Origin: Onthophagus taurus
Lineage: Eukaryota; Arthropoda; Insecta; Coleoptera; Scarabaeidae
Reading direction: 5' to 3'
Assembly (NCBI RefSeq): GCF_036711975.1
Contig: NC_091971.1
Location: forward strand, 3,107,501-3,171,500
Length of the DNA stretch: 64,000 nucleotides
Shown: piece after piece, positions 1-64,000 of the stretch
Numbering within the stretch: the first letter of the stretch is position 1
How the letters are laid out: each line of letters begins with the position of its first letter
Translations under genes and position numbers: made by a program
The notes under the pieces: model-generated
Told to the model about the DNA's origin: nothing
Database searches by the model: none
The model's input: only the letters and a program-made list of their open reading frames with translations

Positions 1-384
1 CTTAAAATAAGCTCCGGAAGAAGCATGACTAGGATCCAACCACTCCACAGTTTCCGTCCCTCCAAATCCTGGAATTCTAATATCTACCCCAGGAGTATTT
101 TCAGTTTTACGCGTTTCGTTATTGTAAACCAATTTAATATTGTCAATCCAACAATCGATTACAACAGGAACCAAAAGCTCCAAATTTAACCAAATATTAA
201 AATAATCAGTGCTAGTTTTGCCACAAATATAATGAACGGCCGATGATTTGTTTAATTTAGCTTCTACCTGAGATCCACCATCACCTGGGACGAAAATAAA
301 CGGATGAAAAACTCCGTATGATGTTTTTATAAAAAATAACAATAATAAACTGATGAAAACTTTGAGGTTATGTTTAACTATCAT
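1..384 (-). CDS. PLA2G15: Lysosomal phospholipase A2 (group XV, LCAT family), 5' exon, partial
   Basis: The first 128 residues of a minus-strand protein, starting at the ATG at 384 and running off the window edge. Residues 1 to about 24 form a hydrophobic signal peptide, followed by HPFIFVPGDGG, the oxyanion-loop start of LCAT-like lipases. The segment with HYICGK, FNIWLNLELLVP and DCWIDNIKLVYN matches the N-terminal domain of lysosomal phospholipase A2; the two cysteines in it correspond to the conserved disulfide of the family. The family hydrolyses phospholipids and transacylates ceramide in the lysosome using a Ser-Asp-His triad, but the nucleophilic serine lies beyond the window and cannot be checked. 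No intron or stop interrupts the visible part. The gene is divergent from the ionotropic receptor at 2160. Family identification is by recognised motifs and I am confident in it. Confidence 0.9.
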   Translation of the reverse strand, partial: MIVKHNLKVFISLLLLFFIKTSYGVFHPFIFVPGDGGSQVEAKLNKSSAVHYICGKTSTDYFNIWLNLELLVPVVIDCWIDNIKLVYNNETRKTENTPGVDIRIPGFGGTETVEWLDPSHASSGAYFK

Positions 385-2159
385 TATTTTTTAACTGTCT
401 TATTATTGAAGTTTTTACACTATACTTATTGAAAGTCGAGAAATGCAGTGAGAGTTACTCAGATATTATTTGGCTTATCACTAAAATGAAACTCGAAACA
501 TGTTGATTACGTATATTTGTTTTTCTTTGTTTGGTTCAAATAATTCAATTTTATTGCGCATGCGCTAGATCACCCAATTTTTTTTTAATTATTATTATAT
601 TACAACATTTATGTGACTTGTTTTCATCTAATGACGTTAATTAAAAAGAAACTCGTGTAATTTCATAAATATTGTTTATTAAATAAACTAGAGGAGAACT
701 AAAATAAAGTTTCACTGTTTGGGGTTAGCTTGGAAAACTAAAGATAAGATTCTTCAAGCTGTGGGGACATCACCAGCTAACCAATTACTTTTAGCCCCCA
801 TAATATTAATATTTATAAATACATAACCTAATTTATCAGAGAATTTCTGCTACCAACCTTGAAATTCGAAATATGTTAAATTATTTTTTTATGGAAAACT
901 TTTCTATACGCTAAAAAACGATTAGTTTCGTCCTATCTTATTCAGAAAAAATCAAAGTTTCTTATTTTGTACTTTTTAAGACGCTTTATTTGCTTATTAA
1001 AGAAAATTATTAGTTTTTCAAAACGAAATGTGCCGAAAAAAGTATTTGAGTTGGTAATGGAATTGATTAAATGTCACTAAGTTTAAATATTTTTTTTTAA
1101 ATTGCTTTTTATTCATATTAATTACATTATATACTACTATTATATTCATTTTTTGTTATTAATTGTTATTTATTTATTTCTTTGTTAATTGCGTTGCAAC
1201 ATAATTTCAAAAGTTAGATATTTTTCAGATTTAGTACCTTTATTTTTTTTTAAATTGGTTACGCTATGAAATTGACAACATCCATTTGAGGTTATTTAGT
1301 TTTTATTTTCAAAAATAATTAATATTTTGCAATCAAAACGAGTGAAAAACAAGAAGAATCAACCATAGACAAGTTAAAAAGGACGTTTAAGAAAAATCCC
1401 CCGACATAACTCAAATATCATCTCAAATCGGATGATGAATCTCATTCTAGTTTTAATTTTATTTCGACCTAAAAGGTAATATAACCCAAAATTACTATTT
1501 TAATTTACTTACATTTTCTCCAAATATGTTTTTGATGCTAGTTTATTATGTTTTTTCACTTTCAATCCTTTCTTTAATCCAATGTTTGCGATTAATCTCT
1601 ACGTGTTTTATTTTTTGCAACTTGTAAAGCAAATACACCAGGAAGTTATTCTGTTGCTGATGTTTACTCGGAACGTTTTGTTAATCAAAATGAATCAATC
1701 GAAAAAACAGCAATTATAAGAATATTCCTGATTTATTGCATTAAACAAGATATGTTTATTTAAAACAGACATGGAAAAAAATCTTTAAAATGAGCCTAAT
1801 GAAAGGGTTTCTATAAAGTCAATATATACTATATTCCATACATAATGGGCACCTTGTATTTACCCAGAATTTTAGTGCATTTTCCACTGATATGTCGTAA
1901 AAGGAAATCGGTGTTAGTAATGCAACCTTAATTGATGGTTAAACCATCAAATGGTAATCCAATGACATTATATAAAGTCATTAACCAAAAATACTACTTA
2001 GTTTTCTCTATTTTCATTAGTGTTGACAAAGCTTTATGCCAGACAAAGTAACAGGTAGTTATAAAAACGTTAATTACTCCAAATTTTATTTGAAAAGATA
2101 AAAGGAGATCCTCAATAAAAGGTTTGATTGCACTCATAAAGTTGAAGTTATTTATTAAC
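385..2159. other. Intergenic region between divergent PLA2G15 and IR genes
   Basis: No coding potential is visible on either strand. The DNA is very AT-rich with poly-T runs. It must hold the promoter of the minus-strand lipase near 385-700 and of the plus-strand IR near 1900-2159. The only distinct elements I see are a perfect inverted repeat and a TATA-like sequence near 1932-1977. Confidence 0.6.
1932..1977 (+). promoter_or_regulatory. Inverted repeat plus TATA-like box upstream of the IR gene
   Basis: TTGATGGTT-A-AACCATCAA at 1932-1950 is a perfect 9-base inverted repeat with a one-base centre. It lies about 20 bases upstream of TATAAAG (1971-1977), which is 183 bases before the receptor ATG. 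A dyad next to a TATA box fits a promoter with a homodimeric factor site, but no transcription start is demonstrated. Confidence 0.35.
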
Positions 2160-3809
2160 ATGATTTGGATTTTATTATTGTTACAAATAACGCTAACAAT
2201 TACAGTTAAAGATGTTAAAATAAATTGTCTCGATTACTTATTCGACGAAAATTACGGCGGGTTAAAAGGTTACACGGTTATTATTAATGGATATTTTGAT
2301 ATTAAAAATCCCGTATATTTATGTGATACAAATCACGTAAAAAATTTACCTCAAGATATTAAATATAAAAATTTTGTGATTAACTTTAATACTGTGGATG
2401 AAACAAATATCTTATTAAAATATATTCAAGAATTAGGCAGTTTTTATTGCCAAGCTAATTATATTTTTGAAGTAAATAACGATGAAATCTTACCCATAAT
2501 GGAATTACTAAGAAAATATAAAATCAATAAATCTATTTTGATGTCTAATAATACTATATATTTTTTCGATCCTTATAAACTTGATGAAAAAGAAATTTAT
2601 TTAAAAAATGAGACTTGTAAAGATTTTAAACCAATTTGGGTGTATAAAAATTGCACAATAAAACTTGCTTGGGATATTAGACCACCTTACGCAATAAATG
2701 AGAATAAAAATAGTACTCCTGGAATATTAATTAGTATTATAACAACATTATCAGAACATTATAACGTTAATTTACACTTTAACAAACCTTCTTCTGCCTA
2801 TATTCGAGAAATGCATTTAAAAGGATCTTTTGGGTTAATAACTAAAGAATTCGATAGTGGATTAAGCGATGTTGCTGTTTATGGCGCTCCAGCTCTAAAT
2901 TTAATAACGAATTATAGTTTTATTACAAATTACGTTGTACAAGATGGTTTACAATATTTAATACCAAACCCAAAAGAAATTTCGGGGATACAAAAATTTA
3001 CTTTTTTGATGCCAACTAATTATTGGTTAAAAATTATATTTACAATGTTAATTTGCACCTTTGTAATGATCGCTATCAATTTTCGAACGAAACACACAAC
3101 CAGAATAAGTAGTTTATTTCTTTTGGTTTTAAGTTGGAACTTAAGTATATCGGGGAGTGATAAAGTATTTCAAAAAAAGAATATAATTGTACCTTCGATT
3201 TTATTTTATGGAATCGTTTTGGTGGTTTACATCCAAGGGAAACTATTTAGTACTTTTACTATGCCTATTTATGAAAAACCTATATCAACTATACAAGACA
3301 TTTTTTCGGCACCTTACGATTTAAGAGCTATCCCATATGTTTTTCAACGGTTAAATCAATCTACAAGCAGCAAAAATTTCGTACCAATTAATGACCCTCT
3401 CGATGTAGCAACTGCACATTTTTTTAAATCGAGAGATTTTATAACTCTCGGCCAAGATATTTTCGTGCAATTACACGTCCATTATAAAGGAAAATATAGG
3501 ACTATCCAAACGGAAAAGTTCTTTTGCACAATTCACACGCGAAAATGTTTCCCATTATTCGATCAATTCAACAAAAACATTTTAATTCTACATCATAGCG
3601 GTTTAATTAACCATTTTTGGGATAAAATCCGTTGGAATATCATCTTAAACACTGAATATTACGTTGATAACAATAAGGACCCGAACAAACTTTCAATAGA
3701 CACCTTAAATATAGCCTTTATTGGGTTATCAATTGGAATGTTTTTAGCTGGGATCATTTTTATTTTTGAACTTATAGCATGGAGGTTACAAAACAATCAA
3801 ATAATATAA
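2160..3809 (+). CDS. Ionotropic receptor (IR, divergent chemosensory glutamate-receptor-like channel)
   Basis: Intronless, 549 residues from the first ATG at 2160; the open frame extends 36 bases further upstream but only through a TTG. Residues 1-17 look like a signal peptide. The region around WDIRPPYA starts the ligand-binding S1 lobe. TM1 is near residues 290-307, a pore-loop-like stretch (FLLVLSWNLSISG) at about 320-332, TM2 (IIVPSILFYGIVLVVYIQG) near 342-360, then the S2 lobe and TM3 (IGLSIGMFLAGIIFIFELIAW) near 521-541. The short length, missing amino-terminal domain and C-terminal FELIAW-type ending are typical of insect IRs rather than true glutamate receptors; I do not see the conserved glutamate-binding arginine. 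Single-exon divergent IRs usually serve taste or contact chemosensation, which is inference here. Only 34 bases separate its stop from the next gene's ATG. Confidence 0.85.
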   Translation: MIWILLLLQITLTITVKDVKINCLDYLFDENYGGLKGYTVIINGYFDIKNPVYLCDTNHVKNLPQDIKYKNFVINFNTVDETNILLKYIQELGSFYCQANYIFEVNNDEILPIMELLRKYKINKSILMSNNTIYFFDPYKLDEKEIYLKNETCKDFKPIWVYKNCTIKLAWDIRPPYAINENKNSTPGILISIITTLSEHYNVNLHFNKPSSAYIREMHLKGSFGLITKEFDSGLSDVAVYGAPALNLITNYSFITNYVVQDGLQYLIPNPKEISGIQKFTFLMPTNYWLKIIFTMLICTFVMIAINFRTKHTTRISSLFLLVLSWNLSISGSDKVFQKKNIIVPSILFYGIVLVVYIQGKLFSTFTMPIYEKPISTIQDIFSAPYDLRAIPYVFQRLNQSTSSKNFVPINDPLDVATAHFFKSRDFITLGQDIFVQLHVHYKGKYRTIQTEKFFCTIHTRKCFPLFDQFNKNILILHHSGLINHFWDKIRWNIILNTEYYVDNNKDPNKLSIDTLNIAFIGLSIGMFLAGIIFIFELIAWRLQNNQII

Positions 3810-3843
3810 TAGTTGACGTAGCAACATAACAAGACATTTCAAA

Positions 3844-4069
3844 ATGCAAATTCTTAAATACGTGGAAGATGATTTAGCGAATAATTTAGAAGTCGATGGA
3901 GATTATGTTAGTGTTTCAAAACGCATTCTTATGCACATACTACAATTGCCTTCCGAACCAGTATGGCACACGTGTGTTTGTGTAATGTGTTATTTGACAG
4001 TAATAGGACATACAGTTTTTTCTGTTAATGGAAAATGTCATACTCATTTAAGAGAATATAAATTTATCT
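3844..4069 (+). CDS. Channel exon 1: N-terminus and S1 of repeat 1
   Basis: Encodes residues 1-75 plus the first base of codon 76, ending at a strong donor T|GTAAGT. A hydrophobic stretch near residues 40-62 (VWHTCVCVMCYLTVIGH) is taken as S1. The N-terminus before it is short, without the long cytosolic tail of typical CNG subunits. No pyrimidine-rich splice acceptor is seen just before the ATG, so the 5' leader probably begins in or before the IR gene. Confidence 0.75.
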
Positions 4070-7000
4070 GTAAGTAAATTAACAATACAGTAAAATCTTG
4101 ATATAACGGATTCGAACAACTATCCACACCGCTACATTCTGTATTAGTTAGTTCTAGTTTTAGTTCAATAAAAATATACAACAATTTAGCACTGAAAAAT
4201 AAACAAAACTAGAACTAACACTTGACCTAAAACTAGAAACATTCGGATTTAGCCGTTTTGAGAGACGTGCGGCTAAACCCAAAAGTTTCTAGGTTTAGTG
4301 TTAATTCTATAAAAATATACAACAACCTAGCACTGAATCACAATTAAAACTAGAACTAACACTATACCTAGAACTAGAATCATTTGGGTTTAGCCGCACG
4401 TCTCTAAAGACGGCTAAACCCGAATGGTTCTAGTTCTAGGTATAGTGTTAGTTCTAGTTTTACACTTACCCTGCCGTTAGAATTAACATTAGACCTAGAA
4501 CTAGAAACATTTGGGTTTAGCCGTCTTGAGAGACGTGCGGCTAAACTCGAATGTTTCTAGTTCTAGATCTAGTGTTAGTTCTAGTTTTACACTAGTCGTG
4601 TTACCATGTAAAATTAACACTATACCTAGAACTAGAATCATTTGGGTTTAGCCGCACGTCTCTAAAGACGGCTAAACCCGAATGGTTCTAGTTCTAGGTA
4701 TAGTGTTAGTTCTAGTTTTACACTTGCGCTGCCACTAGAACTAACATTCGACCTAGAACTAGAAACATTTGGGTTTAGCCGTCTTGAGAGACGTGCGGCT
4801 AAACCCGAATGTTTCTAGTTCTAGATCTAGTGTTAGTTCTAGTTTTACACTAGTCGTGTTACCATGTAAAATTAACACTATACCGAGAACTAGAATCATT
4901 TGGGTTTAGCCGCACGTCTCTAAAGACGGCTAAACCCGAATGGTTCTAGTTCTAGGTATAGTGTTAGTTCTAGTTTTACACTTGCCCTGCCACTAGAACT
5001 AACATTAGACCTAGAACTAGAAACTTTTGGGTTTAGCCGCCTTAAGAGACTTGAGGCTAAACCCAAATGTTTTTAGTTCTAGGTTTAGTGTTACTTCAAT
5101 AAAAATATACAACAACCAATTAATATTTTCCTTTCTAATAGTCTCTAACAATTTCCACTTAGTTTCATAAAAATATTGAACAATCTAGAATAACAATTAA
5201 AACTAGAACTACCGCCCTTGATTTATCCATCGTGTATAGACAACTCGGGGAATACCCCGAGTTTATCTATAAACATTTATTCGTTATGTCCGAAGTCCGT
5301 TCTAATGACGTCCGTTATATCTAGGATTTAATTAACGAAATCTATTTCTCTATATTTACAGCGATTTTTTACATAGTGGATATTGCACTTGCTATCGATA
5401 CGATTTTAACAGCTATAAGTATTTATTACAAAAAGAAATATCCAGAATTAAGAGTGATAAGACGACGATCATTGATAATATTTATAGAAATTATGTCAGT
5501 GCTTCCCATCGAGTTTTTATCAAAAAATCCAAAAATGATGTGCACTTTAACATTAAACAGAACATTAAGAATCATTTTGATCGTATATTTTAATAGTAAA
5601 AGAACCGATGAGATTCAATCTGGAATACACGGTAATAAATTGATTGAAATTTGTTCTTACCTGGTATTCTTAACGTTACTATCATACGGAATTTACTGCA
5701 ATTATCAATGTCATGCTAATGATAATTGTGATTCTGTGATATGTTCGGATACATTTATGGGTGCCTTAAGTTGTATGGTTACGTCGATCGGCTATGAAGA
5801 CAACCCAGATGATACTTTATTTTTGATAATTAACGTTGTTGTTCAAATGGTGGTTTTTTACTTTGTTTCGGCAGCAGCTTCCGCTTATTTTTCAGTTTCT
5901 TACGTTACTTATTTTTTTAACCAAGTTATTTATTCGAATTGCACCTTAGGAATGATCGATTTTGTAAAACAACTCCAATCACCAAAATTTTTACAAGACA
6001 GGATTTACGAAGAATTTCATTTGGCATGGGCTATGAAGCGAACTTACTGTTATGATTTATCCACCGTAGGATATTCTATGGGAACCACCTTTCTTCATCC
6101 GAGCATGTACAACGAACTAATGATTGATATAGCTTGGGTTTCTTTTAAACATTCCCATTTATTTAGAAACGTCGATTTTCACTATTTACGCTATTTATCT
6201 AATTATGTTGCGTTGGAATACAAACTCCCGGGAGAATATTTATATATAACGGGCGAATGGAAAAATAAAATGATTTATATTTCTTCGGGAACAATCGAAA
6301 TTATATCGAACGAAGATAAATGTTCTTCGATTTTATCACTTTGCGAAGGCACTTTAATAGGTGCTTGTACTTTATTGTTTGGATATAGGTCATCGCATTA
6401 TATTCAATGTAAAACTTTTTGTGAATTTCATATATTAAGGAAAAGTGAGTTTATAAAGTAAGTATATTGAATTTTTATTATTATTTTTTTAATGTTATGT
6501 TGTAAGAACCAAAGCTTATAGATACATATTATAAATTTAAAGATAACAAAGACAAAACTTGGTGTTTGGCAAATTACGCAAGAAATTTTGGATGTTTGGA
6601 AAGGGGATTGTTTTGAGATCAGGAGCTGGTCATAGATTCATTTCAAACGCAAAGATGGTTTTGTATCGGTTGCAGAAAAATGCTATATTGACCAGAAAAA
6701 CATGGCTAAAACACATTACAAACATTACGAGGAGTCTATTATTATGATACACCAAGTCTCAACTATACTAATTTAACGTAGTCAACTACTCTTAATGTAT
6801 GAGAACAATCTTTTTCATGTCCCATGAAATCTTACAAGAGTGATGCTGAAGTTCGTTTCAATGCTATAAGACTATAATAATCTTCATAAAAGAAAACATG
6901 AGCAGATGAACATGAGCCACAGAATACAAGTTAAAGTCCCAGATTTGCCAAATATTAACTCATTTAGTAAGACAGATTTTTGTGGTCAATACATGATAGT

Positions 7001-10000
7001 ATCGGTTCTTACAACACAATAACAAAAAACTACAATGTATTACTTAACTACAATGTATCTTTTTTTTAGAGCATCACAATTTTTTCCCGAAGAATTTAAA
7101 GCAGCAAAAAATAAAATTTATGAACGTTACAACGGCGCATTAGAAGCACACGCCATGTCAGTACGTGCCAGAAAATCGGTTATTAGTAAAAAAGAAAACG
7201 TCGATTCTTACACGCTTTTATGGGTCAAAAATACTTTACATCGTTTAATGGCTACGGATGCTGATTCAACATACAGACATGAATTTCAAAATATCTACCT
7301 GACAACGGAAGTGGAAGTGGAAGCATTTAGCAAATTATTATTCAACGCGGATTTCTTTGATATGTTAGTGGTGAAAGAACGATTACAGGTTGATACCGAT
7401 TCGGTGTTCGTTAGAAATACGTTTCCGTTCATTTTCCAACCGAATTCTATTTTGGCAATTGCTTGGCAAGGTGTTATAACGGTGTTAATTATTCTTGTGT
7501 CTTTTGCGATACCATACGTGGCATTTGTCGTTGAGGAACCACCTAATTCGTATTTTTGGATTATAAGAGGTGCTACACACGTGTATTTATTAGATGTTTG
7601 TATTCAATTATCGACAGCCACAAAAAGTAGGCATGCAATAACCGTTACACACTCAGCAACCATAAAAGCCAGATTACAAACGGTTACGTTTTGGTTGGAT
7701 GTTGGAGCTTTAGTCCCAACTGAAGCTTTTATGTGTATTTTAAGCACTGTGGTCGATTCAAGTATTAAAGCACAATTACAATTGAACCGATTATTAAAAA
7801 TTTATAGACTTAAATTGTTGTTTGATGTGTGGGATCAACAATTTAGTACTAAAAAACTTACAGTTAGATACGTAAAATATTTCTGCCTGGTTATTTATGG
7901 TGTGTTTGTTTTATATTGCGTACTGAGTTATTGGCTTAAATGGTATAAAGTTCCTGAAGAAGGGCATCTTATGTTTAAAGCGGCGTATATTTTCACTAAG
8001 TCGTTTGTGTACCGAAAATTCACCCCACCACACGTTTTTTTCCCGTTTTTAAATATACTCACAGAAATATTTAGAATACTAATGTTTTCTAACATAATGG
8101 CTGGGTTTGTTATGGAAACTCTATCAAAATTTCAAATACAACAGATGTATGGAAGTGTTACCAAAGTGCTTACTCCCGGATATACCCATAAATACGAACA
8201 AAGGATTTTGCAAATTATTGAGTTAGAATGGTATCAAAATCGTTGTAACAGATTACGATCATCGGATAAATTAGTATGTATGATGAGCCAGTTCACTTAC
8301 AGTGAATTTATGACCAGTCAACTTGCTGATGTTTTAAAAACTGTTGAGTTTTTCAATGATTTTTCCGATGACCTTATTGCCGATATATGTGAAATTTTTT
8401 ACATAACCGTACTACCACCAAATGAAGCTGTAATATACGGCGGCGATCTTTCAAATGTCATCACCTTAATATTTAAAGGTACTTACGATATTTTTAACGA
8501 ATACGGTGTTTATACAACCACGAAAAACACACCGACGGTAATTAATTTAATCGAAGCTTTGATGAATATTCCAAGTATTAATACTGTAACGTCGGTAACA
8601 CACTGCAGAATTTTTTACATGAATGCAAACCGTTTTCGTAGCTTATTAGTGAAACATACACGATACGCAAGTGGATTATTGCAGGCTTTAAAAGCAAGCG
8701 ATGATTTGAAAATAAAATTACATCGTATGTCAAGAAAAAATGTTTTTGATGTAAATCAAAGTATAAGGATTAAGGAGAAACGTCGACCAAAATTCTATTA
8801 TTTTACAAATCTTGTCGCCGATTCAGATGAAGAGATCGATTATCATTTACCTTTCGATAGAATACACCCGTTTTCATTTATCCGTTACTTTTTTATGAGA
8901 AAAACAGTAGATCCACACTGCAACTTTATCAAATACTGGGAAACATTTCGTTGCATTTGCGCCATCTTAACCGGAATGTTTACGTTTATAATTAACGCAA
9001 AAGAAATGTTCATAATACTATTAATATTGGATTTCGCAGCGTTAATTGACATTTATTTAAGATTTCATTTTGCGTATTACGACGAAAACGGAGTGTTGAT
9101 ATACCATCCATTAGCAACAGCAAAAAATTACATTACGGGAGCTTTCGCTATAGATTTTTTGGGCATGTTTCCTACGTCTTTTCTTCAATTGGAACTTGGT
9201 GGCATACTAGAACTTGTGCAAAGAGCCAATAAACTCTTACCTATGTATCGATATATAGGTTTTTGCATGACTTTTATACAATATAAAATCACCCCTGTTG
9301 CTAAACCTTATGGTCTGGTGTTTATACCGGTTATTTTGGTTTTAAGTTGTGTTTCTGCTGCTATTATTATTGTTTTGCAATGTGAAGTTATTACTAAAGA
9401 TGACGGGTAATTTATTTAATAGATCAAATTAACAACTATACAGGGTGTTTCGGTGACTGGGGGAACAAATTTAACCACATATACTAGAGTGAAAATGATG
9501 ACGATTCATGTAAAAAATATTAGTAAAAGTCCTCAAATTTCGAAGATACAGGCCATCAAAGTTATGAAATTTTAACACATTTTTCTAAATATCTTAAACA
9601 CTATTTATGGTAATGTGCTGAAATTTGGTACAGTATAAACTAATATCACGTAAAACCATTTTGTAATTTATAAGTTGGATCGGTCCGCGGGAACAATGCT
9701 ATACAGGCTGTTCCTAAAATTTGTTTGCTCAGAACTTTTTTATTCGATCGTAACCCTACATTTATTTTTACAGTTTCTAATAGAAAATTTATTTTAGAAA
9801 CTTTTATTACTCTTAGATAATATTGATAAAAATCACCGTTTTCGTGTTAAATGCAAAAATGTTATGTATGTAACATTTCCAAGTGTAGATTAGGTAAATC
9901 CCTTTTTAATTTGTTTTAGTTGATTTAATAAAAGATAATACAAAATAAATTTAATTTTAACGACAACGCTAACAGGAAAAATAAAACAAATACATAAAAT

Positions 10001-13000
10001 AACAAGACAAGTAATAAAAAATACTATAGGAAATGTTCAAAAAGACCACATGTCCCTTCTGGTATTTAACGGAACGTCACTAAGAACTCGTCCAATCCTT
10101 CCAAATATTGATGGTATGTAGGGCCATCAAGTCTTGACGGCAAGAAAACGGGACCAACAATGACAATCTCCATTAAGATTTCCAAGTTTTGAAAAATTTT
10201 GGATTTTCTTCAGCCCAACTATGTAAATTCCTTAAATTAATTATTCCATCTATGGAAAAAGTAGATTCATCGGTGAAAAGTATTTTTTCTAAAAACTGAT
10301 TATCAATTTGTATTTTCTGTTGCATTTTCTGGCAATATTCCAATCTAATTGGATAATCGGTAAGCTGTACTTCCTGAACCTTACGCAGTGAAATGGGTAA
10401 AGCTGCTGCTTTCGAAGAATACGCCACACAGTCGTTTTTGACGTCCCAAATTGCCTAGCCATGTCCGAAGTACTAGTGGTACTATTTTCTTCTGCATGTT
10501 CATTAACTCATTTTCTCTTAATCGAGCTTCAATTCGAGAAAACGTTTTTCTGTTGGTGGTTCTACGATTCGGGAATTTTTGCCGATAACGGTTAGCGGCT
10601 GCTACGGAATTTCCAAGACATTCACCCAATGTTAAAAGCATATCGGTTTGTTCTCCAAACGTGTAATTTTCCATTTCGAACACTACAAGGTTTTTAGTAT
10701 TTGTTTAAACGACTAAGCGTGTTTACAACTGTCAATGAATTCGTTTGTTAATTGTCATGGCAGACTTAGATTTTTTTTTTAGTGTTATTGAAATGGGAGC
10801 CTACCAGAAGAAGAAAAACAAATTTTATTCTGTACCCACTACATAAAAAAAATAAGAATAACAATAAAAATATCTATATGTGTATAAAACAAAAATAAAA
10901 AAGTTAAGGGGTGAGAATAGGGCTACCGACCAAGGTCTTTCTGCCCGTGATTTTTGTAGTCGGCGGCTTGCTTCAGTCTTCTCTGACGGCCAGGAGTTTT
11001 TGGAAGAGAAGAGGTGGGTTGTTGCGAGGGTGGAGTAATGGAGTCGATATAAGCGTGTGTTGCAAGGCGTTGGTAGGAAAATTTAGAATGGATTTATCGG
11101 ACAAAGATTGAAGACGGGTATGGATAGGGGGTATATCGATAAGTTGGTATAGCAGATTATTGCTAGGGTTAAAGAGGGGATTACGGGGGTTCCTAATTCG
11201 GGTGATGGATCTCAGTGCAGATCTTTCCGCTACTTCCAGGTGGTACTTCGTTCTTCTTGGTGCGTTGCTTAGCAGTATTGATCCATATTCTATGATGGGC
11301 CTGCATATGGTCTTGTAGATGTGCGAGGCACATGAGGTAGAGATTCCGCGACCGCTGAACGAGAGAGATTTAAAGTGTTTGGCGCGTGTCTTTACTTTCA
11401 TCTTCACCTTGATTGCATGAGTGGAAAACTTAAGCGTTCTGTCAAGTATTATGCCCAGATACTTACAGGTTGGTGAGACGGAGATTGCCGTTGATTGGAT
11501 TGTAATTGTGGGAGAGGGAGCGCGGGGTGAGAGGAATGGGACAAAAAATTGTGTTTTTGTGGGATTGAGTAGGATGCGCCATTTTCGGTACCAATTTTCC
11601 GTTTCGTTTATGAGCGTCTGCAGCTTACGGACCGAGGAAGTGATATCCCTACTGTGCGAGACCAATGCTGTGTCGTCGGCATAAAGTAGTGCGTATGCAG
11701 TGAGGTTAAAGGCGTCTGGGTTGTCGTTGTAAAGATCGTGGCAGAAAAGATTGTATAGAGAGGGAGAGATAGGCGAACCCTGAGGAAGGCCTTGCTGAGC
11801 GGAGAAGCTGTGGGAGAAATAATTTTTCAACTTCACGATGGAGGAGCGATTCGACAGGAATTGGTTTATCAGGGTTAGAAGATAGTATGGCGTTTTTAGC
11901 TTATCCAGTTTAAATAGCAATCCTTTGTGCCACACGGAGTCAAAGGCCTTTCGGACGTCCAGAAAAACTGCTGCAGATTTCAGTTTTATAAAACGTGCCG
12001 CCTGGAAGTTGGAAACCAGAATAGTTAGTGGCTGGGATGTTGATTTGCCGGATTGGAAGCCAAATTGGTAAGGCGGAATTTTCTTTGATACCGCAGCCAG
12101 GAGCTTGTTCTTCAAGTGCGTCTCGAAGAGTTTTCCAATTACGGGGAGCAGTGAGATGGGGCGATAGTTGGCTGGATCAGATAGAGAAGAATCCTTCTTG
12201 GGAATACAAGTTATAATAGACGTCTTCCAATCGCGCGGGAAATGCTGAGTCGTAAGGCAAAAGTTAATTATTTTTCTGATAAAGCCATGGATGTTAAGAT
12301 CTAGACTTCTAAGCAGTTTCCTTGTGATGTTATCATAACCGGGAGCGGTATCTTTTCCCTGTCCAAGAAGAGTAAAATATTCGTCTTCCAACATGAGAGC
12401 ATCTTCGGGTGTCTCGAACGGTGTCAAAAATGCGGATTCGTACCAATTATCTATAATGTTTTTATTGTGGGGACAAAACGAAACATCCTCGGTAAAGGTG
12501 AATACACCTTCTAGGTAGTCAGCGTGTATGTTGACAATCTCTTCAGGGTTGGAGTGCACACCGCCATCGGTAGGATCAATGAGCTCCTCCGTTCCAGGTG
12601 TCTTTTGGTATCTTGATAGTTTTCGAATTTCGTGCCAATAGTTTCTTCCTTTACACAGTTTTATTTTGTCACAGGCTTCCATGTACTTTTCCGTTCTGTA
12701 TTGCTGAATTAGTTTCTGTATCTTTTTGTTGAACTCATTAAACTTGGGAGCCTACCATTTTTGCATTTAACACGAAAACGGTGATTTTTATCAACATTAT
12801 CTAAGAGTGATAAAAGCTTCTAAAATAAATTTTCTATTAGAAACTGCAAAAATAAATGTAGGGTTACGATCGAACAAAAAAGTTCTGAGCAAACAAATTT
12901 TAGGGACTCCTGTATAGCATGGTTGCCGCCGCCCGATCAAAGTCAAAATTGGTTCAATGATTTTGCTTGATATTTGTTTACCCTGTATCAAATTTCAACG

Positions 13001-15486
13001 CTCTACCATAAATGGTATTGAAAATATTTAGAAAAATGTGTTAAAATTTTTGAATTTTGATGGCCCATATCTTGGCCATTTGAAGACTTTTATAATAAAT
13101 TTTTATCACCAATCGTCATCATTTTTGCTCTAGTATATGAGGTTAATTTTATTCCCCGAGTCACGGGAACACCCTGTGTATAAATAATAATTTTTCTTTT
13201 AATTTCAGTTTAACTCTTAAATGTGTCAAGGGAAACACATTCGAAATAGCAAATATGTCAGATCCGATATCACCAATTCACGCTCAACTATCCACAATAT
13301 ACATGTCCTGTTCAATGCTAACACCCGCTGGAATACAAGGATTTATAATTCCGGAAGAAATCCAAGTTTTCGCCGGTATATTAATCTTTATAGGGACTTT
13401 TTTGACTGTAACATTTGCCGGTAGATTCATAACGCTTTACTCTTTTACTCACGGTACTTTACTAAAATATCAAAATGATATTAAATCGTTACTTACCCAC
13501 ATGAATTCTCTCAAAGTTAGCTCGGTTTTTCAAAAACAGCTCATTGCAAATTACGAAATTAAATATAAAATGATACAAACGAATGATGTTCATGCATTTT
13601 TAGGTCAAGTTTCGCAGCCGCTTAAATTAGATGTTCTTTATGATCTTTATGGGATTAGATTAGCTCAAGTTTCGGTTTTTACGAAAGGCGATATGGGGTT
13701 TTATAGAAATCTTTTACCTCTCATGAACTACAATATTATTAGTAAAGATGGGTTTTTAGGGAGATGTAATGACGTGGGTTCTGATATTTATATTGTGTAT
13801 AGTGGTGTTGTGCAGGTACTTAATTCGATGGGTAAACAAGAGAGGGTTTTATACGTGGGAAGTATGTTTGGAAATATGAATAATAGGGAGTATATTAGGT
13901 ACGTGTGTAGTTTTCAAGCTGCCACGCACGTGGAGTACTTTCATTTACCCGCTTTAGAGTTTTTTAAAATCTTAAAATATTACCCTACAACTTGTAACGA
14001 ATTTATTTTCTTTAGGTCAATTTTTTCCAAATATATCGCAGCTCATAAAGTCGATATAAATGATGGTAGTGTTGCGAACAAGTTAAATTTTAAAGGATTC
14101 GTTTTTCGACACAATACTAAACGAATGAAATCGTGGAAGTTTTTTATATTGGTGTTTGTTTGTTATTTCGGAAATATTCTTAATTCGTATCAGTTAAGCG
14201 TCCAAGAATATTCACAAACCATTTTAACGCTGATGTATATCTTCGATGTTGCTTATGTATTAGATTATTACATAACTTCTAGAACATCTTATATAGATAA
14301 AACAGGTTCGCATGTCACAAATTTAGACATGATACAACAATATCGGAAAAGAAATAAGTTTTTGTATGTAATGAGAATTATTGGGTTAATACCTTTCGAA
14401 ATCCCCGTTTTATTACTTTACAGTATGGAGAAGAGTTCGAAATATTTACTTTATAGCATAGCTCGTTCAAATCGTTATTGTCGCCTTATTTTTATCTTCA
14501 CTTATTTTACTCAAAAATCTTATAGATTAAACGTTAACGTTTATTTAATGCGTTTGAGTTATATATTTTTGTGGACCACTGTAGCCCTAACAATAATTAC
14601 AATGTTTATCATCGCGCCTTCAAGTTATTTTTGGACGGATGATATTTATCCGCCAATTCCCCATTACAAAACAATGTTTGATATGAACTCCACGGAAAAA
14701 TTTATGACGTACGTAAATTGTTTGCATTTAGCAACAGATTTCATTTCGTTTACACCACAATTAAGATTTCATCCGGTTTCGATAGGATACATTATTCTTT
14801 TTACAATAATCAGGATCCTCTCATTACATTTAATGTATTTGTGTTATAGCCAAATATACTGTTTGGTCGATCAATATTCTTTTCACTTCGTGCAATTTCG
14901 CGATTCGCTACAACGCTTAGAAAACTTTATGAAACGCGAAGATGTTTCGGTTGCTTTGTATGATAGAATAATGCATTATGTACGAAAGCGTTGGTCGAGG
15001 AAAGCAACAGATGTTTTCCCGGCGTTAATGGAGAAAGCTCCGTTATATTTACGCGAAGACATACTTATGAGCGTTTTTGGGACTATCCTAACCGCACAAC
15101 CCGTATTCGAATCTTGCAATAATGATTTACTTAGACAAATTGCTGGAAAGATACGAACAAGAATCTTTTATAGGCAAGATTACATACAATTTGAAGGAGT
15201 CATCGATGAGTGCATGTATTTTATTCTTGAAGGAGAAGTTATTGTTACGAATGATTCCGGAATAATGTTGAAAACTTTAAAAGGGGGTGAAGCTTTTGGC
15301 GTACAACAAGGTGTCGATTCTAAAGCGAAACATGAATTCACTTACATGGCAGGGAAGAATAGCACGATTGGAATTTTAAATTCGAATAATTGGAAATATT
15401 TGTTAGGATATTTCCCCGTAGATGAAATCAAAATTCGATCTTTTATTAATGAATTTAGAAAATCCAAAAAAGTTAAAATTAAATAA
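3844..15486 (+). CDS. Four-repeat (pseudotetrameric) CNG/HCN-like channel, CNGK-type layout
   Basis: Four exons (3844-4069, 5362-6457, 7070-9406, 13209-15486) join at consensus GT/AG sites with phases 1, 2 and 2 and total 5937 bases, giving 1978 residues and a stop. An in-frame TGA at 3814 supports the ATG at 3844. The protein contains four copies of a unit made of S1-S6 plus a cyclic-nucleotide-binding-like beta-roll: about residues 40-440, 570-980, 1060-1485 and 1530-1955. CNG and HCN subunits normally carry one unit and assemble as tetramers; the sea-urchin sperm CNGK channel is the known case of four units in one chain of similar length. S4 arginines survive partly in each repeat. The pore loops are odd: repeat 1 has TSIGYED (216-222) where TVGYGD is expected, and repeats 2-4 lack a GYG-like filter. 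Function, ion selectivity and ligand are unknown. A pseudogene is unlikely because no frame break occurs across 5.9 kb of coding sequence. Confidence 0.85.
4088..5332. mobile_element. TA-flanked pogo/Tigger-like nonautonomous element built of tandem palindromes
   Basis: Starts with CAGTAAAATCTTGATATAAC next to a TA and ends with a degenerate inverted copy (CGTTATATCTAGGATTTA) before another TA. The CAGT...CGATATAACG terminus resembles pogo/Tigger elements. Inside are about seven near-perfect palindromes of 100-120 bases, each centred on a GGTTTAGCCG / CGGCTAAACC hairpin, arranged as a 258-base higher-order repeat of two alternating palindromes. It has no coding capacity. It fills intron 1 of the channel gene almost completely: removing it leaves an intron of about 47 bases. 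A relative lies at 46910-47183. Confidence 0.7.
5362..6457 (+). CDS. Channel exon 2: S2-S6 and CNBD of repeat 1
   Basis: Acceptor TTTACAG at 5355-5361, donor AA|GTAAGT at 6458. Residues 76-440. The start IFYIVDIALAIDTIL is a typical CNG/HCN S2; S4 (LNRTLRIILIVYF) lies near 140-152; the pore loop has SCMVTSIGYED at 212-222; S6 follows near 228-255. A beta-roll begins around 363 with GEYLYITGEW and FGYRSS, where the arginine could be the cyclic-phosphate-binding one, but the usual FGE is changed to IGA. This is the only repeat that keeps a Gly-Tyr pair in the filter position. Confidence 0.85.
6494..7023. mobile_element. Degenerate DNA-transposon remnant filling intron 2 of the channel gene
   Basis: Imperfect terminal inverted repeats GTTATGTTGTAAGAACC (6494-6510) and its inverse GGTTCTTACAACACAATAAC (7004-7023). 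The interior contains only short open stretches that I cannot assign to a transposase family. Without it intron 2 (6458-7069) would be about 82 bases. Confidence 0.5.
7070..9406 (+). CDS. Channel exon 3: whole repeat 2 and S1-S5 of repeat 3
   Basis: Acceptor TTTTTTTAG at 7061-7069, donor GG|GTAATT at 9407. Residues 441-1220. Repeat 2 has S1 near 571-594, S2 near 602-624, S4 (NRLLKIYRLKLLF) near 680-692, S5 near 709-729, a pore stretch FTKSFVYRKFTPP (749-761) with no GYG, S6 near 767-791, and a beta-roll near 864-980. Repeat 3 starts near 1039; S4 (VQRANKLLPMYRY) is near 1157-1169 and S5 near 1188-1211. The intron after it falls between S5 and the pore of repeat 3. Confidence 0.85.
10040..10683 (-). 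pseudogene. Broken transposase with DUF4817-type HTH and DDE domain (IS630/Tc1-related)
   Basis: Reading from 10683, the N-terminal helix-turn-helix contains LGNSVAAANRYRQKFPNRR and then TFSRIEARLRENELM, the pattern of the DUF4817 domain found on insect mariner-like transposases. After a frame change near 10400 the catalytic part has FTDESTFSIDG and SWAEENP, then GPVFLPSRLDGPTYHQYL. A further frame change leads to VPLNTRRDMW, just before where the third catalytic acidic residue would be expected, and then the frame stops. It is therefore an inactive copy belonging to the surrounding long-TIR element. Confidence 0.7.
10807..12744 (-). mobile_element. 5'-truncated Jockey-type non-LTR retrotransposon
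   Basis: Bounded by a 13-base target-site duplication TGGGAGCCTACCA at 10794-10806 and 12745-12757, so insertion limits are well defined. The element lies on the minus strand: truncated ORF2 at its 5' end (12744) and a 3' region of about 165 bases at 10807-10972. It was inserted inside the older long-TIR transposon right next to that element's right arm. Confidence 0.85.
10973..12744 (-). pseudogene. ORF2 fragment: reverse transcriptase of Jockey-type LINE
   Basis: Open without stops from the truncation point to 10973; the first ATG is at 12682 (569 residues from there). The reverse transcriptase motifs are clear: NYRPISLLPVIGKLFE, FLDVRKAFDSVWHKGL, QQGLPQGSPISPSLY and the catalytic YADDTALVS, followed by WRILLNPTKTQ and CKYLGIILDRTL. 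The endonuclease domain is missing because of 5' truncation, so the copy cannot move by itself, although the remaining frame is intact, which suggests a fairly recent insertion. The motif set and order fit the Jockey superfamily. Confidence 0.85.
13209..15486 (+). CDS. Channel exon 4: pore-CNBD of repeat 3 and whole repeat 4
   Basis: Acceptor TTTTAATTTCAG ending at 13208; joining GG|T restores the frame as LTLKCVKGN. Residues 1220-1978. The pore of repeat 3 reads MLTPAGIQGF (1256-1265) and its S6 is near 1270-1297; the beta-roll near 1375-1480 includes GSDIYIVYSGVVQV and GSMFGNM. Repeat 4 has S1 near 1530-1550, S4 with three spaced arginines (ARSNRYCRLIF) near 1638-1648, pore stretch LATDFISFTPQL (1727-1738) without GYG, and a beta-roll at 1877-1955 with CMYFILEGEVIV and GGEAFG but no arginine at the phosphate-binding position. 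Confidence 0.85.
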
Positions 15487-15523
15487 ATTTATTTAAAATT
15501 TGTAAAATCAAATATATAATAAA
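15482..15523. terminator. Interleaved polyadenylation signals of two convergent genes
   Basis: For the plus-strand channel, AATAAA at 15482-15487 overlaps the stop and a second AATAAA lies at 15518-15523. For the minus-strand gene ending at 15545, TTTATT at 15488-15493 is an AATAAA on its own strand, 52 bases after its stop. The two 3' ends should therefore overlap. Confidence 0.6.
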
Positions 15524-15544
15524 ATTGTGAAAAGAATTTAATTT

Positions 15545-16058
15545 TTATGAAGATCTACTGGGTATTTTTAAATTTTGAATCTTCTCTCGTATTTCCCCAA
15601 CCGATCTATTACGTTTTTTGTTCAATTTATTTTTCCACAACCACATGCGACAATCTTTTTTCCAACGCGTCGCGATATCATTCAACGAGTACCTTTTTCC
15701 TCTATAATTCAACATATCATCTCTCACCAAGAATACTTGGTTCGAAATTATTTCTTTTGTGACGTAACCACGCTCAACAGTTCCATCAATTTCGCTTTTA
15801 TGTAATTGCTCGTTCGAATTTATGTTGTGTTCATGCTAAAATTAAAGAAAATTTAATTAAATATCATTTAATACTGACGAAATCATTTACTGAACAGAAA
15901 TTTGTTGATTTTGGGCCGCATTTTAATTCTTCCAAAGCACCTGTAAAAGATCTTGCTTCGCGAAGACTTAAATTCGGTTGCCCCGTGTTGAAACCAATTG
16001 AAGACACTGATTTGCGAAGGTTGTACTTTTTACAATTTTCTTCTGTTGGCCATGCCAT
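15545..16058 (-). CDS. Unknown small two-exon protein, 152 residues
   Basis: Exon 1 is 15891-16058 and exon 2 is 15545-15835, separated by a 55-base intron with donor TCA|GTAAAT and acceptor TTTAATTTTAG; the join is phase 0 and yields 152 residues. I do not recognise the family. The N-terminal half is polar (MAWPTEENCKKYNLRKSV), and the C-terminal half is strongly basic with RYSLNDIATRWKKDCRMWLW and KKRNRSVGEIREKIQNL, which could be helical and bind nucleic acid or a protein partner. There is no signal peptide or membrane segment. It is convergent with the channel gene, 58 bases from its stop, and its start lies about 100 bases from the satellite array. Consistent splicing phase across a typical minimal intron makes it more likely a gene than chance. 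Confidence 0.55.
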
Positions 16059-16164
16059 TTTTTCTTTGATGCGTAATAAGGCAATTTTAAAAATATTAGT
16101 CTAACAAAAAATGTCAAACAATTCTAAAATGACATTTTTTAGACATTGAGTCAGTTTTCTTTAT

Positions 16165-19100
16165 TTTTTGAGTATTTGATCAATTCAAAAATCAAGTTTA
16201 AAGTATTGTTTTCTCAAAAACTACAAGTAATTTTTCAAAACTTGTTAGTTCATTGGAAAGAGGACACTTTTATTAACACTTTGGGAAATTTTCATGCTCA
16301 TATTCCAAGAACTGGATTTTATACGAATTATTAAAACTTAATCTGCGAAAATTGCAAAATTCGAAAAAGTCGTTTATTTCAAAAATTTATTTCTCAAGAA
16401 CTGAAAGTGATTTTTCAAAACAGCTTTTTGCATTAAAAAGAGGATACTATAATTAATAATTGGTGATATTTCCACAAGGATCCTTCAAAAAATTAATTTT
16501 ATAGCGAATTTTGAAAGTTATCGATTAAAATTGCAACATCGAAAATTTTATCAAAACTTCAAATATTGTTTTTTCAAAAACTAAAAGTTATTTTTCAAAA
16601 CATGTTGGTTCATTGGAAAGAGGACACTTTTATTAACATTTTGGGAAATTTTCATACTCATATTCCAAGAAGCCGATTTTATACGAATTTTTATATCTTA
16701 ATCTGCGAAAATTGCAAAATTCGAAAAAATTGTCGTTTATTTCAAAAATTTATTTCTCAAGAACTGAAAGTGATTTTTCAAAACGGCTTTTTGCATTAAA
16801 AAGAAGATACTATAATTAATAATTGATGATATTTCCACAAGGATCCTTCAAGAAATTAATTTTATAGCGAATTTTGAAAGTTATCGATTAAAATTGCAAC
16901 ATCGAAAATTTTATCAAAACTTCAAATATTGTTTTTTCAAAAACTAAAAGTTATTTTTCAAAACGTGTTGGTTCATTGGAAAGAGGACACTTTTATTAAC
17001 ATTTTGGGAAATTTTCATACTCATATTCCAAGAAGCCGATTTTATACGAATTTTTAAAACTTAATCTGCGAAAATTGAAAAATTCGAAAAAGTCGTTTAT
17101 TTCAAAAATTTATTTCTCAAGAACTGAAAGTGATTTTTCAAAACGGCTTTTTGCATTAAAAAGAAGATACTTTAATTAATAATTGGTGATATTTCCACAA
17201 GGATCCTTCAAAAAATTAATTTTATAGCAAATTTTGAAAATTATCGATTAAAATTGCAACATCGAAAATTTTATCAAAACTTCAAATATTGTTTTTTCAA
17301 AAACTAAAAGTTATTTTTCAAAACATGTTGGTTCATTGGAAAGAGGACACTTTTATTAACATTTTGGGAAATTTTCATACTCATATTCCAAGAAGCCGAT
17401 TTTATACGAACTTTTAAAACGTAATCTGCGAAAATTGCAAAATTCGAAAAAAATGTTGTTTATTTCAAAAATTTATTTCTCAAGAACTGAAGGTGATTTT
17501 TCAAAACGGCTTTTTGCATTAAAAAGAGGATACTATAATTAATAATTGGTGATATTTCCACAAGGATCCTTCAAGAAATTAATTTTATAGCGAATTTTGA
17601 AAGTTATCGATTAAAATTGCAACATCGAAAATTTTATCAAAACTTCAAATATTGTTTTTTCAAAAACTAAAAGTTATTTTTCATAACATGTTGGTTCATT
17701 GGAAAGAGGACACTTTTATTAACATTTTGGGAAATTTTCATACTCATATTCCAAGAAGCCGATTTTATACGAACTTTTAAAACGTAATCTGCGAAAATTG
17801 CAAAATTCGAAAAAAATGTTGTTTATTTCAAAAATTTATTTCTCAAGAACTGAAGGTGATTTTTCAAAACGGCTTGTTGCATTAAAAAGAGGATACTATA
17901 ATTAATAATTGGTGATATTTCCACAAGGATCCTTCAAGAAATTAATTTTATAGCGAATTTTGAAAGTTATCGATTAAAATTTCAACATCGAAAATTTTAT
18001 CAAAACTTCAAATATTGTTTTTTCAAAAACTAAAAGTTATTTTTCAAAACATGTTGGTTCATTGGAAAGAGGACACTTTTATTAACATTTTGGGAAATTT
18101 TCATACTCATATTCCAAGAACTGGATTTTATACGAATTTTTAAAACTTAATCGGCGAAAATTGCAAAATTCGAAAAAATTGTCGTTTATTTCAAAAATTT
18201 ATTTCTCAAGAACTGAAAGTGATTTTTCAAAACGGCTTTTTGCATTAAAAAGAGGATACTATAGTTAATAATTGGTGATATTTCCTCAAGGATCCTTCAA
18301 AAAATTAATTGTATAGCGAATTTTGAAAGTTATCGATTAAAATTGCAACATCGAAAATTTTATCAAAACTTCAAATATTGTTTTTTCAAAAACTAAAAGT
18401 TATTTTTCATAACATGTTGGTTCATTGGAAAGAGGACACTTTTATTAACATTTTGGGAAATTTTCATGCTCATATTCCAAGAACTGGATTTTATACGAAT
18501 TTTTAAAACTTAATCGGCGAAAATTGAAAAATTCGTAAAAATTGTCGTTGATTTCAAAAATTTATTTCTCGAAAAGTGAAAGTGATTTTTCAAAACAGCT
18601 TTTTGCATTAAAAAGAAGATACTTTAATTAATAATTGGTGATATTTCCACAAGGATCCTTCAAGAAATTAATTTTATAGCGAATTTTGAAAATTATCGAT
18701 TAAAATTGCAACATCGAAAATTTTATCAAAACTTCAAATATTGTTTTTTCAAAAACTAAAAGTTATTTTTCATAACATGTTGGTTCATTGGAAAGAGGAC
18801 ACTTTTATTAACATTTTGGGAAATTTTCATGCTCATATTCCAAGAACTGGATTTTATACGAATTTTTAAAACTTAATCGGCGAAAATTGAAAAATTCGTA
18901 AAAATTGTCGTTGATTTCAAAAATTTATTTCTCGAAAAGTGAAAGTGATTTTTCAAAACAGCTTTTTGCATTAAAAAGAAGATACTTTAATTAATAATTG
19001 GTGATATTTCCACAAAGATCCTTCAAGAAATTAATTTTATAGCGAATTTTGAAAATTATCGATCAAAATTGCAACATCGAAAATTTTATCAAAACTTCAA

Positions 19101-20790
19101 ATTTTGTTTTCTCAAAAACTAAAAGTTATTTTTCAAAACGTGTTGGTTCATTGGAAAGAGGACACTTTTATTAACATTTTGGGAAATTTTCATACTCATA
19201 TTCCAAGAAGCCGATTTTATACGAATTTTTAAAACTTAATCGGCGAAAATTGAAAAATTCGAAAAAATTGTCCTTTATTTCAAAAATTTATTTCTCAAGA
19301 ACTGAAAGTGATTTTTCAAAACGGCTTTTTGCATTAAAAAGAGGATACTATAATTAATAATTGATGATATTTCCACAAGGATCCTTCAAGAAATTAATTT
19401 TATAGCGAATTTTGAAAGTTATCGATGAAAATTGCAACATCGAAAATTTTATCAAAACTTCAAATATTGTTTTTTCAAAAACTAAAAGTTATTTTTCAAA
19501 ACATGTTGGTTCATTGGAAAGAGGACACTTTTATTAACATTTTGGGAAATTTTCATACTCATATTCCAAGAACTGGATTTTATACGAATTTTTAAAACTT
19601 AATCGGCGAAAATTGCAAAATTCGAAAAAGTCGATTATTTCAAAAATTTATTTCTCAAGAACTAAAAGTGATTTTTCAAAACGGCTTTTTGCATTAAAAA
19701 GAAGATACTTTAATTAATAATTGGTGATATTTCCACAAGGATCCTTCAAGAAATTAATTTTATAGCGAATGTTGAAAGTTATCGATTAAAATTGCAACAT
19801 CGAAAATTTGATCAAAACTTCAAATATTGTTTTCTCAAAAACTAAAAGTTATTTTTCAAAACGGGTTGGTTCATTGGAAAGAGGACACTTTTATTAACAT
19901 TTTGGGAAATTTTCATTCTCATATTCCAAGAAATGGATTTTATACGAATTATCAAAACTTAATCTGCGAAAATTGCAAAATTCGAAAAGATTTTCGTTTA
20001 TTTCAAATATTTATTTCTCAAGAACTGAAAGTGATTTTTCAAAACAGCTTTTTGCATTAAAAAGAAGATACTTTAATTAATAATTGGTGATATTTCCACA
20101 AGGATCCTTCAAAAAATTAATTTTATAGCGAATTTTGAAAGTTATCGATTAAAATAGCAACATCGAAAATTTTATCAAAACTTCAAATATTGTTTTTTCA
20201 AAAACCAAAAGTTATTTTTCAAAACATGTTGGTTCATTGGAAAGAGGACACTTTTATTAACATTTTGGGAAATTTTCATACTCATATTCCAAGAAGCCGA
20301 TTTTATACGAATTTTTAAAACTTAATCGGCGAAAAAATTGTCCTTTATTTCAAAAATTTATTTCTCAAGAACTGAAAGTGATTTTTCAAAACGGCTTTTT
20401 GTATTAAAAAGAGGATACTATAATTAATAATTGGTGATATTTCCACAAGGATCCTTCAAAAAATTAATTTTATAGCGAATTTTGAAAATTATCGATTAAA
20501 ATTGCAACATCGAAAATTTTATCAAAACTTTAAATATTGTTTTCTCAAAAACTAAAAGTTATTTTTCAAAACATGTTGGTTCATTGGAAAGAGGACACTT
20601 TTATTAACATTTTGGGAAATTTTCATACTCATATTCCAAGAAGCCGATTTTATACGAATTTTTAAAACTTAATCGGCGGAATTGAAAAATTCGAAAACGA
20701 TCATTTCAAAAATTTATTTCTTAAGAACTAAAAGTGATTTTTCAAAACGGCTTATTGCATTAAAAAGAGGATACTTTAATTAATAATCGG
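16165..20790 (+). repeat. Satellite array, about 13 copies of a 362-base unit
   Basis: The marker GAGGACACTTTTATTAAC recurs at about 16258, 16619, 16980, 17341, 17704, 18067 and so on to about 20604, a spacing of 360-364 bases. Each unit consists of two related halves of about 181 bases: one with AAAACTAAAAGTTATTTTTC and GGACACTTTTATTAAC, the other with AGAACTGAAAGTGATTTTTC and GGATACTATAATTAAT. Nearly every unit carries one GGATCC. Copies around 18380-18740 and 18740-19100 are almost identical and share private variants. Short open frames in it are by-products of the repeat. Confidence 0.95.
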
Positions 20791-22417
20791 AAGTGATAAC
20801 AGCGATAGTTTAGTTAGTAATGAATGAGATGATGAATTACAAGCGAAGAGAAGGAAACTAGACGAAACTGCAACAAGAGATTTTATATACATCGTATTGG
20901 GATTGTTACAATGAGGTTGCTAATGACAAACCTGATATAAATAAAGTGGGTTGAACTTGATTATTATCTGCAGTGTCCAAAACCTGAATAACTATCTGGT
21001 ATCGGTAAAAAAGATATCCGCACATCTAAAAGTATCTTCCCCTTTAAATAGCATCTAAACACCTTAGAATTTACGGGTTACTCTTCCTTAAATAAGTAAA
21101 AATCCATAATATAAATTGAACATATATATTTTCGATAATATACACCACTTAACAAGTTATATTAGCACTTTGATACATAATTCTAAATTTTATACATTTA
21201 TCATACAAAATAGTTCTTTTTTATATTCTTTATATCATCTGTAGTCGTTTGCATTTAGTTCATTCTTTAAAAAAGAAATTAAAAACTATGTGATCCTTAC
21301 GTCATCGTATTGTGTGTTGTACAAAACGTAAAAAAGAGAATATTCTATTGAGTGTGCGTGTCTTGAGGACACGTTACGAGAACGTTTTGAGTTTTTTTTT
21401 TAAGTAATTTTGCTTTCACAGAAAACATCGAATATCCCGAACATTGGAATAGCAGCGTAAATATTTTAAAGTATAACAATAACAAATGCAAGAAAACAAC
21501 AAGTTGCGTTGTTCGATTTCGGTTAGTGTCCAGCAACGAAATTAAAATAAATACACACAGGAAACCGAAGCTCGCAAACAAAAACCTATTTCACGAAAAG
21601 GTCCACAAAGTCAAAAAGATATCGTTTTTGTAATTGAAAATAATGAACCAAACAAATTAATAATCCCTTCTTGAACAACAAAAATCAAAACTGACGCGTA
21701 TTCGCGAAGCAATATTAGCGGCACTTGCATTGTAACTTGCACAAAAAACAAGAAGGCTATATGAAAGAAGAAGAATGTTTATGATGTTTATTTTATTTTT
21801 TTAATTTTTATGATGTTGTTTTGAGTTATGATGATACGCTTCCTTAAATTTTAGGTGATCACAATAATTTTTTAAGCCACTCTTTCGCTCATCGCAAACA
21901 CAGATGGGAGCATAACTTAACAATAAAAGTCACGCAAACTCACAAGATCACACAGCAATGGCCTCCACCAATGAATGAACTATACTGAAAAGAATACACC
22001 TGTTAGTTTTGATAAAAAAACGCGTACTCGTGAATCCCTTACTTAATTAAAAAAAAAATCAATAAAAAGAAGCACATCTAACATGCACTATAACGATCTT
22101 TGTAATCTAAATTAATTTTTAATTCTAATTTTTTTCTAGAACCTAATTTATTTTAAAAATACATTTTTTTTGTTATTTTTTAATATTTTTTAATTCTTAT
22201 GATTTAACGAACTACTTGAGATACTTGAGATACATACGAAAAAAAATATATCTATCCATTCAATTGAATCTTATTTAATATTTATAATCTAAAATGATTC
22301 AAATCCAATTGAATAGATCGAAACAGTTTTTTTTTTAAATAATCATGCACTGGACTCATACAATTTGTTAAATGTCGCCGTTAAAAAGTGTGGTATCAAA
22401 TCCGTGGATTATTAATC
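20791..22417. other. Satellite-NFAT intergenic DNA, including the NFAT 3' UTR
   Basis: No gene is recognised. The part next to 22417 must be the 3' untranslated region of the minus-strand NFAT gene. Near 20797-20920 there is a short less AT-rich stretch that could be a transposon relic, but I cannot assign it. Confidence 0.5.
22147..22152 (-). terminator. Candidate polyadenylation signal of NFAT
   Basis: TTTATT on the plus strand, that is AATAAA on the minus strand, about 266 bases after the NFAT stop codon. Other AATAAA-like sequences further left are possible, as AT-rich DNA has many. Confidence 0.35.
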
Positions 22418-24267
22418 TTAATGAAAATTGTTACCTTGATCGAAACACGTAGGATTAATGATGTTAATCAAATCGTTATCACTCATCGACGGAAACGATG
22501 GCGGAATCATCCTATCCTCATTTCTTTTATCAATTTCGCTTGACGACGTTAACGTTTCCGGTTGGGTTGTTACCGTCGATGGAAATTGATTACCAACGAA
22601 ACTAGCCTCGGTAACTATCGTTTGTAATGCACTATCTTGAATTAAACTATTTGTTTGGATGTTATTGTTATTATTGATCCCATCTGGAAGATGCAATATA
22701 TTACCAAACGCAATTTTTTTTTGTGTTGCCAATAAATCGGCCGTTGCATTTAATAAGATATCTTTTTCCGTTTCAATCGTTCTTTGAATCGGTGATATAG
22801 CGTGTAAATGTTCTGGTGACATATGAGATTGTTGAGTGGTAGGTTGATTAACTGGTGATAAAATGTTTGTTAAATTTTGTTGTTGAATGATCGGGTTGTC
22901 AACAGTCGTGGCAGAAAACGCTGTGGTCGATAACAAAGTGTCTTGAATTATATTAGATGATCGACACATCAGACTCGGTGAAACCTGAGAGTTCAAAATG
23001 ACTTCGGGGGAAATATTCGGCGATTGACTTATGGCTTGTTGCAAAGTCGTTGGTGTAGTCAAGGCAGTGTTAATAATAGGCGATACCATTAAGGAGTTTT
23101 GAGAGTTTAATAAAACATCTTGATTGCCCAACATCAAGTTTTGCTGGGGAGATGTGTTTCGTATCATCTTTGAATTATTTATATGAGTCTCTACAGCACA
23201 ATTAACTAAAGCGTCCAACTTATCGGTTGTAATGGCAGAAGTTAAAATGGCGTTATCTAATGCTGGAGGCATTGATGGAACGGTTGTGGTTATAGGTAAT
23301 TGCTCTGCCATTTTTTCAGCTATGGCGGCAGCTTCACTTTTAGCGACGATGCTTAGAACGTCCGATTGATGTGCGTTTACGATTGGTCTTTGATTCTGGA
23401 CGAACGCCGGTTCAACTGCACCTAATCGTGATATATTTTGAGAAGGGCTCATAATTCCAGTTACTATTACCTCATTGACTTTCTGTCCGAACATACTCTG
23501 TACCAAACGGTTCTTGTTTTCAAGCGTGGTGAGATACGACTCCACACTTAGGCCACTTTGGGTAGGCAATGGAGCACTGGACGCTTCCGTCACACCAAAG
23601 CTTTGCAAAGTGGCTAGCGATGGAGCGGAAGTGTTCGCCAAATCGGCTACGGTTGCCATAGAAATTTTACGTAAATCCATAACTTTGAGATCTTCAACAG
23701 ACGCGTTTGATATGTCCGAATGAACGGTGGTAAGTAAACCTTGATTGAATATCCTATTATCTTGAAGGTGAACACTACAAGATGATTCGTCATTTAGCGA
23801 CGAAAGATTGGAATTCGAGACGTTAACATCCAACGAACTGTCGCAGACAGTTACGGGACGACTCATCGAATTTCTTCTGACAATCATCTCAACACTATTT
23901 TCATTTACAAGACTAATGTTTGAATTTTCATTAATCATCGATAAATTAGAGTCACCGGGATGAACATCTAATGAGCTTTCGGAAATATGACGATATCGAC
24001 TGGATCGTAACTCGCTGGGATCCATAATAGAGCTTTGAGTATTTTCATCGAGAAGTTCTTGTTTCAATCCGCGTAGCGGTGGCGAATTGCTGTCGGTGTT
24101 GGTGTTTGTTGATGATCTGCGTTGTGCTAGCGGAACCATGTTAGTTCCTGGTGGGGGCATCATATCGACGTCTTGTTCTTGTTTAGTAAGCGATGACCAC
24201 ATCATCTTCGATAGAAATGGGGCGCTTGATGTTGTTGGTGTTGATGTAGCTTGCGAATCCACGCGTA
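22418..24267 (-). CDS. NFAT: NFAT exon 10: C-terminal Ser/Thr/Asn/Gln-rich region and stop
   Basis: Acceptor TGTTTTACAG then TACGCGTGG; phase 1 join with exon 9. Residues 500-1115. Low-complexity polar sequence with a possible SUMO site LKQE (in [13 protein letters not shown]) and a more ordered-looking stretch around [20 protein letters not shown]. Numerous SP dipeptides (SPSQN, SPEVI, SPVNQ, SPIQR) could be phosphorylated. There is no long polyglutamine run such as occurs in the vertebrate and fly proteins. Confidence 0.9.
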
Positions 24268-27200
24268 CTGTAAAACACATGAAAAACTGGTTAGACGACT
24301 CCTTCCGGGAAGGTCAATCTATATTACAGTTGCTGCCATGAAACCACTGTAAGAAAATGGGAGGACAGTTGCCACTCAAGCCAAAATTCTTTTAAAATGA
24401 TCTCATAAAAAAATAAATAATAAATAAATAAAAAAATTAAAAAAGTTTGATTTTAAAATTAATTAATTTGGCTTGATAGACATGACCCACAATATTAACG
24501 CTCCAAACGTACATCCAAACAACATCTCAAACAAACCACTCTCATAACAGATTCACATCAACCAGTGCACTGCCTTAATCGTGCCCCTAATAAGTGGGAT
24601 CATCAGGATATATGATAATAAAATGAATATGCGAGTTTTCAGGCTTATTAATTTACAAGTTGATATAAACTAAAAATTGTAAGTAAATGGATAAAAATAC
24701 AACGTCAATAAAATATTAACAAATTAAAGAAACCTCTCTACTACCAAAACCAAGCTTAATATTGATTGAAAATTATATTTTTAATAATCTTTTCAAAACA
24801 TGAATTTAAGTACACATTTTTGAATATTAAAGAGCTTAAATAATATACCACCACCACAATGTGATAAGATAAGAATTAATATAATTATCTTAAAAATTAA
24901 ATTTATTTTTACAAATCTCAAAATAGTTGGTAACAAAATGGACCAATATATTTTTTTTGGCTATAAAGAGGAGATACTTTATGATACAATTGGTAATATT
25001 GCGACAAAATTTGTGATTTTTACTTCTCCACATTATTAGATAAGATATATAAATCGATATGGTTTGGGTAATCTCTTTATGATAAGATGGCTTAAAATAC
25101 CTTGTCTACTAGGTATGTAGTTGTCTATTAGTGCGGGAAAGCAGTTGGAAGGAAATGACAGATAGCTATCTTAGCATATATGGCCAAAATTTTTATAGAG
25201 TTCTGTCATCGCAATTCTAAATAGAACAAAGAACGTTCACTAACATCCTCTAAAGACGAGGCACACATCACAACTGGAGTGTAAAATAGACCTACAAGGT
25301 TTAGCTTCAAAAATTAGTTAATTAAGAAGTAGACACAAGTATAGAATTTGCAGAGTTGCCATAAATCGTATATTGTGCATCAATACAGAGTTCTGCATTT
25401 TGGTGACACTTGCAGGAAGATTTTTGCTTAATTTAAGGTAGATGTTTTTTGGAGTGGTCGTGCAAAGTTGATTAAGCAGTATGCGAAGCATATGAAAAGA
25501 TTTGTATGTTTTGTACAAACCCTTCATTGTATGAGCTCGAAAAATATTCAGAGTACGCTGCAATTAATACGCAATACCTTCTGGGAAGTTATGTACACAA
25601 AAAATGTATCTACTTCGTAATATTACCTAGAGTAATCATAAAGTAACCCCTGTTTACAGTAATTTTATATGCACAAGACGTATTTCCATTCCATTTATGG
25701 TTAAACAGTGAAATACCCTGGTTTTGAATTAAAATCAATTTAAAATAATAGATAACAAATGTTATTTATTAAAAAAGTGGTTAATTAAAATTAAAAATTT
25801 AATTAATAGAAAAAAGTTTTTTAAAATAAAACCAAGATTGAACTAATTTTTACCAGAGAATATTTTTCGGATTACGATTGAAAGGAAAAAATGAAAATTT
25901 TAACAATAACGTGCCAGGAATGAGTAATGAAATGGTATAAAAACGCCCTTGCAATACACAAATTAATAGTACAAACAGATTCATACAAAGAAGCGAAATT
26001 TAATCATGACACAGTCAACAATAACAGGTAAGTAAATGTGTATAGAGAGCGGAAAAAATGTTTTAGATGTTGGGTAAACCGTGATGTAAAGGTTTTTGTA
26101 GAGAGGGTTCTTAAAAAAAAACACAAATAAAAGATTGGGGGATTTGATAGACTGATTTGATAGAATGAACGGAGTGTGAGGGTGGTTTTGAAAAGGATTG
26201 AAAGACTAAACACTCTCGCCACCCCTTTCACAACTCATTCGCTCCCTGCGGGAACATTGCGGGTCGGTTTTTCAGGGCGTATACGGCACCTCCGGTATAT
26301 CTCCTGCAAGAGAAACAAAAAGGCTGCATCCCAGGCCCTACCTAAAATAAACGCCGATTTTTTTAGAGATTCTTTTAAGAATCTTAACGGCGATTAATTA
26401 ACAAAAACGAAATTTGATGATCCTGTGAAACAAATAGGAAAAATTGGATTGTTGTACACTGTACAAGTTAAATAAATAAAAAAAACGTATATAAATAAAG
26501 GTAACGTAACTTTAAAAAGGTAAAAACTGTATTAGGTAGATTATGTATGAGTAACTGTCGCTGTGTTGTGTATTTTGTTGATGCAAGAAGCGATTTTTAT
26601 ATTTGTGAAATTATTAAATCTCTTCTTACATTAATGTTTGTTATGTGTGTATTCAAAAATATTCTCCAGTACTTAAAAAAATTAAAAAAGAAAATAAAAT
26701 AAAAATGTTAGTAATTTACGAAATAATATGTGAAAATTGTATGAACGCAAATTATATTGAAAATGAGATATGCACATAATAGGAGCATCGTCAAATCGCA
26801 CAAATAAGTCAAATTACACAAACAACTTGTACACAATATTAGTTAACAAAAGGAACAAGAATGATTCAAGTAAATCGTAAAAAAACTAGTAATTGCGAAA
26901 TACTTAGGAACATGATAAATTATAAATGAATAACGAAATGATAATTTGTTTTTTGTGATGTATGTATGATTGATGTGTATTTTGTATGTGTGATGTGAAT
27001 TTGTATGAGGTGTTTTTGGTTTTTTAAGTACCCGTGATGCAAGAGAACCTGAATGACACGGACATCGGCGAAGGTTAGGCACCGCAGGCTGATAGCAGTC
27101 TCCGGCAGGCAGCACCTCTGCGTATACAGAGCCTGTACGCTGTATGAGACAAAGTGGAAAGCAAAACGCATTTAAGAAAAAGTTCAGTACTTTTGTCAGT

Positions 27201-30200
27201 GTTTTTCTTATCTCATACATTTATCAAAAAAAAATAATAAAAAAAAAGTAAAAAACAGTAAAATTGTTGTGAAATTTTCTGATGAACAGCCGGGGCGGCT
27301 ACACGGTAGAAAACAGCTTCAGGAGTTGCATCAAAAAATTTTACAAGTACAATTATTCGGCCTTTAAATAACAATAAAAAAAAATTATAACGTAACCTCT
27401 CGTTATTTTCTCTTCTTTAAAAACAATAAACAAAAAAAAATTAATAAATTATACAATGACAACGTTTTGAACAAGAAAAACAAAATACATTTTTTTCTTT
27501 TAAAGAACGTTTAAACATTTAATTTCCTTGAACGAAAACAAAATATACAAAGATACAGTAATATACTTCAATGGTGTCAATCTGAAGAAACCTATAGAAA
27601 AACACAAGAAAATACAAAATCAAACTGTTCTTTGTAAATTTTTTTTGAATAAGCTTTATAGACATGATCAAATCCTATAATTTATTCTATAATTGATTAG
27701 AAAATTAAATTAAAAAACTAAATAGGATTTGTCATATCACAAAAACTGTGGCAAATATTGTGCTACCTTATCATCAAATCATTTCAAAGACACTCATTAC
27801 AAACACATACATTGTTTCTTTCGCGCGTCTATCAATCGTTTTCGTATCCTCTCAACCTTCAATTCTCTCCATTAGCGCATATTTGCCACAAAATATGTTA
27901 ACTTTCACCGTGATTTGCTAAAAAAGTGATAGGAGTCGGCAGTTTCAATACTTACATTGTTTCGATGGCTAACACATCACCATTCATTGGGGTGGGTAAA
28001 TCGCTTTTTTAGCAATATCACGCCAAAGAAAAATGCCACTCAAAAAACTTTAATACGCGTCAAAACAAAATTATTAAACTACAAACGAACAATAGAGTAA
28101 CATTTTTCCCAGATTTAATTAGTACCATGCAATCAGCATGCAAAAGCTAGATGAGAGTAACTTAAAATAACTGAAATGCTTTTGTTTTTGCTATTAATTC
28201 GATTATCTTTAATTGAATCTTTTAAGAGATTCGTGTTATTTATTAAATAAAATGATTTGGCATTGAAATGATTCTTGAAATCAAAGTAATAGCATTAAGT
28301 TATCCTCATGGAAAAATGTCGTGAAATAGAATTAACGCGAGCTTACCACTTGGAACTGCCCCATTAACGGGCGTATAAACAAAATGCTGTGGTTCGCTAG
28401 TTTTACCGCTTGACACCACAAATAACCTTACCGTAACGGGCTCGGTAATATTTGGGTGCATGTAGGGTGGAATTACGCACACAAAATGCATCTAAAACAA
28501 AAAAATAAAATAATTAATTTTTATTAACTAAATTAATATAAAAAAAAAACAGTAAAGACACTTCTGGCAAATAAATCAAACTTAACATTATGTTAAACTT
28601 AACATCACAACTTATAGTTCATTTTTTTCTATAATACCTGTCAAATTGTTGTAAAGTTGGCAAAATTAATAGAGAGTTTTGTTTTATCATGTTTTAAAAT
28701 AGATATGTCACACTGACGTTTGAGCTTTCGTTATTCAAAAAGAAAAAGTGCACAAAAAATGATGTGGAGTGTTTATTTGCCATTTATTTACCTAGGAAAA
28801 GTTGTTTTGTTGTATTTAATTACTTTGTAGCACGTTTTTACAATAAATATGTACCTCGTTAAAATCGTATTTATCTAAAAATTTATTAGTATTTTAACCT
28901 CAACTATTTAGTTACTGAAAATGTTACTAAAAATCAGGAAAACTACATAAATTTTATAAGAGTCCTAGATAATACCAACAGAAACCCTAAAAAATTTACA
29001 TTGACAAGTATTATAGAAAAAAACGAACTATAGATGTTTTTATACCTTATACAGGTGTATCTGAATGACGTGCCCAAACTTCAGGGGGTGATTCTTTAGG
29101 CAATTTTAAGGGTACTTTCTCATATAAACTATCAGCGATTTCGACTCCCCTGCGGAACTACGCCCCTTCAAAAATGGCGAAAAATTTTGGTTTATTTTAT
29201 TTTTCCCGAAAACAATTAACACCAAGAAAATCAAAATTTAGGAAATATGTTTAGCTTATAATAGGGCATGTTTCGAGCCTATTTGTACTTTCAATCTTCC
29301 CTTCTAAGTTACTAAACATAACCACCCCCATTCAATTTTTGTCTAGATCTTTTTTATGACGATGATAAATACATTGGAAATATTTTATTTAGATAGACGA
29401 AAATATTCTAAAACTTTTTTGCCTCTCTGATGTTCTTCGAAAAATTAATAGTTTCTGAGATAAAAATTAATTAAGCAAACACTAACTGTTAAGCTGTAGC
29501 GTTGTTAATCGAAAGTTGGAATGAATTTTTAAAGAAAAAATCTTAGCAGGCTTAGCAATCTTTGTCAGAAATATTTTTGACGTTTAAATGTCAGTGGTTT
29601 TCTTACTATTATTGTTTTATTTAAAATTTACTTTAAATAAACTTTACTTTATTCATAAATTAATTTGAAAAACAATAATAATAGTAAGAAAACCACTGAC
29701 ATTTAAACGTCAAAAATATTTCTGACAAAGATTGCAAAGCCTACTAAGATTTTTTCATTAAAAATTCATTCCAACTTTTGATCGACAACCCCGTTGTTGA
29801 ACGGGCAGTGTTTGCTTTATTATTTTTTTTCTCAAAAATTAGTCGTTTTTGGAAAAATTTTAGAGAGACAAAAAAGTTTTAGGATACTTTCATCTACCTA
29901 TGTAATTTTTTTTAATGTATTTACCCTCTGCATAAAAAAATTTTAACAAAAATGTAAAGGGGGTGGTTACGTTTAGTAGTTTAGAAGGATAGGTTGAAAG
30001 TCCAAATAGGGTGAAAACGTGCCCTACTACCAGTTAAACATATTCCCCAAATTTCGTTGTCCTAGCGTTTATGGTTTTTGAGAAAAAAAAATTAAACCAA
30101 AATTTTCCGCCATTTTTGGAGGGGTGTAGCTCCTTAGGGAAGCCCAAGTCGCCCATGGTTTATATATCAAAGTACCCTTAAAATTGACTAAAAGAATCAC

Positions 30201-33200
30201 CCCTGAAGTTTGGGCATGTCATTCAGATACACCCTGTATATAGGTGTCTCAATAAGACCGGTTATTAGACGTTTCTGGGGTTCTGGGCAAAATAAAAATT
30301 TGAGAATTCAGACTTAAGTATCTCTTCGACTAAAATATTTTCAGATTTCTAGCACTTCTGGTTATACCGGAAGTCGCCACCAACTTTATTTTTTTTAATG
30401 AAATACCTGTATATCTTTACATATTTGGATTTGTCTGTTTTCAAGGTTTATGAATAACTTTACTTTTTGCAATTTGGTTCGGCCGTTCTCGAGTTATTCG
30501 ATTTTTTCCAGAAAAATGTGCTCCAGCAGACATTTGTTCAAAAGATCAGAAAACACTCGATTTTTGGGATATCAATTTAAGATTCAGAACATGCTTAAGC
30601 AACATGATGGAGCATGGGCATAATGCACTAAAAAATAAATGCAATAACCGTTTCACTACCACTCCTTTTTCAGTGGTAATTAAAACACGTATTTTATCCT
30701 CACTGAATATTTAGTGATAGTGAAAAAAAAATTGCACTATCACTAAATATTTGGTGATAGTGAAAACCTTTAGTGATAAATGAGATTTTTCAGTAACATA
30801 ACACTGCTTCTTGAAGAATAAAAGTAAGACTATACATAGTGTGTTAATTAATTATCTTGCAAGTATGCAACCAATATCACAGTAGAGGCGATTTGCGTAT
30901 TACACTGTGATATTAGTTGCATACTTGCAATGATGACGTCGGGTACGATAATTAATTAACACACTGTATAAGCTGAGACTGTATAAGTAAATGTATTCCA
31001 AAGTCGTGATTTATTTCGCTAGATTGGCTTAATGACATCGTTTTATCATATAATTACACCGCCTATACACCATTCATTCTACATCTTTTATATCCCATAA
31101 AAGTCCCATACCTAACATTAATAATTTGGGTTTTTTGAAAAGTGCTCACATATCATATCTATATCGTTTAATGCTTGTGAGTCTAAAACCAGTTAAAATG
31201 GATATAAATAACGTAAATAATGTTTTTGTAATTCGCGACGGTAAAGAAAGCTATTACAGTACTCAAACGGGTGCTGTAATGACACTCTTTACAGCATCCG
31301 ATACTGTAATGAGATTTTAGTAACATTTTATGGAACCAGTTCAAGTTGGTGACATTGGGTCATTAATTTTTCTAGTTGTCAATGTGACAATTTTTGTCTA
31401 TGGATGTTTAAACACGTTCTTAGCATCGAATACAAGGTCCACAATGATGAGGACATTGAACTCTGAACTCTTATTTTGGGAGATGTACATTTAACATTTT
31501 TATCAGGTGAATACGTTTTGTGTTTTGACAGTTTCTATTTGTCATTCAAATTTCTATTTTCAAGTGTTACGGTGTTACCAACTGCTACATACCTATTTCC
31601 CTACATTGTCAAAATTTATTTTATTTTTGAGAAAAAAAAGGATAAAAACGCGAATTACAAAAAATAGCATAAAAAACACGTTTCATAAGACTTAAAGCAC
31701 TCATTCATTAAAAAAACTCGTTTTTCAACTTGAATTCGTGCATTTCAAACGTGTCTTACGAAACTTGTTTTTTAATATACTATTATACAATGAAGAAATC
31801 CTTAATTTATTTTTTATGCACGGAAAGTGCGATAAAGTTGTTACTAGAACTTGCAGAATGTTTAATGAAAACTATCCACATTTACCTCCGATGACAAAAG
31901 GTAAATTTAGAAGAATAGAAGAGCAAATTTTTTGCATTTTGGACGAATTAACCACGTGTTAAGCTGATCAAAAAATGTAATAGATAATGCAGCGGAAGAG
32001 GTGAATTTCGAGCCCAGTCCCAACGCCTCAATTCGAGCTGCTAAAGAAGATCTGGGAATCATACTACGAAGTTAGTCGCGCTTTTCATGTATAAAAAATA
32101 AATTAAGAATTTCTTGATTTGTGTAAATATTATTTTCGTTATTGTTATCGATTTTAACTTTTTTTAGTACTAATATTAAGAGACCTAACAGATAATTATT
32201 AGCTCACATGCATCAAGTGACGTAAACAAGTGAGTCTTTGACAAGAACTCATTGAGAAGGCTCGTTTTCCATGGCACACTAGGCTAAATATCGATATATG
32301 TGAACATTTTTCAAAAAAACCCTAATTATTTCCCAAACTATTAATGTTAGGTATATGGAGTATAAAAGATGTAACAGAGGGGGTGCTATTTAAAAAAATG
32401 AAGTTATGTTACTTCAAAATTTCGAAAAGTTAACGTGCGATAGTAAAGTGGCCAAACGATCTAGACAGTCGTTCTTTGCACCAAAACATACTCAATCATG
32501 TTGTTTAAGCATGTTCTGAATCCGAAATTGATATCTCAAAAATCGAGTATTCTCTGATTTTTTCAACAAATGTTTGCTAGAGCAGATTTTTTTAGAAAAA
32601 AATCGAATAACTCGAGAACGACCGAATCAAATTGTAAAAAGTATTCATAAGCCTTGAAAACAGACAAATCCAAACTTATAAAAATATATAGTATTAAATT
32701 CCATTTAAAAAAATAAAGTAGGTGGCGACTTCCGGTATAACCGGAAGTGTTATAAATCTAAAAATATTTTAGTTGAAGAGAACGCAATTGATAATACTTA
32801 AATAAGTATTCTCAAATTTTTATTTTGAACCCCAAAACCGCCTAATGACCATTCTCGTTGAGACACCCTGTATAATAATTTTTATACCTGCTGCAAATAT
32901 TCTTTATCAGGTGCTACCGATTGTTCCCAGCGAACATGATCATTCTCCATTAGCTGGAAATAAACCTTTGTGTCCTTTGAGAAATTTTTACCAAGTGCAA
33001 ATAATTCCAAGCCTCCCGTCGCTGGACAAGAAGTCAAAGATTTTTTGCAAATTTCAGGAATACCAGGTGGTTGCGCTAAAAAAAAAATAAAATCGATCAA
33101 TAGAAATAAAATAAATCAATTAAAGCAACTTACTACAAACGATCGGTTGTGAACAAACTTGTAAAGTCTCCTGAACACCGTCATTATGAGTTATGGTCGC

Positions 33201-36200
33201 TCGAAACACCATTCTACATCTCGTTGATTTCTTTTTGCTTCTAGGCCCTTGCTGATCGGGAAATCGATGCTCAACATCAACATTTCGTTCCTTCAAGATT
33301 CCGACGCAATCGCAAGTTGCCGTCATTTCTTTAGCGGGGTTCATTAGTAGTTCGATTACAATCGTGCCTTCAATTTTCTTTTCTGTGCATGGAGTTGAAT
33401 TCTTTCCACTTACTCTACAAGCTTGATAAAACATGTGTGGTGTTACTTTTCCAGTATCACTTCCGATGAACACCTAATTAATTAATTATTTTTAATCATT
33501 TTTATTTTATTTATATATATTTTTTAAAAATGATATATTTTTTACCTGTAGTGTTACAGGTTTATTATAACCATTTAATTTCACCATGGGAAATCCATTT
33601 CCGGTACGATCTTTAACAGCTCCTCTACTACCTTCCGTTTGATACCTTGCTCTATGTTGCTGTTCAGGTTGACAAATAATACTCAACGAAATATCACCTA
33701 AACAACAAAATAATCGAGATTAATTAATCATTTAATTTATCATTTTTTTACCATATTTTGAAGTATGTGATAATTGTGTCGCAAGTGTGACTGGTGTTCC
33801 CGATTGAGCGGAATGGCTAACTAAAGATGCTGATCTTGATGTTGTATGAGTTGACGTGCTTGTCTGTGACGCACTGATGCTGAGTGATGAAACCGAGGAT
33901 GTGGGCGCTGTTCTAATCAATCTGTAAAAGAAAACGAATTAATTGTGAAGAAAAGTGATCAAATTTAGAAAAAAACCAACGTTGTCGAGTTATTTTGAGT
34001 TTCGCAAGCGGATACATGATCCGGAAAACTATAGCTGTCATTTATTTCGTCTTCAATTTTAACATCTAATCGTGATCTTTTTGGTTGCAGTCTCTCGTCC
34101 GGACAGTGCATCCTTTCCTGCATACCCATTGCGTAAGGATCAAAATGGTTATCAAAACTGTAAGATACAAAAAGATTTTTTTTTAAATTACGCTAAACAA
34201 ATTTAATTATTTTTTTTTGTATTCCAAATGATAATGGATTAAGATGGTGATCGTAAATGTCTAATTTTTCTTTTTTATCTTATCTCCAAACAAAAATGAT
34301 CATCGTTCAAAGACCTCGTTCTAAAAAACAAAAAAATCAGAATGCTGAAAATAGTCGTGTTATCTCCTTTTAGAAAAAAAAAACAATTCGTATATAAATC
34401 GTGTAATAGCCGGCAGCGATAGCAAATCGCAATCCTTTTTTTACTACTACAAGTATTACTCAACCGAGATTAAAGCCTCTTTGGAGATATCTCTGCGTAG
34501 CGATAAAATGTGTCGTCATCGAAAAAAAAAAACTTTAACAAATCGTTTATACTTTATTTAGTAAACGATTATAAAAGCTTGGTTAAAAAATGACGTGACC
34601 TTTAAGTAGTGAAAGTAATCTTTAACTTTATCTTAAAAAAATATAATAATTATAATGTGGAGATAAAAATAAATGAGCTAAATGAGTGGCTTTGAAAAAC
34701 AAACAGGATGTCTTTTAATAACAATTTTAAAAACATAATTAAATGAATTTTATATCATTTCAAATTAATTACATCGTTTCAATGCAAATGATGATTAGGT
34801 AAGTTTTTATGTTGAAAGATTTTTGGTTAATAATATTAAATCATCAATATTTATCATTTTATATCGCAAATAACGAAGAAATTATATTAAAAAAATAACA
34901 CTTCCTCGAAAGGACTTGTAAACAATAACACGGATTAGTGAAATAACCTGAAGGCGAGGTCGTTTAAAAAACAAGTTGAAAGTTACCATTTTTTGCATTA
35001 AAGCGGAATAAATAAAGTAAGAGCTATGTAGTATGAATTAATTATAATAATAATAATTTATTACCTCCAGTGGATTACAATACGGAATTCACATAACAGT
35101 AATAATAATAACAACTCAGGAATATTCATTGTCTATAAATCCTACCCATTTCCCCAACCTCTCTACATCTTCTCGCTCAAATTAAATATTTTTTTATATC
35201 TTATAATAGAACATCTATTCCATATAAAATAATATATTATTTATAAATATTTTAATAAATGAAATAAAACGTTAGTATTACTAGATAAATACATTAAAAA
35301 GAACCATCATTGTAGACGTAAACAACCAAATGAAAAATTCATGATACCTCGTGACACAAAAACATTTTCTAAACAACGCAATAAACTTTATAAATAATAA
35401 AATATATCATATAACTCAACTAAATAATTATAATAAGAAAATGATTAATAAATGGATTAAAAAAATTACATTTACTTACCCTAAACCACTATCATTGGAA
35501 TTATCACATGGATCAAGGCTTCTTCTAACTGTAGCCCGAATTTTACCGGGAAGATTCCTAGTCATTGCAAGTCGTTTACCACTCGGTGGTCTTCCAGGTC
35601 TTTTAGCCGGTGTGCGAGGCACCATCGTAGGCGCCGTGCACATCGTCATTTTCATGCTATTACCTAAAATTAAAAAATAAAAATGATTAAATAAAAAATA
35701 AAACAATAATTAAATAAAAAAAACTCATTAACCCGAAAATAAACAAGCAGACCGAGAAATATGAATACACCGTTTTATCACTAAGATGATAATTCTTTTA
35801 ATTTAGTTCACGGTTTCGTTATTTCTGCCAATTAGCTGGTAAATACCAAAGACGAGACGACGAATTTCTCTGAATAATAGAGGTGGAGTTCTCAAAAATA
35901 AAAATAAATACTTTGCTTTTTGTTATAAATATGTAAAAAATTATATGATAATTGATCTTTCAATGTTATCTTTATGGTTTTATGCTAGAGATAATAAAGT
36001 TAATAAGATAGGTGAGAATTAAAGATAAATACGAGGAAAGAAAAAAACATGGAATTACCGAACCATAATGTTTTATATACTCAGAGGTGTAAGAATAAAA
36101 ATATTTTAATAAAATGTCTATTTTATAATACAAATTTGAATTAATTTATTTTCTATGAATTCGTTAATAGCAGCAGGTTCTTCAAAATTCTTATGTGTAT

Positions 36201-39200
36201 GTTAATACGCATAGAAAAAAAAACGTTTATTATTAATATAAACATTTTCCGGCGCAGGTTAATGACAAGGTCGTACACTATAAATGAGTGCACTAATATA
36301 TACGTTAGCTTTAAAAAAGGAATTCAATAAAACTGAGCGTTCTGTAATTATTACTGATTCACGGAATATATTACAAATGGAAATTGCAGATTTTTTGAGT
36401 AAAGGTAGAATAATCAATTATGAACATTAGAATATAATTCAGATCATATTGAAAGTGATACGAGGTTGCCAACAAAGCTTACTTCGCCCTCGCAAACATA
36501 TTTAAAAGCAAAATATAAAAGTCATAACAAGACCTATCCTTACGTATAGCTACGAAACGTGGATATTAACATAGAAACTAACAGAATATGTAAATATATT
36601 CGAGAGAAAGATTCTGAGGAGGAGAAACCATGAATTTTTTTTACATCAATGAAACAGAGGTAGTTACATCAAAATTCAGAGGCATGACATGTTGTCAGAA
36701 AGGAAGAAGGAAAGCTACATATATAGAGAGTGAAGTTAAGTTCACTTTAAAACCCAAGTCTATGATTTAAGAACTCAGAACTATCTAATTAATCATACCA
36801 TACTTTATTCCATATGCTGAAGTCTTTTAATTTTCTAGTAACATTTTTATTGTTATTAACTTTATAGCGTTTATCTCGATGTCTCAAAGATTACGAAATT
36901 TCTTTCAAAAGATCTGTACATGGAAGAGAATCCTTCGATATTATTTAAAAAGATCATACATCAAGTTACTGTAAATTAGCTTTCATTTTACTTAACGAGG
37001 CGTTATATCATATTCGTCTTGAACCCCCTTTTATTTAGACTACTTATTATAGGTGTTAGTTCAAAACTTAAATGGTTCTTCCTAACGGTTAAAAAGGCTG
37101 CGATCTTCCACTTAACACTAGTAGCCGCAATCGACAAATAGGAATTAAGTAGTAAACAATTAGTAACCAAGTATAATTATATATATCGTGTATTATGCCT
37201 AGATACATAATATTTTTATAACATCAAATAGCTAACATAATATAAGACAACTATTTATTGTACAATACAGAAATAAAAGAATTAATATATTTGAATTAAT
37301 TCTTAGATAAGATAGCTAGAAAAAGCGACTAATGACAAGACAATCTAAGTCAATCAATATTTATTCTACATAAAACCCTATACCAATCATAAAAATTGTT
37401 TTGAATCGTTACAAAGAGAAAAAATGTGATTGAAATTTTTGAAAAACACGTCTTACGAGGCGCCAGTTGAGTTTTTCTTTTATTCTTTACATTATCGGCA
37501 AACAGGACAATTTTTAGATACTTTTAGACTTTAAACGTGTTTTCGTAAGCGTCGCATTCCAAAAATAACTGCCAAAACATTTTTACGGATACGTCGGTGG
37601 TGAGGTCAACTTCTCTACGTAATTTGCATACTTTCCCAAAGATCAATATCTTTTTTTTAAATTATGGTTGAATTAAATTATTAATGAATTAGTATGATAA
37701 AAATCTTACACCACGACAAAACCATTTTATGATGAAGCACTTATTTTATAATATTCCATTAAATGAACCACTTTTATAATTATTAATTAATTATTCCATA
37801 AAAGAATTTTACAACGTCCGTCTGACCAGATCAGCAGATAACGTCACTTTATGCGAAAAAAGTTTGGTAACACTTAAGACGATTCGATGATGCATTGATG
37901 TTTTGGATCACGTTTCAATAGTTAAATAACAACTACAAAATTTTTCTAGTAAATCTCAGTACTTATACCGATGATAAAACGGCGTCATACTCATTATAAC
38001 ATCGTTAAAACAAACGTTTTTTGTTTAAACCAGTTTTTAAGTTGGAAAAAACTTGTATTAATTTTCTTTTAAGTTACTAGATAAGAAGTAACAAACAAAG
38101 TATTTACTTGAAATAATTATTAAAAATGTGTTTCAAATTAAATTGTGGTAAAAAGAAGAGAAATTAAATGCGTATGGGTTATCTAAAGTCAAGAACGTTG
38201 ATAAATAATAACGTCAAAGAAATTTGTACACGAAAGTTAGACCCCGAATTACATGTCGGGGTTAAATTTATTGGCGGCTAAAAATAAAAGTGAAATTGTT
38301 TATATATTTGCCAAATAATGTTCGGGGTGAAATTTTGATACGATGCCAAAACCACTGTCTGGATGCAATCGGTTTTACATTTATTTATATATCGGTTAAT
38401 GACATTCCCTTTACTATTTAGCAATAACCAGCTATCTTAGTAATCGCTTAAAATAATCTTATTTTTTATCCAACAAATTTGATTTAAAACAAAAATTCTA
38501 TTTATAAACATCACCCAATACTCGATAAGTATAAATTCACGCTTCAATGTGTACTATAAAAGATGACGTTTTACACTCGACTTTATTGAGTAAGATTTGA
38601 CAGTCGTGGGCTCTTAGCAGCAAAGTTCTAAATTTATTAATACATATTATTTTATGATGTATACTCAATAACGATAAAAATGATCGTGTAACAAAGATAA
38701 CTTAATTACCAGATAAAGAAAAACCTATTGTTCCTGTTTGCTAAAACTTTAGCACTATTAGCATTAGATTAAACAGATAAATTAGTTCAAACCGGTACAT
38801 ATGCTTATTAGATGACGTTTTTTAATTCGTATTCGTATAATCAAGTCACGAGACTAACTAAGAAATGTGACTTATCAAAATGCCAATTACTTTTACCTTG
38901 AAAGAATTATGCGCATGATAAAGAATGAAATAAAATTTCTCACCTAATATCACAGTGATTGAGTTGAGTTTCTTTCTTTTTAAATATATCACAGCCAGTC
39001 ACTATGTATTTTAAATTACAAATCACAAAAAAAGACTAGAAACAAAAACTTAATAAATTAACGAAAACAAAAATGAACACAGCTTCTTTGCGAGAACGGT
39101 ATTTGGTAAGGTGAAAGTTTACTTTCAAGTGTTCCGCGAACAGAAGCTATGCCGCGTGACAACTCTTCCACATTTTGCCTGAGTTAACGTCAACTGGCCG

Positions 39201-42200
39201 AAAGCGTAGAAGAAACACTAATCGACATGAAAGTGGTCGCTACACTGATCGGTCTCGTGGCGAGCGCGTTCAGAAAAACCAAATCCCCACGACGCGATTT
39301 TCGACGACGTCGCGCATACGCGTTCATAAAGCTATCAAATACACGCTTATTTACGTTTCGGGGCTTTTTCGCGAAAGCTAACTCGTGAATTCGCGACTTT
39401 GTCAATTCGATACGTCCAATCAGAATTATACCATATAGTGGTATTATCCGGTTATTCGATTCAGAAATTATGATAAACAAATTTCGAAAGTTGTCTTTAT
39501 CTGAATTATAAAATACGAAGAGTTTAATCGAAAATTAACGGTTTATGATTCATGTTAAAACAATTTATTTAGAACGTTAAGAAAAAATTACTAATTAATA
39601 AATGTTACATAAACAGATGTTACCACAAGTAAAGTTACGAAGGCTGCATTTCGAAATTTCGCTTTTCTGACTAGGTTTTAAATAATTACGATGAGCTAAC
39701 TTGATTATTTTTATGGCAATTAAATAATTGCCATAAACCACCGTAAAGAGATTCCGTTTTGCTAAAATCTTTGCGTATGCATATTACCATACCTGTTCAT
39801 AATATTTTGATGTAATTTTAATTTAAATTGCTGAGTGTTTTTTCATCGCCCACTTGAGTAAGTTTTACTTGTAAACATAAATTATCTTCATATGACGATA
39901 ATAAGCTATTAACAATATCCGGGTTTCCTATAAATAATCTTTGCAAACACCATACATATCAAAGTGTATTCAAAAATCTTGAGGCAAAAGTACGTCAATA
40001 GCATTTTCAAGTGAGTATACAGAATGTCCTTTCAGTTTTATGCAGTGCTAACTACAGGGTTTTCCAAGAAAAATGCCATTTTTTAGTATAAATGATCGGT
40101 TGTTTATTTCATTATAAAGAAGAAGGTATGCCGTTAATAGTGGAAAATAACATTACGCAAATGACCACCACGACCACGCTTACAGGACAATATCCTTTCC
40201 ATGAAATTTTCCATAACCAAATTGCAAAGTGGCTGCCCTATGTCCTCAATAGCCTCACGAATTCCATCTTTGAGGTCTTGAATCGACGCTGGGCTGTTGG
40301 CGTACACCTTCTCTTACAGGCTACAGCAGCAATATTCTCGGCTGTTCTTGAGCGACGTGCACGGGTTTTATTCTTCACATCACTAACTTGTCCCAATTTT
40401 TCCACCAATTTCTGTATTGCGGTCCGACAAGGTGCATCACGACGACCCAAAAATGCTCGAGTTTTACGAACCGTCTCAGCCAAAATTTCACCATTTTTAT
40501 AGTGAATTTTAATAATTTCAATGCGTTGTTGAAGCGTGTATCGTTCCATTTTTATTAATGGCGTACTTTCTACTTGTCAAATGTCAAAAAATGACAGCTT
40601 CAAAAGTGACATCTACCGAAATAACGGGTTATTCAAAATAACACCTCTTATTGGAAAACCTTTATTAGAAAGAACTTATATTTGTTAATGGTTTTTCCGT
40701 TCTATCTTATCTAAAAATACACTCAAGTTTCTGCCAATGATCACCTTCATGGAATCTGCTCAACAAATCTTAGACAACATCTTATTCTTTGTTCTACACT
40801 GAGGGAGAAAAATTTATTCTTGAATGTATTTCTTAGAAACAAGTATAAGATACTCTTAAAACAAAAATATTTTTTTGTTTTAAGAATAGAAATATTATCG
40901 AATGAAGTATGTCATATTCTTAGCATCGAAGAATATCAATTTTTTGTATCAAAAAATCCATTCTTGCGTCAATAATTTATAATACTCAAATGAAGAATTA
41001 TACAAGATTGTTATTATATGAATAAGTTTTTCTAAAAAGAAAGATACGTTATTCTTGACTTAAGAAATCTTTTCTCGATACGAAAATAGGGTTGTTAACG
41101 TAACACTAAGATACTCTTTTTCAAGATTATTGATTTACTTTTACTAAGAATTCGTTTTCTTGAGAATCAAAAATATTTGTATACTTGCTTTGAGAATATG
41201 TGATTTTTCTTCGCTCAACAAAATGATCTTCTTGTGGATATATAAGAATATGATAAGCTTGAGCCAAGAGTAATAAGAATATATAGTAATCAAGAATATA
41301 TTTCTCTCTGTGTATGTATATCAGCAGCAAATTTAATTTAGTGTTTAGTTTTATTCGTAAATCAAAATAATAATTTTGCAGCATTCTTTATATTTAAAGA
41401 TGTGTTGATGTAAATAACTTAACTGTTTTTTAACCTTATTGACAACATTCTAAATTTATCAAAATTATGACTAAAACTACTTCATTTCTGCGAATAAATC
41501 TATTAAATTCAAAATTGTTAATTCAAATTATCTCGGCAGATATCATTTTGCGACCTATAAAATAAATTAAGATTTGTAAAACGTACATTCTATATCGATT
41601 AAATCACTGTCACAATAATTTACATATTTGAATATAAATTAATTAATTTATAAGCATAAATTAATTATATTTTCTAATAAAACAGAATTAGTTTATCGAC
41701 CGTTAAAAATATCAATAATCCAAAACCATATCTTGGGTTGCGTGATGATTGATAGACACTCAATAATTGAGGTGTTTTTCTTTCTTTACCAATAAGTACA
41801 GTTACATCAAGGACTTTACTTACGCAGGTAGTAAATTACTGTAACCACAACAAGTTAAGAAATTGTAATCAAATTAAAACCTATCCCAATCATTTTTTAA
41901 GAATAACAAATGAAAATAGTGATTTTTTTTGCAAATGCACAAGACAATAGAGCATGATATTAAATATTATGGTGGCAAACATTTACTTAGCTTATCAGTA
42001 AGTAAATTTGTCGTTGCCCGTCTATTGTGGTATCTTGTATAATAATCGGACCACTTATAGCTGGTGGTAACACCATTTATGATTCGAAATTCCTAAGCCC
42101 AAATTAAATATTGCGTGATTATAAATCGCTCAAAATCTTCGGAGTTCTTGATATCGTTTTTTAATAGTCAATTCGTATAAATGAATAAATTAAAAATAAT

Positions 42201-45200
42201 GCGCCGTAGTTAATGATGGGACATTATATGTCATAAAATTTTTCCGTCGACTTCGACTTATGGAAATCATATAAACTAATTAGGCATTCTCGTTAGTATA
42301 ATGTGGCTCGTGACATTAAGGCGAAAAGAAGTTCGTCAACAAAGTGATTTTTGCTAAAAAGTACTGATAATTTAACAAAGTGTTTTTAAAAAACATCATT
42401 ATACAATAATTTACTTCGATTATCTGCGGTTTCTAAGAAAGAAACGTTTAATTTTTTGTTGTTCGAATCTGGTGAACGTGTGTAAAAGCATGTTAAAATA
42501 ACTAATGGTAATTCTAATGCTAAACAGTGTAAATACTACCGTTAAACGTCGAGGCAATGAACCGTTCGGTAAATAGAAAGACCAAAGATCATTTGCTTGG
42601 CTTCTTATCGCTTTGTCCGCTGTGCTAACTTATTGTTCGTGCGATTGCCTTTTAATTGGTTATCGAACCGATGTAACAAACAGTGGATGGAAAAATGTAC
42701 CCTCTCAGAAATGAAAGAGTATATTTTCTTCTTGGCCTGTTTTCAAACAAACAACTTGTTTAGCTGAATATTAAAAAGAAAATTACAGTTTCCAACTAAG
42801 GTTAATAAAAAATTATAGTTTCAATTCATAACGTGACCTCAAAATTGAAAAGACGTTATCTAAACAAATTTACAACGTTTGCAAATCTTTTGTTCTATTC
42901 AACCTGCTGAAGTAATTTGTTTTATAAAATGATAAGCTAACATATTACTTTAAAACAATAAAGTTATTTAAAACGTGACTCTAAAAATTCAAGCCTTAAG
43001 GCTACGTTGAAAATAATTCAGGGATCTAATGACAAAATACATTAACCTAGTAGTGTAGGAATAAGAATAGCTCGCTCCTTTCGATGGAACTTGTACAGGC
43101 GCCAAGTTTTTGGCAGTTAATCTTAAGCATTGAGATGCTCGAAATTATTCGACTTAAACAATACGAAACACTTAAAACACTCAGGTTACAAATAAAAGTA
43201 GTTGGAATGGTAAAAAAAATAAAAGGAGTTATTTTTTTTGTTTATTTCAAAATAATCTTGAATACACAAACAACTCAATACTCGAATTTATACTTAAATA
43301 CTTAAAAAAAAATAATTTTTTTATTTCTATAAAACTGTAATTATAATAATAAGTATGTTGGAATAATCTAGTTTGATCTAGGATGAATTAGTTTATTCTA
43401 AAATTGTTTTTATCCGATAACAATTACAAATTACAACGAGCGTGAAGTGAATAAAATATGAATGAAAATCACTTACGTTCTAAAGAATCCAAATTAAAAG
43501 GGCCTTAAGAAAAAACGTTGTAAATGGTAGGGTGGCCACAACGAAACTGTCAGATAAGAGCCAAGTAATTCAATGTCGTAATCGTTGGAATGCTTTTAAA
43601 TAATTAGTGCGAATTACGATCGTGGTAAATAAAGCAGTGCACGAATAAAAACTGCACGAATCTTAGACACGCTATACGATATTCTGAGAACAAGAACAAA
43701 AAATAAGATAAGAAAGATAAAAGGTTACCCCAAATTAACTTAAACGTTTCGAGGATTGCACAAGTACAAAAGGAACTAAACCCGCATTGAAGTAGATACT
43801 ATTAACTAGATAAAGATGCTTTTTGTTATCGTATTCTACAGATATTAAATTAAATCTTTTAGTATTATGTAAAAAAAATTAGACAATTTAACCTCTCTTA
43901 ATGGATATAAAAAAACGTTTCTTTTAGTCAAAATTGAAAGCTCATTAAAAAAAACTTTTACGTAAAGAAAACTTCACACCAAATTTGTGTTACGTTTAAA
44001 AAGTAAAATCACCTGCAGTACTGGAAATACTACTTTCACTTCTTCCGGAAATCGTCCCCCATAACCGTGATTGCCTTGAAATGCGGAAACATGATAAATC
44101 ATTTTTTAAAGAAGAAAAAATTTTATTTAATATTTTAACACCTAAGTTAAATCGAAGAATTACTCGTATGTGATTTAACGACATAATAAATGTTAAATAA
44201 AAATGGTGTTAATAACAAGTACGTTGACTGTGTATTAGGAAAATCAATACAACAACCATAAGAACAAGGTCACAGATTACGAGTGCTTAGGAGTATCTCC
44301 CCACTCGAGGTTGGTCATAAATCAAATCAAATATACGCATAAGTAAAAAACATAAAGGAAACTATGTAATCAAACACTAATTTTAGAAGAATGTTGGTTT
44401 AGTTTTACAAGAATTTATACTTTCTAATCTATACTTTTTCTTTAAAAAAAAGGGTGATTTATGTTTAATCAATCCAATTGGAACGTGAAAACAATTTTTA
44501 ACAATTAAATTGGAGTTTAGTTGCAACGTTATCATAACCCAATATTTCTATGAAAAAGAAAACGATAACATTTCGTTTGCAATTCAATTGAAATTCATAT
44601 ATTTATCTGAAATATACGGTTTACTAAAGTTTTTTTTGAAAATATTTACTTAAAAATGTCACACGCGTTACAAATTCAATATATCTAGATTTTTAATTAA
44701 GGATTTACAATTAGTTACAAAATCTAATAGTCAAGAACCTGTTGGCAAAAGATAGATAGTGTCTGTACAAGTCTATATACAGCTTGAAGTAGCCTAGAAA
44801 CTACTGGCAGAAAATTAAATATTGTTAGCAGAAGACAGAAACTGTCTATAGAAGTCTATATATTGTTTTAATAGTCTAGAAACTGCTTGCAGAAGATTAA
44901 GTATTATTGGCAGAAGATAGATACTGCAAATACTTGGAACCGAAATAACAGAAGCTGTCCAGTACTCCAGACAGAAATTGAAAAGATGACACAACAGAGA
45001 AAAATGATAGGGCAACACACCTGCAACATATGCCTACTTAAGTCATCATAAAAATCTCAAATCTTGAAACGGGAAACTTGAAAAATTACTTGACAGAAAC
45101 TTTGTTGCTTTCCAAAAAAATCTAAAACACATTAAAAATAAAATATTCTTAACATATAATTTCAGAAACATGTTATCACAACAAGGAAAAACTGACTGAA

Positions 45201-48200
45201 AATGAAATAGAATTGTTTTTGTCAACAACTTGAAAACAATTAAAATATCAGTACTCAATACAGATTCTTTCAAATTTAATTGACTTATCTCATATCGTAC
45301 CATCTCAATTAAAAGAATCAGTGATAACATAAGTAAATTCTAATATAGAAATACCAGTGTTTTAATTTTAGAACTTTGTATTTGTGCTTTTTAAACTAAA
45401 ATTTTTTAACAACATAAGAATACATCTGTTTTCAGTCTGAAAGAATAGATAAGACGGTCACGTGCTTTCTTTGTGTATAACCATTACACTGTAGCTATCA
45501 ATCTGACAAATTTGACCTATTGAGTTCGTTAACATCAATCTACAGCTTGTTATTGAGCGCGAACCATAACGGGGAGATGTCTCGATGGCCGACATTTTTT
45601 CCACACGCCACAATTGACTAGCGAAAGTCCGGGTCACATTACTTGATACGCTTTTGATAAACTTTTTGATCGCAATTTAGAATACTTCTTCGACCAAACG
45701 TACAAAAACATATTTTTAAGCGCTGTTGATGCCGCTTTGGAGACTTTTTAAAACTCATCTCCCGTTTGGCCCACATAGAGAATACAGCCAATTTAAATAT
45801 TTGGAACAGTTAAGGCAATTGTGAACAATCAAATGGTCAAATTTCGTAACAACAAATCATCTTTTGAATTGAAATAATAAATTTAAATCATAAAGTGGTT
45901 TTTATAGCTTTAAATATGAAAATTTATATATTTTATTTTGATTGAGTGATTAAAAAAAAAAATTTGATACTTGACGAAATTATATTCGCCAAATAAACTT
46001 TCTACTCGAGAACTGTGTGAACTGCGGCGTGTTTATGTAAATGAATACATTCCCTTCGTAATTGGGCTGAGAATGTTATAAAATGTTATTTACTTCGGTG
46101 CAATTGCAACCTTCAAGAAATTGTTTACTTTTTCCTGTTGATAATGTTTAATCGCGAAACTGTAAATGTCCATAACAGAATCGCAATGTAAAATGTTAAT
46201 TATGTATTATTTTTTCTTTATAATATAAATAGAGCACCGTTTTATAAATAACTTTCACTTTATAAATTTAAACAATACTTGGAAATAGTGTTCATAGTTT
46301 AGTTCTAGTAATAAATAATGCTCTGTTTGCCTTTGTAAATAGTTCAAAGTACGATATTGAATCATATTTAGATAAACAGAATTAGACATAAACGACAATA
46401 ATTAACGATTTGCAGTTTATTATTGGCTTTCTACACTTTAATATATTTATACGAGATAAAGTATAGGAATAAATTTCTATTTAAATTACATTTGAAAACA
46501 GGTCAAGGAAGATAAAAACATGTAGCACAAAAGTTTGTGCAATCCACATGTTCTCGTTTCAGGTATTAAACGATACATACATTAAATTTTTAATTTTGAA
46601 ACTTACCATCTTTCGAAGTAGAAGGCTTTTCAGGATCGGATTCTTGTTCAGCTTTTTTCGTTCCTGAAAACAACGATGACGCAAAATATTAAAAAAAAAC
46701 ATCTATTATTGATGATCTTGTTATGTAGCGATAAGGAAATAAATAACAAGATTGGAGGTCTACAAATTATGAAATTAACAGCAATTTACACCTCAAATGG
46801 AATTTAACAGGTCGATTAAAATTGCAATATTTCAACAAAAAAAAAATTTACAGAGTACAAATTTAATTTAATAATTGTGTGATTTAATAATAAATACAAT
46901 TAATTAATGGCACGGCTAAACTCGAATATTTCTAGGTCTAGTATTTGTTCTAGTTTTATACTAGTATTGTCACTAGAACTAACACTAGCACTGTTACTAG
47001 AACTAACACTAGACCTAGAAACATTCGGGTTTAGCCGTCTTGAGAGACGTGCGGCTAAACCCGAATGTTTCTAGTTCTAGATCTAGTATTAGTTCTAGTT
47101 TTATAGTAGCACTATCACTAGAAATATTTTGTCCGTTATATCCGAATTCCGTTCTAACGAATCGTTATATCGAGGTTTTACTGTATTAAAAATCTATGAG
47201 AAAGATATAATACAAACAAATTAATTATTAAACATATCATTAAAAAAACTCATTAAAATACAAATTGCCTTTGTTAAAAATTTAAACATTACTACAATTA
47301 ATTGTAGTTTTAAAACAAATTTCATTTCAATTAAAAATGGTTAATTTTGAAAATAAACGTTTACTTTTCCATTCTTTCATATGACTTTTCAATAGGACTT
47401 AAATTAGTCACTGATAATTAGCATGCGATAAATAAATTTATAAATTTTATAATTTTGTTCTTGTTTTCTAATGGTCTGTCACGAACGATTATCTCGTTTT
47501 CTACTATTCCACTATTTTGTTAAAAATTAAAACAAACAATACATAAAATAAACAATTTAAAGTTTTTGTTTTGTCAATGTTTGTTTCTTCAAGGTTCATC
47601 AACCTTTTGACCATACGAGAATAATGTGCATCTCAACCGTGGAATTTTTGATGCATCCGGTAGGTTTCCACATAAAAGTAGTTTGTTCTTTATTGCCATT
47701 TTGGTCCAGCCGTCATACTCGTGTAATGTAATTATAAGTTGAAGGTTTAAACCATCAAAAAGTATTTGTTTTTTTTTGCACCTATAAGAATAAATTAATT
47801 ACGGATACTTAGAAACACTAAAATACACGCGCTCATCAATCTTATGTTATTGTCGACTTAATCGTTATAATTAAGATGTTGTTTTATTACTTATTACCAA
47901 CATTTAAGATTTTTTTATTAAACGTAGTAGTAAAGTAGTTTACGACTATTTTTGTTAAAAGGAATTGACGACATCGGACGTATTTTTGTCTAGACATCGC
48001 TCATAATAAACACAATTATAAGTTATATCGCGGTTATTCAACGTGTGTGCAGGGAATTGCATCGGCGTTGAATAGAAACGTTAATCAACATCAAGTGTCA
48101 AAACATGCTTCACGATTCATTTATCGTCATGTCTGAGGTAAAAGTATTCAGCAAATTCCGAATGCAAAAAAAATCAAAACAAAATTTACGAATGCAATCA

Positions 48201-51200
48201 AACTGCTATTGAAATTTTTGCAATTAAAATTGCATCAAAACGAACATAGTACTTAGTTGTATACATCTTTTTTTTAACAGCATTAGATGAATCACCAAAT
48301 CACCTCTAACTAGTTATTAAGCAAGATTACTTAATAACTAGTAGCAGCTTTAGAATTTAAAATAATTGAAATATTTAAATAATAGGAGTAATTAATTATT
48401 TGAAGACTATATATAGTGAGAAAAATTTAAATCCTAATCATTCTTTTTCTTTTATTTATAGTCTAAAATATTTTAAATTGTTCAAGTAAGAAGTAAATCA
48501 TTAGAGAGGAAAATTTATTTCAAATACTGGAAATGAAACTATTCCTTCAATTTCTTATGCAGCTACATATATACAGAACAAATATTCAGTTATTTTGTTG
48601 CAGACATGTGTGCAATATTAAAAGTTAATTAATTGTTTAATAATCACTTCTGCACACTTTTTTCCTTTATTATGTTAACTCTCTGGGGTTCGATGTTGTT
48701 TCGATTCTTAACTTTCAGCTAATTATTAAAAAAATTATTGCAATTGAAACACTTGGTTCTCTTGTCTTTATCCAATTGAAACAAACAGGTCCATCTGTTC
48801 GTTTTATTATCTTGTTGACCTTTCTTGTATACTCATGTATAGTCTTCTTCTTTTATATTCGGTTTTGCAAAAGTTTATTTTCATCCCCCCGGATGGAGAC
48901 ACTTTTAAAGCCTTGTTGGTTATGGTATCTTCATGGCAACAACTTTACAATAAAAAAATGCTTTCATTTTTCTTGTCGAGATACTCCATTTCCTTTAAAA
49001 GAAAACTCTTTTATTTTTAACATTGCAATTCGTCTTTGCAACTCAAGCATTTTTTGAGAGACTGTTGAGATAAAGAGATTTTCCCAATATTTTGGAAGGA
49101 GATAAAAAACTTAATAAAAAAATTTATTGTATTTCTGAAAAAGGTCATATTAATAAATAAATAATATTGACTTAGAAACCTGTTTTATAAGTATTTTATG
49201 AATAACAAAGTAACGTTTCTTGAGTATTATCTTCCGCATGTTAAAAGTATCGTTTGTATAAACTCCAAATTGCTGCTTTTTATCGAGGTGAAAGAGACAC
49301 CTTATTGGTCTTTAGTCGTTCTTCAACTTGTTGTTTTTATTACTTGAGAAACCATAAACAGATGGTTATTTCGTATGGCACTTGGTCTTCTGAAGTTGTT
49401 CTCTTGCGTCGTGTTCCCCAAGTGTTTATCCACTTTCTATCTTCCACTTTACAACATTTTGTAAAGTAATGAGACACATATAGTAGATGAGCTTATAATG
49501 TTACGTCTTCGTGTTGTGTTGGCCAGTTCCCTATTTAATTTTGTTGATTCCCCGTATTCAATATATTTATGCTATTTTATATTCAAACATTTTTTAAAGG
49601 TTTGCAATTTGATTATAAAATTTGGAATAAAACAAAATTGTTGAATTATGCAACAGTTTATTTATTTACTTTTTTTTTTGGTGATTTCAATGTTTAGGAA
49701 ATAAAACTTACAAAATGATTATAACACTCTATCTGGGTTTCTTATAATCACTTATATAGATGCCCTTCTTAGTAAAGACATAACAAATCCACAATATACA
49801 CTTAATCACAATTAACGACCATATTAACCACGCAGAGAGAGAAACACGACAACGTTTGCATTACAAAACATGTTGTTTGGTAAATTTATCACGAAGCAGC
49901 AGCCACTGTCCTATATTACCCCGCTGTCGATAATTAATACTATAATAAATCCAAAAACGTTTACAAGTCAACAATTTCGTAATCAAATTCGGTATTTTTC
50001 CGTAACTTACAATATGAATACACTAATTAAATGTTTAAAGTAGAAACCTTTTGGGTAATAGTTGTCTTACCGTTAATTCTACATTTTTTGAAATCTCGCA
50101 ACAACCTGGACGGACGATCTCCGTTTCGTTTTTAACGGAATACAGTAAGAAGGAGTTCATACGAAACTTTGTTTAAGACTAAAATGATTTACTAGACGTA
50201 TCGGGATCGGAGATATAATCGTTAATAACCACGTAGTAGTAAACAACTCAGTTAGACGTAATTGGTGATTTGCAATGTTGAGTTGTTAAAAGATATTCGC
50301 TTTCTTTAGCGTCGGGTATTTATTTTATTTTCAATACGATATTTTCGGGACGATAATGATAATGTATTTAAATAAAATTGGATGCATTATTTGTATGTAT
50401 GAGGCTTTTGTATTATCACAACTGTCTCACATAAGAACGCATAAAACATAAACAAATGCTGACGTAGAAAATTTAAAAATAGCATTAATTATATATAGAC
50501 TGAATAAACCGCAAGGTCAGGCAAATATACCTACTCAACAACGCGATTCTGGCGTAAATAAGTATCCGCTTAATTCTGGTTGCCCGTTTATGTAAATCTT
50601 CTGAACTTTAAATATTTTTCGTGTGTATAAAAAAGGATTTAAAACGACGTGTTGACATCGTTATAAAGGATAATGTAGATCATCTTGGCAAGTATGACAT
50701 AATAATAATAAAATACTTTGATTTTATGATTTATTTTGACTTATTTAAGTCAAACTAAAAAGTACATAAAACCTAACTCCTTCGATTTGATGATATAACG
50801 TGTTTTCCACTACCGCATTTGCTATATAAATTGTACGCAATCTAGTGTTAATTACTATAATTAGCGGCAACTGCTGCAATTTAATTGTGCCAATTTCCCA
50901 GATAATGTAAATCAAGTCAGTTTACACGATCAAATTGACATAAACTTTCACTATAAACAAATAAAAGAGTCTTCTTAAATAAATACATGAAACCAAGTTA
51001 TTTAACAAAAATGTAATAAACCGTAACAAATTAAATAGATCACCTCAAACAAACAAAAAGTTCATGTCTTTCTAAATAAACGAAAGTTCAATAAAGCGCT
51101 TTTTAAGTGATTTACTATCAAGAAAATTTGCGCTCCACGTAGTTGGACATACACAACTTTAATTTCCTTCCTGCAAATCTTCATTTCCTAGAAAATAAAT

Positions 51201-54200
51201 GTTTATTTCAATTTAGTTCCGACAGATTTAACCTTAACACAGGATTTAAGAAATAAAATGTTTAAGGAAGCACTTCTTTGTGTAATCTTTTACGATAATT
51301 TTCAATATCAAATTTATTTAAGAAAAACTAAATGATTGACAAGTTTTATCGGTAACCTTCCTTAAAATTTCCGTTAATTGATGACCTCGTTCTGAAGTTA
51401 ACATTTTTTTATAGATTAACCCACATTGACGAATTCCAAAATGATTATTATTACAAAATCAATTAAAATTTTTAATGTCCACTTATACACCGTGAGAATA
51501 ACAAATTAAGATATCACATTATGTATAGTAAAGGGGGATTTATAAAAATGATTTATGACGATTTACTCTAGAAATAACCACACCTGAATTAGTTATAAAT
51601 TCTTACATCATCCGTAGTCTATAATTTATTGAAAGGTTAAATATTGTGTATAACCATGAAAATATAATAAAATAATAATTTAAAAGATAGTATTGGGAGC
51701 TATTTGCATAAAAATAATTTAATCAGGCCTATAACAACTTTTTTATAATTTTTTCTTGACCTTAATATTCTTAATTAATATTAATATTCTTCTTCTGCGT
51801 CGTATTTTCATAACTAAGAAGTGATTCCATGTTTATGAGCATTCTTCTATTTTATTCCTCCATAACTGGCAGTGTTGTACCTCTTGAAGCGGAATGGTGT
51901 TATCTCATTTACCTGGTTGGGCCACCTAGTTTACAATCTCCCCCTTAGTCTTCTTCAAAAGCATTTTTACAGCCACATCATCCAGCAGTTTGAAAATTTC
52001 TGCCTCGATTTGATCTGCTCCAGAATCCTTATCACTTCCTCTTATCACCTTAATTTTATAATTAATAAAAATATTAACACCAAATTTTTTAACTTATTTT
52101 TTACTTTCCCTTTTCATCAACAAAAAAAGATAACAATACTAACTCATTAGTAATTCCTTTCCATTAATAATCCCGAATTAAGCTGGTTGTCACGCTCGAT
52201 ATTTTCAACACGCCGGAGAGAGAAGGAGGTCTTGTATGACGTCAATGCTGCAATCGTGTTTAACGAGTCATCACCATCATTGAGCACGACTCCAAGTCAA
52301 ACGAGCCAAATAAAAAATGCTTGGTATAAATCATCTCAAATAACGAGATTCGTAAGAATCGTGATAAAAATTACGAGATAAAAGTAAACTTCCTATTTTC
52401 CAAAATAAAACGATAAAAGTCATTGTTTGTCACAAAATTTTAATACAATTCTAAGTGATCGACGTCAGTGAAAATGTCACAAAGGCATAGTTTATGGTGT
52501 TTACTTATTACTAGAAACGAAAACCAAGTTTGCATTATTCATCATTGAATTGTTTAAGGTTACAACTACTTTATAATCCTATTATGTTTCCCTAGATTAA
52601 ATATTATCCAAAGTGAGTTGATCGTTTAATAAATAATTGTGCAACAAAACTACATACGTCCGATATCACCCCACACGTTGTAAATTTACACCGTGAATCA
52701 CGAAATTTGAAGCACTTAGAGCGTCATTAGCGGTTGTACATAATATTCATTCATGATTAAATCTGGTTATCGCCTGGTTTAAGCTGTTTTTGTAATAAAT
52801 GTAAAGAAGATAACGTGAAGGTCGGATTAAAAATGTTCGAAAACAAATTACTTATACGTTTTGTACAGGGGAGGGTTAAAAGTGTGAAGTTAAACGAGAA
52901 AAAAGCGTGGGAGGTTAATTTAAAAGTTCGAAAGGAAAAAAGAAAGGTCGAATGGCGACCCTTAACAAAACATACACCTGTAAAACCACTTTCCAAATCT
53001 GGCGTCAACTCGATTATGCTTGGTTAGTTTCGCTCCCGTGAGTTTCATCAAAGCGGACCAGCACAAAACGTCTACCATCTGACGGTGAAAATTGAAAAGG
53101 CAACCTTCAATGATATGAAAACATACAAAAAAATAAATAGAAATAACTACATAAATAAAAACTCCACCTTTTATACAATTTTATAACCTATTCTATCAAT
53201 AACCAGATTTATATTGGATTTCTTTCTTCTTTAAACCTCTTTATAAAAATTGTGTTTGATCAATTCTACGAAAATAATCGCGGAGAGTTCAAGGACGCAC
53301 TTTTAATACCGGTTGATTTATGTTCATTTTAGAATGATATATAAACAAGTTTTTTTTAACCATCATTAACTTGTCGAATACATAATCGCAAAACAAAGCA
53401 GGGACTCAATTTTAAAAATAAGGTCATAGTCCAAATGGCTCGTCAAATCGCGGTTAAAGTGTCGCAAAATGTTTATTTTTTGTAGTCCATTCACTGATCA
53501 CGTTCGCTTTCAAAACCTTTTTTGATAATAACTCCTAAACAACAACTTTTAATAAATTCGATAACAATCTCAAAAATAACTAAAAATAAATTTTTGATAT
53601 CTACCTGAATTCATTTTAATATTTAAGTATAAAAAATAAGAAAGTGTTTCAATCAGACATTTTCGTTATCTAAATCCAGACTGCGACAACCTTTTATTTT
53701 ACACTATCACACCCGTTACTTCACAATGTCACACCCGTAGATTAAATTTAAGCAAAGCCACTATGGCTTCCCACATTTCTTAATCCTTTGTATTCATATA
53801 CATACATAATTTTACAATATTTTCTGATTTAACGTCAACTCTGCCAAGAATGCCATCAAAGTGCCACCCAAGTATTATTCACAGATACTGCTCCATGTAC
53901 AATGAACTGATAAACAGCTTCTGATATAGTTAAACCAAGTTTTTTGTCATCGATTTTCATACTTACTAGAACATTTCCACTGGGGAACATCTGGAGCACG
54001 ATGAAATACTGCAGAGCGCACATACCAGGTATTGGTGAGATGATAATGCGACATGATAATGAAACCAATGTGTGCAGAGAACCAGTGCTCCAGAAATGTG
54101 TACTTGATATTAATCCAATTTCTGACTTTTTCATCACTAAGTTAATCAATCATCACCTAAGAGAGATACACTCATCCCAGGAGTCTTGTATTCAAGCAAA

Positions 54201-55789
54201 ATCTTTTTTTGGTTTGCCACAAAGGCTATATACTCTATTTGCCGGCTTGAGTCAGAGTGCTATCGATAAAACCGCTTGCGGAAACTAGATGTGAATGCAG
54301 TATAGAATCGGCGGAAGCCGTTAGCAGATAATACAACAAATTGTCAGTTGGTTAGTTAGTTGTAGTTGCTCTTATCATTTAGGAAGTTCAATTGTAGCAG
54401 GCAAAAAATGCCTATATACAACACGAAGACACATTGGCTTGATAATTACCAAGAAAATGTTTTCCAATCATCCTTAGTAACAGCGAGGGAATTAACCAAA
54501 GAAAATGATATTGACAGAAAGTTCAAGTCGCAACGAATGTTGATTAATAAGATAAAGACGTCAGCTTTTATATTACACTGTCACACCCGTTACAAATCAA
54601 TACAATTAATCGACGTCAGTTAAACCGTTATAAAAGATAAGATGAGGTTTTTAATTGATGAAAAAAATGGTTTCACCTGGTATTATTCAAATTCCTTTAG
54701 AATATTTTTTTATTTATTTTGTTCTAGTTTGACCCGGTGTTGATTTACAAATGAAAATGTTTTGCGTATCTTAATTTAAACAGATAAGTTAGTTCATAGT
54801 GTCCTTAAGGCCACTTTTTATCGACTTTTGAATATGAAATTTGTCTTAAGTGATCGACAACAGGCGTGTTTACCCTCCATATAGAGTAAATAGATTTTGG
54901 ACATTTCTAAATTAATTTACACTTCTAATTTTCTGATCCTAATATCCGTCTGTTAGGCATCTAAAACTCTATCTTCCAAAACATATTTTTTATTTTTGTC
55001 ATTAATAAAGTATCTGAAACAATTGGTTGCCATGGTTACGTATGGTTACTGCTATTTTTCTGAATAAATGGGAATTTGTGCGTTACTTTTGGGAAACACT
55101 GTATATACGACTCTAGTTAATTTTATAAAAAATGTAATTTCAAGCCCAATTTGAACGAAATTAACCCATTCCTAGAAACGTTTTAGACGAGTTAAGAATT
55201 CGTTTTAGAGGTGTTCCTGTAAATTCATGTCTTCATATTTTAATTAATTTACTTTATTTGACAGTTTGAATAAAAATTAAAGTTGTCAACAAGACGGAAA
55301 CTGTCAAATTGACATTTAACACAAATTTATGACTCATCTTATGTTATAAGGAAATAAATTATACTACATAAAAATAAAATTAATATCATAAACAAAATTG
55401 TACCATGTTAGATAAACAAGCTCATTATCCATTATTAATCGTTAATTTAAAGTGTTTTTTTTTTCTTAAACAATATACAATCGTAAATATTTGAAGTTGA
55501 CATAATAAACCATAACCTAAAAATAAATCAAAAGTCCACAGTAACTACAATCTTAAAATAACAACTAGCCACACTTGGTGACAAAAACAATATGTTCCCG
55601 CGATTACCTCGAAGATAATACAGCATGTTTATGTAAATAATTTATAAAAATATAATCGAAATCTCGCTTAGTGTCGAAGGTCAAAACAAAAAATGAAGTC
55701 TTACCATTGCTCCCGGTTTTCGTAGATTTACTCGGTCTTACGGTCTTTTTATTTGGAACTGTTGGTTTCGATGTCTTTTTAGGTCCCAT
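22418..55789 (-). CDS. NFAT: NFAT transcription factor, NFAT5/TonEBP type
   Basis: Ten minus-strand exons join in frame to 3348 bases (1115 residues): 55789-55705, 46663-46607, 35663-35480, 34157-33981, 33921-33752, 33697-33546, 33473-33134, 33075-32888, 28491-28347 and 24267-22418. The DNA-binding Rel homology part (about 226-388) contains the recognition loop [16 protein letters not shown] followed by HMFYQACRV and [10 protein letters not shown]; the IPT domain (about 391-497) begins [15 protein letters not shown]. Both resemble NFAT5 more than NFAT1-4, and I see no PxIxIT calcineurin-docking motif in the N-terminus, which fits the calcineurin-independent, tonicity-type branch and the single NFAT of flies. 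Residues 500-1115 are a Ser/Thr/Asn/Gln-rich tail, presumably transactivating. Start chosen at the first ATG (55789); a GTG-opened frame upstream is not needed. It acts in the nucleus as a dimer (family knowledge). Divergent from mTERF5. Confidence 0.9.
26233..26302 (-). other. Exon-like island in NFAT intron 9
   Basis: A GC-richer stretch directly after an excellent minus-strand acceptor (TTTGTTTCTCTTGCAG ending at 26304). Joined in phase 1 to the preceding exon it would stop after about ten codons, so if it is used it would be an alternative terminal or poison exon. No good donor was found. Confidence 0.25.
27049..27132 (-). CDS. NFAT: Candidate 84-base cassette exon of NFAT
   Basis: Acceptor CATACAGCGTACAG ending at 27133 and donor CATTCAG|GTTCTC. 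The exon is 84 bases, begins and ends in phase 1 exactly as the exon 9-exon 10 junction requires, and has no stop. It would add 28 residues including [20 protein letters not shown] between the IPT domain and the tail. It stands out as a GC-rich block in very AT-rich intron DNA. The donor is weaker than others in the gene, consistent with optional use. Confidence 0.45.
28347..28491 (-). CDS. NFAT: NFAT exon 9: end of IPT domain
   Basis: Acceptor TTTTGTTTTAG, donor AGTG|GTAAGC. Residues 452-499: [19 protein letters not shown] and [21 protein letters not shown], the last strands of the Rel C-terminal dimerisation domain. Confidence 0.9.
29052..30236. mobile_element. Foldback element with arms of about 560 bases
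   Basis: Left end CAGGTGTATCTGAATGACGT and right end, inverted, CAGGGTGTATCTGAATGACA, flanked by TAT/TATA. Left arm (29052-29612) and right arm (29670-30236) are inverted copies almost to the centre, leaving a spacer of about 60 bases and no coding capacity. It abuts the next element, sharing TATA. It lies in NFAT intron 8. Confidence 0.8.
30836..30966. repeat. Nested hairpin MITE-like palindrome
   Basis: Outer arms TAGTGTGTTAATTAATTATC and its inverse ending AACACACTG; inner arms TTGCAAGTATGCAACCAATA and ATTAGTTGCATACTTGCAA. The loop holds AGGCGATTTGCG. About 131 bases in all, inside the 2.6-kb transposon. Confidence 0.6.
31738..31962 (+). pseudogene. Transposase N-terminal fragment (DUF4817-type HTH)
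   Basis: 74 residues with [16 protein letters not shown] and [19 protein letters not shown], the same domain pattern as the transposase remnant at 10683. The catalytic domain is absent, so the element is nonautonomous. Orientation is plus, opposite to the host NFAT gene. Confidence 0.5.
32888..33075 (-). CDS. NFAT: NFAT exon 8: first part of IPT domain
   Basis: Residues 389-451, with [20 protein letters not shown] and [19 protein letters not shown]. Donor CAG|GTATAA, acceptor TTTTTTTTTAG. Phase 1 in, phase 0 out. Confidence 0.92.
33134..33473 (-). CDS. NFAT: NFAT exon 7: second half of Rel DNA-binding domain
   Basis: Residues 276-388 with [38 protein letters not shown] and [16 protein letters not shown], then the linker SQPIVC. 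Donor TGTA|GTAAGT. The frame opens at GTG, the first codon of the exon; the valine is internal, not a start. Confidence 0.93.
33546..33697 (-). CDS. NFAT: NFAT exon 6: Rel recognition loop
   Basis: Residues 225-275. Carries [19 protein letters not shown] and [24 protein letters not shown] and SRG of the loop contact DNA bases and backbone in NFAT family structures (family knowledge). Confidence 0.93.
33752..33921 (-). CDS. NFAT: NFAT exon 5: Ser/Thr-rich linker
   Basis: Residues 168-224, with [20 protein letters not shown] before the Rel domain. Two acceptors nine bases apart (TTTTACAG at 33922 and GATTAG at 33913) both keep the frame, adding or dropping three residues. Confidence 0.85.
33981..34157 (-). 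CDS. NFAT: NFAT exon 4: acidic/basic N-terminal segment
   Basis: Residues 109-167, including [16 protein letters not shown] and [17 protein letters not shown], which contains a basic cluster and a SUMO-type VKIE. The donor AC|GTTGGT is weak but is the one that keeps frame with exon 5. Confidence 0.85.
34158..35479 (-). other. NFAT intron 3, no feature recognised
   Basis: AT-rich intron DNA between exons 4 and 3. I see no coding segment, repeat or transposon end in it. Confidence 0.5.
35480..35663 (-). CDS. NFAT: NFAT exon 3: AT-hook-like basic region
   Basis: Residues 48-109. Contains [15 protein letters not shown], close to an AT-hook core, then [21 protein letters not shown]. Acceptor TTTTTTAATTTTAG, donor TTAGG|GTAAGT. 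The frame needs one base from the previous exon, which exon 2 supplies. Confidence 0.88.
39090..39400 (-). promoter_or_regulatory. CpG-rich island, possible internal NFAT promoter or leader exon
   Basis: A sharp local rise in G+C and CpG (for example ACGACGTCGCGCATACGCG near 39300) in the middle of an 11-kb AT-rich intron. On the minus strand it could be a 5' leader with a possible donor GAAA|GTAAAC near 39131; it contains two short upstream ATG frames. No coding family is recognised. Confidence 0.3.
40055..40663. mobile_element. Internally deleted mariner-like element, 0.6 kb
   Basis: Ends CAGGGTTTTCCAAG and, inverted, AAAGGTTTTCCAATAAG, next to TA on both sides. The inside is a fused transposase remnant. 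Relatives with CAGGGTGT ends occur at 9439, 29052 and 30240. Confidence 0.65.
40134..40549 (-). pseudogene. Transposase remnant joining HTH to the extreme C-terminus
   Basis: From the ATG at 40549: [40 protein letters not shown] and RTAENIAAV, a DUF4817/HTH N-terminus. The frame stops at 40238, but another frame continues with [19 protein letters not shown] and [11 protein letters not shown] and a stop at 40134, which is the usual C-terminal end of this transposase family. The whole DDE catalytic core has been deleted, so this is a nonautonomous derivative. Confidence 0.65.
40797..41312. mobile_element. MITE of about 516 bases
   Basis: Left end CACTGAGGGAGAAAAATTTA and right end, inverted, CACAGAGAGAAATATATTCT; both continue into TTCTTGA. 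The interior is very AT-rich with repeated AAGAAT/ATTCTT words and no coding capacity. Confidence 0.5.
44013..44074 (-). other. Possible alternative leader exon of NFAT
   Basis: 62-base stretch after CGCATTTCAAG with donor ACTGCAG|GTGATT. It ends in the phase exon 3 needs and would read [13 protein letters not shown] before NSMKM, but its start phase does not match exon 1 or 2. It could only serve another first exon or as untranslated leader. Confidence 0.25.
44738..44930. repeat. Degenerate tandem repeat, period about 84 bases
   Basis: GGCAAAAGATAGATA, AGCAGAAGACAGAAA and GGCAGAAGATAGATA recur about 83-84 bases apart, each followed by CTG...AAGTCTATATA and TAGAAACT in the complete copies. 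Just over two copies. Confidence 0.5.
46607..46663 (-). CDS. NFAT: NFAT exon 2
   Basis: 57 bases, phase 1 in and out, encoding residues 29-47 ([19 protein letters not shown]). Acceptor GTTGTTTTCAG, donor GATG|GTAAGT. Because it is symmetric it could be skipped without shifting the frame. Confidence 0.75.
46910..47183. mobile_element. Second copy of the palindromic pogo-like element, truncated
   Basis: Right end ATCGAGGTTTTACTG next to TA is the inverse of the terminus of the element at 4088. It holds one full palindrome of the same family (AACATTCGGGTTTAGCCGTC ... inverse, 47020-47080) plus flanking CTAGAACTAACACT units. The left terminus is missing. Confidence 0.65.
48309..48342. repeat. 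Perfect inverted repeat, 13-base arms
   Basis: ACTAGTTATTAAG and CTTAATAACTAGT separated by eight bases. No element ends are seen around it. Confidence 0.7.
53691..54593. repeat. Segment bounded by 29-base direct repeats
   Basis: 53691-53719 and 54565-54593 share 27 of 29 bases, including TTACACT(A/G)TCACACCCGTTAC, in the same orientation. The core TCACACCCGT occurs a third time at about 53729. The enclosed segment is less AT-rich than its surroundings and has open frames on both strands without a recognised family. Confidence 0.55.
55705..55789 (-). CDS. NFAT: NFAT exon 1: basic N-terminus
   Basis: Encodes 28 residues starting [19 protein letters not shown], very rich in Lys, Ser and Thr. 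Donor CAATG|GTAAGA. The phase agrees with exon 2 and, directly, with exon 3. Assignment to NFAT rests on splicing phase and position, not on homology. Confidence 0.7.
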
Positions 55790-56376
55790 TGTTAAACTCA
55801 CTCGGTCACTATTACATTCGAAAAATAATTAGGTTAAGGTAATTCAATAAAAAACACGGAACATCCGAGCACCATCGTCCGCCATAGATGTTTTCGCCGA
55901 CGATGATTGCCTTGATTGGTCATGATTCGTATTAGAGTAACCACGTGATCGAAAGAGAATTCTAATTCGTATAAAAGAATTTCTTTAGAATCAAAAAAAA
56001 TTTCGAACTATTTCCAATAACACGTGGTGAAAAACTAACAATCCTAAAAACGTTTTATTAAGCGAAATCAGAGTTACCATATGTTTTTGTTAAACTTGAC
56101 ATAACCCCTTATTGTTCTTAAATATTTCTTTATTATTCACCGAAAGATTATTATGTTTATTTTAAATACATTTATCAAAGTTTCATTAATAATTAAAAGT
56201 AAACTTGTTTATAAAAAGACAATAAATAAATTTCTTTACTAGTGACCTCTTTTAACGAAACTTTGTAATCAATACTTTGCCTTGTCATGTATAGATGGCC
56301 TTACAGTATGACAACTAAATAAATCAAAATGTAAACATAACCTAAAAAAAAATTAAAATTAAATTTTCAATTAAAA
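55790..56376. promoter_or_regulatory. Divergent promoter region between NFAT and mTERF5
   Basis: 587 bases separate the two divergent ATGs. Near 55860-55950 it is less AT-rich, with CGCCGACGATGATTGCC and CACGTG (55942-55947). No TATA box stands out. Both 5' leaders must lie here. Confidence 0.5.
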
Positions 56377-58046
56377 ATGTATATAAATAAATTAAGTTCA
56401 TTTCTGAAATGTATTAAGTACGCACAACTTTCGCAAAATCGTTTAAATTCAACGATGCAAGAATCATGCGATACCATCCAAAAATGTTTAGGTTAGAATC
56501 ACATGTTATTATATTTTAATTAATTTAAAAACAACCTTATTTTAGGATTATCAAAATCTTACGCTTTAAAATTAGTTAAATCTAATGGTTTAACACGAGT
56601 AGATAAAGAAAATATAATTGAAAATGTAAATTTATTGTCATCACTTGGATTTACAAAAGAAGAAATTATAAATAACGGTGTACTTTTAAGAAGATCATGT
56701 AAGCAGTTACAAGATCAATGTCTTGTTTTAAAGGAGGTGGGATTCAAGGATGTAACTCCAACTGTTCTAGTGAAGTAATTAAGGAAATTTAATTTTATAT
56801 TTTTACTTATTTTTGTGTAGTTTTAGGAAATTACTTTATAAAACTGTGAAGACACTAAAAAATATGTCATTTTTATCAAAAGATTGCAATGTTTTTGCTA
56901 ATCTTTTAACACATTTAGATCCAAAACCCTCAGATTTTTTGATTGGGTATAAATATAATGAACAAGATATGGTTGCGAAAATCCATGCAGTAATTATAAA
57001 GAAATATCTAGGTTTGTTAATGAAAATAATTAATTTTATTTAACTTTTATTATTAAATGTATAGAATGGCGCTTAGAAGCAACACCAACAGAAATAGAAA
57101 CAACATTTAGAAAGTATCGTACATTGAATTATAAAAGTTTTCAAAATATCTCAGAAAATATCAAATTTGCTTTAAGCATAGGTTTTCCCCCAAAAAAACT
57201 TCTCGGATTTAATTATGTTTTAATAACCAATCCTAATTACCCTAAAACGATCATAAAAGAAATGCCTTTTATGCATGATTTAGATATGAAAGTAGCTATG
57301 AGACGATATCCAAAATTAGCAACAATTTTACCGAGGAATTTTAAAAAGATTTATGAAATACTTAAAAAAGAAGAATTTCCAGATGAATTTATAAAAAATC
57401 ACATGAATGTGTTCTGTTTATCGCCTAAAACGGTTTTATTTAGATTAAATGAGTTGAAACGTACTCCAGAGTTGAATATTTTAAGAGGAAATCCTAACAT
57501 ATTGAAACTAATTGTGCATTATAACAGAACAAGGTATAGAATGTCTATTATGAAGGATATGGATTTGAAATGTTTTACTGTTAATCCTTTAGAAAAAGAT
57601 GATGAGGAATTATTTGATAATAAAATGAAACTTGGAAATGATATGAACGCAAAATATGATGTTATTTTATTATTAAAAGGTTTATTAAATGCAGATAAAG
57701 ATACTTTGAAAAATGGTTTAAAGAAACACCCTCATTATTTAGAAATTCCTCTTCTCGAGATTAAAACGACAGTTAAATTTCTTCAGAAAAATTTTAGTAA
57801 TGAAGCCATTTTAAACGTTTTACCCATAGTTTTATACCCAATGTAAGTTTTTTTTATGGTAGTAATAAAAATGCTGATTTATTTTCACTTTTTAGAAGCA
57901 AAATACGAGATGCTTTAAGGATTCTTAATTTAATGAAAGATCTGTCATATGGAAATCTTTCAGAAACGAATAAGTTAAATTTGATTCCGTATATCATAGA
58001 AAAATCTCATCATTTTACAGGGGATGGAGTATGGACAAATAAGTAA
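56377..58046 (+). CDS. mTerf5: mTERF-family mitochondrial transcription factor, mTERF5-like
   Basis: Five exons (56377-56491, 56546-56774, 56821-57011, 57065-57842, 57896-58046) separated by introns of 46-54 bases join in frame to 487 residues. The N-terminus (MYINKLSSFLKCIKYAQLSQ) is basic and free of acidic residues, fitting a mitochondrial targeting peptide. The rest consists of repeated helical units with spaced leucines and prolines typical of the mTERF fold, for example SLGFTKEEIINNGVLLRRS, ALSIGFPPKKLLGFNYVL and LLKGLLNADKDTLKNGLKKH, and ends with IIEKSHHFTGDGVW. mTERF proteins bind mitochondrial DNA and control transcription; flies have mTTF and mTERF5 as partners on the same sites. 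Length and C-terminus suggest mTERF5 rather than mTTF, but that choice is less certain than the family. Confidence 0.8.
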
Positions 58047-58077
58047 CAAAACAAATTTTTTAAGGAGACTGAAATTT

Positions 58078-58083
58078 AATAAA
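58078..58083 (+). terminator. Polyadenylation signal of the mTERF gene
   Basis: AATAAA 32 bases after the stop codon, the first such signal downstream. Confidence 0.55.
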
Positions 58084-61000
58084 ACTTTTTTAATATTTTT
58101 AAATTATTTAAATTTATTTACAAGTAAAAATAGAGTCCTTAAAAATCCTTTATTTTAATACTGACATCTATCAACTAGAAATAGAAGAATTTAGTTGAAC
58201 AATTAATTGTAAGGTGGCGTTAATATATTGATTATTATAGTATAGCTAATTTGAACATCAAACAACAAAAATGACATTGGTTTTTTTAAGGAATGGAATT
58301 TATATAAATAGGTTTAAATAATTTTTACTCTGGGTTAATCTCTTAACTTCTCGGTGACGTTTATCTAATAATATAAGTAAATATACATAATATGCTCTAT
58401 TTTATATTTTTTGTTTTAGTGTTGTTAGGGATGTTTATAGATATACAGTTGCTAATTTTGGATGAGGAAGAACGGAAGCTGCACCTGGTGAAGAAATGGA
58501 AGTGGGTACAAAACCAAGAAATAGGAGTGTCCAAGAAATAAAGATGCTATTGCATACTAGGAACGAAGGAGTGGCAATTTGCTAACTGTATCTTGCAAAT
58601 ATATCCTGCTGTTAGACAATGAGAGCACTTAAAACAGCTAATTATTGGAAGTATAATAATAATATTGTACTGTATAATAATGTCTTTATCAAGTATTTAA
58701 CTACAGGTCTCCTAAAAACTTGTTATTCTACACAAAATTCTCTTGGATACAGGTTGGGTCATTACTTGTTCAAAAAAATTACATCTTGGCTTAATAGTGG
58801 TGATATTTTTGCTAATTCCAGTCTAGGAAAAGCACTACAGCGGACCACGTCATTACCATAAAATGCTACTTTATCAAATGCAACCACTGAAACTCCATTT
58901 ATAATTCTCCTCTTTTGTTATCGACTCTTACTCTCATAGATGTAACGATGTGCCATCTACCTTATGGCTAGTAATACCCAGAACTTTAATAAATATTGCA
59001 CGATAGAGATTTTGTAGGTTTTTCGATAATATCCAGAATCAAAACGGTTAAGGAAAATGATTTTCCTTTACTACTGTTGTCTATATGGCTTTCTTGGTTT
59101 GGTGAAATTAACTTTTTCCGAGGTATTGTAGTATCGTAGTAATTTTAATTTCCCACGTTGTCAAGTGTTCGAACATTCAAAAGTTAACTTCCTTATTTTT
59201 TCTTTTTACAAGAACACATTGTTTCGTTACACCTATGTTTTTGACGGGTTCACCATGGGAAGAACCCGGTAGTTGGACTCGGACAATGGTTAAATTAAAT
59301 AAAAATAATTTTGCAATTGAAGGACAAGGGTCCGAAGATGGGCCGAGTTGACCAGTTAACTCTGACAATCGGCGATTGTGTCCGGAGTCCGACCCCTTTA
59401 CGTTTCTTCCCGCACCACCTTAACCCTAATCAACCCTTACACCACGTTCGATTGTGTCGACCTCGTCTTATTTTTTGTCTTCTCTTCGGATTTGTTACGC
59501 TACAATACTTTTTTGAAGCAAAAAAAATTCTTTGATAAATTTTAATTTTTTTTTAAGTAATGTTTTGTTATCTAACGTTGGAATCTCTCAGAATGCAATA
59601 TGCACTTACATGTAGGTGAGTAATTTCAATGCATGTAGTAGCTATTTCGAAGCGGCTTCTTTTGAAATTAATAGGTTCTCAGAAACTCGAACGAAAAAAA
59701 GACCAGAAAAAAAAGTCTTATAACTCGACCGAATTTCGACCAAAGTTGTTATTGCAGACGAGACTCGCGATCGGCGTCGTCCTTGACGGCGCATCGTTTT
59801 GGCCTTGGCCTTCATCGAGATGTGCAGTCTCTTTCGGCGGTGTGATCGTCTCTTCTTTTCGTCCCCCCGCTCTTTCTTATTTCTCTTCTTCTTTTAATTT
59901 TTCTTTTGAAATTTTTTTTCGTTTAATTTTTCTTTCAATTTTTTTTTCGTCGCCCATCGTGGTGCAAGCAACGTCGCGTCCATATTTCGGCGGTATCTCC
60001 TTTTGTTCCGTTCACGCCATCGCCCGCTGCTAATGACCGTTCGTAATGAGGTTTTGCACCTTTGTAATGATTCTCGTTTCGACGTCGTCAACAACATTTG
60101 GGTTCTAAATAAAAAAAAAATTTAAACTAAATTAAACTTTATTATGGGTTTTAAATTTATTTTCCAACATTCTTATTTCGTTGGCCGTTGACATAGTAAC
60201 ACAAATCGCGAATCTCACCCTTCGTTATTTTATAAATAGAAAAAAAAGGGGGAAGGACGTTCTCCTTTTACTTACCACGTCCGGAGAGTTTAAGAGGAAG
60301 CTGTGCACCTTATCCTAGGTTTTCTGCACGGGGATGCACACATAGGTTGCATTGTTGATGATGATGGATGCTCGGACACCCCTGAGAACGTTGGGGTTCT
60401 AGTTGTACCCTTCATGATACATTGCTGAGTATTGTGTCGAACTGATCTATATTTTATTTGGAATAATGGGGTGCTGTCAGTTGATCACCGGGTGAGATTC
60501 TTTTGAATTTAGCAAAGGTATCGTCATCAAGATAAGAAATCGTAATTGTAACTGACTTGTATTGTGCGGAGCAAGTTGATTAGATTGGTAACAATGGCAT
60601 TGAAGATTTTTTTTGGGCGAAGAAGGTTGTTATTAATTTTAAGTGGTGTAAAAATTTAATTATTTTATTAATTTTATTTTATTCTTAAAGCGGATGGGTC
60701 CAAATGCGAATATTTGCATATTTTAATATCGGTGGGATAGTTGATTTGGTTTGAGTGAAGGCGTAGTTTGAATTTCAACCATATGCTAATATTTTGCATC
60801 ATAAAATAGGACGTTAATTAGAATAATAAGATTCCTCCAGATTACTGGAGCTAGTTTCCAATTTAAGTTGAAATAAGCTAACTTGTTTGGGTACATATTT
60901 ATTCGTTATAAGTTACGATCCGGTAAACGGTTTTGATTATGCAAAACAAGACCTGGTCATAAAACTGTCACATCAGTCAAAAGGTTGCATTGGTGCCCTA

Positions 61001-64000
61001 CGGCAAACTTTAAAGAACAGTTTTCTTGGGCCCTTTTTTCGAAAGGGCAAATTAAAAAATCATCGTCCAACACGGGGTCCGTTTGTGACATGGTCGTTTT
61101 AATTTAATATTTTAAGGCGGGCCGCACCTAAACCCGAACCGGTTGACTGCACGCCGGACAAATTTAAGACGCGGGCCTGCAATTTAAACCGTATGTATCA
61201 GTTTTTAGCGTGCTGCAAATCATGTAAGTGTCCGGCGTCCTTTCGGGCAGTCCTTCTTTTCATCCATGCGGGCCGAACTAGATGAAGGGTTAGGACCACC
61301 CCAGGGGTCACCGCAGGTAAATGCCGTGCATGAAAGCCCACTCCAGTTTATAGGTAGTGACCCTAGGATAACCCAGTGACCCCTTAGACACCCGGACTTC
61401 CTTATTGTTATTTATTTCCTTGTATCTTTTTGCGACTTGATTCTTTTTTCTACCACACAGAAGAAAGTAGAAGGATAACGAAAATTCGTTACCGTCCGTT
61501 TCTTTCAGGACTATTGTTTCCTTCTTTTAGTAGCCTCAAGAGGTCTTCCTTATATTCCTTCGGGCGAGTTGGGACGCTTGATTTAAAGGGTAATTATGCA
61601 GTTTCTATTATTGTGACCAAGGTTTATAATAAAATACCCTTCTTACATGAGAAATTACCGTTTGATAAGTATCGTATATAGGTTTTAAAAAGGTTAACGG
61701 TCTTTTTAATGCAAATAGAATATATTTTACGATCTGGTAAACAAGTCGTTAAAATTTAATATTAGTACTAATTTATATTAACTGAAAAGTTTTTGTCAAA
61801 AATATACAATAAATAAGGGGAAAACTGCGTGGAGGATATCTCTTAATCCTTTTATAAAGGTTTCGGTATGGCTGGAGGTACAGTTCACCGGAGTAAAGGT
61901 CAGATGGGCAGTGGTCAGAACCTTCCCGATCCCTTAACATCCCAGTATATCATCCACAGTGTCCGAATCGTCACCCCTTATTAATTATTCCAACGCCGCA
62001 CAGTTATCTCGGTCTTCTTCCGTCGCTTCTTTCTCGTATCTATGGTTTCTGTTTACTTCGCCGTCATGTGTATACAGGCGTCTAAACAAAAAGTGACGTT
62101 CTGGAACCCTTGGCGTCATTTATTTTGCTCTGGCTACTTCTTGTGGACGATCGTATGGATCTTTTTTGTCACGACACATTAATAAATTAACAAATGTGTT
62201 TTTGCGTATTTACTTATAAATATGATAAATTAGGATGATTTTTAAATTTAAATCTTTACCCTAATAATTATTTATTATTATCATTTGATTATTAGCGATT
62301 ACTTGGCGATTGGAGTTTTCAATTTCCATTAACCGGTCTGCGTTTGAATGGATATATTAAATTTGAATTTCTCAATCATCGTCTATTTGCAAACGTAATC
62401 CGTGAGGGCATCCAGCACAAAAGATAGGTTGGAGGGTTGCCGTGCTTTCAGTCGAGGGTTAATTGAATTTCAATCGAAAGGTGACCCTGGGTCAGCTCAC
62501 GCATGCCCAATTCGCCAGAATCGCAATGGATTTTCTATGTTATAGTAAGATCTTTTTTATTTTGATAATTAACACCGTCGTTAAAAGTGTTATCACGTCG
62601 GATTAAATTTTTAACGTAACACTGGTTATTAGGTATCATTAACAGGTTTATACGAGGCGTGACCACACGCATTTTCCTGAAGACAATTTAATAAAGTGGT
62701 CAGTCGAGACACTTGAGTCAAAGTTGCGTCCGTGCGCCAAGGATTAGCGTAGCACACCCAAGGATACCGTCATAGACCGACGCTTTTTGATAAATGACCC
62801 AGCGGCCATACGAGGATTACCAGCGTGTCATGACAATTTAATAAACACTGCCCTTCTTCAACGGTAACTATAAAAACTGGTTTTTTTCCCTGGTCAGCTT
62901 AACCAGTATATTTTTCATCATTTAGCACAACGAAGATATCAAAAAATATAAATTAATACAATTCTTTTTAAATATGGGTTGTAACCGCAAAAATTATTAC
63001 AAGCGGTCATCTTTGTACGTGTTCAGAAAACGGACGGTTTAACGGGTTGCTACCAGGTGTGGTTCCGCAATTAATATTCAACGAGCGTTTGTAGTTACTT
63101 ATTAATATATTCGTTGGAGGAAAATTGAAAATTTTCAACTGAGATGATTCACGATCGTCTCGTTTTCCTAATTAAAATTGAATCAGCTTCAACAAACCTT
63201 TTTTTTCGTAACATTTACATTTCATTACCCTATTGTGAGATATACTATTTCATTTGGAAAATATCAAATTCTAACATTTACTTTTAATATGTGCTAAACG
63301 AAAAAAGATTTCCATCAATATGCTAAATTCGGTTCGACCGGTCTCTGTCGGGACCGTTTGTGAGGTCTTAATTTATGTAATGTCCACTTTTCCACCGCAT
63401 TAAGTCGGCAGAGAGAACCAAAAAAAAAACAAACTGGCCAATCCTTAAGTTCGTATTAGATATCCTGATAGCCGGCTGGTCACGGAACAAAACTGCACAA
63501 CGGCAGCATAACGTACTTTCCGGTCGTTGGACAATAGGAAACTTTAAAATTTATTCGCTATTCTGTTACAATCCTTTTGACAACGGTAGCGTCGCGTACC
63601 TGGACTGCGCCCAAGTCCAATCGGAAATGTCCTACGTTTGATTTAGGTCATGTTAATGACGTCGAGAAAAAACAGATTACGTTTCAAGACCAGTACTTTC
63701 GAGGTCGGGAGCTGTTACAATTGCTAAAGTGTATGAATTAAAATTAGAGGAAGGTGAACTGGATTGTGATGTAGGTAAACTAGTCTTGTTAAATTCTAAC
63801 TGAATTTTTTAACTACTTAAAATGTACGACACAAGAGGTATAATTGAATACAATTCAATCTACATTTAAGTTTAAAGTCGTATTTTTGCGAATAATAAAT
63901 GAATTTCAAGATAATTTCCCCGTTGTATCTTGCAGCTTGTACCTTCCCGGGCGAAGCACACTAGCGCACACGTGTCCCAAAGCTTAATTAATTTACGACC
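58084..64000. other. Gene-poor right flank with less AT-rich blocks
   Basis: No gene, RNA or transposon end could be assigned. Blocks near 59.2-60.1, 60.9-61.4 and 62.4-63.7 kb are richer in G+C and CpG than the rest of the window and contain open frames of 60-134 residues on both strands, none with a recognisable family. A mostly pyrimidine tract lies at about 59870-59950. They could be unrecognised exons of a gene continuing to the right, or an old mobile element. Confidence 0.4.

Follow-up and report, generated by a model that had tools for sequence, protein, structure and literature searches.

The gene at positions 3844 to 15486 of the window (the whole stretch of 64,000 nucleotides of Onthophagus taurus DNA analysed here) encodes four successive cyclic-nucleotide-type channel units in a single chain. 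It is one member of a beetle family of at least 16 loci, where the initial annotation had treated it as a single gene. The reading that we prefer, by a slight balance of the sequence comparisons, is that the family is an offshoot of CNGK-like channels that has expanded and evolves fast, and whose members would no longer be K+-selective or classically gated by cGMP. CNGK (tetraKCNG) is a K+ channel in the sperm of certain fish and of marine invertebrates and, in the portions of the literature examined, the sole four-repeat channel of the cyclic-nucleotide type.

The four exons splice in frame at GT-AG sites to 1978 residues, and the product matches P0001 (NCBI/UniRef 'uncharacterized protein [Onthophagus taurus]', 1978 aa) with 100% identity over 100% of its length. 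The coordinates given in the initial annotation are exact, and its one-chain product and insect source are borne out by this match. At this base composition, a 758-codon open frame would arise by chance with a probability of about 10^-25. The features of the gene are as follows.

3844-4069, plus strand: exon 1 (aa 1-75), with the start codon, the N-terminus and the repeat-1 S1 (peak at aa 43-61), by identity to P0001
4070-5361, plus strand: intron 1, with a tandem array inside it (258-base unit, 2.9 copies, 4357-5097)
5362-6457, plus strand: exon 2, S2 of repeat 1 through the beta-roll of its cyclic-nucleotide-binding domain (CNBD) (aa 76-441; PF00027 at 6228-6455)
5781-5801, plus strand: TSIGYED, the selectivity-filter site of repeat 1, K+-type T-x-x-G-Y with the last Gly changed to Glu
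6458-7069, plus strand: intron 2, from the splice model
7070-9406, plus strand: exon 3, the end of CNBD 1, the whole of repeat 2 and S1-S5 of repeat 3 (PF00027 at 8409-8654)
about 7350-8702, plus strand: repeat 2 (aa 535-985, in exon 3), by the repeat-2 profile against HCN4
9407-13208, plus strand: intron 3, with long inverted repeats at 9437-9864 and 12753-13180
10973-12751, minus strand: reverse-transcriptase frame in intron 3, flanked by the long inverted repeats
13209-15486, plus strand: exon 4, repeat 3 with its pore, C-linker and CNBD (as far as about 14049), then repeat 4 and the stop codon (two PF00027 stretches; profiles against CNGA1)
about 14050-15483, plus strand: complete repeat 4 (exon 4), by profile against CNGA1
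15163-15396, plus strand: CNBD of repeat 4 (aa 1872-1949), the top Pfam match among the four CNBDs

Four stretches of the protein pass as cyclic-nucleotide-binding domain (PF00027) in Pfam, the only family listed; Ion_trans (PF00520) gives no match to the window protein at E<=1, nor is it listed for any of the 11 family proteins or pieces scanned. The domain check proposed in the initial annotation, four hits for each of the two domains, thus came out for cNMP_binding and failed for Ion_trans. In a genome scan with Ion_trans, one weak match over the cut-off (27.4 bits, E 2.1e-4) fell on repeat 1 of the family member F2. NCBIfam matches are CNBD-driven or weak, and all lie under the cut-off. 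Profiles of the individual repeats, each built from two sequences (the window gene and one paralogue), all match solved CNBD channels: KCNH1 for repeat 1 (E 5.8e-18, mainly pore to CNBD) and, over a span from S1/S2 to the CNBD, HCN4 for repeat 2 (E 4.6e-17) and CNGA1 for repeats 3 (E 3.2e-19) and 4 (E 1.4e-26). Together with the four PF00027 stretches, these matches uphold the earlier description of four CNG/HCN-like channel units. An AlphaFold2 model of the repeat-4 C-linker and CNBD, aligned with the three other window repeats, reached a pLDDT of 64 and was used for the CNBD fold only; its top Foldseek matches are CNGA1/B1, HCN, TAX-4 and SthK (E about 1e-11). A model of exon 4 from a two-row alignment (pLDDT 31.9) was discarded.

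The repeats differ from each of their nearest solved relatives. CNG channels (CNGA1, CNGA3), nearest to beetle repeats 3 and 4 from S1/S2 to the CNBD, are built of single-unit subunits with a TIGE filter, whereas the window gene has four units per chain, no TIGE and no arginine at the phosphate-binding site. HCN channels, nearest to repeat 2, have a CIGYG filter and about seven charges in S4; beetle repeat 2 lacks CIGYG, and S4 of the window gene carries two to four charges per repeat. Nearest to repeat 1 are KCNH/EAG (KCNH1, by the two-sequence profile) and the bacterial SthK (by the family profile, in which the repeat-1 filter site of the family aligns with TTIGYG of SthK). KCNH channels carry an N-terminal PAS domain, in contrast to the four-repeat beetle chains, for which Pfam lists no PAS in P0001 (E<=1) or in the other family proteins scanned. 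A two-repeat CNBD-channel fusion is likewise internal with specialised repeats but, in the available text of PMC7576140, has two repeats rather than four and a filter of TVGYG or close variants.

In addition to the window gene, the repeat family occupies at least 15 further places in the genome. In six of the other loci a single unbroken frame, 1903-2044 codons long, spans repeats 1 to 4; four of these frames start at about S2 of repeat 1. The paralogue P0002 is colinear with P0001 over 98%. The locus count includes the split loci C2, C3:2.6 Mb, C16 and C7:4.27 Mb, some of which were modelled as proteins and which were counted regardless of intactness; C15:2407, with a repeat-3 match of only 50 bits, was kept out. 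Some 15-20 kb ahead of P0002 lie two further Ion_trans frames (C6:6865533 and C6:6869315) without a match to the repeat profiles; one of them has an ankyrin-like start, as judged by eye. Protein-database searches returned no relative outside O. taurus, at a sensitivity so low that P0002 as query did not return P0001, so that this is not evidence of absence. Among the open-licence papers searched none describes the gene, in keeping with the suggestion that it is possibly undescribed in function.

Neither GYG nor GFG occurs anywhere in the window protein, where repeat 1 has GYE, and no K+ or CNG filter type is seen in its repeats 2-4. A resemblance of the 'TP' after the filter in these three repeats to the CNG 'GETPP' was dropped, as P0002 lacks 'TP'. 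In the family, three of the 11 members examined have GFG at the repeat-1 filter (F1, TGKGFG; F9, TGMGFG; F10, TNKGFG), while none of 12 repeats 2, 12 repeats 3 and 10 repeats 4 in the family has GFG at the filter. One extra GFG sits in the linker between repeats 1 and 2 of F10, outside the filter. GFG in repeat 1 is a minority state in the family, which counts against our best reading.

The pockets of the CNBDs were compared at the HCN Arg591 site, the position of the canonical arginine that binds the phosphate of the cyclic nucleotide. The window gene lacks arginine at this site in each of its four repeats, and among 44 gap-free family repeats only two have it. Both are repeats 3, of F2 and F3 (two of 11 gap-free repeats 3, the gapped one of F9 being left out of these counts), so the loss is incomplete. 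Repeat 3 of the window gene has tyrosine at the site; serine occupies it in 10 of 11 repeats 1 and histidine in 8 of 10 repeats 4. The arginine next to the site is kept in all 11 gap-free repeats 3.

Comparison of P0001 with F4 over 1652 codons gives identities of 46.5, 57.9 and 34.6% at codon positions 1, 2 and 3, against 27-29% expected from composition; this order (2>1>3) shows selection. Selection had earlier been read from the uninterrupted 5.9-kb frame; the conclusion holds on the codon positions, whereas the open frame alone is no proof of it. Third codon positions are near saturation in this pair. The least conserved segments of each repeat across all 13 models are the pore loop (13-16% mean identity) and S6 (14-15%), compared with 22-39% in the CNBDs; inside single subfamilies other segments can be less conserved than the pore loop (pore-loop identity 23% in repeat 1 of the F1 group, 29% in repeat 3 of the P0001 group).

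A protein that has stopped conducting would also be expected to show a poorly conserved pore and S6, and this too counts against our best reading. The family might accordingly consist of non-conducting pseudochannels, four-repeat membrane and CNBD scaffolds that act as sensors, adaptors or regulators with a pore that passes no ions, and the missing K+ or CNG filters of window repeats 2-4 would agree with this. We regard it as rather doubtful: codon position 2 in S5-S6 is far more conserved than position 3 between P0001 and F4 (52.9 vs 27.9%), which indicates constraint as a membrane protein, and the filter T and G are kept in all five repeat-1 sequences picked for comparison from the 11 available.

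A tree was built from 45 repeats of the 13 gene models (seven repeats shorter than 330 aa left out). Repeats 1, 2, 3 and 4 each form a clade of their own in it with UFBoot 100, which implies one four-repeat ancestor. For the two genes that were compared first, fusion on separate occasions is rejected (AU p 5.8e-5). The best tree pairs repeat 1 with repeat 3 and repeat 2 with repeat 4 (UFBoot 72 and 82), the pattern reported for CNGK in the available text of PMC7576140; the tests do not reject the pairings 1-4/2-3 (AU p 0.43) or 1-2/3-4 (p 0.08).

CNGK, set beside the family by its published description, likewise has four 6TM-CNBD repeats per polypeptide and, in the part of PMC4749565 available, an unequal fate of its four CNBDs. 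Its repeat-3 CNBD can bind cGMP in sea urchin, and cyclic-nucleotide gating is absent in zebrafish. CNGK differs in its GYG/GFG K+ filter, of which the window protein has none and its relatives only the repeat-1 GFG of three members. CNGK occurs in the sperm of sea urchin, ascidian and zebrafish, and in choanoflagellate, sponge and cnidarian. The species lists seen give one CNGK sequence per species, as against at least 16 loci in one beetle genome, and include no arthropod, nor is there one among the 11 species in the consulted part of PMC4749565.

The missing arthropods would suit an origin with no kinship to CNGK, in which an insect gene of the CNG, HCN or KCNH type underwent a four-fold fusion independently, as would the solved matches that vary by repeat and the repeat pairings left standing by the tree tests. 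Such an origin seems unlikely to us. A tree joining repeats 3 and 4 to CNGA1 and repeat 2 to HCN4 is rejected by the AU test (p 0.031) but not by the SH test (p 0.22) in a ten-sequence set, the best tree carries the CNGK pairing, and the K+-type GFG of three members stands where metazoan CNG channels have TIGE, a rule taken from the accessible part of PMC7576140. The choice first offered for a single gene, between CNGK relative and independent fusion, applies instead to a family with one four-repeat ancestor; CNGK descent is favoured, by the repeat-1 GFG of three relatives and the best-tree pairing, but unproven. A decaying pseudogene, or a prediction artefact that joins separate genes, is suggested by the mobile-element sequence filling intron 3 and is largely refuted by the six relatives in single frames, the colinearity of P0002, the codon-position pattern and the junctions of repeats 2-3 and 3-4, each of which lies inside a single exon (exons 3 and 4, respectively).

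If the family is an offshoot of CNGK-like channels, its ancestor was most likely an ancient CNGK-type channel whose repeat-1 filter was probably K+-type TxxGFG, and the present loci, at least 16, would all descend from it. The sequence architecture, four units of S1-S6, C-linker and CNBD, predicts a single-chain pseudotetramer in which the units would surround one central pathway over a ring of four CNBDs. After duplication each repeat may have taken on a separate job. With the canonical cyclic-nucleotide arginine nearly all gone from the pockets and repeat-specific conserved residues present, the CNBD ring would move the channel by means other than classical cGMP binding, and the channel itself would be asymmetric, non-K+-selective and weakly voltage-dependent. 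The beetle proteins have probably given up the function of the sperm K+ channel of sea urchin and fish, the closest counterpart known; that they act in sperm or in some other fast-evolving tissue is a guess.

We propose, tentatively, that insects, or at least the dung beetle, may have a new channel class: CNBD proteins with four repeats in one chain, encoded by a multigene family that has expanded, several of them in a single 6-kb frame. Their pores would fit neither the K+ nor the CNG type of filter, their four pockets would carry conserved residues specific to each repeat, and sperm competition or chemosensation may be the driving force. If so, the beetle family would show the fate of a pseudotetrameric channel once its repeats evolve singly. 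Its filters, which run from GFG and GYE to none, and its pockets would provide a natural series on which to test the rebuilding of selectivity and gating, and the loci, at least 16 in number, would be candidates for a male or sensory function that evolves rapidly in insects.

The window gene is a one-chain, four-repeat member of a gene family in the beetle genome, each repeat comprising S1–S6, a C-linker and a CNBD. Its four exons have GT-AG sites and join in frame to 1978 residues with a single terminal stop. The exons are as follows.

3844-4069, plus strand: exon 1
5362-6457, plus strand: exon 2
7070-9406, plus strand: exon 3
13209-15486, plus strand: exon 4

The four-exon frame proposed in the initial annotation is confirmed by the database protein P0001 ('uncharacterized protein [Onthophagus taurus]' in NCBI and UniRef), which is identical to the spliced product end to end. 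Intron 2 allows two alternative in-frame splice choices besides the one used here, with which the database protein agrees. In this composition, the computed probability that 758 codons stay open by chance is about 10^-25. Exon 3 covers the end of the first CNBD, the whole of repeat 2 and the first part of repeat 3; exon 4 continues repeat 3 and extends through repeat 4. Both exons cross repeat boundaries, so that neither repeats 2 and 3 nor repeats 3 and 4 can be treated as simply separate. The paralogue P0002 (2029 aa) is colinear with P0001 over 98%, at 22% identity.

Intron 1 holds a tandem array (4155-5097; 258-base unit, 2.9 copies, 95%) that looks palindromic by eye. Intron 3 has, at 9437-13180, an insert with long inverted-repeat arms at 9437-9864 and 12753-13180, 78-95% complementary, with a minus-strand reverse transcriptase frame between them (592 codons; RVT_1, E 3.1e-41); the insert is apparently a retroelement nested inside an inverted-repeat element. 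Other features of the window are listed below.

2094-3809, plus strand: 571-codon open frame ending 34 bases upstream of the channel start codon; no Pfam match and only a chance PDB match (E 0.57); presumably, from its layout by eye, resembling a divergent insect ionotropic receptor
16204-18000: satellite just downstream of the gene, 363-base units, 5 copies, 96% (scanned part)
22418-24313, minus strand: 631-codon frame, which may belong to one gene together with the next feature
33123-33473, minus strand: exon with a Rel homology DNA-binding domain (PF00554, E 2e-11), which we take to be NFAT-like
57034-57846, plus strand: 270-codon frame, no Pfam match, presumably resembling a mitochondrial mTERF protein

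It had been expected that ion_trans and cNMP_binding domains would each be hit four times. Pfam gave four passing matches to PF00027 in P0001 (total E 1.7e-25) but listed none to PF00520 (Ion_trans) at E≤1, so the expectation held for cNMP_binding but not for ion_trans. The transmembrane part of the repeats is recognisable through profiles. Two-sequence profiles (window gene and P0002), compared with solved structures, matched KCNH1 for repeat 1 (5.8e-18, mostly pore to CNBD), HCN4 for repeat 2 (4.6e-17) and CNGA1 for repeats 3 and 4 (3.2e-19 and 1.4e-26), the last three from S1/S2 to the CNBD. Profiles built from five family members each matched CNGA1 at 1.4e-38 for repeat 3 and SthK at 2.9e-24 for repeat 1. 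Hydrophobic peaks in P0001 (31, some within CNBDs or linkers) agree with S1, S2, S3, S5 and S6 of every repeat. The repeat-4 C-linker-CNBD, as modelled (pLDDT 64), resembles CNG, HCN, TAX-4 and SthK with TM-scores of ~0.5 and rmsd of ~10-13 Å, which limits the likeness suggested by the model to the domain fold.

In the 290.8-Mb O. taurus assembly the window occupies G000:C6:3107501-3171500. A search of this assembly with P0002 gave 26 matches, which group by proximity into 15 places including P0002 itself; with the window gene there are at least 16 loci. This is a lower bound, since scoring covered 23 of the 91 candidates, a list that lacks the window gene; the loci reflect an inferred grouping of split matches, and where a locus is split its gene model is incomplete. 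Intactness refers to four-repeat single frames only: a repeat-profile search found the order R1-R2-R3-R4 in one unbroken frame at L014, L015, L016, L018, L021 and a joined locus on contig C5 (1908 codons). The L014 and L015 frames include a full repeat 1; in the other four the start lies close to S2 of that repeat, suggesting a short initial exon like that of the window gene. At L035 (G000:C6:6864500-6871500), ~15-20 kb before P0002, lie two adjoining large Ion_trans frames, one of which opens, by eye, with an ankyrin-like stretch of the kind present in TRP channels.

Thirteen gene models were compared (P0001, P0002 and the further models F1-F11, with F4, F8, F9, F10 and F11 incomplete by at least one repeat or part). 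A tree built from 45 repeats with two references put every repeat number in its own clade (UFBoot 100), and the same groups recurred within these clades where present: F1, F2, F3, F9, F10 and F11; F4, F5, F6, F7 and P0001; F8 and P0002. Separate fusions were rejected in a two-gene test (AU 5.8e-5), and the family descends from one four-repeat protein. The best tree places R1+R3 apart from R2+R4 and the references (UFBoot 72) and joins R2 with R4 (82); AU p values were 0.68 for 1-3/2-4, 0.43 for 1-4/2-3 and 0.08 for 1-2/3-4. The consulted part of PMC7576140 gives the same pairing, R1+R3 and R2+R4, for CNGK, the one-chain K+ channel of sea-urchin and fish sperm; the beetle pattern is consistent with CNGK, short of proof.

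The family is under selection. In each of six pairs, and in every region examined, identity by codon position ranks 2>1>3; for P0001 and F4 it is 46.5/57.9/34.6% at positions 1/2/3, against ~27-29% by composition. The pattern persists in S5–S6 (40.1/52.9/27.9); the pore segment is therefore still constrained as membrane protein even as its residues change. Taken over all models together, every repeat is least conserved in its pore loop (13-16%) and S6 (14-15%), the CNBDs standing at 22-39%; pore loops are better kept in some subfamilies (23% in R1 of the F1 group, 29% in R3 of the P0001 group). The canonical filter is lost in the window gene, where the repeat-1 site reads TSIGYED. GFG is found in 3/11 R1 filters, those of F1 (TGKGFG), F9 (TGMGFG) and F10 (TNKGFG), and searching the 13 models for GYG or GFG as strings gave no further instance beyond one in F10, in the linker between R1 and R2. 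Filters far from TVGY/FG are described as rare in the consulted part of PMC7576140, with metazoan CNG (TIGE) the sole exception as a clade. Basic residues in S4 of the window gene number 2/4/3/3 in R1/R2/R3/R4 (helix core, counted by eye). Two cysteines before the repeat-3 pore (P0001 aa 1212 and 1225), invariant in 13/13 models, perhaps form a turret disulfide.

The canonical pocket arginine is also lost: at the site we take to be HCN Arg591, after which positions are numbered, R1-R4 of the window gene carry Ser, Ser, Tyr and His respectively. Across the family, arginine occupies this site in 2/44 gap-free repeats, both R3, with Ser in 10/11 R1 and His in 8/10 R4; Glu582 is kept in 9/11 R1, and 11/11 gap-free R3 carry Arg at the adjacent site, Arg590. 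These changes are repeat-specific conserved differences, unlike random decay.

Searches of open-licence papers gave no description of an insect or beetle four-repeat channel. Among the consulted parts of the CNGK papers (PMC4749565, PMC7576140, PMC8835908, PMC6259924, PMC3481119, PMC6660944), no arthropod is named in the 11 CNGK species of PMC4749565 or the seven of PMC8835908; the main text of PMC8382682, on dung-beetle male genes, gave no match for ion channel, cyclic nucleotide or potassium. We propose that the four repeats would form a pseudotetramer around one pore, with the CNBD ring as the putative gating element; selectivity would not be of the K+ type, and gating would be by something other than classical cGMP. 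A use in sperm, or a sensory one, may be guessed at.
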